Shown: positions 1 through 64,000 of the stretch, piece by piece
Position numbering within the stretch: the stretch's first letter is position 1
Layout of the letters: every line of letters starts with the position of its first letter
Assembly: GCA_028710415.1 (NCBI GenBank)
Contig: JAQTUE010000022.1
Span: 1 to 64,000, forward strand
Direction of reading: 5' to 3'
DNA: 64,000 bases
From: Paludibacter sp.
GTDB taxonomy: Bacteria > Bacteroidota > Bacteroidia > Bacteroidales > Paludibacteraceae
Translations under genes and position numbers: made by a program
Notes under the pieces: model-generated
Databases searched by the model: none
Told to the model about the DNA's origin: nothing
Seen by the model: only the letters and a program-made list of their open reading frames with translations

Positions 1-1781
1 CGAATCTCGTGGATAACACTATGATAATAACTGTCGTCGAATGCAGGAGGCATAACGAACACAGAATCCATCATACGGTTAAAGACTGTTTTGCCACCCA
101 TCAGGTCAATCAAACCCTGTGGATCGTGGAACACCGACCAGGTATAATGCCAGCTGTTGCCTTCGGTAAATGCGTCTCCCCATTTTAGTGGATTAAAGGG
201 TGCCTGGAACTTTCCATTTTCATTCTTACCACGCATCAGGTTAGTAGAAGGATCGAACAGGTTTTTATAATTCAATGCCCTGGCTGCATAAAGATCCTGT
301 TCTGCTTTCGGACGTTTCAATGCTTTGGCCAGTTTATAGATGGACCAGTCATCGAACGTATATTCCAGCGTACGGGCTGCACTTTCGTTGATTCCCACAT
401 TGTAAGGGACATAGCCCAGCTTATTGTAGTATTCAAATCCCAGGCGACCTGTTGAACTGACTTTTGGGTGTACATTGGTTGTTCCGTGCAACACCGCTTT
501 GTAAAGGGTCTCGATATCCTGACCTTTTACTCCTTTCAGGTAAGCATCAGTAACTATGGAAGCCGAATTATTTCCAACCATGCAACCCCTGTGCCCGGGG
601 CTTGCCCATTCCGGCAAAAACCCGCTTTCTTTGTAAGTGTTTGCAAGGCCTTCCTGCATCTTTTCGCTCATGGAAGGATACATGAGGTTCAGGAATGGGA
701 ACAGGCAACGAAATGTATCCCAGAATCCTGTATCGGTGAACATATAGCCCGGCATTACCTTTCCGTTATAAGGGCTGTAATGCACTGCCTTTCCACTGGC
801 ATCCATCTCATAGAAGCTACGTGGAAACAGGACTGAACGATACATGCAGGAATAAAAAGTACGTAGATTATCAATATTATCATCTTTTACTTCTATTTTA
901 CCCAACACATCATTCCAGGTCTTTTTAGCTTCCGCTTTGACAGTCTCAAAATCATGGTTCCCTAATTCTTTCATATTCAACTCAGCCTGCTCAAAACTGA
1001 TAAACGAAGATGCTATGCTGGCTGAAACCTGTTCTCCTTTAACAGTTGAAAAACCGATGATGGCACCCGTATGGTTTTCTTTCATTTCCAGTCTGTCTTC
1101 TGCTATTTTGCCATTATCTACCGTAGCTTTATAGGTGAAAGGCTTGTTGAAGGTAATCACGAAATAGTTCTTGAAATTATCGGGTACCCCGCCACTGTTT
1201 TTAGTAGTATAGCCGATAATCTTATTCTCCGCCGGGATTATTTTAATATACGACCCCTGGTCCATGGCATCAATGACCACAAATGAATTATTATTCTTTG
1301 GAAAGGTAAAACGAAACATGGCCGCCCGTTGTGTCGGGGTTATCTCGGTGGTTACATCATGATCGGCCAGATAAACTTTATAATAGTAAGGTCTGGCTTC
1401 TTCCGACTTATGTGAAAACCAACTCGCCCTGTCATCTTCGTTGAAGACTGCTTTTCCGGTTACGGGCATGATGGAGAACTGTCCGTAGTCATTAATCCAC
1501 GGGCTGGGTTGATGGGTTTGTTTGAAGCCTCTTATTTTATCAGCATCGTAGGTATACGCCCAGCCATCACCCATTTGCCCTGTCTGAGGGGTCCAGAAAT
1601 TCATACCCCAGGGAAGGGCTATGGCCGGATACGTATTCCCTGCAGATAACGAATGTTTTGACTGGGAACCTACTAATGTGCTTACATAATCAACATAATT
1701 GACCGGTTGAATGGCTTTTATTGAAAAAGTGCAAATTGACAGCACGAATAGAAATCCTGCTTTTTTTATTTTATTGATCAT
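1..1781 (-). CDS. GH92 alpha-mannosidase, 3' end outside window
   Basis: This is a secreted exo-alpha-mannosidase of glycoside hydrolase family 92, cut off by the window edge, so about 593 N-terminal residues are visible. Family members are Ca2+-dependent inverting enzymes that trim terminal mannose from alpha-mannan or N-glycans. I translated it directly from the minus strand. Residues 1-23 are a signal peptide (MINKIKKAGFLFVLS...). The N-terminal beta-sandwich begins near VDYVSTLVG and PAIALPWGM, and the (alpha/alpha)6 domain holds the family signature TGFWDTFR near residue 350. The motif FTEGNSWHYTW places the expected general-acid Glu at residue 540. The region with the catalytic-base Asp pair lies beyond the window. 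The ATG (complement of 1779-1781) starts 1 bp after the stop of the upstream gene, so the two are translationally adjacent in one operon. GH92 next to a GtaA-like protein, with GH76 nearby, fits alpha-mannan use. Confidence 0.93.
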   Translation of the reverse strand, partial: MINKIKKAGFLFVLSICTFSIKAIQPVNYVDYVSTLVGSQSKHSLSAGNTYPAIALPWGMNFWTPQTGQMGDGWAYTYDADKIRGFKQTHQPSPWINDYGQFSIMPVTGKAVFNEDDRASWFSHKSEEARPYYYKVYLADHDVTTEITPTQRAAMFRFTFPKNNNSFVVIDAMDQGSYIKIIPAENKIIGYTTKNSGGVPDNFKNYFVITFNKPFTYKATVDNGKIAEDRLEMKENHTGAIIGFSTVKGEQVSASIASSFISFEQAELNMKELGNHDFETVKAEAKKTWNDVLGKIEVKDDNIDNLRTFYSCMYRSVLFPRSFYEMDASGKAVHYSPYNGKVMPGYMFTDTGFWDTFRCLFPFLNLMYPSMSEKMQEGLANTYKESGFLPEWASPGHRGCMVGNNSASIVTDAYLKGVKGQDIETLYKAVLHGTTNVHPKVSSTGRLGFEYYNKLGYVPYNVGINESAARTLEYTFDDWSIYKLAKALKRPKAEQDLYAARALNYKNLFDPSTNLMRGKNENGKFQAPFNPLKWGDAFTEGNSWHYTWSVFHDPQGLIDLMGGKTVFNRMMDSVFVMPPAFDDSYYHSVIHEI

Positions 1782-1782
1782 T

Positions 1783-4275
1783 TTAGTCCTGTTTATTCAA
1801 TTTGTCTTCTAACATTTTAATATAAAATCCCCCAACCACTGACCTGGCCTGAAAGCCTCTCATAGTAGGTTTATCTGTAAATATCCAGTCTGATAACGGA
1901 ACACGGTCCTCGGTTTCATTCGTAAACAGGTACACAGGGTCAATTAATTTTTCAAATGTTGCTTTATCTTTCGACAGGGTTGCAGTCCACATAATCCAGT
2001 CAGTTTTGGTATATGTTTCGCGGTTATCGAGGGGCAGTCCGTATTTGTTTTGTTTGGTCAGGTAGTAGGCTATCTCTTTTTCAATTACTTCCTTCGGGAA
2101 GATATTTAAATGCAGAATTTTATCCCATACCAGGTTATACTTCTGGCTCCAGGTACCCTGTTTGTCGAAAACCAAGCGGTAATGGTCGCCATCATCAGCC
2201 ATTTTAGTCCACTGCTGAGCCATCTCGCGAGCCTTGTTCGTATATTGTTGTGCAATATCTTTTTTGCCCAGCATATCTGCCAGATGGCCATATGCGGCTA
2301 CTCCCAATATTGCTTTCACCGAAAGATTGGTATTATGGGCAAAGTGGCCGGCAAAGTCATCCGTGCAAAGTTGATTCTCGGGATCAAGCCCATTCTCAAT
2401 GAGGTATTTTGCCCAGATAGTCAGTACATCCCAGTGTTTGGCGGCATAGGTTGCATTGCCTTCAATAACTGCAATGGCAGCAGTCACAATGAGCATATTC
2501 CCTGATTCCTCAATAGGCATATCTCCACCATAGGTTTGTCCGTTAGCCAGTGGGTAGGTTCCTACATCGTGCGATGGAAAAGGTTTTACCCATTTATTGC
2601 TTTCGCTGAAATAGAATATGGCATTCAATAGCCCTTTTGCCAGTTCAGGATTATAGTATAAAAACAAAGGTGCCGAAGGATAGGTCACATCAACTGTTCC
2701 AATGGAGCCGTTACTGAAATTTTCTTTCGATAGAAACAACAGGTCACCGTTCGGGGCTTTCACTAACTTATGGGCCGTAATAGCCTGACGATAGGCCAAG
2801 GCGCATAACTGGGCGTATTTCTTACCTCCGCTCAGAGTCGCATCAGCCATAAGTTTTCTATCAAAGGCATTGCATTTTTCAATTAATGCCTTGTATTCGG
2901 TATTTGCTTTTTGGAATTGGGAAATGATAGTCTGGTCGTTCGAGGTATTCCAGTACGGTCTTAAATTCTTCCCGAAATACTGGATAGAATAAAGGTCATC
3001 ATACCCAACCATGATTTTCCCGGAGGCCTGTTTTACGATTCCCAATGTTTTTACCAATGCCAGGTTTGCGTTCTCATTGACACCCTTTGCGGCATGAGCG
3101 GTGAGTATATTTTTTACAAAATCAGCTCTTAGTTTTTTACTGTTCCCAACGCTGTAATTTGTATTTTCTTTTTCGGCTGCCAGGTAGAAATATCCCCAAT
3201 CAATCCTTACATCATCACCTTTCTTCCCTAAAATGTTCTGTGTCTTGCTTCCTGTTTTAAGATAGACCAGATGGTTTAACTCAAAACTTTCGCTCACTGA
3301 TTCCTGATGTGCCTGGTCTAAGGACCAACGGGGGGAAGCTTCGAAATACAGTTGTACCTTGTGTGATTTACCGTCCGTAGAATTAACAGCATATGATATG
3401 TAGTTCACAGGCCGTGACAATAAATTCAGGTTGTCCATGAATAAAGGTGCCGTGAAAGTTAGCTTCAAATCAACATTTCCGCAGGCAAACACATAATGAG
3501 TCTGTGTGGCCTGCACTTCAACTGATTTCTGGAGAGCAACCCGATCAAATGCAGTTGATTTTTCCTTTTCTACCAATAACCCAAAATCCAGTAAGCCATT
3601 ACCTACCGGGTTACGGCAATAGGCTGTCATGATATTTTTACCTGCTTTCAGTTGGGCCACAATGTTGGCAGGTATTTTTATCTTAGCATTTTTATGGCAG
3701 GCATTCCCGGTATTTAAAACTTCAACGCCATTGATACTGATAATGGCCCAGTCGTCATTCGAATACTCCAGGTATATGTTTTTGCCTTTCAGGTTTTCGT
3801 TGATAGCAACTACCCTGCGTACCCAGATATGTTCTGTTTCCCAGTTTGTTTTTGCGGTAGGTTCGTTTATGGTCGTACCGAATGCACCTTTTCCTTCGGC
3901 CCATTTAGAATCATCATAATCCATGTTGATCCAGCTGTTATCGGGCTTTGTAGTAGTAAACTTTCCCGTCCAGTCGCCTTGTTCGGAGGTACAGACCACA
4001 GGGCTTAATTCCGGTTCTTCAACTCCCATAAAACGATAGACTTTGTTGTCCACCTTGATAACGCCCAGAAGCGGCAAGTCCTTTCCTGTCCAGTGTTTCA
4101 CAGAGCTGTCATACAATTTGTCGGAGAAAGACCATCCACTGGTGTAAGGATCAATCGTAATGAGTGGATAAGCAGGTGCCCGGAGTGCATTTTTTGTCAC
4201 GTTTATATTTTTTTCAGTTGCGTAACTAAGAACAATAAATGCACTTAGAAATAATGTCAATAATTTACGGTTCAT
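1783..4275 (-). CDS. GtaA-like secreted protein (DUF4964/5127/4965/1793)
   Basis: This 830-residue secreted protein belongs to the family annotated as glutaminase A-like in Bacteroidota. It has a signal peptide (about residues 1-19), a DUF4964-like start (PLITIDPYTSGWSFSDKLYD, about 35-85) and an inserted jelly-roll-like segment (about 95-235, with WVRRVVAINENLKGKNIYLEY and a DDWAIISINGVEV core). A DUF5127 beta domain (about 240-400) and an (alpha/alpha)-type DUF4965/DUF1793 region to the C-terminus (GGDMPIEESGNMLI, LIENGLDPENQLCTDDFAGH) follow. The real substrate of bacterial members is mostly untested. The all-helical half resembles glycoside hydrolase (alpha/alpha)6 folds, and co-location with GH92 and GH78 argues for a glycan role rather than glutamine hydrolysis. 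That is inference. It is followed 1 bp later by GH92. Its start abuts a long low-complexity leader repeat. Confidence 0.85.
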   Translation of the reverse strand: MNRKLLTLFLSAFIVLSYATEKNINVTKNALRAPAYPLITIDPYTSGWSFSDKLYDSSVKHWTGKDLPLLGVIKVDNKVYRFMGVEEPELSPVVCTSEQGDWTGKFTTTKPDNSWINMDYDDSKWAEGKGAFGTTINEPTAKTNWETEHIWVRRVVAINENLKGKNIYLEYSNDDWAIISINGVEVLNTGNACHKNAKIKIPANIVAQLKAGKNIMTAYCRNPVGNGLLDFGLLVEKEKSTAFDRVALQKSVEVQATQTHYVFACGNVDLKLTFTAPLFMDNLNLLSRPVNYISYAVNSTDGKSHKVQLYFEASPRWSLDQAHQESVSESFELNHLVYLKTGSKTQNILGKKGDDVRIDWGYFYLAAEKENTNYSVGNSKKLRADFVKNILTAHAAKGVNENANLALVKTLGIVKQASGKIMVGYDDLYSIQYFGKNLRPYWNTSNDQTIISQFQKANTEYKALIEKCNAFDRKLMADATLSGGKKYAQLCALAYRQAITAHKLVKAPNGDLLFLSKENFSNGSIGTVDVTYPSAPLFLYYNPELAKGLLNAIFYFSESNKWVKPFPSHDVGTYPLANGQTYGGDMPIEESGNMLIVTAAIAVIEGNATYAAKHWDVLTIWAKYLIENGLDPENQLCTDDFAGHFAHNTNLSVKAILGVAAYGHLADMLGKKDIAQQYTNKAREMAQQWTKMADDGDHYRLVFDKQGTWSQKYNLVWDKILHLNIFPKEVIEKEIAYYLTKQNKYGLPLDNRETYTKTDWIMWTATLSKDKATFEKLIDPVYLFTNETEDRVPLSDWIFTDKPTMRGFQARSVVGGFYIKMLEDKLNKQD

Positions 4276-4287
4276 GTGTTTTGTGTT

Positions 4288-4540
4288 TTTTTATATATGT
4301 TGATTATGTTGACTAAGTTGATTAAGTTGATTGGTTGACTGAGTTGATTATGTTGATTGAGTTGATTAAGTTGAATAAGTTGATTGGTTGATTAAGTTGA
4401 ATAAGTTGATTAAGTTAATTGGTTGATTAAGTTATTATTCCAATTGCAAAATACCTCCTTCCCAATAACACGGAACACGGAACGCTGAACATTTCAAACC
4501 TTTCAAACTCTTCAAGCCCTTCAAACCCTTCAAACCCTGA
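4288..4540. repeat. Composite low-complexity repeat, copy 1
   Basis: Three sub-blocks sit in a fixed order. First is a degenerate array of GTTGATTAA / GTTGATTGG units (4288-4434), then a spacer containing TTGCAAAA, then CACGGAACACGGAACGCTGA (about 4469-4488), then a TTTCAAACC / CTTCAAACC array (4490-4540). The same three blocks, in the same order and orientation, recur at 60848-61072. In both places the GATTAA array starts within about 15 bp of the start codon of a minus-strand gene, so it would be transcribed as that gene's 5' leader. Confidence 0.85.
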
Positions 4541-4553
4541 AAGGGCTGGATGT

Positions 4554-4725
4554 TGCCATGATGTTTTCGTGATGTTGCACGTATTACGTGATAGATACAC
4601 AATAGATACGTATATGTCTCGTACATATTATGTGCCTTATAAGGAGCGTAATATATGCGTAACTAATGCATAAGATTTTGGAAGCGGTTTAATAATACGT
4701 GCAACATCACGAAAACATCATGGCA
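4554..4725. mobile_element. 172-bp MITE-like inverted-repeat element, copy 1
   Basis: Perfect 33-bp terminal inverted repeats (4554-4586 and 4693-4725, starting TGCCATGATGTTTTCGTGAT) flank a 106-bp core containing AAGGAGCGTAATATATGCG. A second element of exactly the same length, in opposite orientation, lies at 29044-29215. It has related ends and the same AAGGAGCGTAATATA core. There is no coding capacity. I found no clear target-site duplication. The length, the inverted ends and the two copies fit a miniature inverted-repeat element, but the mobilising transposase is not in this window. Confidence 0.75.
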
Positions 4726-4871
4726 TTATCCCGGTGAACTTTTTGTTGAAGCCCGTGATAAACCCGATGGTGACGAATTAGTTGATATAATGGAAGATTC
4801 CATACTCGTTCTATTTATTTTGATTAAAAATGCACCGGTTAAATGTTTCATATGCTTCTGTTCATTCCCGT

Positions 4872-7800
4872 TTATTTTAATATGTTATTAACCGGATCAT
4901 TCTTATCAGAAGGAGATGGGACATTGACCCCGAATGAATACGAACCCGATTGTAAATTGTAAACTGCTTTTCCGTTCTCTTTTTTCACGAAGGTTACTCC
5001 TTCTGATTTATTAGCAAGTACCTTCCCCTCATAAACAATACCTGAATTGGCCGGCAAGGGCAAATAAAGGGTGGCGGTTGTATTGGCAGGAATTGTTGTC
5101 TGATACGACAGATTCCCATCCTTGCGGATGATCCATGCGCTCCTGATAACCCCATAAACTGATTTATAGCTGGCATCAACTGTTGTGATCCGCTCCTGGC
5201 CTTCCGGGATGGAAGTCCTGGAGTCGGGCATGGGCTGCAGAATAATATGCTTGAACCCCGGGACAGATTCATCTGCCTCGATGCCAGCCATGTACCTGTA
5301 CATCCATTCAGACACAGCACCATAAGAATAATGATTGAAGGAATTCATGCTCACATCCTGAAAACCTTTTTTGAGGGTGTATGAATCCCAACGTTCCCAA
5401 ATAGTGGTTGCTCCCTGGTCCACACTGTATAACCAGGAAGGGTTTTCCCGTTGAAGCAACAAATTATAGGCTGTATTGGTCGCACCAAACTGGCTTAAAG
5501 TCTGATTCAGAATGCCCGTACCAATGAATCCGGTGCTGAGTTTGTTTCCATTGGTGGCTATCTTTTGTGTCAAAAAGGTTATCCCGTTATTCTTAGCAAT
5601 ATCATTCGGGAACAACTCAAGTTTTAAGGCAAGCAAGTATGCAGTTTGCGATACTTCCTTCAGGGAACCATCATGGTTTACGTATCGTGTCTGAAATTCC
5701 GTTTTTATATTGTCATACAGTTTCCGGTATGATGCTCTTTTCAAATCATAGAAATCTTCAGTTTTATGACTCAATGCTTCGGACATTTTCATCATGAGTT
5801 GGGCTGCATAGGCATAGTAACATACACTGACGTACCGCTTGTCCATATTTTCGTAAGCTACCCAGTCGCCATAATCGATACCCGCACCGTTATATAAATA
5901 TCCATCACCTTTCTGAGCGGCCAGAAAACCCATATATTTCTCCATGGATTCGTAATTTTCAGTGATCATCCGGGGATCGTTATACATTAAATAAATATTC
6001 CAGGTTACGATAATCCCGGCCTCTGCCCATGCTCCCTGTCCGTAACCGACCCAGGAATGAGGAGCTGTACTTGGGTAGGCACCATCATTGCGTTGGCTAT
6101 CCCTCATATCGCCCATCCATTTGTGGAAAAAAGAGGCCACATCAGCATTGTAAGCTGCTGCTTTCGAGAATATTTGCGTGTCACCCGTCCATCCAAGCCT
6201 TTCGTCACGTTGTGGACAATCAGTGGGTATGCTCAGGAAATTGCTTCGTTGACCCCAAATCACATTTTGATACAATTTGTTAACAAGGTCACTGTTGGTT
6301 TTAAAGGAAGAGCCTTCTTCGTTGGCCGAACCAACCACCTGACCCATCATGGATTGTATTTCCACATCCCGGGTAGCAGTGACTTCACAATATCTGAAGC
6401 CAAAGAAAGTCAGCCCCGGATGATATGTTTCACCTTCAATACTCCCTTTGAAAGTATAGTTTAAGGTGGCTTTTGCACCTCTTAGGTTTGCCGTATACAA
6501 ACTGCCTGCAGGACCGTCATTGCCTCTGGTTAATGCTCCGTTGTCATTCAGCATTTCCCCAAAACGAAGTTTCATTCTTGATCCTTCCTGTGATTTTGCT
6601 GTAAACTTAACCCACCCTACCATATTTTGTCCAAAGTCATAAAGAGCAGTTTCCCCAGCCTTAAGACTGACCAATCCTTTTCCGTTGATTATGTTTCTTG
6701 TATTGATAGCCCCAAATGTCTGATCATTTGCTTTGTTCCCTTTGTAAACTGTAATACTGATTGGCTGCCTGGTTAATTCTGCACGGACCTGTACTGACGG
6801 GCCGACAAATGCTTTTAATTTACCTTTAAAACCCGTATAAATATCTGTTTTAAGCCACGCAGAATCATCAAATCCTGCATTTCTCCAGTCACTTTCTTTG
6901 CGGGCATCATACGTTTCACCATTATAAATGTCAGCCATCCTCACAGGGCCTGACGTGGAGGCTGACCAGGAAGGATCGGTAACGATTGTTTGCGAGGTGC
7001 CATCAGTGTATTGAATGAAAAGTCTGGCGATCAGGCACAGATCAGGATTGCCATATTCCCCGTGGGCAATGTCACCCTTCCACCAGCCTGATGCAACGCA
7101 GGCCCCGACCGCATTTGCCCCCGGATGGAGCAAGTGCGTTACATCATAGGTTGAGTATTGGGCTGTTTTGGTATAATCGGTCCATCCCGGTTTCAACTCA
7201 TCATAGACTACTTTGCCATCTTCAGTGGCAGTACCTACCCGGTTGCCATTCAGAAACAGGTCATAGACCCCTAACGCGGAAGAATAAATCCTGGCGGATT
7301 GTATGGTTTTGGTTACTTTAAATGTTGAGCGGAACATGGGAGTTCCATTGGATAATCCCTGCATTACCCGGATTTCAGTTCCTTTTGCACTTATTTCCAG
7401 CCTTGTATTTCCTTCAAAAGAGACAGTTTCGCCCTCCACAAAAGGATTGGAACTGTTTTCGAAGTTTTCGGAGAATGCAACCACCGGTACCTTCATGCCT
7501 TTTATCTTCGCAGGCAAGTATTTTGTTACAACAATGTTATCATAAAATGCCGATTCCATGGCGTCGCTTGATTCTGCTTTTGCAGCACGGAACCCAAGGC
7601 CTGCAAATCCGTAATTTCCACCATCGGGATTAACCCTGTCAGCGTCAACCAGTATGTTATTGATGTAGGTGGAAGCCTTGTTTCCTTTGATCTCAATCCT
7701 CAGGGCGTAGGTCACTCCTTTTTTGATTGCGATGCGGGAAGAAATATCCTTATTTACGTGGCAGACAGCTTTTCCATTTACCCAGGAATGCGGACGCAAG

Positions 7801-8405
7801 CGGGCTTTACCCTCTTCAATGTTTATCTGCCACATAAAGAAATTATTCGCATCCTTTGCACCAAAGCAAGGGCCTGCGGCGATGTCGTTAATTTGAAAAT
7901 CCAACTTGATGGTATAGTCAGTGACTGTATCAATATCTTTAATTGTATGCTGGGTGTCGCTACGTTTCAGGGTGCTTGCCCTGATCCATTTTGCATTCCC
8001 CCAACCGGAATCCAACAGGCCTGTTTCGAAAAAGGCTGTTTCGGTGGAAGTTAATTTTGAGTTTTTATTATCCCATACCTGAACGTACCAGAAGTATCGG
8101 GTAGAAGGTGCAAGGGCTATACTTGCACAGGCATTGTTTACTGACTGTCCGGATATTACTTTTCCTGTATTCCAGATGGGATGGGCTCCCTGTTTGTCGG
8201 TTGACACAGTGATTTCATAGGCTGATTGTTTAGCTCCCCTTTTGCCAGAATGAAACTCCCAGCTGAATTGCGGGATTTTTACATCAATACCGATGGGGTT
8301 TCTAAGATATTCAGTGCGCAGGTTCTTTATTTCCGGTGTAGTTTGGGCTACACTGTTGAGAGTAAAAATCAGGATGACACCTATAACCAGCAATAGTTTT
8401 TTCAT
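4872..8405 (-). CDS. GH78 alpha-L-rhamnosidase with inserted lectin-like domain
   Basis: This is a secreted enzyme that removes terminal alpha-L-rhamnose by an inverting mechanism. It is 1177 residues, long for the family. A signal peptide (1-20) is followed by an Fn3-like N-domain (RNPIGIDVKIPQFSW). An inserted LamG/DUF1080-like beta-sandwich follows (about 145-295, YTIKLDFQI ... FFMWQINIEEGKARLRPHSW). The rhamnosidase N-terminal jelly roll comes next (about 355-520, VYDLFLNGNRVG, NGETYDARKE), then a concanavalin-like domain, the (alpha/alpha)6 catalytic barrel (about 690-1030) and a C-terminal beta domain. The catalytic signature DCPQRDERLGWTGD has Asp729, the proposed general-acid Glu735 and Asp742. 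The presumed base is Glu1004 in IWERWDS. A 238-bp gap separates it from the upstream co-directional gene at 8644. The second GH78 in the window (52860) lacks the insertion. Confidence 0.93.
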   Translation of the reverse strand: MKKLLLVIGVILIFTLNSVAQTTPEIKNLRTEYLRNPIGIDVKIPQFSWEFHSGKRGAKQSAYEITVSTDKQGAHPIWNTGKVISGQSVNNACASIALAPSTRYFWYVQVWDNKNSKLTSTETAFFETGLLDSGWGNAKWIRASTLKRSDTQHTIKDIDTVTDYTIKLDFQINDIAAGPCFGAKDANNFFMWQINIEEGKARLRPHSWVNGKAVCHVNKDISSRIAIKKGVTYALRIEIKGNKASTYINNILVDADRVNPDGGNYGFAGLGFRAAKAESSDAMESAFYDNIVVTKYLPAKIKGMKVPVVAFSENFENSSNPFVEGETVSFEGNTRLEISAKGTEIRVMQGLSNGTPMFRSTFKVTKTIQSARIYSSALGVYDLFLNGNRVGTATEDGKVVYDELKPGWTDYTKTAQYSTYDVTHLLHPGANAVGACVASGWWKGDIAHGEYGNPDLCLIARLFIQYTDGTSQTIVTDPSWSASTSGPVRMADIYNGETYDARKESDWRNAGFDDSAWLKTDIYTGFKGKLKAFVGPSVQVRAELTRQPISITVYKGNKANDQTFGAINTRNIINGKGLVSLKAGETALYDFGQNMVGWVKFTAKSQEGSRMKLRFGEMLNDNGALTRGNDGPAGSLYTANLRGAKATLNYTFKGSIEGETYHPGLTFFGFRYCEVTATRDVEIQSMMGQVVGSANEEGSSFKTNSDLVNKLYQNVIWGQRSNFLSIPTDCPQRDERLGWTGDTQIFSKAAAYNADVASFFHKWMGDMRDSQRNDGAYPSTAPHSWVGYGQGAWAEAGIIVTWNIYLMYNDPRMITENYESMEKYMGFLAAQKGDGYLYNGAGIDYGDWVAYENMDKRYVSVCYYAYAAQLMMKMSEALSHKTEDFYDLKRASYRKLYDNIKTEFQTRYVNHDGSLKEVSQTAYLLALKLELFPNDIAKNNGITFLTQKIATNGNKLSTGFIGTGILNQTLSQFGATNTAYNLLLQRENPSWLYSVDQGATTIWERWDSYTLKKGFQDVSMNSFNHYSYGAVSEWMYRYMAGIEADESVPGFKHIILQPMPDSRTSIPEGQERITTVDASYKSVYGVIRSAWIIRKDGNLSYQTTIPANTTATLYLPLPANSGIVYEGKVLANKSEGVTFVKKENGKAVYNLQSGSYSFGVNVPSPSDKNDPVNNILK

Positions 8406-8643
8406 ATCATTTAGTTTTTATATAAATATTTTAATTTCTAAATACAAATTACAACAAAATGATTGGAACTTGCAATTAGAAATAAAAAAAATGTTCAACA
8501 GGGATTTTGAATCTGTGTCAGATCTGGAACGGACATTTGTTGAAACTATTCCGGATTTATCAGGTTAATCGCCTGTTTGTTTAGTAACTTCGTGCTTCAG
8601 GTTGTCATGTCCTGTTAAAGACTGGAGTTACTTTAATGTAAGG

Positions 8644-10842
8644 CTACCATACAAATACTACCCTGATACCGTCAGGATTATTTTCAAAGCTTAGAAAACA
8701 AGTTCTGCTTGATGCATCCCAGATATTCTGTGTTCCTTTTAGTGCAATTCCCTGAGCATCTGTTATCGTTACTTTTTTAGGAACCGAAGGCAAAAGCACG
8801 CGCATTACATTCGTAGTATTGACAGGACTCTTTGCAATAAAAGAATACCGATGTTTAGTTCTTGATTCATCATATATTCTTGATGCTGCCGCCAGGACCT
8901 GAGGTTTTAAAGGATTCTGCACCCGATTAATGTTGAACAGGTAAGCCTGTTCCCCGGGCAGAACTGTTTTCTCGTTCAGTACCGGTATCTTCGGATCAAA
9001 CAGATCGATAAACTTTCCTTTTATAACAAATGGTTTATCATTGACATTTTCGTCCATGACAGATATGATCTCAAAAGGTCCCCGGTTTAAATAAAAATAG
9101 TTTTTAAACTCAAGTTTACCTTTCGCTGTATTATTTTCATACAGGTTCTGGATCCTGTCAACAAAAGCCTGGTCTTCTTTTTGTGTCAGCACCAATTCTT
9201 TAGGATCTTTACGTATGACACATACCTTTCCTTTCCCAACTGAATAGACTCCATCTTTTAACGGATTAGCGAGTCCTAATTCTTTGAAGAGGTGTTCAGA
9301 AGGGGCTTTGAAAGTGTTATTATCGGTATTCCACCATTCCTGAACCGTTTGGAACGGATCATTGTCACGTCCGCAATAGACCAGTACTCCGCCCTTTCTG
9401 ACCCAGTCAGCGATATGTTTATGTGCCAGCGGATCCAATGGTTTCATATTTGAATACGACATGATAAGAAGGCTTACCTCTTTCCACGTTTCAGGGTAGG
9501 CTGCATTTTCAATATGCAGGGTTTTTACCGGTATACCCCTTTTCAATAAAGGCAATGCCTGACCATAGAAGTTGGATAATTGTGGATCTTCGTATCCATC
9601 ATGCGTTGGGAAACGTTGAAACATCAAGGTATTGGACATTAGTATGCAAATACCTGCAGAACCATTGACCTTATTTTCTGAGGATGGCATCTGATTCAAC
9701 GAGTTCACCATGACCTGCATTTGTGTAGAATAAAAGCGTGGTATCGTTTTCTTTTCCTGACTGTTGGCACTGGTACGGTATAATCCCTGATAAATGCGTT
9801 CAGGCCAAGGCATTATTTCAAAATTGGCAATGTTTGGATAGAGCAATTGAGCTGTAAATGTTGCTTCGTAATTTTTCTTGTAATCAACCCAATCTTTTGA
9901 GCGGTCTTCTATTGGATCAGTCAGAAAAAATAGTTTACGTCCGGTAGGTGCGGTCATTGATTCCATCGAACCGTATTCGAGAAATGCAGTTTCGAAAACC
10001 CGTTCTTTAGCCAGGCCGTTATAATAGTTTGGCTCACGCGAAGTTCCCGTCCATATCTGGGCAATATAACCATCGACACAAGCCATAGAAGCTAAACTGG
10101 CTTCAGGACTTACAATCATCCACTGCGAATAGTTGATCAGTGAATGTGTTGGTACATAGCAACGAACATTCATCCCTTTACTTTTGCCATACGCTTTCGC
10201 GTACGTAAAGACATTTTCCAGTGCTTTGTAATAGAGTTGATATTTTAGTTTGTTGGATAGATATGTGTTTTCAGCAGATTCATGTTGAGGGCGCCAATCG
10301 AAATGGTAATATTTTTTCCATTCTCTTTTGAAAGCATCGCTATATCCTGAACGTGCCCAGAATTCAGGTTCTTCAAGGTATATGGCATCTATTCCGGCAT
10401 CGATGACCCTTTTTATATGCTCTTCTTTTATATATTTTAGAAAGTTTTCGGTTGGCACAATATATGGAACCAAATGACCGTGCCAGATAGTATCACCGTT
10501 CTGTTGCACTTGTCCTTCATCTAAATGAGATTTCCCATCCCACGCTCCCGTGAAATAATCTTTGTATTCACCCCAGGCAATGCCTGTCATAAAATGGGTT
10601 GTATAACCATGCTCCCGCCAGGAGTTGACTCGTTCTTCAAAAAGTTGTTTTTTATGGTCGGATGGATTTCCACCAATACCGTAGATGATAGCTACGTCTC
10701 CACGATTGTCGATGGTAGAGCGCCACGGTTGTGATGTTTGAAATACTGTTTTCTCGGGTTTTCCCTTTTCTGTGGTTGATTGACAGAAAAGAGAGTTGGA
10801 AAGAGTCGCCAGAAATAATAAAATAAAGTGCTGTTTTTTCAT
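8644..10842 (-). CDS. Putative glycoside hydrolase, TIM barrel plus GATase-like domain, family unassigned
   Basis: This is a 732-residue secreted protein with a signal peptide (about 1-20, ending SLFCQ). Residues about 60-400 read as a TIM barrel with a carbohydrate-active look. They include GDVAIIYGIGGNPSDHKK, aromatic-rich strands (TGIAWGEYKDYFTGAWDG) and IDAIYLEEPEFWARSGYS, with Glu157, Glu158 and Glu160 as natural acid/base candidates. Residues about 400-560 resemble the beta-galactosidase trimerisation / class-I-GATase-like fold (GIPVKTLHIENAAYPETWKEV, HIADWVRKGGVLVYCG). The C-terminus is a beta domain. The domain order is like GH42-type clan GH-A enzymes, but I recognise no established family signature. 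It is followed by GH78 on the same strand, so a role in the same glycan is plausible. Substrate and mechanism are unknown. Confidence 0.75.
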   Translation of the reverse strand: MKKQHFILLFLATLSNSLFCQSTTEKGKPEKTVFQTSQPWRSTIDNRGDVAIIYGIGGNPSDHKKQLFEERVNSWREHGYTTHFMTGIAWGEYKDYFTGAWDGKSHLDEGQVQQNGDTIWHGHLVPYIVPTENFLKYIKEEHIKRVIDAGIDAIYLEEPEFWARSGYSDAFKREWKKYYHFDWRPQHESAENTYLSNKLKYQLYYKALENVFTYAKAYGKSKGMNVRCYVPTHSLINYSQWMIVSPEASLASMACVDGYIAQIWTGTSREPNYYNGLAKERVFETAFLEYGSMESMTAPTGRKLFFLTDPIEDRSKDWVDYKKNYEATFTAQLLYPNIANFEIMPWPERIYQGLYRTSANSQEKKTIPRFYSTQMQVMVNSLNQMPSSENKVNGSAGICILMSNTLMFQRFPTHDGYEDPQLSNFYGQALPLLKRGIPVKTLHIENAAYPETWKEVSLLIMSYSNMKPLDPLAHKHIADWVRKGGVLVYCGRDNDPFQTVQEWWNTDNNTFKAPSEHLFKELGLANPLKDGVYSVGKGKVCVIRKDPKELVLTQKEDQAFVDRIQNLYENNTAKGKLEFKNYFYLNRGPFEIISVMDENVNDKPFVIKGKFIDLFDPKIPVLNEKTVLPGEQAYLFNINRVQNPLKPQVLAAASRIYDESRTKHRYSFIAKSPVNTTNVMRVLLPSVPKKVTITDAQGIALKGTQNIWDASSRTCFLSFENNPDGIRVVFVW

Positions 10843-11363
10843 GGTTTTATTTGCTGTTTTAAATTCGTGGCAAGTTGTTTAAGACTTGCTTTCTGCAAAC
10901 AGAGTGCAAATATGTGAAAACAGGATTATTTTTAAGGTTATTTTCCGGTTATTTTTGATGTAATCTTATTAACCTGTGATGAAATTATTAACGGGAACAT
11001 TATTATACTCTATTCTATTGTTCAACCTAAATAGTAAACCTATAACTCTTTATCTTTAAAATAGGGTCTGCTGAGAAATTCAGGCCACATTTAAATAAAT
11101 AAAAATAACGAGAGTAGTATGTTTGATTAATGAAAGATAGTATTTATGAATCTATTTAGTTTTTTGAAATGTTGTTATCAATAACCTTGCTGAGAAAATC
11201 AGTCAATACATGATAAAAAAATACAGGAGCGCTACTCCCGCAAATTTGACTAAGTTCAATACCAATTTCTCATTTCTCATTCCTCATTCCTTCCTCATTG
11301 CCTCTTATTCATTACTTTCTCACTACCTTAACACTGTAATTGAATAAATGACGAATAAATTAT

Positions 11364-11452
11364 CCATACATGTTCCATATATATTCCATATCTTTATAAT
11401 ATTGGAATATATATGGAACATATATGGAACAAATATGGAATATATATGGAAT
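11364..11452. repeat. AT-rich palindrome of GGAATATATATGGAAC units
   Basis: A perfect 17-bp stem (TGTTCCATATATATTCC at 11371-11387, complement at 11404-11420) is followed by further TATGGAACA / TATGGAATA units to 11452. It would fold into a long hairpin. There is no T-tract and no nearby gene end, so I do not call it a terminator. Confidence 0.7.
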
Positions 11453-11781
11453 ACCACCGATATGGTATTGATATGATGGTGGAACCTTCATGCCGGTGTA
11501 AATGCTAAAATAGTTGATCCTGTGAATTAAAATCCATTTAACATCATTTTCTTTAATACGTGAATTAAAGCGTAATATTTTACTGCGTTACATTGTGGAT
11601 ATAAGCAGATTGATTGATACTTACAGTTTCCAGATACCCGGACTGTTCCTTTTGTGGCAAGGACGAGATTAATACAAAGTCATAGAAATAGCTAATTTCA
11701 AAGATTTCATTCAATATAAATCGATAACTAAACGACATTGGATAAAGATTGCAGATTTTATCCCGGGGAATAAGCTAGGCC

Positions 11782-11805
11782 AAAAAAAAAACCAACATTT
11801 GTTGG
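11782..11805 (-). terminator. Terminator-like hairpin reading minus strand
   Basis: On the minus strand a short CCAACAAATGTTGG hairpin is followed directly by ten T residues (complement of the A-run 11782-11791). The stem is only about 6 bp. The nearest upstream minus-strand gene ends at 12750, 950 bp away, so it may terminate a long 3' region or a gene that has decayed. Confidence 0.45.
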
Positions 11806-12105
11806 CTTCAATTTTTGATTAAATGGTGACTTAAAACCAGCCAAAACTAATTGATTTGGACTGACATAATCGGGTGTTTATACACGCTTTTGAGGAGCTA
11901 TTTTCATATATCCTTGCATATGGCTATACAAAAATAACGATATGGTACTGATTAATAGATGGTTTATTCTTTTTCGGCAGACCCTGAATACTGCCTTGTT
12001 TTTTCTTTTCTGAAAGCTGTTTTTACGAAAGAATTATCATTTTTACAGGCATTGGTCTGGATAAAAAAACAATCCTTTTTTTCCTAACATGGACAAGCCA
12101 GAATT

Positions 12106-12195
12106 AAGAATAGAATTAAGAATGGAACGCTGATTAACGCTGATTTGGCGGATTAAAAACGGATATGAAAAATACTTCGTATTTTGATTTTAAAC
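12106..12195. repeat. Shared intergenic block A, copy 1
   Basis: This segment includes GCTGATTTGGCGGATTAAAA and a CGTATTTTGATTTTAA tail. It recurs, diverged, on the opposite strand at about 28814-28905, where the complement reads AGGCGGAATAAAAAACGGAT and ends in the identical CGTATTTTGATTTTAA. It is non-coding. Block B (12540-12590) follows it here, as it does in the other copy. Confidence 0.65.
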
Positions 12196-12292
12196 CTACC
12201 TTGTACAAGTCCGAATGAAAGAGTTAAATAACGGTCAAGATATATTGTCCCATTTTAAATTGATATTTTAATCAAAAGTACTTGAAATATAG

Positions 12293-12500
12293 ATCACATA
12301 GTTGCACTTAGTCACATAGTTGCACATAGTTTAAATCCCTTTGAACATGAACATACTTGGTTTAGATTTAGAATACATAGAACACATAGTCAATTACTTC
12401 CGCATTCGAAGCGAAAAACTTGAAGTATTGAAACTATGTATTCTATGTCTACTAATTAACAAGCTATGTGAATCTATGTGTCTATGTGGAACTATGTGAT
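12293..12500. repeat. 208-bp nested palindromic element
   Basis: The outer 40-bp arms (12293-12332 and 12461-12500) match as inverted repeats at about 34 of 40 positions and are themselves built from CACATAGTTG-type units. An inner pair (AGAATACATAG / CTATGTATTCT) makes it nested. It lies between blocks A and B of a sequence that is contiguous in its other copy at 28.7-28.9 kb, so it looks inserted. No coding frame is visible. Confidence 0.7.
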
Positions 12501-12539
12501 TGAAAATAAGACATTAAATTATTCCACGTACTTAGTAAT

Positions 12540-12590
12540 AAATTATGCAATATCGTTCCCAAAAATACACGAAATTGAGAGTTAAGATAC
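12540..12590. repeat. Shared intergenic block B, copy 1
   Basis: AATTATGCAATAT and GAAATTGAGAGTTAAG flank a variable A-rich centre. The same two phrases, same spacing class, occur on the opposite strand at about 28734-28783. Together with block A this shows that two intergenic regions 16 kb apart share ancestry. Confidence 0.65.
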
Positions 12591-12749
12591 TAAGGAGCTG
12601 TTTTTATGTCAGCCGTAAAAGTTGTCCAATATGCCTGTTAATACTAAAAGGGAAAACTACAGGTCTAATTTCCCGTGAGGAATCAATATATTCATCCAGT
12701 AGCGGGGAATATATTTCCTGAAATTAATTTAAATAACGTAGTTTTAATA

Positions 12750-15329
12750 TTATTTTTTGGTAGTACGTCTTTTTTCGACTGAGAAATCAGAGAAGGAGAC
12801 CGGATATTCTTTACCCATCATCTTTTTATATTCCTTGACAAACAGGAAATATCGTTTTTGAGCTTCGTTAATCTGCCTTAGTTTTGTCAACGCATGAATC
12901 GAGTAATAAACTGCATCTTCGTTGATTGGATCAATGTAAAACAAGGCGTCACATAAAATAATTGTCTGACTATATTCCTCATTTAAGAAACATTTCTCGG
13001 CATTCATTAATAGCGCAGGTTCAAGAATCTTCTCCATATTTTCTTTAAAGGAATCAAATTCGGGAAGGTCAATAGATTTTAGAAATTTGCCCTGTCTAAT
13101 AATATCGATAAATTCAGAACTATTTTGTTCAACAGTATTTGCATTGATCATTTCAATGCAACGGATATAATCACAATGACATAAAGCAGGTAGAATAATA
13201 ATTTTAAACAGCCCTTTTTCATAAATAAGTTCAATCCCATCCAACTCTTTCATTATTTTTCGGAGATGATTGATGGTCACTCCTCTTGAATTTTTTACTT
13301 TGTCTTCAGGTTTGTCCGGCCAAAGGAGTTCACTTAATTCTTGTGATGAGATCCCCTCTAACAAACTGTATTGGAGTATAGTCAAAAAAGTCTGCTTCAA
13401 TTTAGAGCTGAACATGTAGGTAATGTCTTTATTTTTTCTGTCAATCACTCTAAACTGGCCAAACAAATAAATGCTGTTAGGTCTTGGTGCTATATGCTGA
13501 ATTTGTGAAGTTTGTTCTGAGTTGTTTTCATCTGTATTCAGAAAGACTTTCTCTTGCTCTTCTTGTAACTTTTTCTTTTTGCGTCTTACAAGTATGAATA
13601 GTGTTGATACGCCCAATAGTAGAAAGGTGAGAATTAATATTATAATTAGCCTGTTACTGTCAGCCTTTGTTTCTTGTAAGGTTAATTCCTCATAACTGAT
13701 TGGTGGAAAAGTCAAGGAATACACCTTAATAACAGAAGAGATATCAAAATTGTCAAATTCCTGAATAACAGCAAATAAACAGTTCATGTTGGATGAATAG
13801 TATATATTTGCTTTTGTTTTTATTTTTTCTGATCGAATAGGAATTGAGTCACCTAAGATTTTATACGAACCATCTTTGATTGAAAACCGGTAAAGTTTAA
13901 GGAACGTTTTTGAGAAATGTTCCGGATAGCAAAGGGTATAAAAACTGTTATCATTCGGAATAATCAACTCCCTCACCGGAACGACATTTTCCTTGTTCCA
14001 TGATAATTCCCACAGTTTAGTAACAGAGTTATCATTCAAATTAATCTTATGTAAATCATAAAAATAACGACGTCCAACTACCTGTTCGCCTGATTCATTC
14101 CCCATACCACCGAATATATAAAGTGAATTATTTTCTTTGCGGTATCCCATTGATGAAAAATAGCGGGGGTTAATCTTATCACCGGTCAACAGCAAAGAAT
14201 CCCATTTATTCGTACTGAAGTTATACGAGAACAGGCTTTTGCTGTATTGCATATTACCAAAACCGCCAAAACCGCCGAATCCACCGAAAATATAATAGCG
14301 TTTGTTACCGGGATCAAAACTGGCGCTATGATGATGCAGTTGCATGTAAACAGAGGCATAGCTGGCAATACTCCATTGTTTTGTTTTTAAGTCAAGAACA
14401 GCTACGTTCGGCCCTTTTTCTTTTTTCTCATTACACACCTCATAGACATACAATTTTTTTGCATCACTATCTAAAAAGTTTGTCCCCGAAAATATATCGA
14501 CAGGGCATTTCTCCTGAAATGCCTCCGATATTTTATTTCCGGTACGGACATTGTAAGTTATAAGTGAATCTCTATTAAAGATGTACAGGTTATCTGTTTT
14601 AGTATCAAAGTTACAACCCGCAATTCTGGCAGATTTGAATATCTTTTTATAGGACCAGTAATAAGCATCATTGATCAGCCAGACCGGATTGCTTATGTGA
14701 CCAAAGCTTTCACCTTTATTATTATGGGCTTCATTCCCTTTACTTTCTTTGAGTAGAAACGTATACGTGTGTGAGTTGTCGGATACGGATAACTCTTTAA
14801 TGGCAAAGGAAGGTACATCGATTAAATACTCACTTCGTCCGAAACAAATGTCAGGTCTCCATTCTTGAGGCAGATGGATATCGTTTACTTTGAATAACAG
14901 GTTATTGAGGCTTAACGATAGGGTGTGGTTCTTAGAATCAAAAACTATGGAAACTCTGAACCAATTGAGTTTCTGTAATTTTTCATTGCTTAACTTTACA
15001 GTAATCAGATTCTTTCCACCTTCTTTGTTAAATTTAAACAAAGTAAAAGAGCCGTCAATGTAGTACGAAAGATTATAAGTTTTGTCGGCTTCATTATTTT
15101 TGATTCGGACGATATACCCGAAGTGAGAAGGCTCAAGCAGAGAGATATCAAAGCTGATATCCAGTTTTTCTGAAAACAAAGGCGATTTATTCCCAAAAAC
15201 ATCATATGATGTACGTTCGTCAATAAGACGTTCACTGCCATTAAATTTTAATCCACTTGCAAATGAGTTTGTATGAAATGACAGGAAAATCAGTAGAAGG
15301 AAACCGGGATAATAGTAGTGTCGTTTCAT
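12750..15329 (-). CDS. Membrane one-component regulator: LamG/Kelch sensor plus SARP-like DNA-binding domain
   Basis: This 859-residue protein probably senses a periplasmic signal and regulates transcription directly. I start it at the ATG at 15329 (MKRHYYYPGFLLLIFLSFHT), which gives a clean signal peptide; the open frame continues upstream only to a TTG. A LamG-like beta-sandwich (about 25-220) comes first. A Kelch/galactose-oxidase-type propeller follows (about 225-545, with YYIFGGFGGFGGFG and SLYIFGGMGNESG blades). Then come one TM helix (about 561-580), a basic stop-transfer RRKKKK, and a cytoplasmic SARP-type winged helix (about 620-715, SSQELSELLWPDKPEDKVKN, RGVTINHLRKIMKEL). A helical activator/TPR-like domain runs to the end. 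No kinase or receiver domain is present. It is divergent from the GH76/SusCD locus, so it is the likely local regulator. The assignment to that operon is inference. Confidence 0.82.
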   Translation of the reverse strand: MKRHYYYPGFLLLIFLSFHTNSFASGLKFNGSERLIDERTSYDVFGNKSPLFSEKLDISFDISLLEPSHFGYIVRIKNNEADKTYNLSYYIDGSFTLFKFNKEGGKNLITVKLSNEKLQKLNWFRVSIVFDSKNHTLSLSLNNLLFKVNDIHLPQEWRPDICFGRSEYLIDVPSFAIKELSVSDNSHTYTFLLKESKGNEAHNNKGESFGHISNPVWLINDAYYWSYKKIFKSARIAGCNFDTKTDNLYIFNRDSLITYNVRTGNKISEAFQEKCPVDIFSGTNFLDSDAKKLYVYEVCNEKKEKGPNVAVLDLKTKQWSIASYASVYMQLHHHSASFDPGNKRYYIFGGFGGFGGFGNMQYSKSLFSYNFSTNKWDSLLLTGDKINPRYFSSMGYRKENNSLYIFGGMGNESGEQVVGRRYFYDLHKINLNDNSVTKLWELSWNKENVVPVRELIIPNDNSFYTLCYPEHFSKTFLKLYRFSIKDGSYKILGDSIPIRSEKIKTKANIYYSSNMNCLFAVIQEFDNFDISSVIKVYSLTFPPISYEELTLQETKADSNRLIIILILTFLLLGVSTLFILVRRKKKKLQEEQEKVFLNTDENNSEQTSQIQHIAPRPNSIYLFGQFRVIDRKNKDITYMFSSKLKQTFLTILQYSLLEGISSQELSELLWPDKPEDKVKNSRGVTINHLRKIMKELDGIELIYEKGLFKIIILPALCHCDYIRCIEMINANTVEQNSSEFIDIIRQGKFLKSIDLPEFDSFKENMEKILEPALLMNAEKCFLNEEYSQTIILCDALFYIDPINEDAVYYSIHALTKLRQINEAQKRYFLFVKEYKKMMGKEYPVSFSDFSVEKRRTTKK

Positions 15330-15822
15330 AACAGTTGAAAAAGGTGTATTTAAGATTGCAAAAATAAACAATAAAACGGATAGAAGAGTTCAAAATAAAA
15401 AAAATGCACGAAGAGTAATCGTTCCTAATGAAAATAAGAGCTTTCTATTCCATTTTTATCATTTATTCTGTAAAATAAAGTAGAATAACTTCAAAAAGTA
15501 ATAACATATTGAATGCAAGACAAATATAAGAATTTAAATGCTTGAAATAGCATGATTAATGTTTTTTTTTATCCAATAACCCCTTTTTAACCCATTAATT
15601 AATCACTGAAATTGATATTTGAGGAAAGTTTCAGAATAATAAAAGGAATACCTGATTTATCACACGAATTATACTCCAGACAAATCTGCTTGATTTTATC
15701 TTCATCCCGATTTATTAATAGCGTAAATATAAATTTATCATACCAAATAACAAAATGCACTTTCACAGTAAGAATGCTTAATTAAATAATAATCCTTAAA
15801 TTAAAAAACAATTATTTTACGT
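15330..15822. promoter_or_regulatory. Divergent intergenic control region
   Basis: These 493 bp lie between the divergent SARP/Kelch regulator and the mannan-type Sus operon, so both promoters should be here. On the minus strand TATATTTG (complement of 15521-15528) fits the Bacteroidota -7 consensus TAnnTTTG. No good -33 TTTG is at the expected distance. On the plus strand I find no convincing TAnnTTTG; the nearest is GATATTTG near 15613. No strong inverted repeat is visible. Confidence 0.45.
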
Positions 15823-17634
15823 ATGAAACAAACAAGATTTTTGAAAACTTTTATGTTCGGTGCCTTTTTGGGAGCTTTAATGCTTATGGCCAATTCCTGC
15901 AATGCTAAAGATGATCCATCAGGAAAGGAAACAGGTACAGTAACCGGTATTGTGGCCGATGAATCCGGAATGCCGGTATCCGATGCCAAAGTTGTGATTT
16001 CTGGAGTTAACGGGTCAGTCACCAGTGCAACAGATGGTAAATATGTAGTAGATAAAGTGACAATAGAATCACATACTATTACATTCTCTAAAGATGGTTA
16101 CAAAACTACCAGTGCTACAGTTACAGCCAGTAAATTTAATGCCAGCAAGTTGGCAACAGTGAACGTATCATTGGTAGAGGCGCCTGCAAAAATTATTGGA
16201 ACTGTAGTTGATGCCCGGAATGGGAATACTCCGCTTGCCGGAGTAACAGTAAGCGTCAGTGCGAATGAAACTGCCGTATCAGGAACAGATGGTAAATATG
16301 AAATCAAGAATCTGCCTGTGACTGATTACATCGTAACATTCAGCAAGACTGATTACGCTACAATTACCCGAACAGTGGCCAAGGACAACTTTGTAAACAA
16401 TGTAGTGACATTGGACGCAAGAATGGGTGGAGTTGAGCTTTTACCAGGTCTGATTGTAGAAGATTTACAAAAAGCAGACAAATGGTATTATAACGAATAT
16501 CGCGGGGGACGTAACGCTGATTCATATCCTCATTGGGATTGGTCAACGGATTATATGAGCACACTCGATTTCAGAGGTGCCTGGGACGAACAAAATGAAG
16601 GCACTACCCTTCAAATCAGGAATAATACGGCAGAACAAAGTAATCCTGCCAGTCTGGATCATTTTGATTCATATGTTTTTGGGAGTAAGAAAATTACGGC
16701 TGACAATAAGATCCTTACACTAAGGTTGCGTACACATGACTCTGATGCAGCTTCTCCGGCATATTATGGCGTTCAGGTGATTGATCTTTCTGCTTCGAAT
16801 CCCACAGCAGTAAAAATAGGTGAAACAAAAACATACGGATCACCCGATTATTCGGATGTTGATTTCGACCTAAGTGCATATGTAGGAAAAGAAGTAATTG
16901 TTGCTATTGGAATCTACCGCAAAGAAACCGGTAATTATTCGAAACAACTGGTACTTCGTGCCATTCGGTTTTCAGACAGGAAAGTAGAAGGTTGGAGCTG
17001 GTTACCTGGCACAGAGGTAATAAATAACTGGAAACTGACAAAGGAAATGGTGCGTTCGACTATGGTTCAAACTAAAAAAACTTTTACCGGCATTAGCCCA
17101 GTCAGTGGAAACAGGGATAACTATAAAGATGCATATCGTTCGTGGAGAACAGTGAATCATATAATGACTGAATGGTCGTTAGTTCCACTTAATAAGGATC
17201 CGGAAGTCTTTGCTTCGGAAGGCTACTTAATTAAAACCCGTGGAAATACAGCTGTTGATACACAAACACCTGAATCCTATTTATATGCGAAATTTGCAAT
17301 TGCCACAGGAAGTAATAAACTGACATTCAAAACGAGATCTTTTGGTGGCAATTACACCTTCTTCAAACTGACAGCAATAAAAGAGGATGGTACAGTTGTA
17401 CACATAGCACCGTCTTCCAATACTGCCCAAGTGGCTTCAGCAGCTGCTGATGGTTGCTGGAAATTCAAACATGACAGCGGTAGTGCCGATAATCCGGATA
17501 GTTATGCTACATTCGTGTATGACCTGTCACAATTTAATGGGAATAATGTTGTTATTGCTCTAGGCGTTTATAAAGGGGAATCAACAAATACAGACGAAAA
17601 CAAACTTGTAATTTATAACCTGACTATAAATTAG
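15823..17634 (+). CDS. Surface lipoprotein, two CarboxypepD-type repeats plus duplicated jelly roll
   Basis: This 603-residue predicted lipoprotein (lipobox MANSC, Cys26) is the first gene of the GH76/SusCD operon. Two carboxypeptidase-regulatory-like beta-sandwiches follow (about 42-125, TGIVADESGMPVSDAKVVIS, and about 127-205, GTVVDARNGNTPLAGVTVSV). Each carries the family-typical GxV.D...PL.GV..S...DGKY pattern. The remaining 400 residues contain a duplicated domain. FDLSAYVGKEVIVAIGIYR in the first half matches YDLSQFNGNNVVIALGVYK near the C-terminus, each preceded by LTLRLRTHD / LTFKTRSFG strands. This looks like two jelly-roll, carbohydrate-binding-type modules on a stalk. The order before GH76 and SusCD suggests a surface glycan-binding protein. 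No catalytic motif is recognised. An 80-bp gap with a hairpin separates it from GH76. Confidence 0.75.
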   Translation: MKQTRFLKTFMFGAFLGALMLMANSCNAKDDPSGKETGTVTGIVADESGMPVSDAKVVISGVNGSVTSATDGKYVVDKVTIESHTITFSKDGYKTTSATVTASKFNASKLATVNVSLVEAPAKIIGTVVDARNGNTPLAGVTVSVSANETAVSGTDGKYEIKNLPVTDYIVTFSKTDYATITRTVAKDNFVNNVVTLDARMGGVELLPGLIVEDLQKADKWYYNEYRGGRNADSYPHWDWSTDYMSTLDFRGAWDEQNEGTTLQIRNNTAEQSNPASLDHFDSYVFGSKKITADNKILTLRLRTHDSDAASPAYYGVQVIDLSASNPTAVKIGETKTYGSPDYSDVDFDLSAYVGKEVIVAIGIYRKETGNYSKQLVLRAIRFSDRKVEGWSWLPGTEVINNWKLTKEMVRSTMVQTKKTFTGISPVSGNRDNYKDAYRSWRTVNHIMTEWSLVPLNKDPEVFASEGYLIKTRGNTAVDTQTPESYLYAKFAIATGSNKLTFKTRSFGGNYTFFKLTAIKEDGTVVHIAPSSNTAQVASAAADGCWKFKHDSGSADNPDSYATFVYDLSQFNGNNVVIALGVYKGESTNTDENKLVIYNLTIN

Positions 17635-17656
17635 AAAAAAGGTTTTTAGATTTGAT

Positions 17657-17686
17657 TATCCGTTGCATATTGCTATGCAACGGATA
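17657..17686. other. Intercistronic hairpin
   Basis: A perfect 12-13 bp stem (TATCCGTTGCAT / ATGCAACGGATA) with a tiny loop lies between the lipoprotein and GH76 genes. No T-tract follows, so it is more likely an mRNA-stabilising or attenuating structure than a terminator. Confidence 0.6.
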
Positions 17687-17714
17687 TATCAATAAACCAT
17701 AACAAAACGAACCA

Positions 17715-19145
17715 ATGAGAAAAATATTTTTTTCTTTTCTATGCACTTTACTCATACTTACTGCCTGTGGTAAAAATCCCGATTCGAACAATGACGGGGA
17801 AAATACCACAGAAAGTCCGGCTAAACAAAACCTGCTACGTGCAATTCAAATTGTGGATAATGCTGTAACCTGTCATTTTACAGGAGATGGAATGGCCATG
17901 GCCAGATATTACAATCCGTATACCGGCGTACGTTCCGAAGAAAAAGGAAGTATCTGGATGTATACCAGTTCAATTGAAGCCGTGAATGCAATATTACACG
18001 CCCTCCAATCACAAAAAGATCATGGAGATACCGGACTATACGATTTGCATTTCAGTCGATACACCCAGTTACTCAATAAACTTTATGAAAATGCAGCCTA
18101 CTACAAAGGAACTTTTACACTGACATCCTATACACAAACCAAAAAGTGGTCGGTGTATGGCGTTGACAGGGGAGGCTCTAAAGGATTGGCCTTTGTGGAA
18201 GGAATCCATAATGTGTACGACGATCAGCAATGGTTGATACGGGAATTGGTGGAAGCCTACAAACTGACCGGGAATAACACGTATCTGACTGAGGCCGAAT
18301 ATCTGACCGATTACGTGCTCGATGGGTGGGATTGTGTAACAGATGCTACCGGAAAAGAATATGGAGGTATCACTTGGGGTCCGGGATATGTTACAAAACA
18401 TTCGTGTAGTAATGGTCCAATGGTAAGTCCGTTGGTTTGGTTATCCGAACTGTACAAAGGAAAAGAGGATTTGATAACCTATCGAACAATCGAAATTGAT
18501 GGCACTCGCAAAACGGTGAGTATGAAAAAAAGCGACTATTACCTGAAATTTGCAAAAGCAGTCTATGATTGGCAGAAGAATAGTTTGATGCGCCCAGATG
18601 GCGTGTATTACGACATGATGGGCGGTTGCGATCCGGTGTGCGATGTGGTATACGAAACTGTGAATGGAGTTCAATACCGCAAACATGTCAATCTGCGGGA
18701 TAAAGTGGGAACAGCTTATTCGTACAATACCGGGACAATGCTTTCCGGAGCTGCAGACCTTTATCGGGCAACCGGAATCAGTACCTATCTGGATGATGCT
18801 ACCAAACTAACGAAAGCAAGTTTCGGATATTTTGCAAAGAAAGATGCTACAATAACCGGGTATTACACCTATGACCTGAGCGGATTCAATAACTGGTTCA
18901 ATGATGTATTGATGCGTGGATATGTTGATGTATATCCGATGTTTAAAAATGCATCCGTGTGTGTCGGTAGTTTTCAACAGAATCTTGACTATGGATACGA
19001 TAAATTCCTGTACAAAGAGTTTTTACCTACTAATTTATTGCTTGGTTGGAGTCGTGACAACAACAATAATAGCATGGAAGGAATGTTTACATTTGCTTTT
19101 GCGGCAGAATATGCTACATTAGCGCGCTTTGAAATTGAGAAGTAA
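17715..19145 (+). CDS. GH76 endo-alpha-1,6-mannanase lipoprotein
   Basis: This 476-residue lipoprotein (lipobox LILTAC, Cys18) of glycoside hydrolase family 76 has members that cut the alpha-1,6-mannose backbone of yeast or bacterial mannans by a retaining mechanism on an (alpha/alpha)6 barrel. The family's catalytic Asp pair is present in VYDDQQW (Asp169 and Asp170). It is followed by the typical LIRELVEAYKLTGNNTYL and the GGITW motif. Length matches other Bacteroidota GH76 proteins. SusC begins 23 bp downstream, so it is co-transcribed with the transporter. An outer-surface location from the lipid anchor would let it make mannan fragments for SusCD import. The companion exo-enzyme would be the GH92 at the window start. 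Confidence 0.92.
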   Translation: MRKIFFSFLCTLLILTACGKNPDSNNDGENTTESPAKQNLLRAIQIVDNAVTCHFTGDGMAMARYYNPYTGVRSEEKGSIWMYTSSIEAVNAILHALQSQKDHGDTGLYDLHFSRYTQLLNKLYENAAYYKGTFTLTSYTQTKKWSVYGVDRGGSKGLAFVEGIHNVYDDQQWLIRELVEAYKLTGNNTYLTEAEYLTDYVLDGWDCVTDATGKEYGGITWGPGYVTKHSCSNGPMVSPLVWLSELYKGKEDLITYRTIEIDGTRKTVSMKKSDYYLKFAKAVYDWQKNSLMRPDGVYYDMMGGCDPVCDVVYETVNGVQYRKHVNLRDKVGTAYSYNTGTMLSGAADLYRATGISTYLDDATKLTKASFGYFAKKDATITGYYTYDLSGFNNWFNDVLMRGYVDVYPMFKNASVCVGSFQQNLDYGYDKFLYKEFLPTNLLLGWSRDNNNNSMEGMFTFAFAAEYATLARFEIEK

Positions 19146-19168
19146 AACTAACTTTAATATATATCAGT

Positions 19169-22100
19169 ATGATTAAAACACAAAATGAAAAAAAGATGCA
19201 ATGGTTGCCCTTTAAGTCAATATTGTTGCTGCTTGTGTTCGTTTTTCCGATGTCATTATGGGCACAAAATCAAGTAGTAACAGGAAAAATAACAGACAGT
19301 AACAATGAGCCTATAATTGGGGCAAGTGTAATGGTAAAAAACTTAAAAGAAGGTACTATTACAAATGTCGATGGTAGATACTCAATAAAAGCATCGGAAA
19401 ATGCAACCTTGATATTTAAATATATCGGTCTTGTTACAAAAGAAGAAGCAGTAGGCAACCGTTCGGAAATCAATGTCGTGATGGACGAAATTAAAAACGT
19501 TGCTCTTGACGAACTGGTTGTGGTAGGTTATGGAACGCAGAAGAAAGTGACCTTAACAGGAGCTGTTGGCGGGGTTAAAGGTTCAGACATGATTAAAACC
19601 AAAAACGAGAATCCGCAAAATATGCTTACCGGTAAAATTGCAGGGGTACGTGTCTGGCAAAAAAGTGCTGAGCCGGGATCGTTCAATGCCAATTTCGATA
19701 TTCGTGGTATGGGCGCACCGCTGGTAGTTATTGATGGAATACCGCGTGAGACCAGCGATTTTCAGCGTATGAATCCCGAAGATATTGAAGATATATCCGT
19801 ATTAAAAGATGCTTCTGCAGCCATCTATGGGGTGCGTGCAGGGAACGGGGTGGTTCTTGTAACTACAAAAAAGGGAACAAAAGCAGGGAAGACAAAAGTG
19901 ACGTACAACGGGTCTTACACCATACAACAGCCCTCAAGGATGCCTGCTCTGGCTGATCCCTTTGAAACAATGACACTGTACAATGAAAAATCGATGAATA
20001 ATATTGACGGAGGAAGCCTGATCTATAAAGATGCCGATTTTGCAGCGTTCCGTGACGGAACCCGTCGTTCAGCCGACTGGAATTCACTCATTTTCTCCAA
20101 TATTTCACCTCAGACCCAACATGACGTCAGTATCTCGGGAGGAAATGACAAAACTCAGTATTATATCGGTATAGGATCCCTTTATCAGGAGGGTTTTTTC
20201 AAATCCGGAGACCTGAACTATAATAAGACAAACTTACGAAGTAATATCTCCAGTAAAATAGCCAATGGATTAACCTTCGATTTGAATTTAAGCGGGGTGC
20301 TCGATGAGCAACATAACCCTTATTCTACTTCTGGTGATATTATTCGCAACTATTGGCGACAAGGGGTATTATTTCCTGCCTATGCTGACGAGCAAAATAC
20401 CATGCTAAATTACGAAGGATTGGATCTTGAAGAAAATACAGTCGCTAAAATGACTTCAGACATTTCGGGCTACCGGAAATATGGCCAGAAGAGCTTCCAG
20501 TCTTCCGCATCGTTAAACTACGATTTCGGGACAATACTCCCTTTATTAAAAGGATTATCCGCTAAAGTATTATTCAGCTTTGATTATCGGTTGAACAATA
20601 ATGCTATTTATCGTAAAGAGTATTATCAATATGCTTATGATAAAAATACTGAGTTATATACTAAAAAGCTATACAACGCAAGTTCACCCAATCAGTTGCG
20701 TAGGGAATTCTACGATCAACAACAAACCCTTGGACAGTTTTTGTTGAATTACAACCGTACTTTCGGTAACCACACACTTAGTGGAGTATATGGTTTTGAA
20801 ACTCAAAAAAACATTCGCGATAATTTTTATGCACAACGTAATCTGGCATTTGGTACCGACTATCTTTTTGCAGGGGTACCAACCGATCAGATGGGTGCTA
20901 TGACCCCTGATTTTAGCGAAAACGCGTATTCAGCCATGATTGGACGGTTGAATTATGCCTATGGAAGCCGCTATATTGCCGAAGTGCAATTTCGTTACGA
21001 TGGAAATTCATACTTTGCGAAAGGTCATCAGTGGGGATTCTTTCCATCTGCATCAGTAGGATGGCGTATTTCGGAAGAACCTTTATTCAAATCAATCGAA
21101 GCCCTTTCATTTGTTAATCAATTGAAACTACGTGCCAGTTACGGAGAATTAGGAAATGAAGAAAATGCGGAAGCGTATGGTTGGGTTACCGGTTACGATT
21201 ATCCTTCTACAAGCGGGAATGCTGAAAAAGGGTATTATAACCAGTATGCTCCCGGATACGTATACGGAGGTAATTTTGTGTACGGGGCAACTCCAAGAGC
21301 ACTTCCATATGAAGCAGCAACCTGGGCCAGGTCGCGTACTTTTGATATTGGGGTAGATTTTGAAGGCTGGAACGGCTTGTTCGGATTTTCAGCGGACTAT
21401 TTTGATCGTCATCGTGACCAAATGCTTGCCAGGCCTAAAGGAGAGTTGCCTACAGTGGTAGGAGCTGATGCTCCTCAGGAAAATTTAAATAGCGATCGGC
21501 ATTTTGGGATGGATTTGGAACTTTCGCACCGGAATAAAATAGGTGATTTTACATATAAGGTAAAAGCTATCGGCACAATTACCCGGAAAATGAATCTGGT
21601 TGCTGTTCAAAATGGCCCATATGGAAACTCATACGACAGATGGCGTAACGATAACCTTACTAACCGTTATCAGGGAGTCCAGTTTGGATATGAGAGTGCC
21701 GGACGTTATTCCAGTTGGGAAGATATCAGAGCATATCAAATTTACAAAGAGAAGGATTTGTTGCCAGGCGACTATAAATATAATGACTGGAACGGAGATG
21801 GTGAAATCAATGGTCAGGACCAACATCCTTTTGCCTATGACCAGACTCCCTGGTTGAACTATAGCCTAAGCTTCGATTGTTCATACAAACATTTTGATTT
21901 GAATATCCTGTTTCAGGGATCGGCACTGGGTTCAATGGAATACAAAGAACCGCTATATTCGATATGGGGCAGCAACGGAGGAGGGACTCTAACACAATAC
22001 CTGGATCGCTGGCATCCGGTAGATCCAACAGTCGATCCTTACGATCCAAATACACAATGGGTAAGCGGATATTATGGCTATACAGGTCATTATCCAATGA

Positions 22101-22342
22101 CTAACTCTGAATTTAACCGCATAAGTACAGCTTACCTGCGTCTTAAAAGCATTGAATTTGGTTATACATTGCCTAAATTAAAAGTTCTTCCGTCGTCAAG
22201 CTTACGGATATTTGCCAATGCCTATAATTTGTTTACACTTACGGGTGTGAAATTTGTAGATCCAGAGCATCCGGATGATGACCTGGGTAGATTGTATCCT
22301 CTTAACAAAACGTATACCTTGGGGATGTCTCTATCGTTTTAA
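19169..22342 (+). CDS. SusC-family TonB-dependent glycan importer (GH76 locus)
   Basis: This 1057-residue outer-membrane transporter is energised by TonB/ExbBD and paired with the SusD that follows 32 bp later. The signal peptide ends near SLWAQ. A CarboxypepD-like domain (about 35-110, GKITDSNNEPIIGASVMVKN) comes next. The canonical SusC TonB-box phrase DELVVVGYGTQKK follows, then the plug (NMLTGKIAGVRVWQ, LVVIDGIPRE, DISVLKDASAAIYGVRAGNG) and a large beta-barrel ending in an aromatic residue (GMSLSF). Glycan specificity cannot be read from the sequence. The neighbouring GH76 suggests manno-oligosaccharides. Confidence 0.95.
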   Translation: MIKTQNEKKMQWLPFKSILLLLVFVFPMSLWAQNQVVTGKITDSNNEPIIGASVMVKNLKEGTITNVDGRYSIKASENATLIFKYIGLVTKEEAVGNRSEINVVMDEIKNVALDELVVVGYGTQKKVTLTGAVGGVKGSDMIKTKNENPQNMLTGKIAGVRVWQKSAEPGSFNANFDIRGMGAPLVVIDGIPRETSDFQRMNPEDIEDISVLKDASAAIYGVRAGNGVVLVTTKKGTKAGKTKVTYNGSYTIQQPSRMPALADPFETMTLYNEKSMNNIDGGSLIYKDADFAAFRDGTRRSADWNSLIFSNISPQTQHDVSISGGNDKTQYYIGIGSLYQEGFFKSGDLNYNKTNLRSNISSKIANGLTFDLNLSGVLDEQHNPYSTSGDIIRNYWRQGVLFPAYADEQNTMLNYEGLDLEENTVAKMTSDISGYRKYGQKSFQSSASLNYDFGTILPLLKGLSAKVLFSFDYRLNNNAIYRKEYYQYAYDKNTELYTKKLYNASSPNQLRREFYDQQQTLGQFLLNYNRTFGNHTLSGVYGFETQKNIRDNFYAQRNLAFGTDYLFAGVPTDQMGAMTPDFSENAYSAMIGRLNYAYGSRYIAEVQFRYDGNSYFAKGHQWGFFPSASVGWRISEEPLFKSIEALSFVNQLKLRASYGELGNEENAEAYGWVTGYDYPSTSGNAEKGYYNQYAPGYVYGGNFVYGATPRALPYEAATWARSRTFDIGVDFEGWNGLFGFSADYFDRHRDQMLARPKGELPTVVGADAPQENLNSDRHFGMDLELSHRNKIGDFTYKVKAIGTITRKMNLVAVQNGPYGNSYDRWRNDNLTNRYQGVQFGYESAGRYSSWEDIRAYQIYKEKDLLPGDYKYNDWNGDGEINGQDQHPFAYDQTPWLNYSLSFDCSYKHFDLNILFQGSALGSMEYKEPLYSIWGSNGGGTLTQYLDRWHPVDPTVDPYDPNTQWVSGYYGYTGHYPMTNSEFNRISTAYLRLKSIEFGYTLPKLKVLPSSSLRIFANAYNLFTLTGVKFVDPEHPDDDLGRLYPLNKTYTLGMSLSF

Positions 22343-22374
22343 AATAAACACAAATAGATATGAATATGATACAT

Positions 22375-24432
22375 ATGAAAAAAATATTTATACTGCCTAT
22401 TATCGGCTTACTTCTCTTTTCTGCATGTAATGATTTGAACATTATGCCTAAGAACGTCATTACCGATGATAATTTGTTATCCAATGAAGCCGGTATGGAA
22501 ATTTACATGGCCCGGATGTATAGTAGCATGCCGTTTGAGGATTTCAAATATATGCCTCAATGGGGTATTAATTACAATTCATGGCTGGGTGCCATTGGTA
22601 TTGAAGGAACCGGAGAGGCATTGAACCGCGATGGTATTTGTTCTGCATTTACCGGAGAAGATAATCCTTATTGGGGACAAGCATTTACGCTCTTACGATC
22701 AGCGAACCATTTATTGGAAACTTTACCTCAATATAAGAGTGCCTATAAAGAAGAGACCTATAATCACTACCTTGGAGAAGCCTATTTTGTTCGTGCAACA
22801 GTGTTTTACGCCATGGCACGTCGTTTCGGTGGAGCACCCCTTGTAACCAAAGTGGTGCAATATCCAGCGGAAACTGATCAACTGGAAGTACCACGTGCCA
22901 GCGAGAAGCAAACATGGGATCAGGTGCTTGCCGATTTTGACAAAGCCGCTGAACTATTACAGCCTAAGAGCCCTAAAGTCGGTTATGCCAATAAATATGT
23001 TGCGTTGGCTTTCAAATCAGAAGCTATGTTATATGCCGGAAGTGTGGCTAAATACAATCAAACCGTAACAGGTCGATTGACCGGATTTGGTCAAAAAACA
23101 GGTGTACGTGTAATCGGATTTGCCGAAGATGAATGGCAGGCAGCTTCCATCAAATACTTTACTGAAGCCTATAAAGCGGCAAAGACTGTAATGAAAGACG
23201 GAGGTTATTCTCTTTATAAGAAAAAATGGTCTGCTACGGATCGTGAAGCACAGTATCAAAATATGGTGGATATGTTTAGCGATCTGTCAAGCCCGGAAAA
23301 CATCTATGTAAAAGAATACCAGTATCCGACAATTACTCACGGATTTGATGCTTATAATGCTCCCTTTATCTTTCGGGCTCCTTTAGCCTCAGGAACATGT
23401 CCTTCATTGGATTTTCTTGAATTGTTTGATGGATTCAATCGCTATCCTGACGGTACGGTAAAAGTTACTGACGGAAATTCAAACTCCCAGGGACAATACT
23501 TGATGTATGACAAACCACTTGACTTTTTCAAAAATGCAGAACCTCGTTTAAGAGCTTATGTGATCTTCCCGGGCGATATGTTCAAAGGCAAGGAAATTGA
23601 AATCCGTGCAGGGGTTTACACAGGATCAGCACCAGTCAGTTCTTTGTATAACGACTATTCGTATAACAATGCCGGAACCCTGTATCAAAACCTGGATGCG
23701 TACAAACTGTTACCTAAAAAATTATATCTTAGCCCAAGACAAGAAAACAGTCAGGAGTTAGTCCCATATAATGGTGGTACAATTACGGCTGCCGGAGCTA
23801 ATGGACCATTCTATGACAATGGGGAAGGTTGCCTTACCGGACTATACGATCGTAAATGGTTGAATGCTGATCCTTCTGCCGTAGCAGGCGAAGGTAAATC
23901 AGCCCAGCCGTTTATCCTGATGCGTTATGGTGAAGTGTTGCTGAATGCTGCTGAAGCTGCAGTTGAATTGTCATTGGCAGGAGTTACTTCACCTGATGGC
24001 GAAGATCTGATGCAGGTGTCTACTGTTGCAATAAATCAGATTCGTGAAAGGGCCGGTGCAGACTTACTGAATACGAATATTACTTCGACTGAAGCCGGAC
24101 GTAATATCGTAAGAAAAGAACGCCGGAAAGAACTGGGTCTCGAACATAAAACCCGTTGGGATTTACGTCGCTGGCGTGTATGGCATTATGAAGGAAGAGA
24201 TGGCTTCTGGGGCGAAACACGTAACAAAGATTCGTATAGCAACAGCTCTCGTTACCGTTTCCGTGGTTTATATCCGTTCTTTTCAACTGCTACCGGTAAG
24301 TACTTTTTCGATGCTCACTTCCAATGGGTAAGTCAAAAAACCTTCGAATACAATATCGTTGACTACTATTTTGCTATTCCGGGAGGTGAAGTATCAAAGA
24401 GTGCGGTAATAGACCAACAACCGAACAGATAA
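22375..24432 (+). CDS. SusD-family glycan-binding lipoprotein (GH76 locus)
   Basis: This surface lipoprotein caps the SusC channel and binds the oligosaccharide. The start at 22375 (MKKIFILPIIGLLLFSAC, lipidated Cys18) gives a standard signal; an earlier in-frame ATG at 22360 would add five residues. TPR-containing SusD helices are seen in YLGEAYFVRATVFYAMARRF and YANKYVALAFKSEAMLYAGS. The C-terminal RagB/SusD region includes RYGEVLLNAAEAAVELSL, NQIRERAG and KERRKELGLEHKTRWDLRRW. At 685 residues it is longer than the usual 500-600, with extra loops in the second half. A DUF3823 gene follows after 12 bp. Confidence 0.95.
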   Translation: MKKIFILPIIGLLLFSACNDLNIMPKNVITDDNLLSNEAGMEIYMARMYSSMPFEDFKYMPQWGINYNSWLGAIGIEGTGEALNRDGICSAFTGEDNPYWGQAFTLLRSANHLLETLPQYKSAYKEETYNHYLGEAYFVRATVFYAMARRFGGAPLVTKVVQYPAETDQLEVPRASEKQTWDQVLADFDKAAELLQPKSPKVGYANKYVALAFKSEAMLYAGSVAKYNQTVTGRLTGFGQKTGVRVIGFAEDEWQAASIKYFTEAYKAAKTVMKDGGYSLYKKKWSATDREAQYQNMVDMFSDLSSPENIYVKEYQYPTITHGFDAYNAPFIFRAPLASGTCPSLDFLELFDGFNRYPDGTVKVTDGNSNSQGQYLMYDKPLDFFKNAEPRLRAYVIFPGDMFKGKEIEIRAGVYTGSAPVSSLYNDYSYNNAGTLYQNLDAYKLLPKKLYLSPRQENSQELVPYNGGTITAAGANGPFYDNGEGCLTGLYDRKWLNADPSAVAGEGKSAQPFILMRYGEVLLNAAEAAVELSLAGVTSPDGEDLMQVSTVAINQIRERAGADLLNTNITSTEAGRNIVRKERRKELGLEHKTRWDLRRWRVWHYEGRDGFWGETRNKDSYSNSSRYRFRGLYPFFSTATGKYFFDAHFQWVSQKTFEYNIVDYYFAIPGGEVSKSAVIDQQPNR

Positions 24433-24444
24433 TAAGTAAAGTAT

Positions 24445-25278
24445 ATGAAAAATATAAAGAATATGAAAAAAACAGCTTTTAGTCTTTTACTGTGTGGGAT
24501 GTTTACATTTACTTCCTGCAGTTTGTTTGAGGTAGACAACTATGCTGCACCTGCTGAAACCATACAGGGAGAAGTTGTCGATGTAGCAACCGGAGATCCG
24601 GTACTTACCGATCAGGGTAGTGAAGGCATTCGTGTCCGATTGACCGAACTCAGTTTTGGGAGTAATGTTACACCTAATCCCGATTTCTTTTGTATGCCAA
24701 ACGGATCATTTCAAAATACGAAAATATTTAAAGGGAATTATAATATTCGTATTGACGGTCCATTTATTCCACTAATTCGTGAAGATGACCGTGGTGTTCC
24801 AATTGCTGATGAAACAAAGACAATGGATATTAGCGGAGTTACTAAGATAAAGTTCGAAGTACAACCATTTCTGAAAGTAGAATGGGTAAGTGAACCTACT
24901 GTAACGAATGGTAAAATTATAGCAAAGGTTCGTGTAAACAGGGCTGTATCAGAGAACGATTTTCGCACTAAAATTGAACCTATGGGAGGCTACAATACCA
25001 GTTTCCTCAATGTGACAGACATACAATTATTTGTAAGTTATTCGTCAAGTGTTGGATATCGTTCACGCGATGATCGTTGGTCGAATAAAATTGAATACTC
25101 AGGCTCTACATTTGGTGTATTGTTGGGTAAAACGATTACAATAGAATCTTTAGGTACCATACCTTCGGGACGGACGGTCTTTGTACGTGCTGCATCACGT
25201 ATAAATTACGATACTCCAAAAGGTAGCGGTACCCGTCGATGGAATTATAGTGAACCGACAGAAGTTGTTATTCCCTGA
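24445..25278 (+). CDS. DUF3823-type outer-membrane lipoprotein
   Basis: This 277-residue lipoprotein (SCS lipobox, Cys25) matches the DUF3823 family, which regularly sits after SusD in Bacteroidota loci. The N-domain has the characteristic IQGEVVDVATGDPVLTDQGS ... GIRVRLTELSFGS and NGSFQNTKIFKGNYNI. A second beta-sandwich follows (about 145-277). It probably forms part of the cell-surface binding complex, in the position of SusE/SusF, but its ligand is unknown. An internal ATG at 24463 (MKKTAFSLLLCGMF) is an equally plausible start. It is the last gene of the operon; a strong terminator follows 26 bp downstream. Confidence 0.82.
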   Translation: MKNIKNMKKTAFSLLLCGMFTFTSCSLFEVDNYAAPAETIQGEVVDVATGDPVLTDQGSEGIRVRLTELSFGSNVTPNPDFFCMPNGSFQNTKIFKGNYNIRIDGPFIPLIREDDRGVPIADETKTMDISGVTKIKFEVQPFLKVEWVSEPTVTNGKIIAKVRVNRAVSENDFRTKIEPMGGYNTSFLNVTDIQLFVSYSSSVGYRSRDDRWSNKIEYSGSTFGVLLGKTITIESLGTIPSGRTVFVRAASRINYDTPKGSGTRRWNYSEPTEVVIP

Positions 25279-25304
25279 TAATATAAATAGTTAACAATTC
25301 GATT

Positions 25305-25350
25305 AATCTACAAGGTTTAGTATGCTAAACCTTGTAGATTTTTTGTTTTA
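25305..25350 (+). terminator. Rho-independent terminator of GH76/SusCD operon
   Basis: A perfect 16-bp stem (AATCTACAAGGTTTAG / CTAAACCTTGTAGATT) with a TATG loop is followed by TTTTGTTTTA. It is placed 26 bp after the DUF3823 stop codon. Confidence 0.9.
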
Positions 25351-25585
25351 GGTTGTTTAGAAAAGCAATATATGATGACTTTTCCCCAAGTTCCTTAATC
25401 TTGTTTCTCTATCTAAAAAACAAAATCATTCATTTATTTTCGAAAACACTACTTTCCCGATTGATCCATTAAATATCAAGAGCAAATAAAAGGAGAAAAG
25501 CACCGAAAGATAAAACCCACAATTTTGTTTTAGAACTTTATGGGTATAATCATAAATTGTTTTATTAATTATTGAATCAATTCAT

Positions 25586-25614
25586 TTGTTACAATATTGA
25601 AAGCATTTGGTAAA
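25586..25614 (+). promoter_or_regulatory. Putative activator-binding motif, copy 1
   Basis: A 29-bp sequence: TTGTTACAATAT, four variable bases (TGAA), then AGCATTTGGTAAA. It matches 29516-29544 at 26 of 29 positions. In both places the distance from the TTTG inside it to the TAnnTTTG -7 box is exactly 35 bp. It would lie about 45-70 bp upstream of transcription start, a usual activator position. Its TTGTTACAA part is nearly palindromic. The bound regulator is not shown by the sequence; the HTCS at 45544 is the leading candidate. Confidence 0.65.
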
Positions 25615-25644
25615 CGGGTAAACTACCTGCCAATGCCAAAACAA

Positions 25645-25652
25645 TACATTTG
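25645..25652 (+). promoter_or_regulatory. Predicted -7 promoter box for GH2 gene
   Basis: TACATTTG matches the Bacteroidota -7 consensus TAnnTTTG. It is 151 bp upstream of the GH2 ATG. No TTTG lies at the usual -33 distance, as might be expected of an activator-dependent promoter. Confidence 0.5.
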
Positions 25653-25802
25653 TATCTTCAAAAAAGAGATTGTTTTAGTGTTTCAAAATAGTAGGTTTTA
25701 TTAATTTGAATTTTGTCGCTTTATGTTATACAGGTACCATCATTTTACAAATTCATTAAACCTACCTATCACACAAATAATATACTATTGAATTTAATCA
25801 TT

Positions 25803-28595
25803 ATGAATAATATTTTTATGAAATCAATCACAGCAAGGCATTTAGTAAAGTTCGTTTTATTAGTTGCATTTACCTTCTCTAATTTAAATTCAGGTTTATG
25901 GGCAGCAAATAAAATAGATTTGAAAGGAGTCTGGAGATTTAAATTAGACAGCACAGATGTTGGCATTTCGCAAAAATGGTTTACAGGGACATTGTCCGAC
26001 CAGATTAATTTACCCAGTACGACCGATGATGCCGGTATCGGAGTTCCGAATATCCTTTTACCTGAATTAAGACGGCCACAAGTATCCCATCTGACAAGGA
26101 AAAACAGTTATTTGGGCGTTGCCTGGTATAGTCGGGATATAAGTGTCCCTGCAAGTTGGAAAGATAAAACGATAACCCTGAAGCTGGAGCGTGTCATTTG
26201 GAAAACCAGTGTGTGGATTGATGGAAAACCTGTGGAAGGGAAACAGGAAAGTCTGACGACTCCCCATTATTTTGATTTGACAAGTTTTTTGTCACCCGGG
26301 AATCATAAGCTCACTATCCGTGTTGATAACCGGAAACAATATGATATTTCGGTTGATGAAATGGCTCATGCCTATACCAACGAAACACAAATCAAGTGGA
26401 ATGGTATTATAGGGGAAATTTGTTGTATTGCTGAAGACAAAGTAAATATTACCAATGTCGGGATTTATCCGGATATAACTAAAAAACTTATTGGGATTAA
26501 GGTAAATATTGCAAATGCTACTTCCAGAAATGCGAAAGGTATTCTAACTGTTTTTGCAACATCCAATAAAACCAACGAGAGATTACCGGTTCTATCATTC
26601 CCTTTTGATACTAAGAAATCAGGCACTTCTCTCAAAATAAGCTATCCCATGGGAAAAAATCCTTTGTTGTGGGACGAATTCAATCCGGATTTATACACGC
26701 TTACTTCCGAAATTAAAGGGAACGGTTTTGTGTCTTCTAAAACTGTAACTTTCGGTATGCGTTCATTAACTAATAAAAATGCACACTTGCAAGTTAATGG
26801 CCACCAGATTTTTCTGCGGGGCACGCTTGAATGTTGTATTTTTCCTTTGGAAGGCCATCCGCCCATGGATAAAAAAGGGTGGCAAAAAGTATTTGATACA
26901 GCCCGTGGATGGGGATTAAATCATTTGCGCTTTCATTCCTGGTGTCCACCGGAATATGCTTTTGAAGTTGCGGATGAAATGGGTTTTTACTTGCAAATTG
27001 AGCTCCCTGTTTGGTCACTTTCGGTAAATAAAGACCAGCCTACCAGTGAGTTCCTGTATGCTGAATCTGATCGCATCATAAAAGAGTATGGCAATCATCC
27101 TTCGTTTTGTTTCTGGAGTATCGGCAATGAACTGCAACCTGATTTTAATTTCCTGAATGCATTTGTCGACAGGCTTAAAACAAATGACCCACGCCACGTT
27201 TACACCAACACTTCATATACATTTGAAAAAGGACACGGAGCATGGCCCGAACGGAATGATGATTATTTTATTACCCAAACAACCAAAAAAGGATGGGTCA
27301 GGGGACAGGGTGTTTTTGATACTGAAATACCTGTTTTCAATAAGGATTATTCTGCTTCGGTTGACAGCATTCCTGTGCCGCTTATTTCCCATGAAATTGG
27401 CCAATATGCCGTTTACCCAAATCTCAATGAAATAGAAAAATATACAGGCGTACTTGATCCTTTGAATTTTAAAGCAGTAAAGAATGATTTAATCAGAAAG
27501 GGTTTGATTTCTAAAGCACAAGATTACCTGATGGCATCCGGTAAATTGGCTGCAATACTCTACAAAGAAGAGATTGAACGTGCCATGAAGACCGATGGGA
27601 TCAGCGGATTCCAATTACTGGATTTACATGATTTTCCGGGGCAAGGTACAGCTTTAGTGGGTTTGCTCGATGCGTTCTGGGATAGCAAGGGAATCATCAC
27701 AAATGAAACATTCCGTCAGTTTTGTTCACCGGTTGTACCATTAATTCGTTTTCAAAAAGCCACTTATACAAACAATGAAACTTTTAATGCCAGCGTGGAA
27801 ATTTTAAATAACGGAGCTTCCACTCTTAACGATAAGAAATTGATCTGGAAAATAACCGATAAATTAAATAACACAATTGCTGATGGAATGTTACAAATTC
27901 CAACCCTTACAGTTGGAAAAAGGGTGGTAACAGGCAATATTACAAAAGACTTAACCACCATCAGCACTGCCGGCAGCTATACCGTAAAAGTAGAAATTGA
28001 AGGAACAATTTATAAAAACGAATGGCAAATATGGGTATATCCGGTGAAAACAGAGATTGTTGCAGGAAATGTCATTATTACTCCTAATCGTGAAGAAGCA
28101 TTGAAAGCATTGTCCGAAGGTAAAAAAGTATTATTTAGTCCCAAAATAACTGATATCAATGGTTTGGAAGGCAAGTTTGTACAGGTTTTCTGGAGTCCGG
28201 TACATTTTCCAAATCAGCCCGGTACCATGGGATTATTGATGAATCCGAAACATCCTGCATTCAGCAATTTCCCTACGGAAATGCATACCAACTGGCAGTG
28301 GTGGGATCTATGTAAAAAATCAAAAACAATCTGTATTGACAGTATCCCCGGAGCGACACCCCTTGTTGAAAATGTTGACAATTTTATGAAAAATCGTCGG
28401 CTATGTTCCATATTTGAAGCAAAAGCAGGCAAAGGTCAACTTCTCTTTTCGTCTATGGATTTACTGACTGATACAGATAACAGGCCCGTGGCAAAGCAAC
28501 TTTTATTTAGTTTAGTGGAATATATGAAATCGGAGAAGTTTAAACCTGAAAATTCAATTACCGATTCAGAATTATTAAAACTTTTAATAAAATGA
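25803..28595 (+). CDS. GH2 glycoside hydrolase (beta-glycosidase)
   Basis: This 930-residue secreted family-2 retaining beta-glycosidase has a start at ATG 25803; further upstream the frame opens only with TTG. A signal peptide ends near LWAAN. A sugar-binding jelly roll (about 45-210, GVWRFKLDS, WYSRDISVP, VWIDGKPVEGK) comes first. An immunoglobulin-like domain (about 215-320) and the TIM barrel (about 330-640) follow. Acid/base Glu443 is in SIGNEL and nucleophile Glu531 in HEIGQY. An Ig-like and a GATase-like tail run to the end. The HEIGQY form sets it apart from the DUF4982-type GH2s at 50423 and 57428, so a different linkage or aglycone is likely. Exact specificity is unknown. It stands alone between a terminator and a repeat-rich gap. 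Its promoter motif is shared with the GH30 unit at 29943. Confidence 0.9.
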   Translation: MNNIFMKSITARHLVKFVLLVAFTFSNLNSGLWAANKIDLKGVWRFKLDSTDVGISQKWFTGTLSDQINLPSTTDDAGIGVPNILLPELRRPQVSHLTRKNSYLGVAWYSRDISVPASWKDKTITLKLERVIWKTSVWIDGKPVEGKQESLTTPHYFDLTSFLSPGNHKLTIRVDNRKQYDISVDEMAHAYTNETQIKWNGIIGEICCIAEDKVNITNVGIYPDITKKLIGIKVNIANATSRNAKGILTVFATSNKTNERLPVLSFPFDTKKSGTSLKISYPMGKNPLLWDEFNPDLYTLTSEIKGNGFVSSKTVTFGMRSLTNKNAHLQVNGHQIFLRGTLECCIFPLEGHPPMDKKGWQKVFDTARGWGLNHLRFHSWCPPEYAFEVADEMGFYLQIELPVWSLSVNKDQPTSEFLYAESDRIIKEYGNHPSFCFWSIGNELQPDFNFLNAFVDRLKTNDPRHVYTNTSYTFEKGHGAWPERNDDYFITQTTKKGWVRGQGVFDTEIPVFNKDYSASVDSIPVPLISHEIGQYAVYPNLNEIEKYTGVLDPLNFKAVKNDLIRKGLISKAQDYLMASGKLAAILYKEEIERAMKTDGISGFQLLDLHDFPGQGTALVGLLDAFWDSKGIITNETFRQFCSPVVPLIRFQKATYTNNETFNASVEILNNGASTLNDKKLIWKITDKLNNTIADGMLQIPTLTVGKRVVTGNITKDLTTISTAGSYTVKVEIEGTIYKNEWQIWVYPVKTEIVAGNVIITPNREEALKALSEGKKVLFSPKITDINGLEGKFVQVFWSPVHFPNQPGTMGLLMNPKHPAFSNFPTEMHTNWQWWDLCKKSKTICIDSIPGATPLVENVDNFMKNRRLCSIFEAKAGKGQLLFSSMDLLTDTDNRPVAKQLLFSLVEYMKSEKFKPENSITDSELLKLLIK

Positions 28596-28733
28596 TACCA
28601 GCATAATTCATTTATTTTCAAAAAACAATTCTGTTACCAGGAAACTACAAAATCAAAAAAAATAACAAGGAAATTAACTAACTCTAAAGTTAAATTATTA
28701 AACTTATACTGTTTAGTATTTGTTAGTTAATAA

Positions 28734-28905
28734 CTTAACTCTCAATTTCATGCTTTTTTTTGCACAATATTGCATAATTCGCTTCTAGCTATTTTATTCA
28801 GAAGAGTCTATGTCCGGTCTTAAAATCAAAATACGCAGTGTTTTTCTGATCCGTTTTTTATTCCGCCTGATTAGAGTTAGTCCGCGTTAAAATCTTAATT
28901 CTGGT
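28734..28905. repeat. Shared intergenic blocks B and A, inverted copy 2
   Basis: Read on the minus strand, block A (ends CGTATTTTGATTTTAA) and block B (AATTATGCAATAT ... GAAATTGAGAGTTAAG) follow each other with only about 47 bp between them. At 12.1-12.6 kb the same blocks are about 345 bp apart and hold the 208-bp palindrome. This copy therefore looks closer to the uninterrupted state. Confidence 0.65.
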
Positions 28906-29043
28906 TTATTCAGGTTAGGATAAATCATATGAACTCAAAACTAAAATATTATGTGATTCTATGCAATTTCTTTTGTAACTTTTGCGAGTGTGAGGAAAAA
29001 GAATTCATTGTTTCAGTATTCTGTTATTGGTTTGGTAAGATAA

Positions 29044-29215
29044 TGCTATGATGTCTTCATGATGTCGCACGTATTATTTTGAAGGTTCAGTAACTTTATG
29101 GGGTAGTTACGTATATATTACGCTCCTTAATAGTTACGTAATATATACGTAACTGATACGTAATTACTGCGTATCTACTACATAATATGTGAGACATCAT
29201 GAAGACATCATGGCA
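29044..29215. mobile_element. 172-bp MITE-like inverted-repeat element, copy 2
   Basis: Same length as the element at 4554-4725 but in opposite orientation. The end arms (29044-29070 and 29189-29215) pair at 25 of 27 positions and resemble the first copy's arms with a few transitions. The core carries the complement of AAGGAGCGTAATATA. Arms in each copy match each other better than they match the other copy, which suggests compensating change and a folded structure. No transposase frame. Confidence 0.75.
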
Positions 29216-29515
29216 TCATCGTCAAGAAAAAGTTCCTGTTCAGTGTTTCTGGTTTGAAAGGTTTGGGTTTAATACTATAAATTACAGAATGTGTATGTAT
29301 TAAGCCTTATGCTATTGTTTTTTTTTGAAAATGGATATTGGTTTTTGCAAGCAGGTATAATATTTAAAAATTTAATCTGAACTTTAAACTTCTCTTATAC
29401 TCCAGACTAACAATAAAATCTTTCGGGTCGAGAAGACTCAATAGTTTATAGCAAATCCAAAATAGTTTATCTCCTGAAAGTTAAATAAACGGTTCCAGAT
29501 TCAAATTATAATTGA

Positions 29516-29544
29516 TTGTTACAATATCAATAGCATTTGGTAAA
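29516..29544 (+). promoter_or_regulatory. Putative activator-binding motif, copy 2
   Basis: TTGTTACAATAT, variable CAAT, AGCATTTGGTAAA: 26 of 29 bases equal to the motif at 25586-25614. The spacing to the -7 box is the same 35 bp. It lies upstream of the GH30 transcription unit. Confidence 0.65.
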
Positions 29545-29574
29545 ATAAATCATACCCTAACAATCCATAATGTA

Positions 29575-29582
29575 TAGTTTTG
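29575..29582 (+). promoter_or_regulatory. Predicted -7 promoter box for GH30 unit
   Basis: TAGTTTTG fits TAnnTTTG at the same distance from the 29-bp motif as the box at 25645. It would give a long leader of about 350 nt. A second match, TATATTTG at 29807-29814, is closer to the ATG and is an alternative start point. Confidence 0.45.
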
Positions 29583-29942
29583 CATCCGTCATTCAACAAT
29601 TAAACCGAATGAATAAAACTTAGTTTTAGATATTGATACTAAAAAAGCTGCCCAATATAATCCAATGAAACATTTATTGTCCTAATTTAATTGTAGTTAG
29701 ACACCTTTTTCTAATTTTATTATCTCTTGATATAAACTATGCAAAATAGACGATTTTCTATACAATTATTATGAGATAATCCAAACAATTTTGGTCTATT
29801 GGTTTGTATATTTGTATTATATCAATTAATTGATAAACGAAATTTGAAGTTTTAAAATGAAAATTTAAACATTAGATTATTTTATTGATGATTGGATATT
29901 CGTTTCAAGAATTGAGCATTTAACTGAAAATAAAAATCACAA

Positions 29943-32111
29943 ATGAAAAAAATCTACCTTATATCTGTCTTAATTCTATTAACTTTTCAACTTCAGGCCA
30001 TTGATACAATTCTTTTTGATTTCGAATCAATTAATGTTCCCTCAACAGTTGCTTCATGGCTGAATTACACAAATGCAGGAGCATCTGCCAGTACGTGGTC
30101 GATAGCAAATCCTCAAAAAGATGTCTTTGACAGCACCTTAAATTGTTATAAAATCACCAAGAAAACTGGTGATCCTTATTGGACGGGATTGGAAGTGAAT
30201 TTAACGACCTCCATTCCCATTACTTCAACAAACCAATACCTTCATGTTTTTGTGTTCAAAAATACGACTTCGAGAATTGCACTTACATATACTCCTGATG
30301 GAGGAACCCAAAGTGCTGATGCCTGGATTTCGAACAGTAATGTTGGGTCCTGGATTGATTATGTCCTGACAATACCTGTAAATACTAACCTAAAAACATT
30401 TGCCATAAAGATTGCTGACGATCCGGGAGATTATTATTTCGATCAGATCATTCTTTCTGATAACCCGGCATCACTATCTAAAACAACCGTCAATATCGAT
30501 CCAGTCCTAAAAAATCAGGTGCTGGAAGGATGGGGAGGTTCACTTTGTTGGTGGGCTAATATAATGGGTGGATTTTCTGATTCAAAAATCAAGACTATTT
30601 GCGATTGGATTACAGATCCTGTGAATGGGCTAAATATGAATGTATTCAGGTTTAATATTGGAGGTGGCGACGACCCTACTCATAATCACATGCGTACTGA
30701 TGGTGGAGCTATGCCCGGCTATAAAGCTTCGCTCACAGCACCCTATGATTGGAATCAGGATTTGAATCAACGTAAAATTACACAGCAATTAATAGCCTCC
30801 CGGATAGCTAAAGCGGGAGTCAATGATATTCAACTGGTCGGATTTTCTAATTCACCTCCCTGGTGGATGACTCGCAGTGGTTGTTCTGCCGGGAGTGTAG
30901 AGGGAAATGTAACAAACCTAAAAGCAGATATGTTTGATGATTTTGCCGATTATCTGACTGAAGTAGCTAAACATTATCACGATAGTTTAGGCATCACTTT
31001 CAACTACCTGGAACCGTTTAATGAACCTGATGGTAATTGGTGGAAAGCGCTTGGTGGTCAGGAAGGTTGTTATTTTTCTACTGCTGATCAACTGGTTGAG
31101 ATCCGTGAACTGTACACCAAACTATCTGCAAAAGATATGCTTTCGTATTGTCAGATAACAGCAAATGATGCCAACAATATTGATAATGGCTACAGTGCAC
31201 TTGGATCGTACAAATCAGCAGGTGATATTGTCCCAAAAATGGCTTTAGTCTCCGTTCATACTTATGGAGGAAATAACCGGGCCGGTATAGCCGGTTGGGC
31301 AAAAAGCAATAATAAAAAACTCTGGCAATCCGAGTCAGGTCCAATTAGCATACCTGGCACCAATGAACATAACATAATGGTGATGGCTGATAGAATTATT
31401 ACCGATATTCGTGATTTGAAAAGTACGGTATGGTGCGACTGGCAGATTGGAGGCGATGGTGGTACAAATGCTACCTGGGCGTTAATTGTCAGTACCTATA
31501 GCAATAATTTAAATCCAATAACTAAAGGAATTGCATTCTATATCCGTTCACAGTTTAGCCGTTATCTAAAATCAGGATATACAATTATTGGCAACGATGC
31601 TGTGAATGTTTTAACCGCAATAAGTCCGGATGAAAAAGAGCTTGTTGTGGTAGTCAGCAACCAAAATACCTACACACAGAAATATTCATTCGACCTTTCA
31701 AAATTTTCAGGTTTCGGAAAAGTACAACAGGTTCGTACGCGTGTACAGGAATCATTGGGTGTAAAAAATTCATTGACACTTTTCAATATGACAGGTAACA
31801 CTATCAGTTATGATGCATTGTCAGAATCGGTAACAACGTTTATAATCCCTATCAATCAGTCACCGCAAGCAATCAAAGAAGTAAATGATAATGCCGGAGA
31901 TATGTATTATTCAACAGGGGTGATCCATACAAACTTTTCCAGGGAGGGAACTATCAGTATTTCTATCTACAATGCAGTAGGGCAGTTAATGAAAATATTT
32001 GATAAAGTTCCTTCCAGGGGGACACAACCATTAAATTTAAAAAGTGGTTTTTATATTGTAAATACTATCCTGGGAAATAAATCAGTTTCACGTAAAATAG
32101 AAGTGTATTAA
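29943..32111 (+). CDS. GH30 endo-beta-1,6-galactanase-like enzyme with T9SS tail
   Basis: This 722-residue secreted retaining hydrolase of family 30 (clan GH-A) has a signal peptide (1-19) and an N-terminal jelly-roll domain (about 20-178, TSTNQYLHVFVFKN ... YYFDQIILSDNP) that recurs in the next gene. The catalytic barrel starts near VLEGWGGSLCWWANIM (about 190-540). Acid/base Glu361 is in EPFNEPDG and nucleophile Glu464 in LWQSESGP. The barrel is followed by the family beta-structure. The NEPDGNWW and GGQEGC motifs resemble endo-beta-1,6-galactanases of GH30, so galactan or arabinogalactan side chains are the favoured substrate. That is family-level inference. Residues about 640-722 form a type A T9SS sorting domain (ISISIYNAVGQLMK ... 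GFYIVNTILGNKSVSRKIEV), predicting export and surface attachment by the type IX system. Confidence 0.9.
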   Translation: MKKIYLISVLILLTFQLQAIDTILFDFESINVPSTVASWLNYTNAGASASTWSIANPQKDVFDSTLNCYKITKKTGDPYWTGLEVNLTTSIPITSTNQYLHVFVFKNTTSRIALTYTPDGGTQSADAWISNSNVGSWIDYVLTIPVNTNLKTFAIKIADDPGDYYFDQIILSDNPASLSKTTVNIDPVLKNQVLEGWGGSLCWWANIMGGFSDSKIKTICDWITDPVNGLNMNVFRFNIGGGDDPTHNHMRTDGGAMPGYKASLTAPYDWNQDLNQRKITQQLIASRIAKAGVNDIQLVGFSNSPPWWMTRSGCSAGSVEGNVTNLKADMFDDFADYLTEVAKHYHDSLGITFNYLEPFNEPDGNWWKALGGQEGCYFSTADQLVEIRELYTKLSAKDMLSYCQITANDANNIDNGYSALGSYKSAGDIVPKMALVSVHTYGGNNRAGIAGWAKSNNKKLWQSESGPISIPGTNEHNIMVMADRIITDIRDLKSTVWCDWQIGGDGGTNATWALIVSTYSNNLNPITKGIAFYIRSQFSRYLKSGYTIIGNDAVNVLTAISPDEKELVVVVSNQNTYTQKYSFDLSKFSGFGKVQQVRTRVQESLGVKNSLTLFNMTGNTISYDALSESVTTFIIPINQSPQAIKEVNDNAGDMYYSTGVIHTNFSREGTISISIYNAVGQLMKIFDKVPSRGTQPLNLKSGFYIVNTILGNKSVSRKIEVY

Positions 32112-32293
32112 CCTGTTATAAGTTCAAAAACCCGGGTTGATACAAAAATGATAGTTTTTGATACAATACATAAATCATACGGAAAGGCAGAAGATTATTT
32201 TTGTATGACTTTATCATTCTAATTAATTTATTATTTATTACAATTAAATCTATTTAATACAATTCAGTACTAATCAATTAAATCAACAATTTC
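32112..32293. promoter_or_regulatory. Short gap with a possible promoter core
   Basis: Between GH30 and the T9SS partner gene. TATTTTTG at 32196-32203 fits TAnnTTTG. No terminator is apparent after GH30, so the next gene may be read both from this site and by read-through. Confidence 0.35.
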
Positions 32294-33733
32294 ATGAAAA
32301 AACTTGTTCTACTTTCAATGGCAATTTATTGCACCAGTTTGCTCTCTGCTCAAGAGACTAAACTTTTCACAGGGGATACAACTCCCAGTTTATTTTCCTA
32401 CATGGACATGGTTCCCTGGGGTATGGGAGATGCAGCTAATAATTATGTAAATTTCGGAACGACTGCTGCCCCAGCGTTTACAGAAGTTACTACTAATCCT
32501 GACAAAACAGGATTAAATGCTACCGACAAAGCATTGCATTTAACATCACTTAAAGGACATAGTTGGTGGCCGGATTTTTTAGATTTCACTTTAACTTCAC
32601 CAATTACCATTACATCGGCTAACAGGTATTTACACATGTATCATTTCCGTGAAAATTTGAATCAGGGATTCAGTGTAAATATAAACAATGAAAAAACATG
32701 GGAAGACCCGGACAAAGGAACGAAGCGTTTTGACATGCAACTTACGACTCCAGGCAAATGGGAAGATATTGTAATCGACCTGAAATGGTTTCTGGATAAT
32801 AATGTAGCTTTAACGTCAATTGCAGTATTAATGGACACTAACTGGGGCGGTGGAGCAGAACCAGTAACAAATTATTATTTTGATGAAATAGCATTAAATG
32901 ACAGTAATTTGCCTCGAGGTATCAATATTTTACCAGACACACAAATGTCACTGTTCTACGGAAATGCACCTTCGTATGCCAAATGGGTAAAAGCAATCGA
33001 TACTCAAAATGCAACAAATGTATCCACAATCGTTGCCAATCCTTTTACAACTCAAACAGCCACATTGAATTCTACTCAGGTATTGAAATTTGATAAAAGT
33101 GCAAGTGCTGCCTGGTGGCAAGGTCTGCGTACCGTATTGCCTGGTGTTTTCAAAGTAGGTGTGAATGCTGTACCAACCTTTTTGCATGTGATGGTTAATA
33201 TTCCGGTGATGGATCCAGCTCACGATCCGTATGTCATTCAATTGAACGCTAAAGATTTTAGTGGAAATCAGATTGATAGTGGCGATTTACTGAAATACTT
33301 TAACTCCGATGCAGGTAGTTGGGTAGATATGGTGTTTGATGTTACTTCATTGGGTTATCTTCAGGAATTTTCTGTCCGTTTCGATGTACGAAAGGATATT
33401 GCTGATGCTTATATTAATTCACCTGCAGGTACATTCTATGTGGATGCAGTATCCATTGATGCCAATCCGGATGCACGTACAGTTGTAGTATCGCCTACCG
33501 CAGTGGTAAATCCTAAGGTTTCAGATATGAAGATCTATTCTGCAAATCACAAGATTGTTGTGGAAGGAAATGCAGTATCAATTGAAGTTTATAACCTGAT
33601 AGGAAAATCTATAAATAAAATTTCAGCAACTACTTTCAAAACAGAATTACCGGTTAGTCAATCCGGAGTATATTTGGTGAAGGCTGTTTCTGTAAATGGA
33701 AATATTTCAAATACCAAAGTTTTAATAAAGTAA
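32294..33733 (+). CDS. Secreted two-domain glycan-binding-like protein with T9SS tail
   Basis: This 479-residue protein shows no catalytic motif. A signal peptide (1-19) is followed by two related beta-sandwich domains. The first (about 22-215) has ITSANRYLHMYHFRENLNQG and TNYYFDEIALNDSNLP. The second (about 220-390) has PTFLHVMVNIPVMDP, GSWVDMVFDVTSL and TFYVDAVSIDANPD. Both share the pattern of the N-terminal domain of the adjacent GH30: YLHxxxF strand, W-x-D/E strand, Y(Y/V)(F)D-x-I/V final strand. The C-terminus (about 405-479, MKIYSANHKIVVEG ... GVYLVKAVSVNG) is a T9SS type A sorting domain. The likely role is a non-catalytic surface partner that holds the substrate for GH30. No named family is recognised. 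Confidence 0.72.
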   Translation: MKKLVLLSMAIYCTSLLSAQETKLFTGDTTPSLFSYMDMVPWGMGDAANNYVNFGTTAAPAFTEVTTNPDKTGLNATDKALHLTSLKGHSWWPDFLDFTLTSPITITSANRYLHMYHFRENLNQGFSVNINNEKTWEDPDKGTKRFDMQLTTPGKWEDIVIDLKWFLDNNVALTSIAVLMDTNWGGGAEPVTNYYFDEIALNDSNLPRGINILPDTQMSLFYGNAPSYAKWVKAIDTQNATNVSTIVANPFTTQTATLNSTQVLKFDKSASAAWWQGLRTVLPGVFKVGVNAVPTFLHVMVNIPVMDPAHDPYVIQLNAKDFSGNQIDSGDLLKYFNSDAGSWVDMVFDVTSLGYLQEFSVRFDVRKDIADAYINSPAGTFYVDAVSIDANPDARTVVVSPTAVVNPKVSDMKIYSANHKIVVEGNAVSIEVYNLIGKSINKISATTFKTELPVSQSGVYLVKAVSVNGNISNTKVLIK

Positions 33734-33748
33734 AAAAAGATTGATTTG

Positions 33749-33785
33749 TAAGATAAGGGAGAGAATTTCTCTCTCTCTTATCTTA
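33749..33785 (+). terminator. Weak terminator-like hairpin
   Basis: TAAGATAAGGGAGAGAA pairs imperfectly with TTCTCTCTCTCTTATCTTA after the T9SS partner gene. The stem is long but has a bulge, and the following ATTTAATT is only a poor U-tract. It may reduce read-through into the lipoprotein/SusCD genes. Confidence 0.5.
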
Positions 33786-33900
33786 ATTTAATTCTGGTAA
33801 TCGTTGAAGTTATAATATTAAAAATTAATTGGATCAAGTAATTTTTAAATTATAAGAATCGAATTATATTCCTTATTTTTTATCTAAATTATCAATAGTT

Positions 33901-34353
33901 ATGAAAATCGCACGCGAAAGAAGATTCTTTCAAGTTATTCTTTTTGCCTTATTACCCCTGTTCTTACTGGTTGGGGTTACATCGTGTCAAAAAGAAGCCG
34001 TAGATGACATGTCTACAAAGATTTTAGGTACCTGGCATCAAACTTCTCAGGTTAAAGATGGCAATCCAGTCCTAAAAGATAGTACCCGCCTTTTAATGCA
34101 AATCAATTCAACTCAGATTTGTATTCTTTGTGATTCTTCAGCACGGGCAGTCAAAGCTAAAACCATTATAAACAGATCCGGTTGGAGCTACACCGGGGGA
34201 TTATTCAATTTAGCCATTGACCTGCCAGCCTCCTGGAAACCTGTAGTAGATGCTAACAAGCTTAGCATTGAACGAAATGACTTCAATCAGTCAGGCGGAA
34301 TCTCCAAAACTACACTTACTTTTGAACGTGTAGCCAACTTTGACATCAAATAA
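33901..34353 (+). CDS. Small lipocalin-like lipoprotein
   Basis: This 150-residue predicted lipoprotein (VTSC lipobox, Cys29) has an N-terminal KILGTWHQTSQVKDG motif typical of the lipocalin-like domains found in Bacteroidota surface lipoproteins (G-x-W start, beta-rich remainder). The rest is beta-strand pattern without catalytic residues. The next gene, 14 bp downstream, is a paralogue-like lipoprotein with the corresponding AVGLWKQVSVTEDG start. Both precede two SusC/SusD pairs, so an accessory binding role is likely. The ligand is unknown. Confidence 0.65.
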   Translation: MKIARERRFFQVILFALLPLFLLVGVTSCQKEAVDDMSTKILGTWHQTSQVKDGNPVLKDSTRLLMQINSTQICILCDSSARAVKAKTIINRSGWSYTGGLFNLAIDLPASWKPVVDANKLSIERNDFNQSGGISKTTLTFERVANFDIK

Positions 34354-34367
34354 TCAGAAAAACATAT

Positions 34368-35066
34368 ATGAAAACAGTATATAAACTTTTGATCCTTCTT
34401 TTACCAGCTTTTCTATATACATCATGCCAAAAAGACACTCTTAAACCAGGTCTTGCAGTTGGATTATGGAAACAGGTTTCAGTTACCGAAGACGGGGTCC
34501 CAATGGTATTGTCTCCAGAACAAGACAGTTGCAAATTGTTGATCGATGAAAATGGTGCTTACCGTTGCTATCATCAGTCATTTAAATCCTACAACAATGG
34601 AAATGGTCCAACTTCCTTTTATGGATCATGGAGTATGCTGGATGGTACCTGGATAAACTTTACAACCGACAAATGGCAATTAATTGCACCTTTAAAAAGT
34701 GATAGCGATAAAGTAGTATTAACTTATAAAAAAATAGTAAGAGCTCCCAAAGACACAGTTACTGTAATCGACACCCTGAAAAGTGTACAGAAACAATGGT
34801 CGCAGTATCACATACAATCGCGTTTCACTATTTTACAATTATCAGGCAGTGATATGGAAATAAGACTCAAGACATTTGTGGGTGAAAAAAAATACGCATT
34901 GCTTTTCGCTCCTGCACCTTCTGATTTTATTGAATTGAAACCAGCACCAGAAGGTAAATCAATCTATATACCAAAGTTAGTGACCGACCAGAATTATTGG
35001 ATCATCCGAACTGAATTGCAGACTTTGAAAACATACATTTTCAAATTCAAGAAAGTAACTTATTGA
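34368..35066 (+). CDS. Lipocalin-like lipoprotein
   Basis: This 232-residue lipoprotein (YTSC lipobox, Cys20) begins its mature part with VGLWKQVSVTEDGVPM and FYGSWSMLDGTWINF, a lipocalin-like G-x-W pattern. The C-terminal half (about 130-232) is a second beta-rich segment. It is separated by 14 bp from the smaller lipoprotein before it and by 8 bp from the SusC after it, so it is co-transcribed with the transporter. No enzymatic motif. Specific function unknown; a surface accessory protein of the Sus complex is the simplest reading. Confidence 0.65.
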   Translation: MKTVYKLLILLLPAFLYTSCQKDTLKPGLAVGLWKQVSVTEDGVPMVLSPEQDSCKLLIDENGAYRCYHQSFKSYNNGNGPTSFYGSWSMLDGTWINFTTDKWQLIAPLKSDSDKVVLTYKKIVRAPKDTVTVIDTLKSVQKQWSQYHIQSRFTILQLSGSDMEIRLKTFVGEKKYALLFAPAPSDFIELKPAPEGKSIYIPKLVTDQNYWIIRTELQTLKTYIFKFKKVTY

Positions 35067-35074
35067 TAAATTAA

Positions 35075-38000
35075 ATGAAAACATTTATGAAGAAAATAAT
35101 ATTTCTGGCTTTCATGGTGCTGATTGTATTAGTACCATTGCATGCACAACAGACTGGTAAAGTAAAAGGTAAAGTCACTGATTTTAAAACCGGGGAAGAA
35201 TTGATAGGTGTAAATGTGAAGATTAAAGGAGGTACTACTGGAGCGATAACAGATATTAATGGTAATTATTCGATAGAAGTACAAAATGTCAATACTGACA
35301 TCATAGTATTTACTTATGTTGGATACAACGAATTACAGGAACCTTTAAAGAGCCGTTCAGTTGTAAATGTTCAACTAAGTGAATCTGAGAAACTGCTCAA
35401 TGAAGTAGTGGTGGTTGGTTATGGTTCACAAAAGAAACAATCCATAATCGGATCCATTTCATCTATTGACAATAAAACCCTTGTAACTACACCAGCCTCG
35501 AATATTTCACAATCATTGGCCGGTAAATTAGCAGGTGTTCAGATCGTTCAACCTTCGGGTGAAATTGGTAATGATGTCGCGAATATTTATATCCGTGGTA
35601 TGGCGACCTGGAATGATGCGAGTCCTCTATTTGTTGTTGATGGGATTATCAGGGCAGAATTTGCCAAGATAGATCCGAATGAAGTTGAATCCGTCAATAT
35701 TCTGAAAGATGCATCAGCCACTGCTGTATATGGTGTAAAAGGTGCCAATGGAGTTATTATCATTACTACAAAGAGAGGAGCATTGGGGAAACCAAAAATA
35801 TCAATAACAGCCCAGACTGCTATTACTCAACCGATGAGAATCCCTCAACCTCTGGGAGCCTATGATGCGACCAGCCTTCAGTATTTGCAGGACTGGGGAC
35901 AATACAAAACACGTACGCCTCAAATAAAAGGTGGGACTTTGGCCGGCGATTTATTATTATACCGCACAGGAGCTTCACCCTGGGATCACCCTGATGTAAA
36001 CTGGGTGAATGCCATCATGAAGCCTAACTCATCACAACAACAATACAATATAAATATATCCGGAGGAACAAAGACTGTTCGATATTTTGTATCCGGTGGA
36101 TTCCTTAATCAAAACGGTTTTTACAAAAATGATAACCTGACGGACTATTCACGCTTTAATTTTCGCAGCAACCTGGATGTTGATGTTTCAAAAGATTTAA
36201 CTGCATCGTTAAGTCTTGGTTCAAGGGTTGAAAGCCTTAATTCGCCTACGACCACTATCTGGAATAGTTGGGGTGCTTATCGTGGAGCCTTTGCCACAAC
36301 AGGTAGAAGTTATCCGATTTATAATCCTGATGGGTCTTTTGCAGGTGCTTCAACATATCCATCAAATTCAACAGTTGCACCAGATAATATTGTGAAATTT
36401 GTTTCACAATCAGGCATTTATAAAGATGTGAAGAGCACACTTGAATCAAGTTTAAGCATAAATTATAAACTAAATTTTATAACGAAAGGTCTTTCAACAA
36501 AAGCGCAGGTTTCATTTGATACCCAAGGTGAAAATGGGCGTTCGTGGTCACAATCGACTGCCGAATATGTCTACACTCAAAGTACTGATTCCTATCAAAA
36601 ATTCGGCCAGGACAAACCACTTTATTACAGTGGAGTTCAAAAGAATAACGACTGGCACAAGTTTTATATGGAAGCAGGGTTATATTATAACCGAACTTTT
36701 GGATTAAATTCTGTCAGCGGTTTAGTTTTAGGTACAAGAAATGAATTAGTGAATAATGCTGATGTCCCATTTAGGGACCAGGGATTAGTTGCCCGTTTTA
36801 CTTATGATTATGACAAGAGATTCTTTGGAGAATTTAATGTGGGTTATAATGGATCAGAAAATTTTCCCGGCACAAACCGATACGGCCTGTTTCCTGCCTA
36901 TTCTGTTGGTTGGTTGGTAAGTAACGAAGGTTTTATTGCCAACAGTTCACTGTCAACAATTATCACAAATTTAAAGCTTAGGGGATCAATAGGTTGGGTA
37001 GGTAATGATAAATTAAGTATCAATAATGTTGCTCAACGATTCATTTATTTGCAACAATATACAAATGGTGGAGGCTACACTTTTGGAACCGGAGATAATT
37101 ATTATCCCGGAATTCAACAAGGAACAATCGCAAATCCAAATGTTCAATGGGAAGTTTCCCGTAAAGAAAATATAGGTTTTGATTCTGAATTTTTTAAAGG
37201 TTTAATTGGGATAACTTTTGATTACTTTTATGAAAACAGAACCAATATATTAACAGAAATATCAGCTGTCATGCCTCAATATGTTGGAGCTTCATTTTAT
37301 CCCGCAAATATTGGTGCAACAGAAAATCAAGGGGTTGAAATTGAATTAAAACATAATTTGAGAATCAATAAAGACTTTAGTTATTATATAAAAGGTAACT
37401 TTACCTATAATGTAAATAAAGTGCTTAAAAAAGCAGACCCACTCGGTTTGTTGCCTTATCAAAAAGAAGAGGGATATCCTATTGGCACGCCGTTGGCATG
37501 GACCAATACTGGATATTTCAACAGCTATCAGGAAATCCAGAATAGTGCCATTCAATTGGGTGCCAACAATGGAATACCCGGGAATATTGAAATTGTACCC
37601 GGTGACTTGAAATTTTTGGATTTCAACCATGATGGAGTGATCAATCAGGCTGATGCATACCGTCAGGGATACGGTACGGTGCCTAATATCCAATATGGAG
37701 TTACCCTGGGTGGAAACTGGAAATCATTCGATTTCTCAATTCTATTTCAAGGATCGGCAGGTGCTTTATTTGCAAAACAATGGGAGATTATGTGGGCATT
37801 TTCCAATAACGATAATGTCTTTGGAAAACACAACAATTACTGGGCACCTGAAATTGCAAACAATGCTCAATTCACCCGTTTTTACGGGAAATCATGGGTA
37901 AACAATGAAAGGTATTATTCAACCTATGAATTGGGTTCGGGAGATTATCTCCGTATAAAAAATGTTGAATTAGGATATAATTTGCCAAATGCATTAATTC

Positions 38001-38158
38001 ATAAAGTCGGAATGTCGGGTATGAGGATCTATCTATCATCAATTAATACACTCATGTGGTCAAAAGAACCATATCTTGATCCGGATAACCGGGATACCCG
38101 CGGAGGGCAAATGCCAGCCACTCGTGCCTTTAATATTGGATTGAATCTTAATTTTTAA
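35075..38158 (+). CDS. SusC-family TonB-dependent importer, first of tandem pair
   Basis: This 1027-residue outer-membrane transporter has a signal peptide ending LHAQQ and a CarboxypepD-like domain (GKVTDFKTGEELIGVNVKI). A good TonB-box phrase LNEVVVVGYGSQKK follows, then the plug (SLAGKLAGVQIVQPSG, LFVVDGIIRAE, VNILKDASATAVYGVKGANG) and a beta-barrel ending LNLNF. The stop codon is directly followed by the SusD start (no spacer), which indicates tight translational coupling. It belongs to the HTCS-linked locus with GH30 and GH2 enzymes, so galactan-derived oligosaccharides are the likely cargo (inference). Confidence 0.95.
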   Translation: MKTFMKKIIFLAFMVLIVLVPLHAQQTGKVKGKVTDFKTGEELIGVNVKIKGGTTGAITDINGNYSIEVQNVNTDIIVFTYVGYNELQEPLKSRSVVNVQLSESEKLLNEVVVVGYGSQKKQSIIGSISSIDNKTLVTTPASNISQSLAGKLAGVQIVQPSGEIGNDVANIYIRGMATWNDASPLFVVDGIIRAEFAKIDPNEVESVNILKDASATAVYGVKGANGVIIITTKRGALGKPKISITAQTAITQPMRIPQPLGAYDATSLQYLQDWGQYKTRTPQIKGGTLAGDLLLYRTGASPWDHPDVNWVNAIMKPNSSQQQYNINISGGTKTVRYFVSGGFLNQNGFYKNDNLTDYSRFNFRSNLDVDVSKDLTASLSLGSRVESLNSPTTTIWNSWGAYRGAFATTGRSYPIYNPDGSFAGASTYPSNSTVAPDNIVKFVSQSGIYKDVKSTLESSLSINYKLNFITKGLSTKAQVSFDTQGENGRSWSQSTAEYVYTQSTDSYQKFGQDKPLYYSGVQKNNDWHKFYMEAGLYYNRTFGLNSVSGLVLGTRNELVNNADVPFRDQGLVARFTYDYDKRFFGEFNVGYNGSENFPGTNRYGLFPAYSVGWLVSNEGFIANSSLSTIITNLKLRGSIGWVGNDKLSINNVAQRFIYLQQYTNGGGYTFGTGDNYYPGIQQGTIANPNVQWEVSRKENIGFDSEFFKGLIGITFDYFYENRTNILTEISAVMPQYVGASFYPANIGATENQGVEIELKHNLRINKDFSYYIKGNFTYNVNKVLKKADPLGLLPYQKEEGYPIGTPLAWTNTGYFNSYQEIQNSAIQLGANNGIPGNIEIVPGDLKFLDFNHDGVINQADAYRQGYGTVPNIQYGVTLGGNWKSFDFSILFQGSAGALFAKQWEIMWAFSNNDNVFGKHNNYWAPEIANNAQFTRFYGKSWVNNERYYSTYELGSGDYLRIKNVELGYNLPNALIHKVGMSGMRIYLSSINTLMWSKEPYLDPDNRDTRGGQMPATRAFNIGLNLNF

Positions 38159-39889
38159 ATGAAACATGTTATGAAAAATATAAAATATATTTTCCTGTTT
38201 ATCGTGTTGGGATTTATAGGCTGTGATAAATTTTTAGATGTTGCCCCGGATGTAAACCTGAATGAAGATAAAGTCTTTACGAATTATGTCAATGCCCAGG
38301 CTTTCCAGGCAGATATCTACAGTGGTTTGACCCAACGATTCAATGCTGTTGGGAGTTATTTGCCAGTACCGATGTCGTCTGCATCTGATGAATCGGAATC
38401 AAATGCCGGATATTTCGGAACTAAAGTTTTTAATATGGGCAATTATGATGGGGCTGATGCCAATATCAGTTTTTATTATACAGCTATTCGAAAAGCCAAT
38501 CTTTTTTTGAAAAATGCCGGAAGAATACCTTATCCAAATGTATTGCAAAGGCAAAAGATGTCAGGTGAAGTCCATTTCTTGCGAGCCTTTTATTTCAATG
38601 AGATGTTGAAACGTTTTGGAGGTATGCCAATTCTTACTGAGAAGGATGGTATGTTTGTTCCGGGAGATAATCTGATGCGTCCACGCAATACTTACCGTGA
38701 ATGTTTTGCATTCATTATGGATGATTTAAAGTTGGCGATTGATTCCCTGCCAGTTACATTAAGCACGAATGAATATGGACGTGCTACCAAGGGAGCAGCC
38801 ATGGCACTGAAAGCCCGGGTGTTGTTGTATTCCGCCAGTCCCCTGTTCAGTCAGAAAACCGGTATTTGGGGAATGGGAGGTACTGTTGACGACTGGTATG
38901 AAAAAGATGGAAAAACATGGTGGCTAAAGGCTGCTGAAGCTTCACTTGCTGTCATTGATCTGAAAGATACAAACGGATCACCTGTTTATACACTTTATCA
39001 AACCAATGCTGCCAATAAAGCAGATGATTATCAAAATCTGTTTTTTAACCGCCGTGAACAAGGGAATAATGAAGTGATTTTTTATAAGCATGAAGGACCT
39101 GTTGGATTTAATGATGCTCAAATAAATGTTTGGGAACCAAATGGTGATTTTGGTGGGAGTGGTGCCGTTGAACCAACCAATAATTTTGTGAAACTATTTG
39201 AAATGTCGAATGGAAAATATATTGATGAGCCAGGTTCAGGGTATGATGAAACGAAACCATACTTAAACAGGGACCCGCGGTTTTATAAAATTATTATTTA
39301 TCAGGGAAGTTCATGGCAGGGAGCAACAGTCGATATGTCAACTTCAACAACTCAATTCCCGGCAGGAACTTTTCTGACAGGTTACTTTGTACGGAAATAT
39401 CTGCCGGAACAGATAAAAAAGAGTACTACCACAACTTCTTATCATAACTGGATATATTCACGTTTAGCAGAAATGTATTTAAATTATGCAGAGGCAATGA
39501 ATGAAGTAGAAGGACCCACCCAGCGAGTACGTGATGCTGTGAATGCTGTCAGAAGTCGCTCCGGGGTAGTTGATCTTCCTGTCAGTTTAACAAGTGACAA
39601 ATCATCCATGCGCAAACGAATCCAACGTGAACGGGCAATAGAATTGTGCTTTGAAGAACAACGCTGGTGGGATGCTCGTCGTTGGAGTACCGGGGAAGAC
39701 GGAGAATTAGCCGCTAAATGGTTTGGTGGGCCAATGTATCGGGTTTCAATAACTAAATCCGGTAACAATGTTACCTACAACGAGGAGACCTACTTTACGC
39801 GTATTTATCAAGCGCATAACAATCTCTATGAAATACCTACGGGAGAAATGTATAAAAATCCATTGTTTGTACAAAACCCCGGTTATTAA
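38159..39889 (+). CDS. SusD-family lipoprotein, first of tandem pair
   Basis: This 576-residue SusD-type surface lipoprotein (FIGC lipobox, Cys22) has TPR-like helices including VHFLRAFYFNEMLKRFGGMP and GAAMALKARVLLYSASPL. The C-terminal signature is RLAEMYLNYAEAMNEVEGPT and RIQRERAIELCFEEQRWWDARRW. The ATG touches the stop codon of its SusC partner; an internal ATG at 38171 is an alternative. Standard length for the family. It pairs with the preceding SusC to bind and pass oligosaccharides. Confidence 0.95.
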   Translation: MKHVMKNIKYIFLFIVLGFIGCDKFLDVAPDVNLNEDKVFTNYVNAQAFQADIYSGLTQRFNAVGSYLPVPMSSASDESESNAGYFGTKVFNMGNYDGADANISFYYTAIRKANLFLKNAGRIPYPNVLQRQKMSGEVHFLRAFYFNEMLKRFGGMPILTEKDGMFVPGDNLMRPRNTYRECFAFIMDDLKLAIDSLPVTLSTNEYGRATKGAAMALKARVLLYSASPLFSQKTGIWGMGGTVDDWYEKDGKTWWLKAAEASLAVIDLKDTNGSPVYTLYQTNAANKADDYQNLFFNRREQGNNEVIFYKHEGPVGFNDAQINVWEPNGDFGGSGAVEPTNNFVKLFEMSNGKYIDEPGSGYDETKPYLNRDPRFYKIIIYQGSSWQGATVDMSTSTTQFPAGTFLTGYFVRKYLPEQIKKSTTTTSYHNWIYSRLAEMYLNYAEAMNEVEGPTQRVRDAVNAVRSRSGVVDLPVSLTSDKSSMRKRIQRERAIELCFEEQRWWDARRWSTGEDGELAAKWFGGPMYRVSITKSGNNVTYNEETYFTRIYQAHNNLYEIPTGEMYKNPLFVQNPGY

Positions 39890-39921
39890 ACCTATTAAGT
39901 CACATCGAAAATCAATCTATT

Positions 39922-42900
39922 ATGATGACCATAAAGAAAAAACCGGAAATAATACTAATCATGTTATTTTTCCTGTTCTCAATTTTCACTTACGCACAAG
40001 ATAATAAACCAATAAAAGGTAGAATTACCGATACATCAGGTAACCCGGTTGAAAACGTTGTCGTATCTGTCTTGGATGAATTTACGCAGGTATCTTCAGA
40101 TTTCTCAGGGAATTTCTCAATTTCTTCAGCACCCGGGAAAGTAATATTGTTTAGCAAAATTGGATTTAAACCTTTGAAATATTCTATCAAAGACCGCTCT
40201 GAAATCAGTATTCAACTGGAGAAACAAAGCCAGGAAGAAGTATATCAGGTAGCTTACGGAACACGGAATAAGTCATCACTCACAGCTGCAATATCAACTA
40301 TTTCGGCAACAGAAATATCAAAAGCACCGGTTTCCACATTGGGAAATGCGATTCAGGGGCTCGCTTCAGGCCTCACTCTTTTGCGGACTGTCGGTGCTGA
40401 ACCGGGTTGGGACCAACCAACTATTTATATTCGCGGAGTTCAGTCTTTTGGAGGTGGAGTATCACCTTTGGTAATGGTGGACAATGTAGAACGCGATTTT
40501 TCCCAATTGAACCCGGATGAAATAGAATCGTTTACCGTTTTAAAAGATGCTGCAGCAACTGCCATGTATGGTATGCGTGGTGCAAATGGAGTCATTCTGG
40601 TTACTACTAAGAGGGGCTTTGTAGGGAAACCTGTAATTTCATTAACTGCACAATATGGAATGCAATCACCTACACGGTTGCCTAAATATGTCGGTTCACA
40701 GGATTATGTAAATTATAGGAATATTGCTTTAAGAAGTGATTACAGCAAATTGTCTGATGCAGATTTTAATTCTTTGTTTTTGAGTAATCCCAAAAACAAT
40801 CCGGCAAATTATAATGGAAGCAATCCTGGATTATATCCCAATACCGATTGGTATAAATCATTCTTGAACAGTACGGCTCCCCAGCAATCATATAATTTAT
40901 CTTTTCGTGGGGGAACTGATATTGCCCAATATTATGTCATGTTAGGAACTGTTGACCAGAAAGGATTATATAAATATACAAATGAGAATCCGGGTTACTC
41001 TACCCAGAATGATTTCTCACGTTATAATTTCAGGTCTGTAGTAGATGTTAACCTAAGTAAAAACTTTAAGATTGGTGTAAACCTGGCAGGCCGTGTTGAA
41101 AACAGGCATATCCCAAACTCAAGTGCGGGTTCAATCATGTCTGCTCTGTCAAAATTGCCCTCGACAATTCCTATTTTTAACGCCGATAGTTCCATCGCCG
41201 GATCGTCCATTTACAGATATAATCCATATGGAATGATTGCTAAAACAGGATTTCAAGATCAATACAGCTTTTATCTGCAGGGAACAACAACTTTTGACCT
41301 CAATCTTGATATGATTACAAAAGGTTTATCTGCCAATGGATTGTTTGGATATGATGCGGCTAAATTTTATAACCGATATAAAAATCAAAGTTATGCAGTT
41401 TATCAACAAAATGTGGATAATTCCTATACGCAGTTTGGACAAAGTTCAAGCATTGATTTGAATTACGGGGGTTATAACAGCAGCTTTAACCTGATGCTTA
41501 ATTATTTGTTTGGAATATCTTACGATCGAACGATTGGTTTAAATCATTTTGCAGGCGACATTAAATATATGCAATCAAGTTTGTCAACTGATGGCGATAA
41601 TCCTGATTACAGGAATCAGGGTGTTTTTGGCCGTACTGCCTATACTTACAATGACCGTTATACTGCAGAATTTGGATTTGCTTATAATGGTTCTGAAGAT
41701 TTTGCCAAAGGAAAGAGATTTGGGTTTTTTCCAACGATTTCAGGTGCATGGGTTATTTCAAGGGAAGATTTCCTAAAGAGTAATGAAACATTGAGCTTCC
41801 TGAAATTGAGAGGTTCGTATGGTAAAGTCGGGAATTCAAATATTGGAACAGGATCCCGTTACCCGTTTGAAGATAAATTTTACAGTGGCAACGGTTACTA
41901 TTTTGGAACAGCTTCAACGGATGGTTCCTATGAAGGTAGGATATCCAATCCCAACCTGACCTGGGAAGAATCGCTAAATGCAAATGTTGGTATTGAAATT
42001 GGCTTGTTTAAAAAACTGGACATTAATGTTGATGTTTTCAGCAACAATCGCACCCAGATTATAACCGATCTTTACAACATTCTTCCGGCTGTTATCGGAC
42101 AGAGTTTACCGTTTGTCAATGATGGTTCAGTACTTAGCCAGGGTTTTGAAATTTCAATGAAACACAACAATAAAATAGGAAATTTCACCTATACGGTTCA
42201 AGGGAATGTGTCTTTTGTGAAAAATAAAATTACTTCAAAGAAAGAAGTTGCAGGAATGAACCCGTGGGAGTACAGAACCGGTCAATCAGTCATGCAACAA
42301 TGGGGTTTGCAGGTGACCCCCGAAAAGTTCTTTAAAGACCAGGCTGATATCGATGGTTGGGCTAAATCAACTTTTAGTGCAGTTCAACCGGGAGATGTAA
42401 AATACGTCGATCAAAACAAGGATGGGATTATCGACAGTCAGGATTTTATCCCGTTAGGCAACCCATCCGTTCCTGAAATTAATTATGGACTTTCATTAGG
42501 TTGTGAATATAAAGGATTTGATTTCAATGTTTTATTTTCAGGTATTGCCAATCGTAGTTTGTTTGTAGGAAATAATGTTTTCCTGGGCTTGATGGATAAC
42601 AATAACCTTACTGATGAAGTTGCGAAAAATTCCTGGGGAGTTAGTTCAAACCCTACCTACCCACGACTGACAAATCAGATAAATCTTAATAATCTCCAGG
42701 CTTCCAGTCTTTGGATGAAAAATGTTGACTTTCTGAGAATTCAAACACTGGAAATAGGATATAGTTTGCCTAAAAAATTATTGAGTAAAGCAAATATTAA
42801 TGAAGTCAGGTTTTTTGTAAACGGATACAACCTTTTCTCGTTTGATGGCATGAGCAAATACAATCTGAGTGCTGAAATACCAAATGCAGGTGTATCACTT

Positions 42901-42948
42901 TATCCTGAAACCAGAGTAATCAATATTGGTACAAGCCTCAAATTCTAA
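39922..42948 (+). CDS. SusC-family importer, second of tandem pair, divergent TonB box
   Basis: This 1008-residue SusC-like transporter has a signal peptide ending FTYAQ and a CarboxypepD-like domain (KGRITDTSGNPVENVVVSVL). The plug contains NAIQGLASGLTLLR, PLVMVDNVERDF, FTVLKDAAATAMYGMRGANG. Where the paralogues have (E)VVVVGYGT, this one has EEVYQVAYGTRNKSS, a visibly altered TonB-box region. The barrel ends GTSLKF. SusD follows after 5 bp. It may import a different fragment of the same glycan. Whether the altered box changes TonB coupling is not decidable from sequence. Confidence 0.93.
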   Translation: MMTIKKKPEIILIMLFFLFSIFTYAQDNKPIKGRITDTSGNPVENVVVSVLDEFTQVSSDFSGNFSISSAPGKVILFSKIGFKPLKYSIKDRSEISIQLEKQSQEEVYQVAYGTRNKSSLTAAISTISATEISKAPVSTLGNAIQGLASGLTLLRTVGAEPGWDQPTIYIRGVQSFGGGVSPLVMVDNVERDFSQLNPDEIESFTVLKDAAATAMYGMRGANGVILVTTKRGFVGKPVISLTAQYGMQSPTRLPKYVGSQDYVNYRNIALRSDYSKLSDADFNSLFLSNPKNNPANYNGSNPGLYPNTDWYKSFLNSTAPQQSYNLSFRGGTDIAQYYVMLGTVDQKGLYKYTNENPGYSTQNDFSRYNFRSVVDVNLSKNFKIGVNLAGRVENRHIPNSSAGSIMSALSKLPSTIPIFNADSSIAGSSIYRYNPYGMIAKTGFQDQYSFYLQGTTTFDLNLDMITKGLSANGLFGYDAAKFYNRYKNQSYAVYQQNVDNSYTQFGQSSSIDLNYGGYNSSFNLMLNYLFGISYDRTIGLNHFAGDIKYMQSSLSTDGDNPDYRNQGVFGRTAYTYNDRYTAEFGFAYNGSEDFAKGKRFGFFPTISGAWVISREDFLKSNETLSFLKLRGSYGKVGNSNIGTGSRYPFEDKFYSGNGYYFGTASTDGSYEGRISNPNLTWEESLNANVGIEIGLFKKLDINVDVFSNNRTQIITDLYNILPAVIGQSLPFVNDGSVLSQGFEISMKHNNKIGNFTYTVQGNVSFVKNKITSKKEVAGMNPWEYRTGQSVMQQWGLQVTPEKFFKDQADIDGWAKSTFSAVQPGDVKYVDQNKDGIIDSQDFIPLGNPSVPEINYGLSLGCEYKGFDFNVLFSGIANRSLFVGNNVFLGLMDNNNLTDEVAKNSWGVSSNPTYPRLTNQINLNNLQASSLWMKNVDFLRIQTLEIGYSLPKKLLSKANINEVRFFVNGYNLFSFDGMSKYNLSAEIPNAGVSLYPETRVINIGTSLKF

Positions 42949-42953
42949 ATAAG

Positions 42954-44684
42954 ATGAAAAAAATGAAAAAGCTTATTCTTATATTCATGACTGTCGGAAC
43001 CGTTTTTATGACACAATCGTGTTCTGATTATCTTAGCAAAGATAGCAGTGTTAATACAACATTGAGCTATCAGCAAATATTTTCCGATGTCCATTATGCA
43101 CCCGGATTTTTAAACAATATCTATAATAATCTACCGGATGGATTTACCCGTTTTGGTGGGGCTATGCTTGCTGCCGGATGTGACGAAGCTGTATGTTCGG
43201 ATGCAGGATCACCAATTCAACTGTTTAATAATAATGCGATTAATCCTTCAACCAATCCCGATGATCAATGGGGAAATATGTATAGTGGTATCCGTAAATG
43301 CAATATTTTTTTAAAAGAGCTATCCCCGGATGGAATTATAACTAAATCAAACAGCATACCATTAGTTGAAACAGTTAGTAATAAAGATGTGAACACCCGT
43401 AATTATTATAAAGGACAGGCATTGTTTTTACGGGCATATTTTCATTTTGAATTATTAAAACGTTATGGCAACATATTCTATGTAAGCAAAGTGCTTAATC
43501 CGTTTAATGAAGAAGAATTGTTTTCGGGCACACAATTACCATATAATCAGACGGTAGACTCCATAGCAAACGACTGTGATTCGGCTGCTAAATATATGCC
43601 TGCTGCTTATCCTGATATTAGCTACAATGGCCGTCCAATCAGTATGACAGCTTTGGCATTAAAATCCAGGTTATTTCTGTATGCTGCAAGTCCGCTTAAT
43701 AATCCATCAAATGATAAGACAAAATGGAAAAGGGCTGCCGATGCTTCAAAAGTGATTATGGATTCCCAGAAATATAAATTGAATTCATTGAGTTCGATTT
43801 TTACATCCCTGTATAATGGCGAGATTATATTTGCAAATAAAGCTATAAACAGGAATGATATCGAAAGTTATAATTATCCGGTCAGTTACCAGGGGTCAGG
43901 ATTGATGAATCCAACAGAAGATTTGGTAGAGGCATATGGCATGGGTGCCACAACTTTCAAAAACAGGTATTTGAATTATAATTCAAACGACCCTTATGGA
44001 TTAAACAATACCAAAAAAAGAGAAGACAGATTGCGTTACACTGTTTACTACAATACAAGCAGGTTGATTAATCTTAGCAATACTAAAGATACAATTGTAG
44101 CTACTTATGTAGGAGGGAAAGATGGTTTGTTTTCAACACCTACAGCTACTAAAACTGGTTATTACATGAGTAAATTTATAAACTCATCAATCGATTTGAG
44201 TAAGGGAATTACCAGTTACAGGGGTTGGGTTATCATGCGGTATGCTGAAATTTTACTTAACTATGCAGAAGCATTGAATGAATATGATAATTCCGGTACT
44301 AACTTTACGGCAATAGTTAATGCTCTTAATCAAATTCGTAACAGGGCAAATTTAAAGCCTTTAGATACAGCTGATAAAACTGTTCTGCAAGATCAGGCGG
44401 AAATGCGCAAATATATCAAACTGGAACGAAGGCTTGAACTGGCATTTGAGGAACATCGCTTCTGGGATCTTCGCCGTTGGAAAGATGCTGAAACAGTATT
44501 AAATCAACCCGTACAAGGAATGCGTATAACCAAAGATACTTCAGGAAACTATGTGTATACTGTTTTTAGTGCTGATACCAGGGTGTTCGATACTAAAATG
44601 TACTGGTACCCAATTCCACGCACAGAGATATTAAAATACAGAAGTGCAGGTAAAACGATTGTTCAAAATCCGGGCTGGGAATAA
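42954..44684 (+). CDS. SusD-family lipoprotein, second of tandem pair
   Basis: This 576-residue SusD-type lipoprotein (TQSC lipobox, Cys23) has family helices YKGQALFLRAYFHFELLKRY and MTALALKSRLFLYAASPLNN. The C-terminal signature includes RYAEILLNYAEALNEYDNSG, NQIRNRANLKPLD and LERRLELAFEEHRFWDLRRW. It lies 5 bp after its SusC partner and 68 bp before a small lipoprotein gene. Confidence 0.95.
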   Translation: MKKMKKLILIFMTVGTVFMTQSCSDYLSKDSSVNTTLSYQQIFSDVHYAPGFLNNIYNNLPDGFTRFGGAMLAAGCDEAVCSDAGSPIQLFNNNAINPSTNPDDQWGNMYSGIRKCNIFLKELSPDGIITKSNSIPLVETVSNKDVNTRNYYKGQALFLRAYFHFELLKRYGNIFYVSKVLNPFNEEELFSGTQLPYNQTVDSIANDCDSAAKYMPAAYPDISYNGRPISMTALALKSRLFLYAASPLNNPSNDKTKWKRAADASKVIMDSQKYKLNSLSSIFTSLYNGEIIFANKAINRNDIESYNYPVSYQGSGLMNPTEDLVEAYGMGATTFKNRYLNYNSNDPYGLNNTKKREDRLRYTVYYNTSRLINLSNTKDTIVATYVGGKDGLFSTPTATKTGYYMSKFINSSIDLSKGITSYRGWVIMRYAEILLNYAEALNEYDNSGTNFTAIVNALNQIRNRANLKPLDTADKTVLQDQAEMRKYIKLERRLELAFEEHRFWDLRRWKDAETVLNQPVQGMRITKDTSGNYVYTVFSADTRVFDTKMYWYPIPRTEILKYRSAGKTIVQNPGWE

Positions 44685-44701
44685 TAAATGATAATTCATA
44701 A

Positions 44702-44736
44702 TGCACAATTCATATTATTAAATTATGAATTGTGCA
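44702..44736. repeat. Intercistronic inverted repeat
   Basis: TGCACAATTCATA (44702-44714) pairs perfectly with TATGAATTGTGCA (44724-44736) between the second SusD and the small lipoprotein. No U-tract follows, so it is not a clear terminator. It could attenuate or process the transcript. Confidence 0.6.
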
Positions 44737-44752
44737 CTTAAAAACAAATAAG

Positions 44753-45316
44753 ATGAAAAAAACAATTCATATCGCTACTCTACTGATTGCATTTGGCCTT
44801 GTTTCATGTGAGACAGCTGACCAGATCAGCAATGGACTCGATCATCAGGTTCCCGAAGGTAAAACGCTTACCCTTTCAGCGAACGGACAAACAAAAGTAA
44901 TAAATGATAATATTTCGTCCCTATTGTTGTGGGGGGTAGTCCCACAAACCAATCTGGAAACAATAAGTCTGCCAACACTTACAGTTTCAAAAGGAGATAG
45001 TATTAGTATTAGCGTTGTCATTAGCGATAATGTTGCTCTTAAAACTGCTGACCTTGCTATCAGTGAATGGTTGTTTGATAAGTATATTAATTTTTCAAAT
45101 CCGGAAGGTAATATACCAAAAACTCCTCAAAGTTATACTTTCACCGCTAAAGTTGGTGTGCCTCTTAATGCTGTTACTACCCCCTGGTTGGAAGATTATT
45201 ATTTTAATGACGGATCATCGATGAAAATAACTCAGTCGTACCACAAGTTGACGTTGACAGTTATTGATATAAATATGAATCAACGAATAATCCCGATTTT
45301 TGTAAAAGTACAATAA
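44753..45316 (+). CDS. Small lipoprotein of unknown function after SusCD
   Basis: A lipoprotein of 187 residues from ATG 44753 (MKKTIHIATLLIAFGLVSC, lipidated Cys19); an upstream in-frame ATG at 44732 would put a basic extension before the signal and is less likely. The mature part reads as one Ig-like beta-sandwich with LPTLTVSKGDSISISVVISD and KLTLTVIDINMNQRIIPIFV. Position after SusD suggests a SusE-like accessory binding protein. I do not recognise a named family with certainty. A strong terminator follows 10 bp after the stop. Confidence 0.7.
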   Translation: MKKTIHIATLLIAFGLVSCETADQISNGLDHQVPEGKTLTLSANGQTKVINDNISSLLLWGVVPQTNLETISLPTLTVSKGDSISISVVISDNVALKTADLAISEWLFDKYINFSNPEGNIPKTPQSYTFTAKVGVPLNAVTTPWLEDYYFNDGSSMKITQSYHKLTLTVIDINMNQRIIPIFVKVQ

Positions 45317-45325
45317 GATTAATAT

Positions 45326-45365
45326 AAAAAATGAGGTTCCTGATGATTCAGGAACCTCATTTTTT
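45326..45365. terminator. Bidirectional rho-independent terminator
   Basis: An 18-bp perfect stem (core ATGAGGTTCCTGA / TCAGGAACCTCAT) has a TGAT loop, flanked by an A-run on the left and a T-run on the right. It can therefore stop both the plus-strand SusCD operon and the convergent minus-strand HTCS gene. Confidence 0.92.
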
Positions 45366-45543
45366 ATATCAATATCATTGACCTCTGAATTCATAGGCCC
45401 CGATAAATTTTTTCTTCAACAATAAAGTATCAGGAGAGTATCGCTTATTGCATGAATTTCTGACCTGCTTTCAAAAGATGATTGGTGCTTACCTGGTTAT
45501 ATACACCACAACTTCAACTCCTTAAATGGTCACAGGAGTACCG

Positions 45544-48500
45544 TTAAGATTCTTCCCCACTTGGTTTTGTATTATTGATTTTAGCATTTCTGGCATATTC
45601 GCTGGGTGTCATTTTAAATGCTTCAGTAAAACAAGTTGTAAAATAAGATGGAGAATTAAATCCAACATCATAACATACTTCCGATATGTTTTTACCTTGA
45701 AGAGTAAGATATTCACATGCTTTTTTGAGCCTTATATTACGAATAAATTCACCTGTACTTTGTCCAGTGAGGGCTTTGAGTTTCCTGTGTAATCCCATTC
45801 TGCTAATTCCTAATTCATAAGCCAGTGAATCTCCATTGAATTCAGTTTCAATTAATTTTTCAAGTATAATTGAGATCGTCTTTTGTAAGAACATTTCATC
45901 AGGAGAGGAAGAAGCTGTATCATTTTTGTTGAAATCATCCAATGATATTTTCCGGCTATACCGTTCTTTCAGCAGTTCACGTAATTCAATAAGTTTTGAA
46001 ACCCGGATAATCAGGTGTTCAGGGTGGAATGGCTTTGTAATGTATGAATCAGCTCCAATTTTCAATCCTTCAATTTTGTTCTCAATTTCAGATTTTGCAG
46101 TTAGAATAATGATAGGGATATGATCGGTTTCAATTGAAGTCTTCAATCGTTTACACATTTCTATTCCATCCATTTCTGGCATCATCAAATCGCTTATAAT
46201 CAAATCATAATCATTTATTGAGATCATTTCAAGTGCTACAGCTCCATTTTCTGCTTCCTCAATAGTATAGTCTAAAGCCAGAATACTGTGAATATAACTT
46301 CGTATATCCTCATTGTCCTCTACAATTAGAATCCGTTTTTTACTGTGGTTTTTAAATTTTTCAACAGTTGCTTTCTCAGTCTTTATAACATCTATATCCA
46401 CAATATTCTCCAATTTTTCAGGATTAGGGTTTATTTCAGAATCACTCATTATTTCACTTTCCAAATAAGCACTTTTTTCAATTGGGATTGTGATTTTAAA
46501 TACAGTTTTTTGGTTTGGAATACTTTCTACTTCGATGACTCCGTGATGGAGTTCAATTAAATTTTTGACTAAATGTAATCCTATACCCGAGCCTTGTTGC
46601 ATGTTACTTTGTTCCTTTCCCTGATAGAATCTGTCAAAAATGTTCTTAATGTCATACAGTTGAATTCCTTTGCCGTTATCAGTAATCGTTATTTCTACTT
46701 CTTTATTCTTGAGTAGATCTTTTTTAACCGATACTGAGATGGAAATTATACCATCATTATTTGTGAATTTAAATGCATTTGAAAGTAAATTCATCAATGA
46801 TTTATTCAGAAACTCCGTATCGAACCAGGCTAACAAATTATCCTGATCATGAATAAATTCGAACCTTATATTCTTTAATTTTCGTAATTCATCAAATGAA
46901 AGCATAATTTCATTGATTACTAATATTAAATCATGTTTTTGTACTTTTAATTTCATTTGTCCACGTTCAGTTTTACGGAAATCCAGCAACTGATTTACCA
47001 TACCTAATAAACGTTTAGCGTTGCGTAACATCAATTTTAAATGGGCTTTCTTTTCTTCTTCAGTTTCATCAAGTTGCATTTTTTCTAACGGTCCAATGAT
47101 GAGTGTCAATGGAGTTCTGAACTCATGTGAAATGTTAGTGAAAAACTGCAATTTCTCTTGATGCAACTCTTCATCTTTTTCACGTTTAGCTCTTTCAATT
47201 TTTAAATGATTCGCCGTTCGGATTCTAATAGTGAAAAAGAGCCAAACAAAATATAGTATTGAAGCAAGAAGAACTAAATAAATAAAATATGCCCAATAAG
47301 TTTTCCAAAAAGGTGGTTTTATAACTATGTCAATTGAAGCGATATTAGTATCACTCCAAACATCATCAGGACTGGAAGCTTTCACCTTGAAAGTATATTC
47401 ACCCGGAAGCAGGTTCCTAAATGTTACACTGTTCAGGTTGCCTAATTGATTCCACTTCTTATCCGAACCATCCAGGAAATAAGCATAATGAATTTTTTGA
47501 TTTGCATTATAATTGACACCGACAAATTCGATTGTAAATACAGATTGATTATAATTCAATTTAATTTTATCAGCCAGTGTGATGTTTTCCTTTAGAGGGG
47601 AATTTTTATGTTTGGTATCAGAGGGAGTGATTATTTCGTTAAAGACAAGAAGTTTTGTGAAAATAACAGGAGGGCATTTGTCGTTTTTAGTAACATTCAA
47701 TGGATCAAATATATTCAATCCGATAAATCCTCCAAATGCTAATAACCCGTTTGGCAATTTAGCAACCGCCCTATCAGCGAATTCGCGTCCTTGTATCCCG
47801 TCCTGAGTGCTAAAATTCTCAATTTCTTTTGTCATGGGATTCAACTTAGAAATTCCTTTATTGCTGGATATCCATATTTTCCCGGATTTGTCAAGAGCCA
47901 ATGAGCTGATATAATTACTGATTAACCCATTTGATTCTGTATATGTTTTGCCTCTTTTAGTGCGTTGATTAAATACCATAAGACCTTCGCCTTGTGTTGT
48001 CAACCAAATATTGTCTCCATTTATAAGAATGTCACTCACAACATGGGGTGCAAAGATAGTCGGTTTGAGATTTACTTTTTTAGTGCTTATTGTATATGTG
48101 AAAACACCTGCACCATAGGTTCCAATCCATAATGTGCCATCTTTACTTTCCTTAATGCAACGTATTCCTGGCCTGTTATTGAAAGTATTTATTCGTGTAA
48201 TCGTTTTATTGTCTGAATTAAACTTTGCTAGTCCGGTGCTAGTCCCGACCCATATAGTATGATCTTTAGATTCATAAACACAACGTACATCATTCCCTGG
48301 AAGCGAATTGGAATTTTGATTGTTTACTAAATATTGAGTATAATTATTGCCGTTTTTATCAAGTTTAATTAATCCTTTGTTGTAAGTACCAAACCACATA
48401 TTGTTTTGTGAGTCAATAAAAATAGCCTGATAAATTAATCCGGGGAACTTTTTATTAATGTCAAGTTCTTTGATTTGTTCTGTTTGAATATTCATTTCAC

Positions 48501-49683
48501 AAACACCTATTTTTTCAGTTCCCATGGTTCCGATAAATAAATTTCCTTTTTGGTCGGGACAAATTGCGGTAATCGGCGAATTTGGCAAAGAGCTCCTTGC
48601 ATCTGATTCATGCTTGTAAAGTTTAAACTTTGTAGGCGTGCCCCTAAGCATATTGACACCACCCCAAGCTGTGCCAACCCAAATATTATTATCCTGATCG
48701 GCATATAATGAATTGATTGATGAACAGCTAAGCCTGGATGATGATTCACCCTGAGTGATTTCCTGAAATTGAAATTTTGCATTTAAAGAAAATGATCTTA
48801 CTGAGAAATTCATTAAAAATTGCTCTGTACCAATCCAAATCTTTCCGGCATGATCTTCCTTAATAATACCAATGGAGTTATTACTTAACCCCGATGGATA
48901 GTTTATTAAATCCAAATGATTTGTTGTTTCGTTATACAGGTAACACCCTTTTGAAGTACCGATCCAGATTCTTCTAAAACTATCCTGATAAATTGTACGT
49001 ATGAATTGGGAGTTGTCAGGTAAAACATAATAATATAGTTTTTTATCGCTAAAATCATACCTGTATAACCCATTCTGTTGAGTTCCAATCCAAAGACGGT
49101 TATTATCATCTTCGAGTAAACTCATAACATACAAGGGAGGTTGAATATTTTTTATTTTAGGAAGTGTCAAAGCATAAAACTTCTGTTCTTCCCAATTGAA
49201 ATAGTTTACACCATTGCCATAAGTTCCAATCCAGGTCTTGTTTTTATCAATCCCAGAAGTCAGAAATGTAATATCATTGTAAACTAATTTTAGCGGACTT
49301 GTATTTTTTCGAACTTTAATAATGCTGTCAGATTTGTAATCATAGATATTTAATCCATCGGATGTGCCAGCCCATATGTTGCCATCAGGTGCCAGAAGAA
49401 GAGTTTGAGTATGGTTATGAGAGAGAGAATAACGACCGGAATTAACAGAAAAATGGGTGAAACTTTTTCCATCAAACTTATTAAGGCCTTCTTCGGAGGC
49501 AATCCAAATAAAGCCTTTTCGATCTTGCAGTATGTTGTAAATTAAATTGCTTGAAAGGCCTTGTTCTGTTGAGAATTTATTAATTTGATTTGATTCAATT
49601 TTTTGTGAAGATAACCTTGAGGCTATAGAAAAAAACAGAAACAAAAATAATATTTTGTAAGTAATGCGGGTTTGAGTTTTCAT
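45544..49683 (-). CDS. Hybrid two-component system sensor-regulator (HTCS)
   Basis: This 1379-residue single-protein two-component regulator of the type that controls Bacteroidota glycan loci has a signal peptide (1-27). A periplasmic Reg_prop double beta-propeller follows (about 30-690, repeated D-x-x-G-x-x-W-I/V-G-T blades such as GKIWIGTEQFLM), then a Y_Y_Y domain (about 705-790, YAYFLDGSDKKWNQLG) and a TM helix (about 803-823). The cytoplasmic part has HisKA (His853 in HEFRTPL), HATPase (ITDNGKGIQLYD, GSGIGLHLVKNLIELH), a receiver domain (phospho-acceptor Asp1165 in ISDLMMPEMDG) and a C-terminal AraC-type HTH (ISEVCYDVGFNSPSYFTTCF). All key residues are present, so it should be active. 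It is convergent with the tandem SusCD operon and divergent from the GH2-GH78-GH30-GH2 operon, so it likely controls both. Confidence 0.96.
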   Translation of the reverse strand: MKTQTRITYKILFLFLFFSIASRLSSQKIESNQINKFSTEQGLSSNLIYNILQDRKGFIWIASEEGLNKFDGKSFTHFSVNSGRYSLSHNHTQTLLLAPDGNIWAGTSDGLNIYDYKSDSIIKVRKNTSPLKLVYNDITFLTSGIDKNKTWIGTYGNGVNYFNWEEQKFYALTLPKIKNIQPPLYVMSLLEDDNNRLWIGTQQNGLYRYDFSDKKLYYYVLPDNSQFIRTIYQDSFRRIWIGTSKGCYLYNETTNHLDLINYPSGLSNNSIGIIKEDHAGKIWIGTEQFLMNFSVRSFSLNAKFQFQEITQGESSSRLSCSSINSLYADQDNNIWVGTAWGGVNMLRGTPTKFKLYKHESDARSSLPNSPITAICPDQKGNLFIGTMGTEKIGVCEMNIQTEQIKELDINKKFPGLIYQAIFIDSQNNMWFGTYNKGLIKLDKNGNNYTQYLVNNQNSNSLPGNDVRCVYESKDHTIWVGTSTGLAKFNSDNKTITRINTFNNRPGIRCIKESKDGTLWIGTYGAGVFTYTISTKKVNLKPTIFAPHVVSDILINGDNIWLTTQGEGLMVFNQRTKRGKTYTESNGLISNYISSLALDKSGKIWISSNKGISKLNPMTKEIENFSTQDGIQGREFADRAVAKLPNGLLAFGGFIGLNIFDPLNVTKNDKCPPVIFTKLLVFNEIITPSDTKHKNSPLKENITLADKIKLNYNQSVFTIEFVGVNYNANQKIHYAYFLDGSDKKWNQLGNLNSVTFRNLLPGEYTFKVKASSPDDVWSDTNIASIDIVIKPPFWKTYWAYFIYLVLLASILYFVWLFFTIRIRTANHLKIERAKREKDEELHQEKLQFFTNISHEFRTPLTLIIGPLEKMQLDETEEEKKAHLKLMLRNAKRLLGMVNQLLDFRKTERGQMKLKVQKHDLILVINEIMLSFDELRKLKNIRFEFIHDQDNLLAWFDTEFLNKSLMNLLSNAFKFTNNDGIISISVSVKKDLLKNKEVEITITDNGKGIQLYDIKNIFDRFYQGKEQSNMQQGSGIGLHLVKNLIELHHGVIEVESIPNQKTVFKITIPIEKSAYLESEIMSDSEINPNPEKLENIVDIDVIKTEKATVEKFKNHSKKRILIVEDNEDIRSYIHSILALDYTIEEAENGAVALEMISINDYDLIISDLMMPEMDGIEMCKRLKTSIETDHIPIIILTAKSEIENKIEGLKIGADSYITKPFHPEHLIIRVSKLIELRELLKERYSRKISLDDFNKNDTASSSPDEMFLQKTISIILEKLIETEFNGDSLAYELGISRMGLHRKLKALTGQSTGEFIRNIRLKKACEYLTLQGKNISEVCYDVGFNSPSYFTTCFTEAFKMTPSEYARNAKINNTKPSGEES

Positions 49684-50422
49684 GATAATGATTTAATTAT
49701 ACAAAGAAAGGAATTTCGAATTAATCTACCAATATAATAAGATGTAAAATTTACTATTTGAGAGAATACCAATAAAATGTTACAATAGCAAAAGTAAATT
49801 ATCAAATAAAGAAAGTAAATGTTTGTGGCTTTTGCGAAATTTGCATTTTAAAATAAGGGAAATAAAATTAGTTGAAATATCAACTCTTTGATTCATTTAT
49901 TCATTTCCATTAGATTCTCATATAAACTTTAATTAATATGTAAAATTGATTAATGTGAATTGGTTTTACACCTAATATTTTATGCTTATCTCTTTGTAAG
50001 TATTATAATGAATTTATTTTCTATATGATATCGTTTAATACTAATCGTTTCTTATTACACAACCCTAAAATGGTACGAAATGACATCCTATCTATTGGAT
50101 TAATCGCCTGGGTTGTTTTCAAGTTAAATAGATGGTGATAACATTTTAAATGAAACAAAACATTGTGATGATTCGTTGCTGAGAACCGGAAGATAAATTC
50201 TCTGTAATATATAAATTTTCTATAAAGTTTTGAGATAATTATAAGGATACTATCGGATATCCCGGATAGTGTACTAAAATAATCATTAATTATAAAGTTT
50301 TAGTTTAGAAAACTCAAAGTCATACGTTATTATTTTTTTTCTGAATTTTATAATGGATTAAATTCCAACAGCTTATTTTAATTTTAAACCACCACAATGA
50401 TTATTTGTAAAAAAATATATTT
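49684..50422. promoter_or_regulatory. Divergent control region, HTCS and GH operon
   Basis: 739 bp between divergent genes. On the minus strand TACTTTTG (complement of 49790-49797) fits a -7 box for the HTCS gene. Next to it on the plus strand is TGTTACAATAG (49778-49788), which shares ten bases with the 29-bp motif but not the rest. A 22-bp near-palindrome lies at 50249-50270. No clear TAnnTTTG box precedes the GH2 gene. No gene is visible. Confidence 0.5.
50249..50270. promoter_or_regulatory. Near-palindrome, candidate operator
   Basis: ACTATCGGATATC / CCGGATAGT form an imperfect palindrome about 150 bp upstream of the GH2 start. The ends ACTATC/GATAGT match perfectly. It could be a regulator site; no second copy was found in the window. 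Confidence 0.35.
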
Positions 50423-52843
50423 ATGACAAAACACCTTAAATTCCTGGCAACAGCATATTTTCTTATAACAGGTTGTTTTGTAGGAAATGCTCAAAAACAG
50501 GAAAATACTGAGCGCAAACAACTTTTCGATTACAGTTGGAAATTTAATTTAGGAGATACTCCAGCTGCCAGTGCCAACAATTTCGATGATAAGAACTGGA
50601 GAAATATTGATTTACCGCACGATTGGAGCATTGAAGGGAAATTAAACCCAAATAATCCTGTAGGAGGTGATGGAGGTTTCTTCCCTGCAGGCATTGGTTG
50701 GTACCGAAAAACCTTTACACTTCCTGCTCTATGGAAAGGTAAACGCATCTCAATGTATTTCGAAGGTGTTTACATGAATTCCGAGGTATTCATAAATGGG
50801 AAATCGCTTGGAATGCACCCATATGGTTATACAACCTTCAGTTACGACCTTACTCCAGATATCGACTTCAATAATGAAAATGTACTATCGGTAAAGGTTG
50901 ATAATTCAATACAAAAGAATTGCAGGTGGTACAGTGGTTCCGGCATTTATCGTCATGTTTGGATGGTTGTTACCGACCCGATTCATGTTGCACAATGGGG
51001 TGTCGCAATTACAACTGCGGAAGTATCTTCTACAAAAGCAACTGTTCTGATAAAAACGAAGGTGAAAAACGAAACAAACTCTTCACAAAGCCTCGTTCTT
51101 AAAACTGCGCTTTTGAGTGGCAACGCAAAAAATGTTGGTAATAATCAACTGAAAGTAGAACTTTTACCTAATAGCGAAAAGGAAATTGCACAAACCATTA
51201 TCGTATCAAAACCTTCGTTATGGTCACCCGAAACTCCCACTCTTTATGAGGCTCAAATACAAGTATTAAAGGATAAGAATGTGATGGACGATACCAAAAC
51301 CAACTTTGGTATCCGTTCAATTAAATTCAGTCCGGCAAATGGTTTTCAACTTAACGGGAAAATAATAAAAATCAATGGCGGCTGCGTGCATCACGATAAT
51401 GGATGTTTAGGTGCAGCGGCATTTGACCGTGCCGAAGAGCGTCGTGTTGAGCTGCTTAAAGCTGCCGGATTTAATGCAATCCGCACTTCTCACAATCCGC
51501 CATCAGAAGCATTTTTAGCTGCTTGCGACCGCTTGGGAATGATGGTAATAGACGAGGCATTTGATGGCTGGAAAGAACAAAAGAACAAATACGATTACGC
51601 TTCAATTTTTAATGAATGGTGGCAACGCGACCTTGAATCCATGGTATTGCGAGACAGGAATCATCCTTCCATTATTATGTGGAGCATTGGGAACGAAATA
51701 ATTGAAAGAAAGAAACCCGAAGCAGTTGAAACGGCTAAAATGCTTTCCAATTGTATACGTAAAATCGACTTAACACGTCCTGTAACTTCTGCTATGACTA
51801 CTTGGGATAATGATTGGGAAATATTCGACCCTCTAATGGCAACTCATGATGTTTGTGGATATAATTATGAACTTCAGCGTGCACCATTTGACCACTTAAG
51901 AGTCCCTTCTCGAATTATTGTTCAAACAGAATCATACCCGAAAGATGCTTTTGCAAATTGGAAGTTGGTGCGAAATAACAATTATGTCATAGGTGATTTT
52001 GTTTGGACCGCACTCGATTATCTGGGCGAATCAGGTATTGGCCGTTGGTATTATTCAGGCGATATTCCGGGAGAACATTGGGAAGGCAATTTGTTTCCCT
52101 GGCATGGTGCATATTGTGGCGATATTGATTTGACAGGGTGGAGAAAGCCTATATCGCATTATCGCAACATGTTATATAATAATAAGGAAAAGCTCTATAT
52201 GGCAGTTCGGGAGCCTGAACCGGAGCCCATTGAAATTAAAGTAACTAAATGGGCTGTTTGGCCAACATGGGAAAGTTGGACATGGCCGGGTTTTGAAGGT
52301 AAAGGCATACAAGTTGAAATCTATTCCAGGTATCCTAAGGTTCGACTTTACCAAAATAATAAATTCATTGGTGAAAATGCCACAACAGAAGAACAACAGT
52401 TTAAAGCTACGTTTACTGTTCCTTATGCTTCAGGTGAGTTAAGAGCTGTTGGAATATCGGATAATAAAGAAGTGGAAACAACCACCTTAAGAACATCTGG
52501 AAGTGCTGCCAGGTTTAAACTATCAGCCGACCGTTCAACAATTGTGGCCAATGGTCAGGATTTATCATTTGTAACTGTTGAAGTAACGGATAACAATGGA
52601 ATTATTCAACCCAATTGCGAAAATAAATTACAATTCAATATCAATGGTCCCGGAGTAATTGCAGGAGTTGATAATGCCAATCTTAAAGACATTGATTCAT
52701 ATGTTGGTTCTACGCGTAAAGCCTGGCATGGGCGTGCACTTGTTGTTATCAGAAGTACAAAAAATGCAGGTGACATAAAGCTAACAGTAAGTTCACCAGG
52801 CTTAACTGATGCTGTTGCACACATTAATTCTAAAAAAAAATAA
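50423..52843 (+). CDS. GH2 beta-galactosidase-like enzyme (DUF4982 type)
   Basis: This 806-residue secreted retaining beta-glycosidase of family 2 has a signal sequence (1-23). The sugar-binding domain (about 35-190) contains LPHDWSIEG, GGFFPAGIGWYRKTF and RWYSGSGIYRHVW. An Ig-like domain (about 195-300) and a TIM barrel with acid/base Glu425 (SIGNEI) and nucleophile Glu503 (IVQTESYP) follow. A DUF4982 domain (about 610-680) and a C-terminal Ig-like domain (DRSTIVANGQDLSFVTVEV) complete it. This architecture is common in Bacteroidota beta-galactosidases; galactose specificity is likely but not proven. It is first of a four-gene operon, with GH78 17 bp downstream. Confidence 0.93.
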   Translation: MTKHLKFLATAYFLITGCFVGNAQKQENTERKQLFDYSWKFNLGDTPAASANNFDDKNWRNIDLPHDWSIEGKLNPNNPVGGDGGFFPAGIGWYRKTFTLPALWKGKRISMYFEGVYMNSEVFINGKSLGMHPYGYTTFSYDLTPDIDFNNENVLSVKVDNSIQKNCRWYSGSGIYRHVWMVVTDPIHVAQWGVAITTAEVSSTKATVLIKTKVKNETNSSQSLVLKTALLSGNAKNVGNNQLKVELLPNSEKEIAQTIIVSKPSLWSPETPTLYEAQIQVLKDKNVMDDTKTNFGIRSIKFSPANGFQLNGKIIKINGGCVHHDNGCLGAAAFDRAEERRVELLKAAGFNAIRTSHNPPSEAFLAACDRLGMMVIDEAFDGWKEQKNKYDYASIFNEWWQRDLESMVLRDRNHPSIIMWSIGNEIIERKKPEAVETAKMLSNCIRKIDLTRPVTSAMTTWDNDWEIFDPLMATHDVCGYNYELQRAPFDHLRVPSRIIVQTESYPKDAFANWKLVRNNNYVIGDFVWTALDYLGESGIGRWYYSGDIPGEHWEGNLFPWHGAYCGDIDLTGWRKPISHYRNMLYNNKEKLYMAVREPEPEPIEIKVTKWAVWPTWESWTWPGFEGKGIQVEIYSRYPKVRLYQNNKFIGENATTEEQQFKATFTVPYASGELRAVGISDNKEVETTTLRTSGSAARFKLSADRSTIVANGQDLSFVTVEVTDNNGIIQPNCENKLQFNINGPGVIAGVDNANLKDIDSYVGSTRKAWHGRALVVIRSTKNAGDIKLTVSSPGLTDAVAHINSKKK

Positions 52844-52859
52844 TTACGAACTATAAACC

Positions 52860-55709
52860 ATGAGATTTCTGAGATTATTTACAATAATTTTACTCGTATT
52901 CGTAACATCAACTATTTATTCTACGATAATTCCTGTGGATTTACGTTGTGACTTTTGGGCTAACCCCCAAGGCATTGATGTGTCAAATCCCGTATTAAGT
53001 TGGACGATTAAAGCCAACGCCGAAAAACGTGCCATGCGTCAGACTGCTTACGAGGTTATGGTAGCTTCGTCTTTTGAAACGCTAATTAGTAACAAAGGCG
53101 ATATGTGGAATTCGGGAAAAGTATCATCTGACAAAATGGGACAGATTGAATATAAAGGGAAGCCTCTTCAATCGAGCCAGCACTGTTGGTGGAAAGTAAG
53201 AATTTGGGACGAGAAAGGAATTGAATCGGCATGGAGCGAACCGGCTCAGTGGACAATGGGCATACTTAACGCTAACGACTGGAAAGCCCGGTGGGTTACT
53301 GCCGTTGGTGCCGAAAAGTATGCACATCAATACAAATCGGCCAGGAGTGATTTCAATCAAAAGCGCGATTTAGCTGAGTTTCGTAAATTTAGTCCAAAGC
53401 CCGAAGACACAAACTATTCCTCGATGCTATTACGTAAAGAGTTTAATGCAGCACCCAAATTAAAACGTGCAGTTGTACATGTAAGTGGTATGGGTCAATA
53501 CGAGCTTTTTATAAATGGCAGCAAAATTGGTGATTACATTCTCGCCCCCGGTTGGTCTTATTATCCCAAAACTGTTTTGTTTGATACTTACGAAGTAACG
53601 TCACAAATCAAAACCGGAGATAATGCCATTGGGTTAATACTGGGTAATTGTATGTACAATATACAACCAGACTCAGTAAGGTATGTTAAGTTTTTGGGTT
53701 CATACGGTCCATTAAAAGCAATTGTGCAAATGCGTCTCGAGTATGAAGATGGCTCTGTGAAAATTATTGTCACTGATAAAAGCTGGCAGGTTGCCCCCGG
53801 TCCAGTCACCTATTCAAACTTTTATGGTGGCGAAGATTTTGATGCACGATTACTGCCTAAAGGCTGGAATCAATCATCTTTTAAAGGTGATGAACGCTGG
53901 AATACAGCTGTCGAATGTAAAGGACCCGGAGGCGAACTCAAAGGTTTGTCATGTTCAGCTCCACCAATAAAGGCCATTGAGCCTTTGGCTCCAATCAAAA
54001 TCAATAAAATCAGACCAAATATTTGGGTGTATGACCTTGGACAAAATGCTTCTATCATGCCGCAAATAAGTGTTAAAGGTATGCCCGGAGCGTATGTGCG
54101 GATTATACCATCAGAGTTATTAAAAAGTGATGGAACAGTTGATCGTACATCGGCAACTCAGGATGGCGTACGTCCTGCCTGGTGGCAATATACACTATCT
54201 TCAAGGGATACAGAAAACTGGTTCCCTCAATTTTTCTATCAGGGCGGGCGCTATTTACAGGTGGAATTATTTCCGGCGAAAGGCGATAGTATTTTACCTG
54301 CCATTTTATCACTTAATGGAGTGGTAGTACATTCATCTGCCGGGCATATCGGGGATTTTTCATGTTCCAACAACCTTTTTAATCGAATTTACTCCCTGGT
54401 TCGCTGGGCTCAACGAAGCAATATGATGTCGATATTGACCGACTGCCCACAACGCGAAAAACAAAGTTGGTTGGAGCAATACCATCTGAATGGCCCGTCG
54501 CTTCGATATAACTTTGATTTACTGCCAACTTTCCGAAAAGGAATGAACGATATGGCAGATGGCCAGGTTAGCAACGGTTTGATTCCATGTATTGCTCCCG
54601 GATTTTTCTATGCAGGCAAGGAAATAATTGACAATCCTATGTTTAATTCGGCTGAATGGGGAAGTGCGTTTATAATTGCTCCGTGGCAACAATATCTTTT
54701 TTCGGGTGATGTATCGTTGCTGAGCAGATATTATGCCAAAATGAAACGATATGTCGCTTTTCTTGATTCAACGGCTAAAAATAATATTATTACTATTGGA
54801 CTTGGTGATTGGTACGATATTGGCCCAAAACCGGCATGGGGTTCGCAGCTTACACCGATTGAATTTACCGGAACTGCAATCTTCTTTTATGACAATGAGA
54901 TAATGGCAAAAATAGCTTCGCTTCTTGGAAAAACAGGTGATGCTAAGTTCTATCAACAACGCACTGAAACCATTCGCCAATCTTTCAACAAAGAGTTTTA
55001 CAAACCTGAGAAAGGTATATATTCCACGGGTTCTAATACTACACTTGCCATCCCTTTATTTCTGAATATTGCAGAACCACAAAATCGCAAAATACTTATT
55101 GACTCTTTGGTTTCAGATATTCGTCACCGCGGTAATGCTTTCACATCAGGCGAAGTTGGATATCGCTTTCTGTTGGGTGCACTGGCTATGGAAGGGCATT
55201 CCGACGTTATTTATGATATGAATAATCAGTCTGATAAACCCGGTTATGGCTTTCAGCTAAAAATGGGTGCCACTTCGCTTACCGAAAAATGGGATGCCAG
55301 TGTCGGTAGTTTTGGATCGCAAAATCATTTTATGTCAGGCCAGATAAACGAATGGTTCTTTCATGATTTAGTAGGAATTGGTGTTGAGGCCGATGGTGCA
55401 GGTTTTCGGAAATCAATTATTAAACCTACTCCGGTTGGCGACCTTAAATGGGTAAAAGGATCCTATAAAACAGTGAGCGGACTTATTTCTGTTGATTGGA
55501 CACGCAACAAAGATATTTTCACACTCAACATCATTATTCCAGCCAACACCATTGCTACAGTTTATGTGCCTGCCAACAATGAAAAAAATGTTTCCGAAAG
55601 TGGTAAATGCGCAGCAAAATCAACCGGGGTTAAGTTCCTGCACATGGAAAATGGCAAAGCTGTTTATGAAGTGGGCTCTGGAGAATATAAATTTGAGTCG
55701 TGCTTATAA
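52860..55709 (+). CDS. GH78 alpha-L-rhamnosidase
   Basis: This 949-residue secreted family-78 enzyme removes terminal rhamnose. It has a signal peptide (1-22) and an Fn3-like N-domain (ANPQGIDVSNPVLSW, about 25-130). The rhamnosidase N jelly roll (GQYELFINGSKIGDYILAPG, YGGEDFDARLLPKGW) comes next. A concanavalin-like domain and the (alpha/alpha)6 barrel follow. The signature DCPQREKQSW gives Asp528 and the proposed acid Glu533. The presumed base is Glu809 in TEKWDAS. A C-terminal beta domain follows. The signature is the shorter REKQSWLEQ form rather than RDERLGWTGD of the gene at 4872, so the two GH78s belong to different subgroups and probably differ in aglycone. It lies between GH2 and GH30 in one operon. 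Confidence 0.93.
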   Translation: MRFLRLFTIILLVFVTSTIYSTIIPVDLRCDFWANPQGIDVSNPVLSWTIKANAEKRAMRQTAYEVMVASSFETLISNKGDMWNSGKVSSDKMGQIEYKGKPLQSSQHCWWKVRIWDEKGIESAWSEPAQWTMGILNANDWKARWVTAVGAEKYAHQYKSARSDFNQKRDLAEFRKFSPKPEDTNYSSMLLRKEFNAAPKLKRAVVHVSGMGQYELFINGSKIGDYILAPGWSYYPKTVLFDTYEVTSQIKTGDNAIGLILGNCMYNIQPDSVRYVKFLGSYGPLKAIVQMRLEYEDGSVKIIVTDKSWQVAPGPVTYSNFYGGEDFDARLLPKGWNQSSFKGDERWNTAVECKGPGGELKGLSCSAPPIKAIEPLAPIKINKIRPNIWVYDLGQNASIMPQISVKGMPGAYVRIIPSELLKSDGTVDRTSATQDGVRPAWWQYTLSSRDTENWFPQFFYQGGRYLQVELFPAKGDSILPAILSLNGVVVHSSAGHIGDFSCSNNLFNRIYSLVRWAQRSNMMSILTDCPQREKQSWLEQYHLNGPSLRYNFDLLPTFRKGMNDMADGQVSNGLIPCIAPGFFYAGKEIIDNPMFNSAEWGSAFIIAPWQQYLFSGDVSLLSRYYAKMKRYVAFLDSTAKNNIITIGLGDWYDIGPKPAWGSQLTPIEFTGTAIFFYDNEIMAKIASLLGKTGDAKFYQQRTETIRQSFNKEFYKPEKGIYSTGSNTTLAIPLFLNIAEPQNRKILIDSLVSDIRHRGNAFTSGEVGYRFLLGALAMEGHSDVIYDMNNQSDKPGYGFQLKMGATSLTEKWDASVGSFGSQNHFMSGQINEWFFHDLVGIGVEADGAGFRKSIIKPTPVGDLKWVKGSYKTVSGLISVDWTRNKDIFTLNIIIPANTIATVYVPANNEKNVSESGKCAAKSTGVKFLHMENGKAVYEVGSGEYKFESCL

Positions 55710-55749
55710 GTTATTTGAATTATAAATGAAAAAATAATAATTGGTCATT

Positions 55750-57414
55750 ATGAATCTACATCCATTAAAATCTTACTTGCCTGATAATAAACTTATCCAA
55801 CTTAGAATTTGGCTTTCACTGCTACTTATTTATTCTTCAATCACTGTTTTTGCAGCCGAAGCAGGCTTGGGCAAACATGATCCATTGAAACCCGATGTTT
55901 GCAAATTTGTGGTGGATAGTAATCTGAAATATCAAACTATTGATAATTTTAGTGCGTCCGATGGCTGGAGCATGCAGTTTATTGGATTGTGGCCGAAAGA
56001 GAAACAGGAAAAAATGGCCGATTGGCTTTTTAGTACAGAAAATGATTCAAAAGGACAACCCAAAGGTATCGGATTGTCCCTGTGGCGTTTCAATATAGGC
56101 ACCGGCAGTGCAGAGCAAGGAGACTCCAGTCAGATTGATAATGTTTGGACCCGTTCAGAATGTTTTATGAAACCCGATGGTACCTACGATTGGAATAAAC
56201 AGGAAGGTCAACGGAATTTCATGAAATTAGCCAAACAACGAGGAGTAAACCAGTTTCTGGGTTTTATACTTTCAGCACCGGTTTACTGGACTCAGAACCG
56301 ATTGGCAACTAATACAGGTAGGGATGCTTCATTCAACCTGAAGCAAAATCACTACAAGGATTTTGCACGTTTTCTTGCTGATGTAATTAAAGGTTTGGAT
56401 AAGCATGATGGAATCAAACTCAATTATGTTTGCCCGTTTAACGAACCTGATGGACATTGGAACTGGATTGGTCCGAAACAGGAGGGAACTCCTGCAACAA
56501 AATATGAAATAGCTAAAACTGTTCGATTGATAGGAACTGAATTCGCTTTACAAAAAATAGATACTAAAATTCTTGTTTCGGAATCATTCGATTATAATTG
56601 TATGTACCGGGTTCATCCAATGGTTCATGCAGACCGTGGATTTCAGATTCAATCCTTCTTTAGGCCAGATAGTGTTTCGACTTATATAGGTGGCGTTCCC
56701 AATGTACCACGATTAATGGCAGCACACAGTTACTGGACCAACACACCGCTTACTGATTTGCGGAAAATCCGAATTGAAATGGCTAGGGAGTTAAATAATA
56801 ATAAGGTTAGATTCTGGCAAACTGAGCTTTGTATTATGAGCAACGATAAAGAAATTGGCGGAGGGGGCGGCAAAGACCTGACTATGAAAACGGCTTTATA
56901 TATTGCCCGGGTAATTCATCACGATTTGGTCTATGCAAACGCTTCCGCCTGGCAATGGTGGCGTTCGGTAGCTACTGGGGATTACAAAGATGGTTTAATT
57001 TATGCAAATGCCGATAAAACACTGATTGATGGGACTTATACCGATTCTAAATTGATGTGGATTCTTGGAAATTATAGCAGGTTTATTCGTCCGGGAGCTA
57101 AAAGATTAGGAGTTACATCATTCAATAAAAAGGGTGAAATAATTTCAGAAGGTGATACCGATCCTTATGCTTTGATGATTTCTGCTTACAACAATAGTGA
57201 CCACGTACCCGTAGTGGTAGTAATTAATTACAGTGATAAAGCGAGAACCTTCGAATTGAATTGGAGAGGAAATGCACCCGGAAATTGGACTCCTTATTGT
57301 ACAAATGATATGAAAGATGCAAACCTGATGCCATTATCGAAAATTAAATATGGAAATGAAATAATTATTCCCGCCAGATCGGTAATCACTTATGTTGGAA
57401 ATAAAAAAATATAA
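55750..57414 (+). CDS. GH30-like beta-glycanase
   Basis: This 554-residue secreted family-30-type retaining hydrolase starts at ATG 55750; the frame upstream reaches only a TTG. A somewhat long signal segment (about 1-38, IWLSLLLIYSSITVFAA) is followed by the barrel, which starts with YQTIDNFSASDGWSMQFIG. Acid/base Glu232 is in CPFNEPDGHW and nucleophile Glu359 in FWQTELCIM. The C-terminal beta-sandwich (about 455-554) is the usual GH30 side domain. No T9SS tail, unlike the GH30 at 29943, so it may act in the periplasm on imported fragments. NEPDGHWNW resembles beta-1,6-galactanase-like members. The next gene starts 14 bp downstream. Confidence 0.88.
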   Translation: MNLHPLKSYLPDNKLIQLRIWLSLLLIYSSITVFAAEAGLGKHDPLKPDVCKFVVDSNLKYQTIDNFSASDGWSMQFIGLWPKEKQEKMADWLFSTENDSKGQPKGIGLSLWRFNIGTGSAEQGDSSQIDNVWTRSECFMKPDGTYDWNKQEGQRNFMKLAKQRGVNQFLGFILSAPVYWTQNRLATNTGRDASFNLKQNHYKDFARFLADVIKGLDKHDGIKLNYVCPFNEPDGHWNWIGPKQEGTPATKYEIAKTVRLIGTEFALQKIDTKILVSESFDYNCMYRVHPMVHADRGFQIQSFFRPDSVSTYIGGVPNVPRLMAAHSYWTNTPLTDLRKIRIEMARELNNNKVRFWQTELCIMSNDKEIGGGGGKDLTMKTALYIARVIHHDLVYANASAWQWWRSVATGDYKDGLIYANADKTLIDGTYTDSKLMWILGNYSRFIRPGAKRLGVTSFNKKGEIISEGDTDPYALMISAYNNSDHVPVVVVINYSDKARTFELNWRGNAPGNWTPYCTNDMKDANLMPLSKIKYGNEIIIPARSVITYVGNKKI

Positions 57415-57427
57415 AAATATAATTAGT

Positions 57428-59857
57428 ATGAAACGGACATTGTGTTTTGTAGTTGTTGCATTAATTTTATGCACAACGTTTGTTCAAGGCAAGCCTCAAT
57501 TTGGTAAGGCAGAGTTGTTTAATGACAATTGGAAATTCTCTCTCTCGGATGTAAAAGAAGCTTCAAATCCATCATTGGATGATTCGAAATGGACAAAATT
57601 GAATCTCCCGCATGATTGGAGTATCGAAGGTATTTATAGTCCGGATAAAGCCAGTTGCACTGGCTATCTACCGGGTGGAATTGGCTGGTATCGTAAAACG
57701 TTTATTGTTCCCGAATCAGAAAAAGGAAATAAGACCTTTATCTATTTTGAAGGTGTCTATAATCACAGTGAAGTGTTTATAAACGGAACTTCAATAGGAA
57801 AACGTCCGAATGGCTACATCTCCTTTATGTATGATCTGACACCCTATCTAAAGTATGGAAAAGAAAATATAGTGGCGGTTCGTGTTGATCATTCCCTGGA
57901 AAGAGATTCACGCTGGTATTCAGGTTCCGGTATTTATCGGGACACATATCTGGTTTCCGCTTCACCGGTACATCTTGATTTGTGGGGAGTTTATTTCAAA
58001 GCTTCCAGTGTCACGAATAAAAAAGCAGAAGTATCGGTTCAAACGACTGTAAATAATGGGTTGAATAAAATAACCGATGTTAGAATATTGAATGAAATAG
58101 TAGAACCAAAAACCGGGAAAGTTATAACTTCCGCTACTAAAGATATGAAGATTCATGCACAACTAAAAGCTGAATTTCAACAAATACTGACGATTCCGTC
58201 TCCGAAAATCTGGTCAATTGAGACTCCCAATTTATATATACTTCGTACTAAGGTAATGCGGGATAAAAAGATAATAGACCAAAATGCACAGGAAATCGGG
58301 CTTCGTACACTGACATTTGATCCCGATAAAGGTTTTGCTTTAAATGGAGTATGGACTAAAGTAAAAGGTGTTTGCATTCATCATGATGCAGGTTGTCTGG
58401 GCTCAGCGGTTCCACGTGAAGTGTGGAAACGAAGATTAATTACCCTCAAGGAAACAGGTTGCAATGCTATCCGGTTAAGTCACAATCCACAGGCACCTGA
58501 TATCTATGAATTGTGCGATGAACTTGGATTATTGGTTATGGACGAAGCCTTTGATGAATGGGAATTTGCAAAAAGGAAATGGATAACAGGATGGAATGTC
58601 GGAACTCCTGAATTTCAGGGAGCGGCATCTTATTTTAATGAATGGAGCGATAGAGACCTGACAGACATGATTCTCCGTGATCGGAATCATGCATCAATAA
58701 TTATGTGGAGCATTGGCAATGAAGTGGATTATCCTAACGATCCGTATTCTCATCCGGTACTTGACCATGCAAATATCAATCAACCTGTTTTGGGCGAATA
58801 TTTGCCCGATCATCCTAAAGCTGAAAGGTTAGGTGTTATTGCCAAAAGACTGGCAGCAATTGTTCGCAGCCTGGATACATCCCGTCCGGTTACAGCTGCA
58901 CTAGCAGGTGTTGTAATGTCCAATGAAACTGATTATCCTTTTGTGCTGGATATCACAGGATATAATTACACTGAAGATCGCTATGCCCAGGATCATGCCA
59001 AATATCCTAAGCGTGTTATTTATGGCAGTGAAAATGGGAACAGCATGGAATCCTGGAAAGCAGTCCGTGATAATAAGTATATCTTTGGACAATTTATCTG
59101 GACCGGAATTGACTATTTAGGAGAATCGGGTGCCTGGCCTTCAAGAGGGTTTTATTCCGGATTTATCGATTTTGGTGGATTCCTGAAACCACGTGGACAT
59201 TTCCGTCAGGCTTTATGGGATACAAAACCGGTTACATATATTGGGTCTTACCCGCAACCATCCGATAAAAGTCAGTTGTCAACCGATGCCTGGCCTATTT
59301 GGAATTACAAAGATGGTGAAATGGTACGCGTTGTCTGCTACACAAATTCCCCTAAATCTAAATTGATGCTGAACAATAAACAAGTAGGAGAAATTAAGAG
59401 TTTAGACGATAATACCGGAGTGATTTATTGGGATATTCCTTTTCAGGAAGGAAAATTAAAAGTGGTGGGTATGGACAATGATAATCATCAAACTTGTCAA
59501 TTTGAGTTGCAATCATCTGGTCGTCCTTATTCGATTAAAATCCTTTCTGATATGAAATCGATAAAGAAAGACAAAGGATTAGCACAAGTTGTTGCTCAGG
59601 TTGTAGACGAAAATGGAATTCCTGTTATGATTTCGGAAGATGAAATTACCTGCACCATTGATGGACAGGCAAAATTACTTGGACTCGAAGCAAGTAATAA
59701 TTCTGATATGGGAGATTATACCGATAATGTTCAGCATGCCTATCACGGACGATTAATAGCATATATCCAGGCAACCGGTACAGTTGGGAAGATAACTGTC
59801 AAATTTACTGCGCCTTGGTTGAAAGAAGGCAGTGTTATTATTGAATCAGTTGAATAA
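57428..59857 (+). CDS. GH2 beta-galactosidase-like enzyme (DUF4982 type), second copy
   Basis: This 809-residue enzyme starts at ATG 57428 (MKRTLCFVVVALILCTTFVQG); an upstream ATG at 57392 would overlap the GH30 gene and spoil the signal peptide. It shares the layout of the GH2 at 50423: LPHDWSIEG, GYLPGGIGWYRKTF, RWYSGSGIYRDTY. Acid/base is Glu432 (SIGNEV) and nucleophile Glu535 (YGSENG). A DUF4982 region and a C-terminal Ig-like domain follow. It has an insertion near the acid/base motif (DYPNDPYSHPVLDHANINQP) not found in the first copy, so the active-site rim differs. It is the last gene of the operon; two hairpins follow. Confidence 0.92.
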   Translation: MKRTLCFVVVALILCTTFVQGKPQFGKAELFNDNWKFSLSDVKEASNPSLDDSKWTKLNLPHDWSIEGIYSPDKASCTGYLPGGIGWYRKTFIVPESEKGNKTFIYFEGVYNHSEVFINGTSIGKRPNGYISFMYDLTPYLKYGKENIVAVRVDHSLERDSRWYSGSGIYRDTYLVSASPVHLDLWGVYFKASSVTNKKAEVSVQTTVNNGLNKITDVRILNEIVEPKTGKVITSATKDMKIHAQLKAEFQQILTIPSPKIWSIETPNLYILRTKVMRDKKIIDQNAQEIGLRTLTFDPDKGFALNGVWTKVKGVCIHHDAGCLGSAVPREVWKRRLITLKETGCNAIRLSHNPQAPDIYELCDELGLLVMDEAFDEWEFAKRKWITGWNVGTPEFQGAASYFNEWSDRDLTDMILRDRNHASIIMWSIGNEVDYPNDPYSHPVLDHANINQPVLGEYLPDHPKAERLGVIAKRLAAIVRSLDTSRPVTAALAGVVMSNETDYPFVLDITGYNYTEDRYAQDHAKYPKRVIYGSENGNSMESWKAVRDNKYIFGQFIWTGIDYLGESGAWPSRGFYSGFIDFGGFLKPRGHFRQALWDTKPVTYIGSYPQPSDKSQLSTDAWPIWNYKDGEMVRVVCYTNSPKSKLMLNNKQVGEIKSLDDNTGVIYWDIPFQEGKLKVVGMDNDNHQTCQFELQSSGRPYSIKILSDMKSIKKDKGLAQVVAQVVDENGIPVMISEDEITCTIDGQAKLLGLEASNNSDMGDYTDNVQHAYHGRLIAYIQATGTVGKITVKFTAPWLKEGSVIIESVE

Positions 59858-59946
59858 CATACAAATCAATAATATAATTTAAGAATTAGAGGCGAGATAT
59901 AAATCTCAATTTTAGCTATAATAATAGATGGATAAGTTGTAGGAAA

Positions 59947-59979
59947 AACGCTGACAGCGTGCTTGCACCTGTCAGCGTT
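59947..59979. other. Stable hairpin downstream of GH operon
   Basis: AACGCTGACAG pairs with CTGTCAGCGTT, and GTG/CAC pairs extend inside it. No T-tract follows. It could stabilise the operon mRNA 3' end ahead of the terminator. Confidence 0.6.
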
Positions 59980-60005
59980 AATTGAATCAATTGAGAGAAA
60001 ATAAT

Positions 60006-60044
60006 AAAGCCATTTTCAAACTTGTGTTGAAAATGGCTTTTAAG
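60006..60044. terminator. Rho-independent terminator after GH operon
   Basis: A perfect 14-bp stem (AAAGCCATTTTCAA / TTGAAAATGGCTTT) with a 7-nt loop has a short T-run at its 3' side. The A-rich 5' side makes it partly bidirectional, so it may also serve the convergent ung gene. Confidence 0.7.
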
Positions 60045-60184
60045 TTTCAGTAATGATTAGATTCAATCCGGAAGCATCTTCCAACTTCATTGTGAAAAGC
60101 AGTCTTTCTCTTGATGCATTTCAGGATCAGATTCTTGTGGGGACTGGTACTATGTCGTCTTTTAATCAGTTTGTTTTAGCCTGA

Positions 60185-60847
60185 TTACCAGTTTATTGTT
60201 TCCATTTTATTTTCCTTCAAATACTGGTTTGTCAGTGAGAAGTGGTTATTCCCAATAAATCCACGATATGCAGATAGGGGAGAGGGGTGAACCGATTTCA
60301 ATACCAAATGTCTGGTGGAATCAATGAAAGCACCTTTCTTTTGCGCATAGGAACCCCAGAGCATAAATACCAGATGTTCTTTTTCGGAGGCAAGTTTGTG
60401 TATCACGGCATCTGTAAAAGTTTCCCACCCTTTGCCCTGATGGGATGCTGCCATGTGTGCCTGAACGGTCAGGGTGGCGTTCAATAATAGTACTCCTTGC
60501 TGTGCCCAACGTATCAGGTTCCCGCTTTCAGGAGCTGAAACTCCTAAGTCACGTTCTATTTCCTTAAAGATATTGAGTAAGGAAGGCGGAAATGCAACCC
60601 CATCATTCACCGAAAAACATAACCCATGAGCCTGTCCATCTCCATGATACGGATCCTGCCCAATAATGACAACCTTAACCTTATCAAACGGACATTGGTC
60701 GAATGCATTAAAGATAAGATTTGCCGGTGGAAATGTAAGCCTGGCTTTGTATTCATTTCGTACAAAATCTGTCAGTACTGCAAAATAGTCTTTCTCAAAT
60801 TCATCCTGCAGTTCGGTTTTCCAGGATTGTTCTATCTTCACGTCCAT
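60185..60847 (-). CDS. ung: Uracil-DNA glycosylase, family 1
   Basis: This 220-residue cytosolic base-excision repair enzyme removes uracil from DNA. The family-1 water-activating motif GQDPYHGDGQAHGLCFSV carries catalytic Asp65. The DNA-intercalation/His motif HPSPLSAYRGF has His187. Length is normal for the family. It is a housekeeping gene unrelated to the glycan loci. Its start codon is followed upstream (higher coordinates) at once by the GATTAA-type low-complexity array, which would form its 5' leader. Confidence 0.97.
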   Translation of the reverse strand: MDVKIEQSWKTELQDEFEKDYFAVLTDFVRNEYKARLTFPPANLIFNAFDQCPFDKVKVVIIGQDPYHGDGQAHGLCFSVNDGVAFPPSLLNIFKEIERDLGVSAPESGNLIRWAQQGVLLLNATLTVQAHMAASHQGKGWETFTDAVIHKLASEKEHLVFMLWGSYAQKKGAFIDSTRHLVLKSVHPSPLSAYRGFIGNNHFSLTNQYLKENKMETINW

Positions 60848-61072
60848 GAGGTTTGGTTGATTAGTTAATTAGTTGATTGGTTAATTAGTTAATTGGTTGA
60901 GTAAGTTGATTGGTTAATTAGGTTGATTAAGTTGTACTGACATTTGCAAAAGATTCATCAGTTTAACGCAAAACACGGAACACGGAACACGGAACACTGA
61001 ACGCGAAACCTTTCAAACTTCAAACCTTTCAAACTCTCAAACCTTTCAAACCTTTCAAACTCTTCAAACTCT
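60848..61072. repeat. Composite low-complexity repeat, copy 2
   Basis: Same three blocks and orientation as 4288-4540. A GTTGATTAG / GTTAATTGG array (60848-60936) starts at the ung start codon. A spacer with TTTGCAAAA follows, then ACACGGAACACGGAACACGG (about 60968-60990), then a TTTCAAACC array to about 61072. The last block runs into the 3' end of the aminotransferase gene, whose stop codon (61064-61066) lies inside it. Confidence 0.85.
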
Positions 61073-62239
61073 TTCTTTCACCGCCTTCGCCAGTTGCTCC
61101 ATAGCTTGCTTGAGGATTAATCTTGAACAGGCCACATTGAGCCTTAAATGATATTCTCCGCCGGGTCCGAAGGTAGTTCCTTTGTTGAGGCCTAAACCGG
61201 CTTTCCTGGCAAAGAAATCAAACAACTCATCTGTTTCCATGCCCAGCTCCTTACAGTTTAACCACACTAAAAATGAGGCTTCGGGATACATCGGTTTGAT
61301 CTGAGGGATATTTGTTTTCAAAAAATCAACTACATAGTCAATGTTCCCCTGTACATAGTCAAGCATTTGTTTGCGCCATTCTTCCCCTTTTTCATACGCA
61401 GCCACCGTTGCTGCATAGGCAAAGATATTACCTCCTATTAATTCGGAAGCTTCCAGGAAATCTACAAACTTGTGACGCAATACGTCATTGGGAATGATAT
61501 ATGATGAGCTGATAAGCCCCGGCATATTAAAAGTCTTGCTCGGTGCCATAAAGGTCAGGCTTATCCGGGCTGCAGATTCGCTCACAGCAGCAAATGGAAC
61601 GTGTTTATGACCATCCAATACCATATCGGCATGGATCTCATCGGATACAACAATAATATTATGTTTTGCACAAATATCAGCCAGTTGTTTCAATGTTTCT
61701 TCCGGCCATACCCGACCGCCCGGATTATGGGGGTTGCAAAGGATAAACAGTTTTGTGTTTGGAGTAATCTTCCTTTCCAGGTCTTCAAAATCCATTTCAT
61801 ATTTCCCGTTAACCAACTTCAGAGGATTGTTGATCAGCTCCCTATTGTTGTTCTTTACCACATGGAAGAACGGATAATACACCGGGGGCTGTACAATCAC
61901 TGCGTCACCCGGAACCGTCAGTGACTGGACTGCAAATGCAAGACCCGGTACAATACCCGGTAAGAATCCAATCCAGGAACGTTTGACTTCCCATTGGTGA
62001 TGATCACTAATCCAATTCATCAATGATGGATAGAATTCTTTGGGTGGCATGGAGTAACCCAGGATAGGATGTTCACATCGTTCACGTATGGCTTCAAAGA
62101 TAAAGTCTGGTGTCCGGAAATCCATATCGGCTACCCAAAGGGGTAACACATCTTCAGAACCGTAAAGTGCTTTACAACGCTCTATCTTAATAGCACCGGT
62201 GTTACGACGGTCAATGATTTCGTCAAAATTATAGTTCAT
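61064..62239 (-). CDS. PatB/MalY-type PLP aminotransferase, putative cystathionine beta-lyase
   Basis: This 391-residue PLP-dependent fold-type I enzyme of the MalY/PatB subgroup usually acts as a C-S lyase on cystathionine or cysteine conjugates. Key features are PLWVADMDF near the N-terminus, the LCNPHNPGGRVW motif, VVSDEIHADMVLDGHKH with the PLP-ring Asp, and Lys235 in APSKTFN as Schiff-base lysine. The C-terminal substrate Arg region is LRLNVACSR. Length is normal. Its 3' end is formed by the low-complexity repeat. The PafA-like gene lies 11 bp upstream on the same strand, so the two are probably co-transcribed. Confidence 0.92.
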   Translation of the reverse strand: MNYNFDEIIDRRNTGAIKIERCKALYGSEDVLPLWVADMDFRTPDFIFEAIRERCEHPILGYSMPPKEFYPSLMNWISDHHQWEVKRSWIGFLPGIVPGLAFAVQSLTVPGDAVIVQPPVYYPFFHVVKNNNRELINNPLKLVNGKYEMDFEDLERKITPNTKLFILCNPHNPGGRVWPEETLKQLADICAKHNIIVVSDEIHADMVLDGHKHVPFAAVSESAARISLTFMAPSKTFNMPGLISSSYIIPNDVLRHKFVDFLEASELIGGNIFAYAATVAAYEKGEEWRKQMLDYVQGNIDYVVDFLKTNIPQIKPMYPEASFLVWLNCKELGMETDELFDFFARKAGLGLNKGTTFGPGGEYHLRLNVACSRLILKQAMEQLAKAVKERV

Positions 62240-62250
62240 TTGTTTACGGG

Positions 62251-63861
62251 TTATTTAGTTATTTCTTCTATCGGGTTACCAATACTGGCATTGGGTATCG
62301 GGATATTCAGTATCCTTGCAATGGTAGCAGCTATATCCGTTGTCTGGTATGATGTTGTTATGGTTTGTGGCTTTATCTTACCACCATAAAAGTACACTGG
62401 AGTATACGAAACTATTGCATTCGATTCGCCTACCGGATTATTCTTATTGTCCACTTCCAGCCAACCCGGCATTAGGGTAATGATCACATCGCCTACACAA
62501 TTTTTGTTGGTCGAATTACGGATTCTTTCCATTTCTGAGTTTACATTTCCGCCCATATTCAGCACCTGTGATGATGGAAGTGCTGATTGTATTCCTTCAA
62601 AGTCAGCCATAAAGTCGGCTACGGTCTGTTGTACTGTCCTGAAATTTAGTTTTTTCTCTTCTATCTTTTCTTTATTCAGGAATATATTCTTACCATAATA
62701 GCCTGAGATCCATTTTTGTTGCCCGTATACAGCCATTAAATAGGAGCTAAGTAATGCCAGTGAACGGTCGGCATTGTAATAACCAGCCGGTATTTTATTT
62801 TCACCCAGTTCATTCGGCGAGTGTACACCGGTCTGATTGCCAAACATGAATATCAAAGTTTTATTAAGCCCCACTTTACTGTCGATTTTTTGAAGCAGGT
62901 TTTGAATGTCTTTATCAAGGCGCAGATACATATCTTCTTTTTCAGCGGATTGAAGGGCAGTGGTTTTTTCATACGGAGTGCGAACGCTGAACTGAAGCAT
63001 GAGCATATCCGGATAAATATCACTTCCCAATTGTTCTTCATTCAGTATTTTTAATCCCAGTTCAGCTACCAGGCTGTTTGCTGCCGGAGTATTCCGTAGA
63101 ATGGAGGCAGCTGAATTCTTATTTCTTTTTGAGCTTGGGTCATAAATAAAACCTGTCTTCTTTTCTTCTTTTGCAGGTCTTGAAAGATAAGTGTTGATAT
63201 TGAATAATGGTTCCCATAAACGGGCGGCTTGATTTTTAAAAGACCCGTTTACATTCATTTCATCAGCCCAATGGGAAAGTCCATCTTTGTAATAACCGGT
63301 TGTAATCCATTTCATGTTTACATCATCCATCCAGGCTACGCTATTGGCAGTGTGTCCACCCAACATGATTGCTTCTTCTGCTCCCTGGGCAACCGCATAG
63401 CTCTTTGATTTTCCGGGATATGCCAGCATCAGCTCGTCCACTATGGTACTCGAAAGCAATTTATGAGCCGATAAAGTCTGGCTGGTACCAATCCCTACCT
63501 GGCCATCATCCTGTAAAATAGATTGTATTTCTTCCTCACCACGGTTGTAGAATTGATTCCCCGTGATTCCATTATAATAGGGTATTGAACCTGTCATCAC
63601 TGAGGCAATATCGGAAGCATTACCCGCAGAAACTAAATTATAGGATACATTCATGCAGCTTCCACCCTGGCTGATGATCTTCTTAAAACCATTGGGGTCA
63701 AAGTAATTCCAGAGCAAGTCCATGTGTCTTTGTTGCAGTCCATCAATCATGATACCAATAACCAGCTTTGGTCGTTCAGTAGCAGCCGGCTGGGCACTAA
63801 GGCTCATACCCAGAATATAGAATGCAGTTGTTATAAAAATATATTTTAGGGAAAGTCTCAT
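62251..63861 (-). CDS. PafA-like alkaline-phosphatase-fold protein, probably inactive
   Basis: This 536-residue secreted protein (signal peptide 1-23) has the overall pattern of PafA-type alkaline phosphatases: VIGIMIDGLQQRHMDLLW, MTGSIPYYNGITGN, EAIMLGGHTANSVAWMDD, CVGDVIITLMPGW, TTDIAATIARILNI. Measured against PafA motifs from memory, only the first metal Asp (Asp40) and the Asn of GITGN (Asn102) remain. The nucleophile Thr becomes Asn81, the Lys/Arg phosphate ligands become Gly160 and Glu162, the D-x-x-x-H pair becomes Thr295/Lys299, the DH pair becomes Asn342/Gln343, and the last His becomes Tyr486. Fold kept, chemistry lost: a likely pseudo-phosphatase with a binding or regulatory role. 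It is first in a probable two-gene unit with the aminotransferase. Confidence 0.85.
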   Translation of the reverse strand: MRLSLKYIFITTAFYILGMSLSAQPAATERPKLVIGIMIDGLQQRHMDLLWNYFDPNGFKKIISQGGSCMNVSYNLVSAGNASDIASVMTGSIPYYNGITGNQFYNRGEEEIQSILQDDGQVGIGTSQTLSAHKLLSSTIVDELMLAYPGKSKSYAVAQGAEEAIMLGGHTANSVAWMDDVNMKWITTGYYKDGLSHWADEMNVNGSFKNQAARLWEPLFNINTYLSRPAKEEKKTGFIYDPSSKRNKNSAASILRNTPAANSLVAELGLKILNEEQLGSDIYPDMLMLQFSVRTPYEKTTALQSAEKEDMYLRLDKDIQNLLQKIDSKVGLNKTLIFMFGNQTGVHSPNELGENKIPAGYYNADRSLALLSSYLMAVYGQQKWISGYYGKNIFLNKEKIEEKKLNFRTVQQTVADFMADFEGIQSALPSSQVLNMGGNVNSEMERIRNSTNKNCVGDVIITLMPGWLEVDNKNNPVGESNAIVSYTPVYFYGGKIKPQTITTSYQTTDIAATIARILNIPIPNASIGNPIEEITK

Positions 63862-64000
63862 TTAAATAGTGAATAGTTTATAGAAAATAGTTTATAGAAA
63901 ATAAGTAGTATAAACTAAATATTGTCCTGTTTTATTTCTTGAAAAATACGACTAAAATAGCTTTTCTAAATAAAGGAAAAAGGGTTTTAATAAAGGGGAA

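Follow-up and report, generated by a model that had tools for sequence, protein, structure and literature searches.

Which regulator would read the 29-bp motif that stands before two glycoside hydrolase genes of a Paludibacter locus, and does the solitary GH2 gene behind one copy belong to the GH30/SusCD genes that follow it or to the GH76 mannan operon that it succeeds? An earlier note on this 64,000-nucleotide stretch of DNA (the window) had proposed an activator site read by the hybrid two-component system (HTCS) encoded at 45544. Our analysis indicates that a single sugar-sensing activator very probably docks at the motif and would switch on several galactan-digesting genes together, and, with a probability of about 0.88, that the motif is the operator through which the HTCS would activate a single regulon of four promoters.

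The GH2 gene (25803..28595, + strand) is parted from the preceding GH76/SusCD operon by a terminator-like hairpin (25305..25340, +; 16-pair stem and T run), whose stem is the longest among five terminator-like sites found in this region, where shuffled sequence gives 4.8 such sites. Its product is closest to the NCBIfam model for exo-beta-1,4-galactosidase BT4151 (893 bits, below the cut-off of 1500). The GH30 protein (29943..32111, +) bears a type IX sorting tail and has a secreted endo-beta-1,6-galactanase (24td) as its nearest solved structure. Gene 32294 (32294..33733, +), whose product may be a surface protein sorted by the type IX system (its sorting-domain matches fall short of the cut-off), leads to two SusC/SusD pairs (35075..44684, +), with TonB-dependent receptors at 35075 and 39922 and SusD genes at 38159 and 42954. 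The HTCS gene (45544..49683, −) encodes a Reg_prop/Y_Y_Y sensor, HisKA, HATPase_c and receiver domains and an AraC-type DNA-binding domain, all within the same locus as the sites, and beyond it lie GH2, alpha-L-rhamnosidase, GH30 and GH2 genes (50423..59857, +).

The two motif copies lie at 25586-25614 and 29516-29544, with 26 of 29 bases identical and differing flanks, and exactly 35 bases separate the TTTG of each (25606-25609; 29536-29539) from its downstream box (25645; 29575), as first described. The sequence between, described as unconserved, is mostly variable, but its A-rich columns 35-37 are part of a second half-site. The motif itself is real but covers only part of the unit, in which an 18-bp half-site, about TTGnTACAATAnnnAAAG, is directly repeated with a period of 21 bp; further sites occur at 32137 (strong) and 49777 (weak). 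No match to the motif pattern arose in 100 shuffles of the window, and a scan of the 6.28-Mb genome at up to three mismatches returned two matches, only at these two places (reversed-pattern control, 0), rather than the many copies expected of a dispersed repeat, an explanation that we reject on copy number.

Four predicted operators result, scored here with a matrix of 11 non-window sites from relatives, which were themselves found with the window-derived consensus; the best of 10 simulations reached 5.7 bits. Operator 1 (25586..25624, +; half-sites 25586-25603 and 25607-25624; TTGG version; 46.9 bits) precedes GH2 25803 and its −7 box TACATTTG (25645..25652, +), from which we infer a start site at about 25658-25660. 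Operator 2 (29516..29554, +; half-sites 29516-29533 and 29537-29554; TTGG version; 49.7 bits) precedes GH30 29943, with the box TAGTTTTG at 29575..29582 (+). Operator 3 (32137..32175, +; TACAATA version; 43.8 bits) has TTGATACAA twice at 21 bp and the box TATTTTTG at 32196..32203 (+); missed in the earlier note, it stands before gene 32294, with which the SusC/D operon begins. Operator 4 (49777..49815, +; 19.7 bits), whose second half-site is degraded, lies upstream of the HTCS gene, 94 bp from its start, and faces away from it, toward GH2 50423 at a distance of about 650 bp; its −7-like box GAAATTTG (49836..49843, +) has one mismatch. At all four, 38 bp separate the start of half-site 2 from the box, which matches TAnnTTTG, the consensus given in passages of PMC7366714, exactly at operators 1-3.

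How far the repeat can be read from these data depends on how sites were collected. Lag 21 stands out in a 23-site profile, a signal partly built in because a 21-bp repeat was part of the search; for columns outside the search consensus (8-17 compared with 29-38), agreement likewise peaks at lag 21 (0.50, with no more than 0.42 at any other lag from 12 to 30), but the profile is no independent proof, its sites having been chosen by window-derived consensus, matrix score and position. When only the two original motifs are each compared with themselves, a shift of 21 is not unique, since shift 25 in motif 1 and shift 33 in motif 2 give 9 of 12 matches as well. A repeat-only scan of 16 contigs, the window included, found 22 repeats and 12 TAnnTTTG boxes 12-79 bp downstream, all 12 at 38 bp, a constancy that favours the proposed activator site. 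Across 40 HTCS paralog loci, period 21 is enriched: 14 boxes fall at 34-40 bp, where other periods give 1-9. The distances 25-31 bp (12 boxes, against 0-8) and 43-49 bp (14, against 0-11) are enriched likewise; the spacing is not unique, and these loci do not establish a general 38-bp rule. An operator of the SusR type, in which 67 or 77 bp separate the tandem sites according to passages of PMC3878776, is ruled out by the 21-bp period.

Relaxed genome scans ran close to their controls, both for the half-site pair at one mismatch (15 matches, 2 exact, against 11 in the reversed control) and for the full pattern at up to three mismatches (19, 3 exact, against 18), and we therefore used exact matches alone. 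The full pattern has three exact matches in the genome, all in this one locus, and none at one mismatch. Across the genus there are nine exact matches, distributed over six of the ten genomes with an HTCS ortholog among the matches listed (five of nine without the window's own); the other four have none, nor do any of the 38 same-genus genomes lacking an ortholog among those matches, although an absent ortholog may reflect a missing contig, since many genomes are incomplete.

Sites scoring at least 15 bits occur at 10 of the 20 GH30 loci with at least 54% identity and at 0 of 60 others, eight of the ten coming from genomes that supplied training sites; the two independent ones, L084 and L123, stand among 11 such loci from genomes not used earlier. 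HTCS orthologs were found in 3 of 14 genomes queried (among these 14, G050 and G051 give the HTCS matches already obtained for G042 and G001 and are probably those genomes); two, both outside the genus, carry sites of at least 15 bits, and the third (G048) has one of 13.5 bits, below the best score of 14.5 among the 60 control loci. Sites thus co-occur with HTCS orthologs within the genus and in two genomes outside it, which supports the proposed regulator, with the exception of G032, whose ortholog locus (61%) yields nothing above 8 bits over 40 kb. A site precedes all nine orthologs of gene 32294 (window included), and one in the orientation of operator 4 adjoins the HTCS gene in 8 of the 13 further orthologs seen. 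In G049 and G058, homologs of GH30 55750 and GH2 57392 come after this divergent site. Own sites within 700 bp upstream occur at 2 of 10 GH30 genes, six of the other eight having one placed one or two genes upstream; no site was found upstream of those of G041 C239 and G032. By eye, the HTH regions of 11 HTCS orthologs are near-identical.

The GH2 gene at 25803 appears to belong, as proposed, with the GH30/SusCD genes and not the GH76 operon. Its ortholog lies near GH30 in six of six relatives that have one, and the intervening terminator and the galactosidase-like affinity point the same way. A tblastn search of 28596-29942 for remnants of the genes that intervene in the relatives gave no match at 1e-3. 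That the gene is instead independent of the HTCS, or part of the GH76 operon, with operator 1 non-functional there, seems unlikely to us. The GH2 orthologs of G035, G004 and G018 have no own site within 700 bp upstream, leaving three of six orthologs with one, window included (G045 has too little upstream sequence and was omitted); yet operator 1 with its 38-bp spacing is kept before GH2 in the other two, G036 and G022, the hairpin parts the gene from the GH76 operon, and the GH2 contigs of six relatives, as far as they reach, contain no best match to a protein of that operon.

The sites might also be bound by another transcription factor, encoded elsewhere and controlling galactan genes, with the HTCS merely travelling alongside, since in a syntenic locus co-occurrence does not tell the HTCS apart from the other genes. 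We regard this as improbable: in a Pfam scan of the window's proteins (those of ORFs of at least 120 aa, apart from three short overlapping ones), the HTCS is the sole recognised DNA-binding regulator; the 21-bp direct repeat is the HTCS layout described in passages of PMC3878776; in the G004C6/G033 branch, the HTCS ortholog has sites nearby that score 32.6 and 28.2 bits, although the stretches covered, of 40 and 7.8 kb, carry no orthologous SusC/D genes; and G050, with a GH30 at 61% and no HTCS ortholog found, has no site. An extended core-promoter feature, or an insertion or repeat remnant from recent duplication of promoter regions, could account for the near-identity of operators 1 and 2 between differing flanks, but is very hard to reconcile with a 6.28-Mb genome whose three exact copies share one locus, and with predicted operators kept at orthologous promoters of other genomes despite turnover of the spacer.

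Control by the HTCS therefore remains our preferred reading, and from the observed sites, repeat, spacing, conservation, co-occurrence and GH2 synteny we infer a scheme for ligand, binding, activation and start sites. An oligosaccharide, probably galactan-derived, would be bound by the periplasmic sensor and activate the HTCS, two receiver/AraC-domain protomers of which would occupy one predicted operator, sharing one helix face given the 21-bp period. The promoter-proximal half-site, starting 38 bp upstream of TAnnTTTG, would reach about −35 and adjoin the would-be −33 element; since no −33 TTTG is conserved (columns 38-44 of the 23-site profile, no base above 0.48), the bound activator probably replaces that RNA polymerase contact. 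The predicted targets are GH2 25803, GH30 29943 and the SusC/D operon from 32294, with the enzyme operon from 50423 a weaker one.

The operators come in two versions. Sites before the gene that heads the SusC/D operon (TTGnTACAATA) have C at column 27 in nine of nine and G at column 24 in none, whereas those at other promoters (TTGGTAAAATA) have G at column 24 in 14 of 14 and C at column 27 in none; the P value of this contrast is descriptive, orthologous promoters not being independent. Nine HTCS-side sites were set apart beforehand, and the 14 include one at a contig edge (G033) and two preceding genes without identification (G022 23570 and G004C6). We raise only tentatively the idea that one HTCS reads two versions differing mainly in the promoter-proximal half-site, as an affinity code combined with strict 38-bp geometry and replacement of the −33 element. 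If so, transporter and enzyme genes would respond at different levels of phosphorylated HTCS, a staggered induction that can be tested.

In E. coli, AraC binds I1-I2 at araBAD as a direct repeat of 17-bp half-sites with a 21-bp period, the proximal half-site adjoining the −35 region. The predicted Paludibacter operators share the 21-bp-period repeat and a proximal half-site beside the core promoter, but here a membrane sensor kinase carries the AraC domain, and the promoter belongs to the Bacteroidota TAnnTTTG type. Relative to the Bacteroidota primary-sigma promoter, with TTTG at −33 and TAnnTTTG at −7 (passages of PMC7366714), operators 1-3 have an exact −7 box, whereas the −33 element is not conserved. 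Among the regulators of polysaccharide loci in Bacteroides thetaiotaomicron, HTCSs are reported as the most abundant (passages of PMC6874557). In the papers cited here their operators have the status of predictions, and gel shifts cover two target promoters (passages of PMC11253607). Neither a fixed operator-to-box distance nor two half-site versions is stated in the main-text passages of PMC3878776, PMC11253607, PMC7366714, PMC12125979, PMC11501099 or PMC6874557. The B. thetaiotaomicron HTCS regulons, as described in passages of PMC3878776, have direct repeats of two conserved sites at a mean tandem distance of 21 bp, placed before susC/susD and enzyme genes near the HTCS gene; the Paludibacter locus is alike in both respects and, against those passages, adds the unvarying 38 bp between half-site 2 and the −7 box, as well as the two versions of that half-site. 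The control design is thus very probably one already known from gut Bacteroides, of which this locus—a small, conserved set of predicted operators with fixed promoter geometry, open to direct testing, that assigns a stray GH2 gene to its pathway—is a new example with strikingly constant spacing.

Both copies of the 29-bp motif that the earlier note had placed ahead of two glycosidase genes are present, at 25586 and 29516, with 26 of 29 positions identical, and the claimed constant distance holds, 35 bases separating TTTG from the TAnnTTTG -7 box at each copy. Across the 6.28-Mb genome, a scan allowing up to 3 mismatches returned these two copies, both at this locus, and none for the reversed pattern. 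A direct repeat of 21-bp period is one possible reading of each copy, TTGTTACAA / TTGGTAAAC at 25586 and TTGTTACAAT / TTGGTAAAAT at 29516. Self-comparison does not single out this shift (shift 25 in the first copy and shift 33 in the second also give 9 of 12 matches); period 21 was chosen because of the published HTCS layout and later results. Searching for TTGNTAMA twice at 21 bp, followed by TAnnTTTG 37–39 bp past the start of the second half-site, revealed a third exact case at 32137, upstream of gene 32294, which leads to two SusC/SusD pairs. That last distance is 38 in all three cases, and with 38 fixed the genome contains no other exact match, 0 matches at one mismatch and 5 at two. Among columns outside the search pattern, agreement peaks at lag 21 with a value of 0.50; no other lag between 12 and 30 exceeds 0.42.

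The spacing persists when the box is left out of the search: the repeat alone, at up to 1 mismatch in 16 contigs including the window, occurs 22 times, and all 12 boxes lying 12–79 bp downstream fall at 38. If transcription starts 6–8 bp after the box, the repeat would cover about -73 to -35. The usual promoter, in the available part of PMC7366714, pairs TAnnTTTG at -7 with TTTG at -33; a conserved -33 TTTG was not found in the site profile. Upstream of boxes at 40 HTCS paralog loci, period 21 is enriched, yet not near 38 alone. At another HTCS locus (L161, about 6209–6313), a single 21-bp direct repeat is accompanied by -7 boxes on either strand, ~36–40 bp away in each case, and is perhaps a bidirectional operator.

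The HTCS at 45544–49683 (minus strand), proposed earlier as the candidate regulator, gains support from the distribution of sites. Among the matches listed, it has 10 orthologous genes (56–75% identity) spread over at least 9 further genomes of the genus, with two in G004; the next long-match homologs stand at about 35%. Across 48 genus genomes the pattern at up to 1 mismatch gave 22 matches, 9 of them exact, versus 1 for the reversed control. Counting orthologs among the matches listed, the exact matches lie in 6/10 genomes with an ortholog (5/9 without the window's own) and 0/38 without one, a pattern consistent with predicted binding by this protein; on the same count, 7 of the 13 one-mismatch matches lie in six genomes lacking an ortholog. 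Those of G001 C36, G045 C54 and G041 C269 adjoin other HTCS genes. Sites adjoining the HTCS gene itself and directed away from it accompany 9 of the 14 ortholog genes seen, with half-site 2 degraded in most and half-site 1 in G004; in G032, which has an ortholog, no site above 8 bits was found within 40 kb. Near a sister branch of the HTCS (60–61%; G004:C6 and G033:C143) lie TTGG-version sites, orthologous SusC/D genes being absent from the fetched stretches; regulator and operator have perhaps moved together there. The receiver loop of the window's HTCS reads DHIP, and that of some orthologs SHIP or NHIP; S/CHIP is the loop of most HTCSs in the part of PMC11253607 available.

The window and fetched contigs were scored with a matrix built from 11 sites of relatives and none from the window, all first located via the window's consensus. 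Scores in the window were 49.7 (29516), 46.9 (25586), 43.8 (32137) and 19.7 (49777), with no other position above 8; ten plus-strand Markov simulations peaked at 5.7. Among 80 GH30-relative loci from named genomes, at a threshold of 15 bits (lowest match 15.0 after rounding), all 19 matches fell in loci whose GH30 identity is at least 54% (10 of 20 such loci) and none in the remaining 60, whose best score was 14.5. Eight of the ten positive loci are contigs of training-site genomes, leaving L084 (Prolixibacteraceae) and L123 (Marinilabiliales) as independent. An HTCS ortholog (61–69%) occurs in 3 of 14 genomes searched, those of L083, L084 and L123. In the L084 and L123 genomes the locus is colinear, with a first site lying after GH30 and before the 32294 homolog, its box carrying one mismatch in both, and a second site adjoining the HTCS; the L083 genome (short contigs) has a single 13.5-bit site, under the control maximum. 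Another contig, L085 (21,538 bases, titled a Porphyromonas cangingivalis MAG), carries the same GH30 as C62 of G045, a member of the window's genus; the label of L085 looks wrong.

A site stands upstream of 9/9 gene 32294 orthologs, 7 within the genus including the window (0–2 mismatches) and 2 outside. For GH30 it lies directly upstream in 2 of 10 genes tested, before the preceding gene in G022, G035, G018 and G004, and two genes upstream in G041 C80 and G045; for the GH30 of G041 C239 and G032 no site was found. The proposal that GH2 25803 belongs to the GH30/SusCD regulon gains support. In 6/6 relatives with a GH2 of at least 59% identity, the ortholog lies upstream of GH30 on the same strand, 1–2 genes apart, and a 16-pair hairpin terminator separates GH2 from the GH76 operon, but only 3 of 6 testable orthologs, window included, have a site of their own. 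The hairpin's weight comes from its stem length, because terminator-like sites in the GH76–GH2 region number 5 against 4.8 in shuffles. Given that the closest PDB entry to GH30 29943 is a secreted endo-beta-1,6-galactanase and the closest NCBIfam model to GH2 25803 is the BT4151 exo-beta-1,4-galactosidase (score under cut-off), it is reasonable to infer from these nearest relatives that the locus may serve a galactan-type substrate. The SusC-like genes 35075 and 39922 encode TonB-dependent receptors.

The roughly 0.9 kb between GH2 and the second operator (28596–29515) contains no ORF of 120 aa; all six GH2-ortholog relatives have 1–2 extra genes there, and tblastn found no remnant of these in the GH2-to-GH30 interval. 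The GH30 leader past this operator (29583–29942) runs to roughly 360 bp, compared with some 75 bp at most in G036, and a second -7-like box sits within it at 29807. Elsewhere in the window, outside the described regulon, the minus strand carries a second large alpha-L-rhamnosidase gene (4872–8405).

The sites come in two versions. Column 27, in half-site 2, is C in 9/9 SusC/D-leader sites and 0/14 others, and column 24 is G in 14/14 others and 0/9 SusC/D-leader sites, ortholog promoters being non-independent samples in these counts. Most of the 14 other promoters head GH2, GH30 or accessory genes, and three head unidentified or unseen genes. The versions may tune the response.

Predicted HTCS motifs in Bacteroides are directly repeated, 21 bp apart on average, according to the part of PMC3878776 available. 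The window's sites fit that description and so, as far as that text goes, represent an already-known operator type; the fresh features of these operators, predicted from sequence, are their constant geometry relative to the promoter and their occurrence in different versions.
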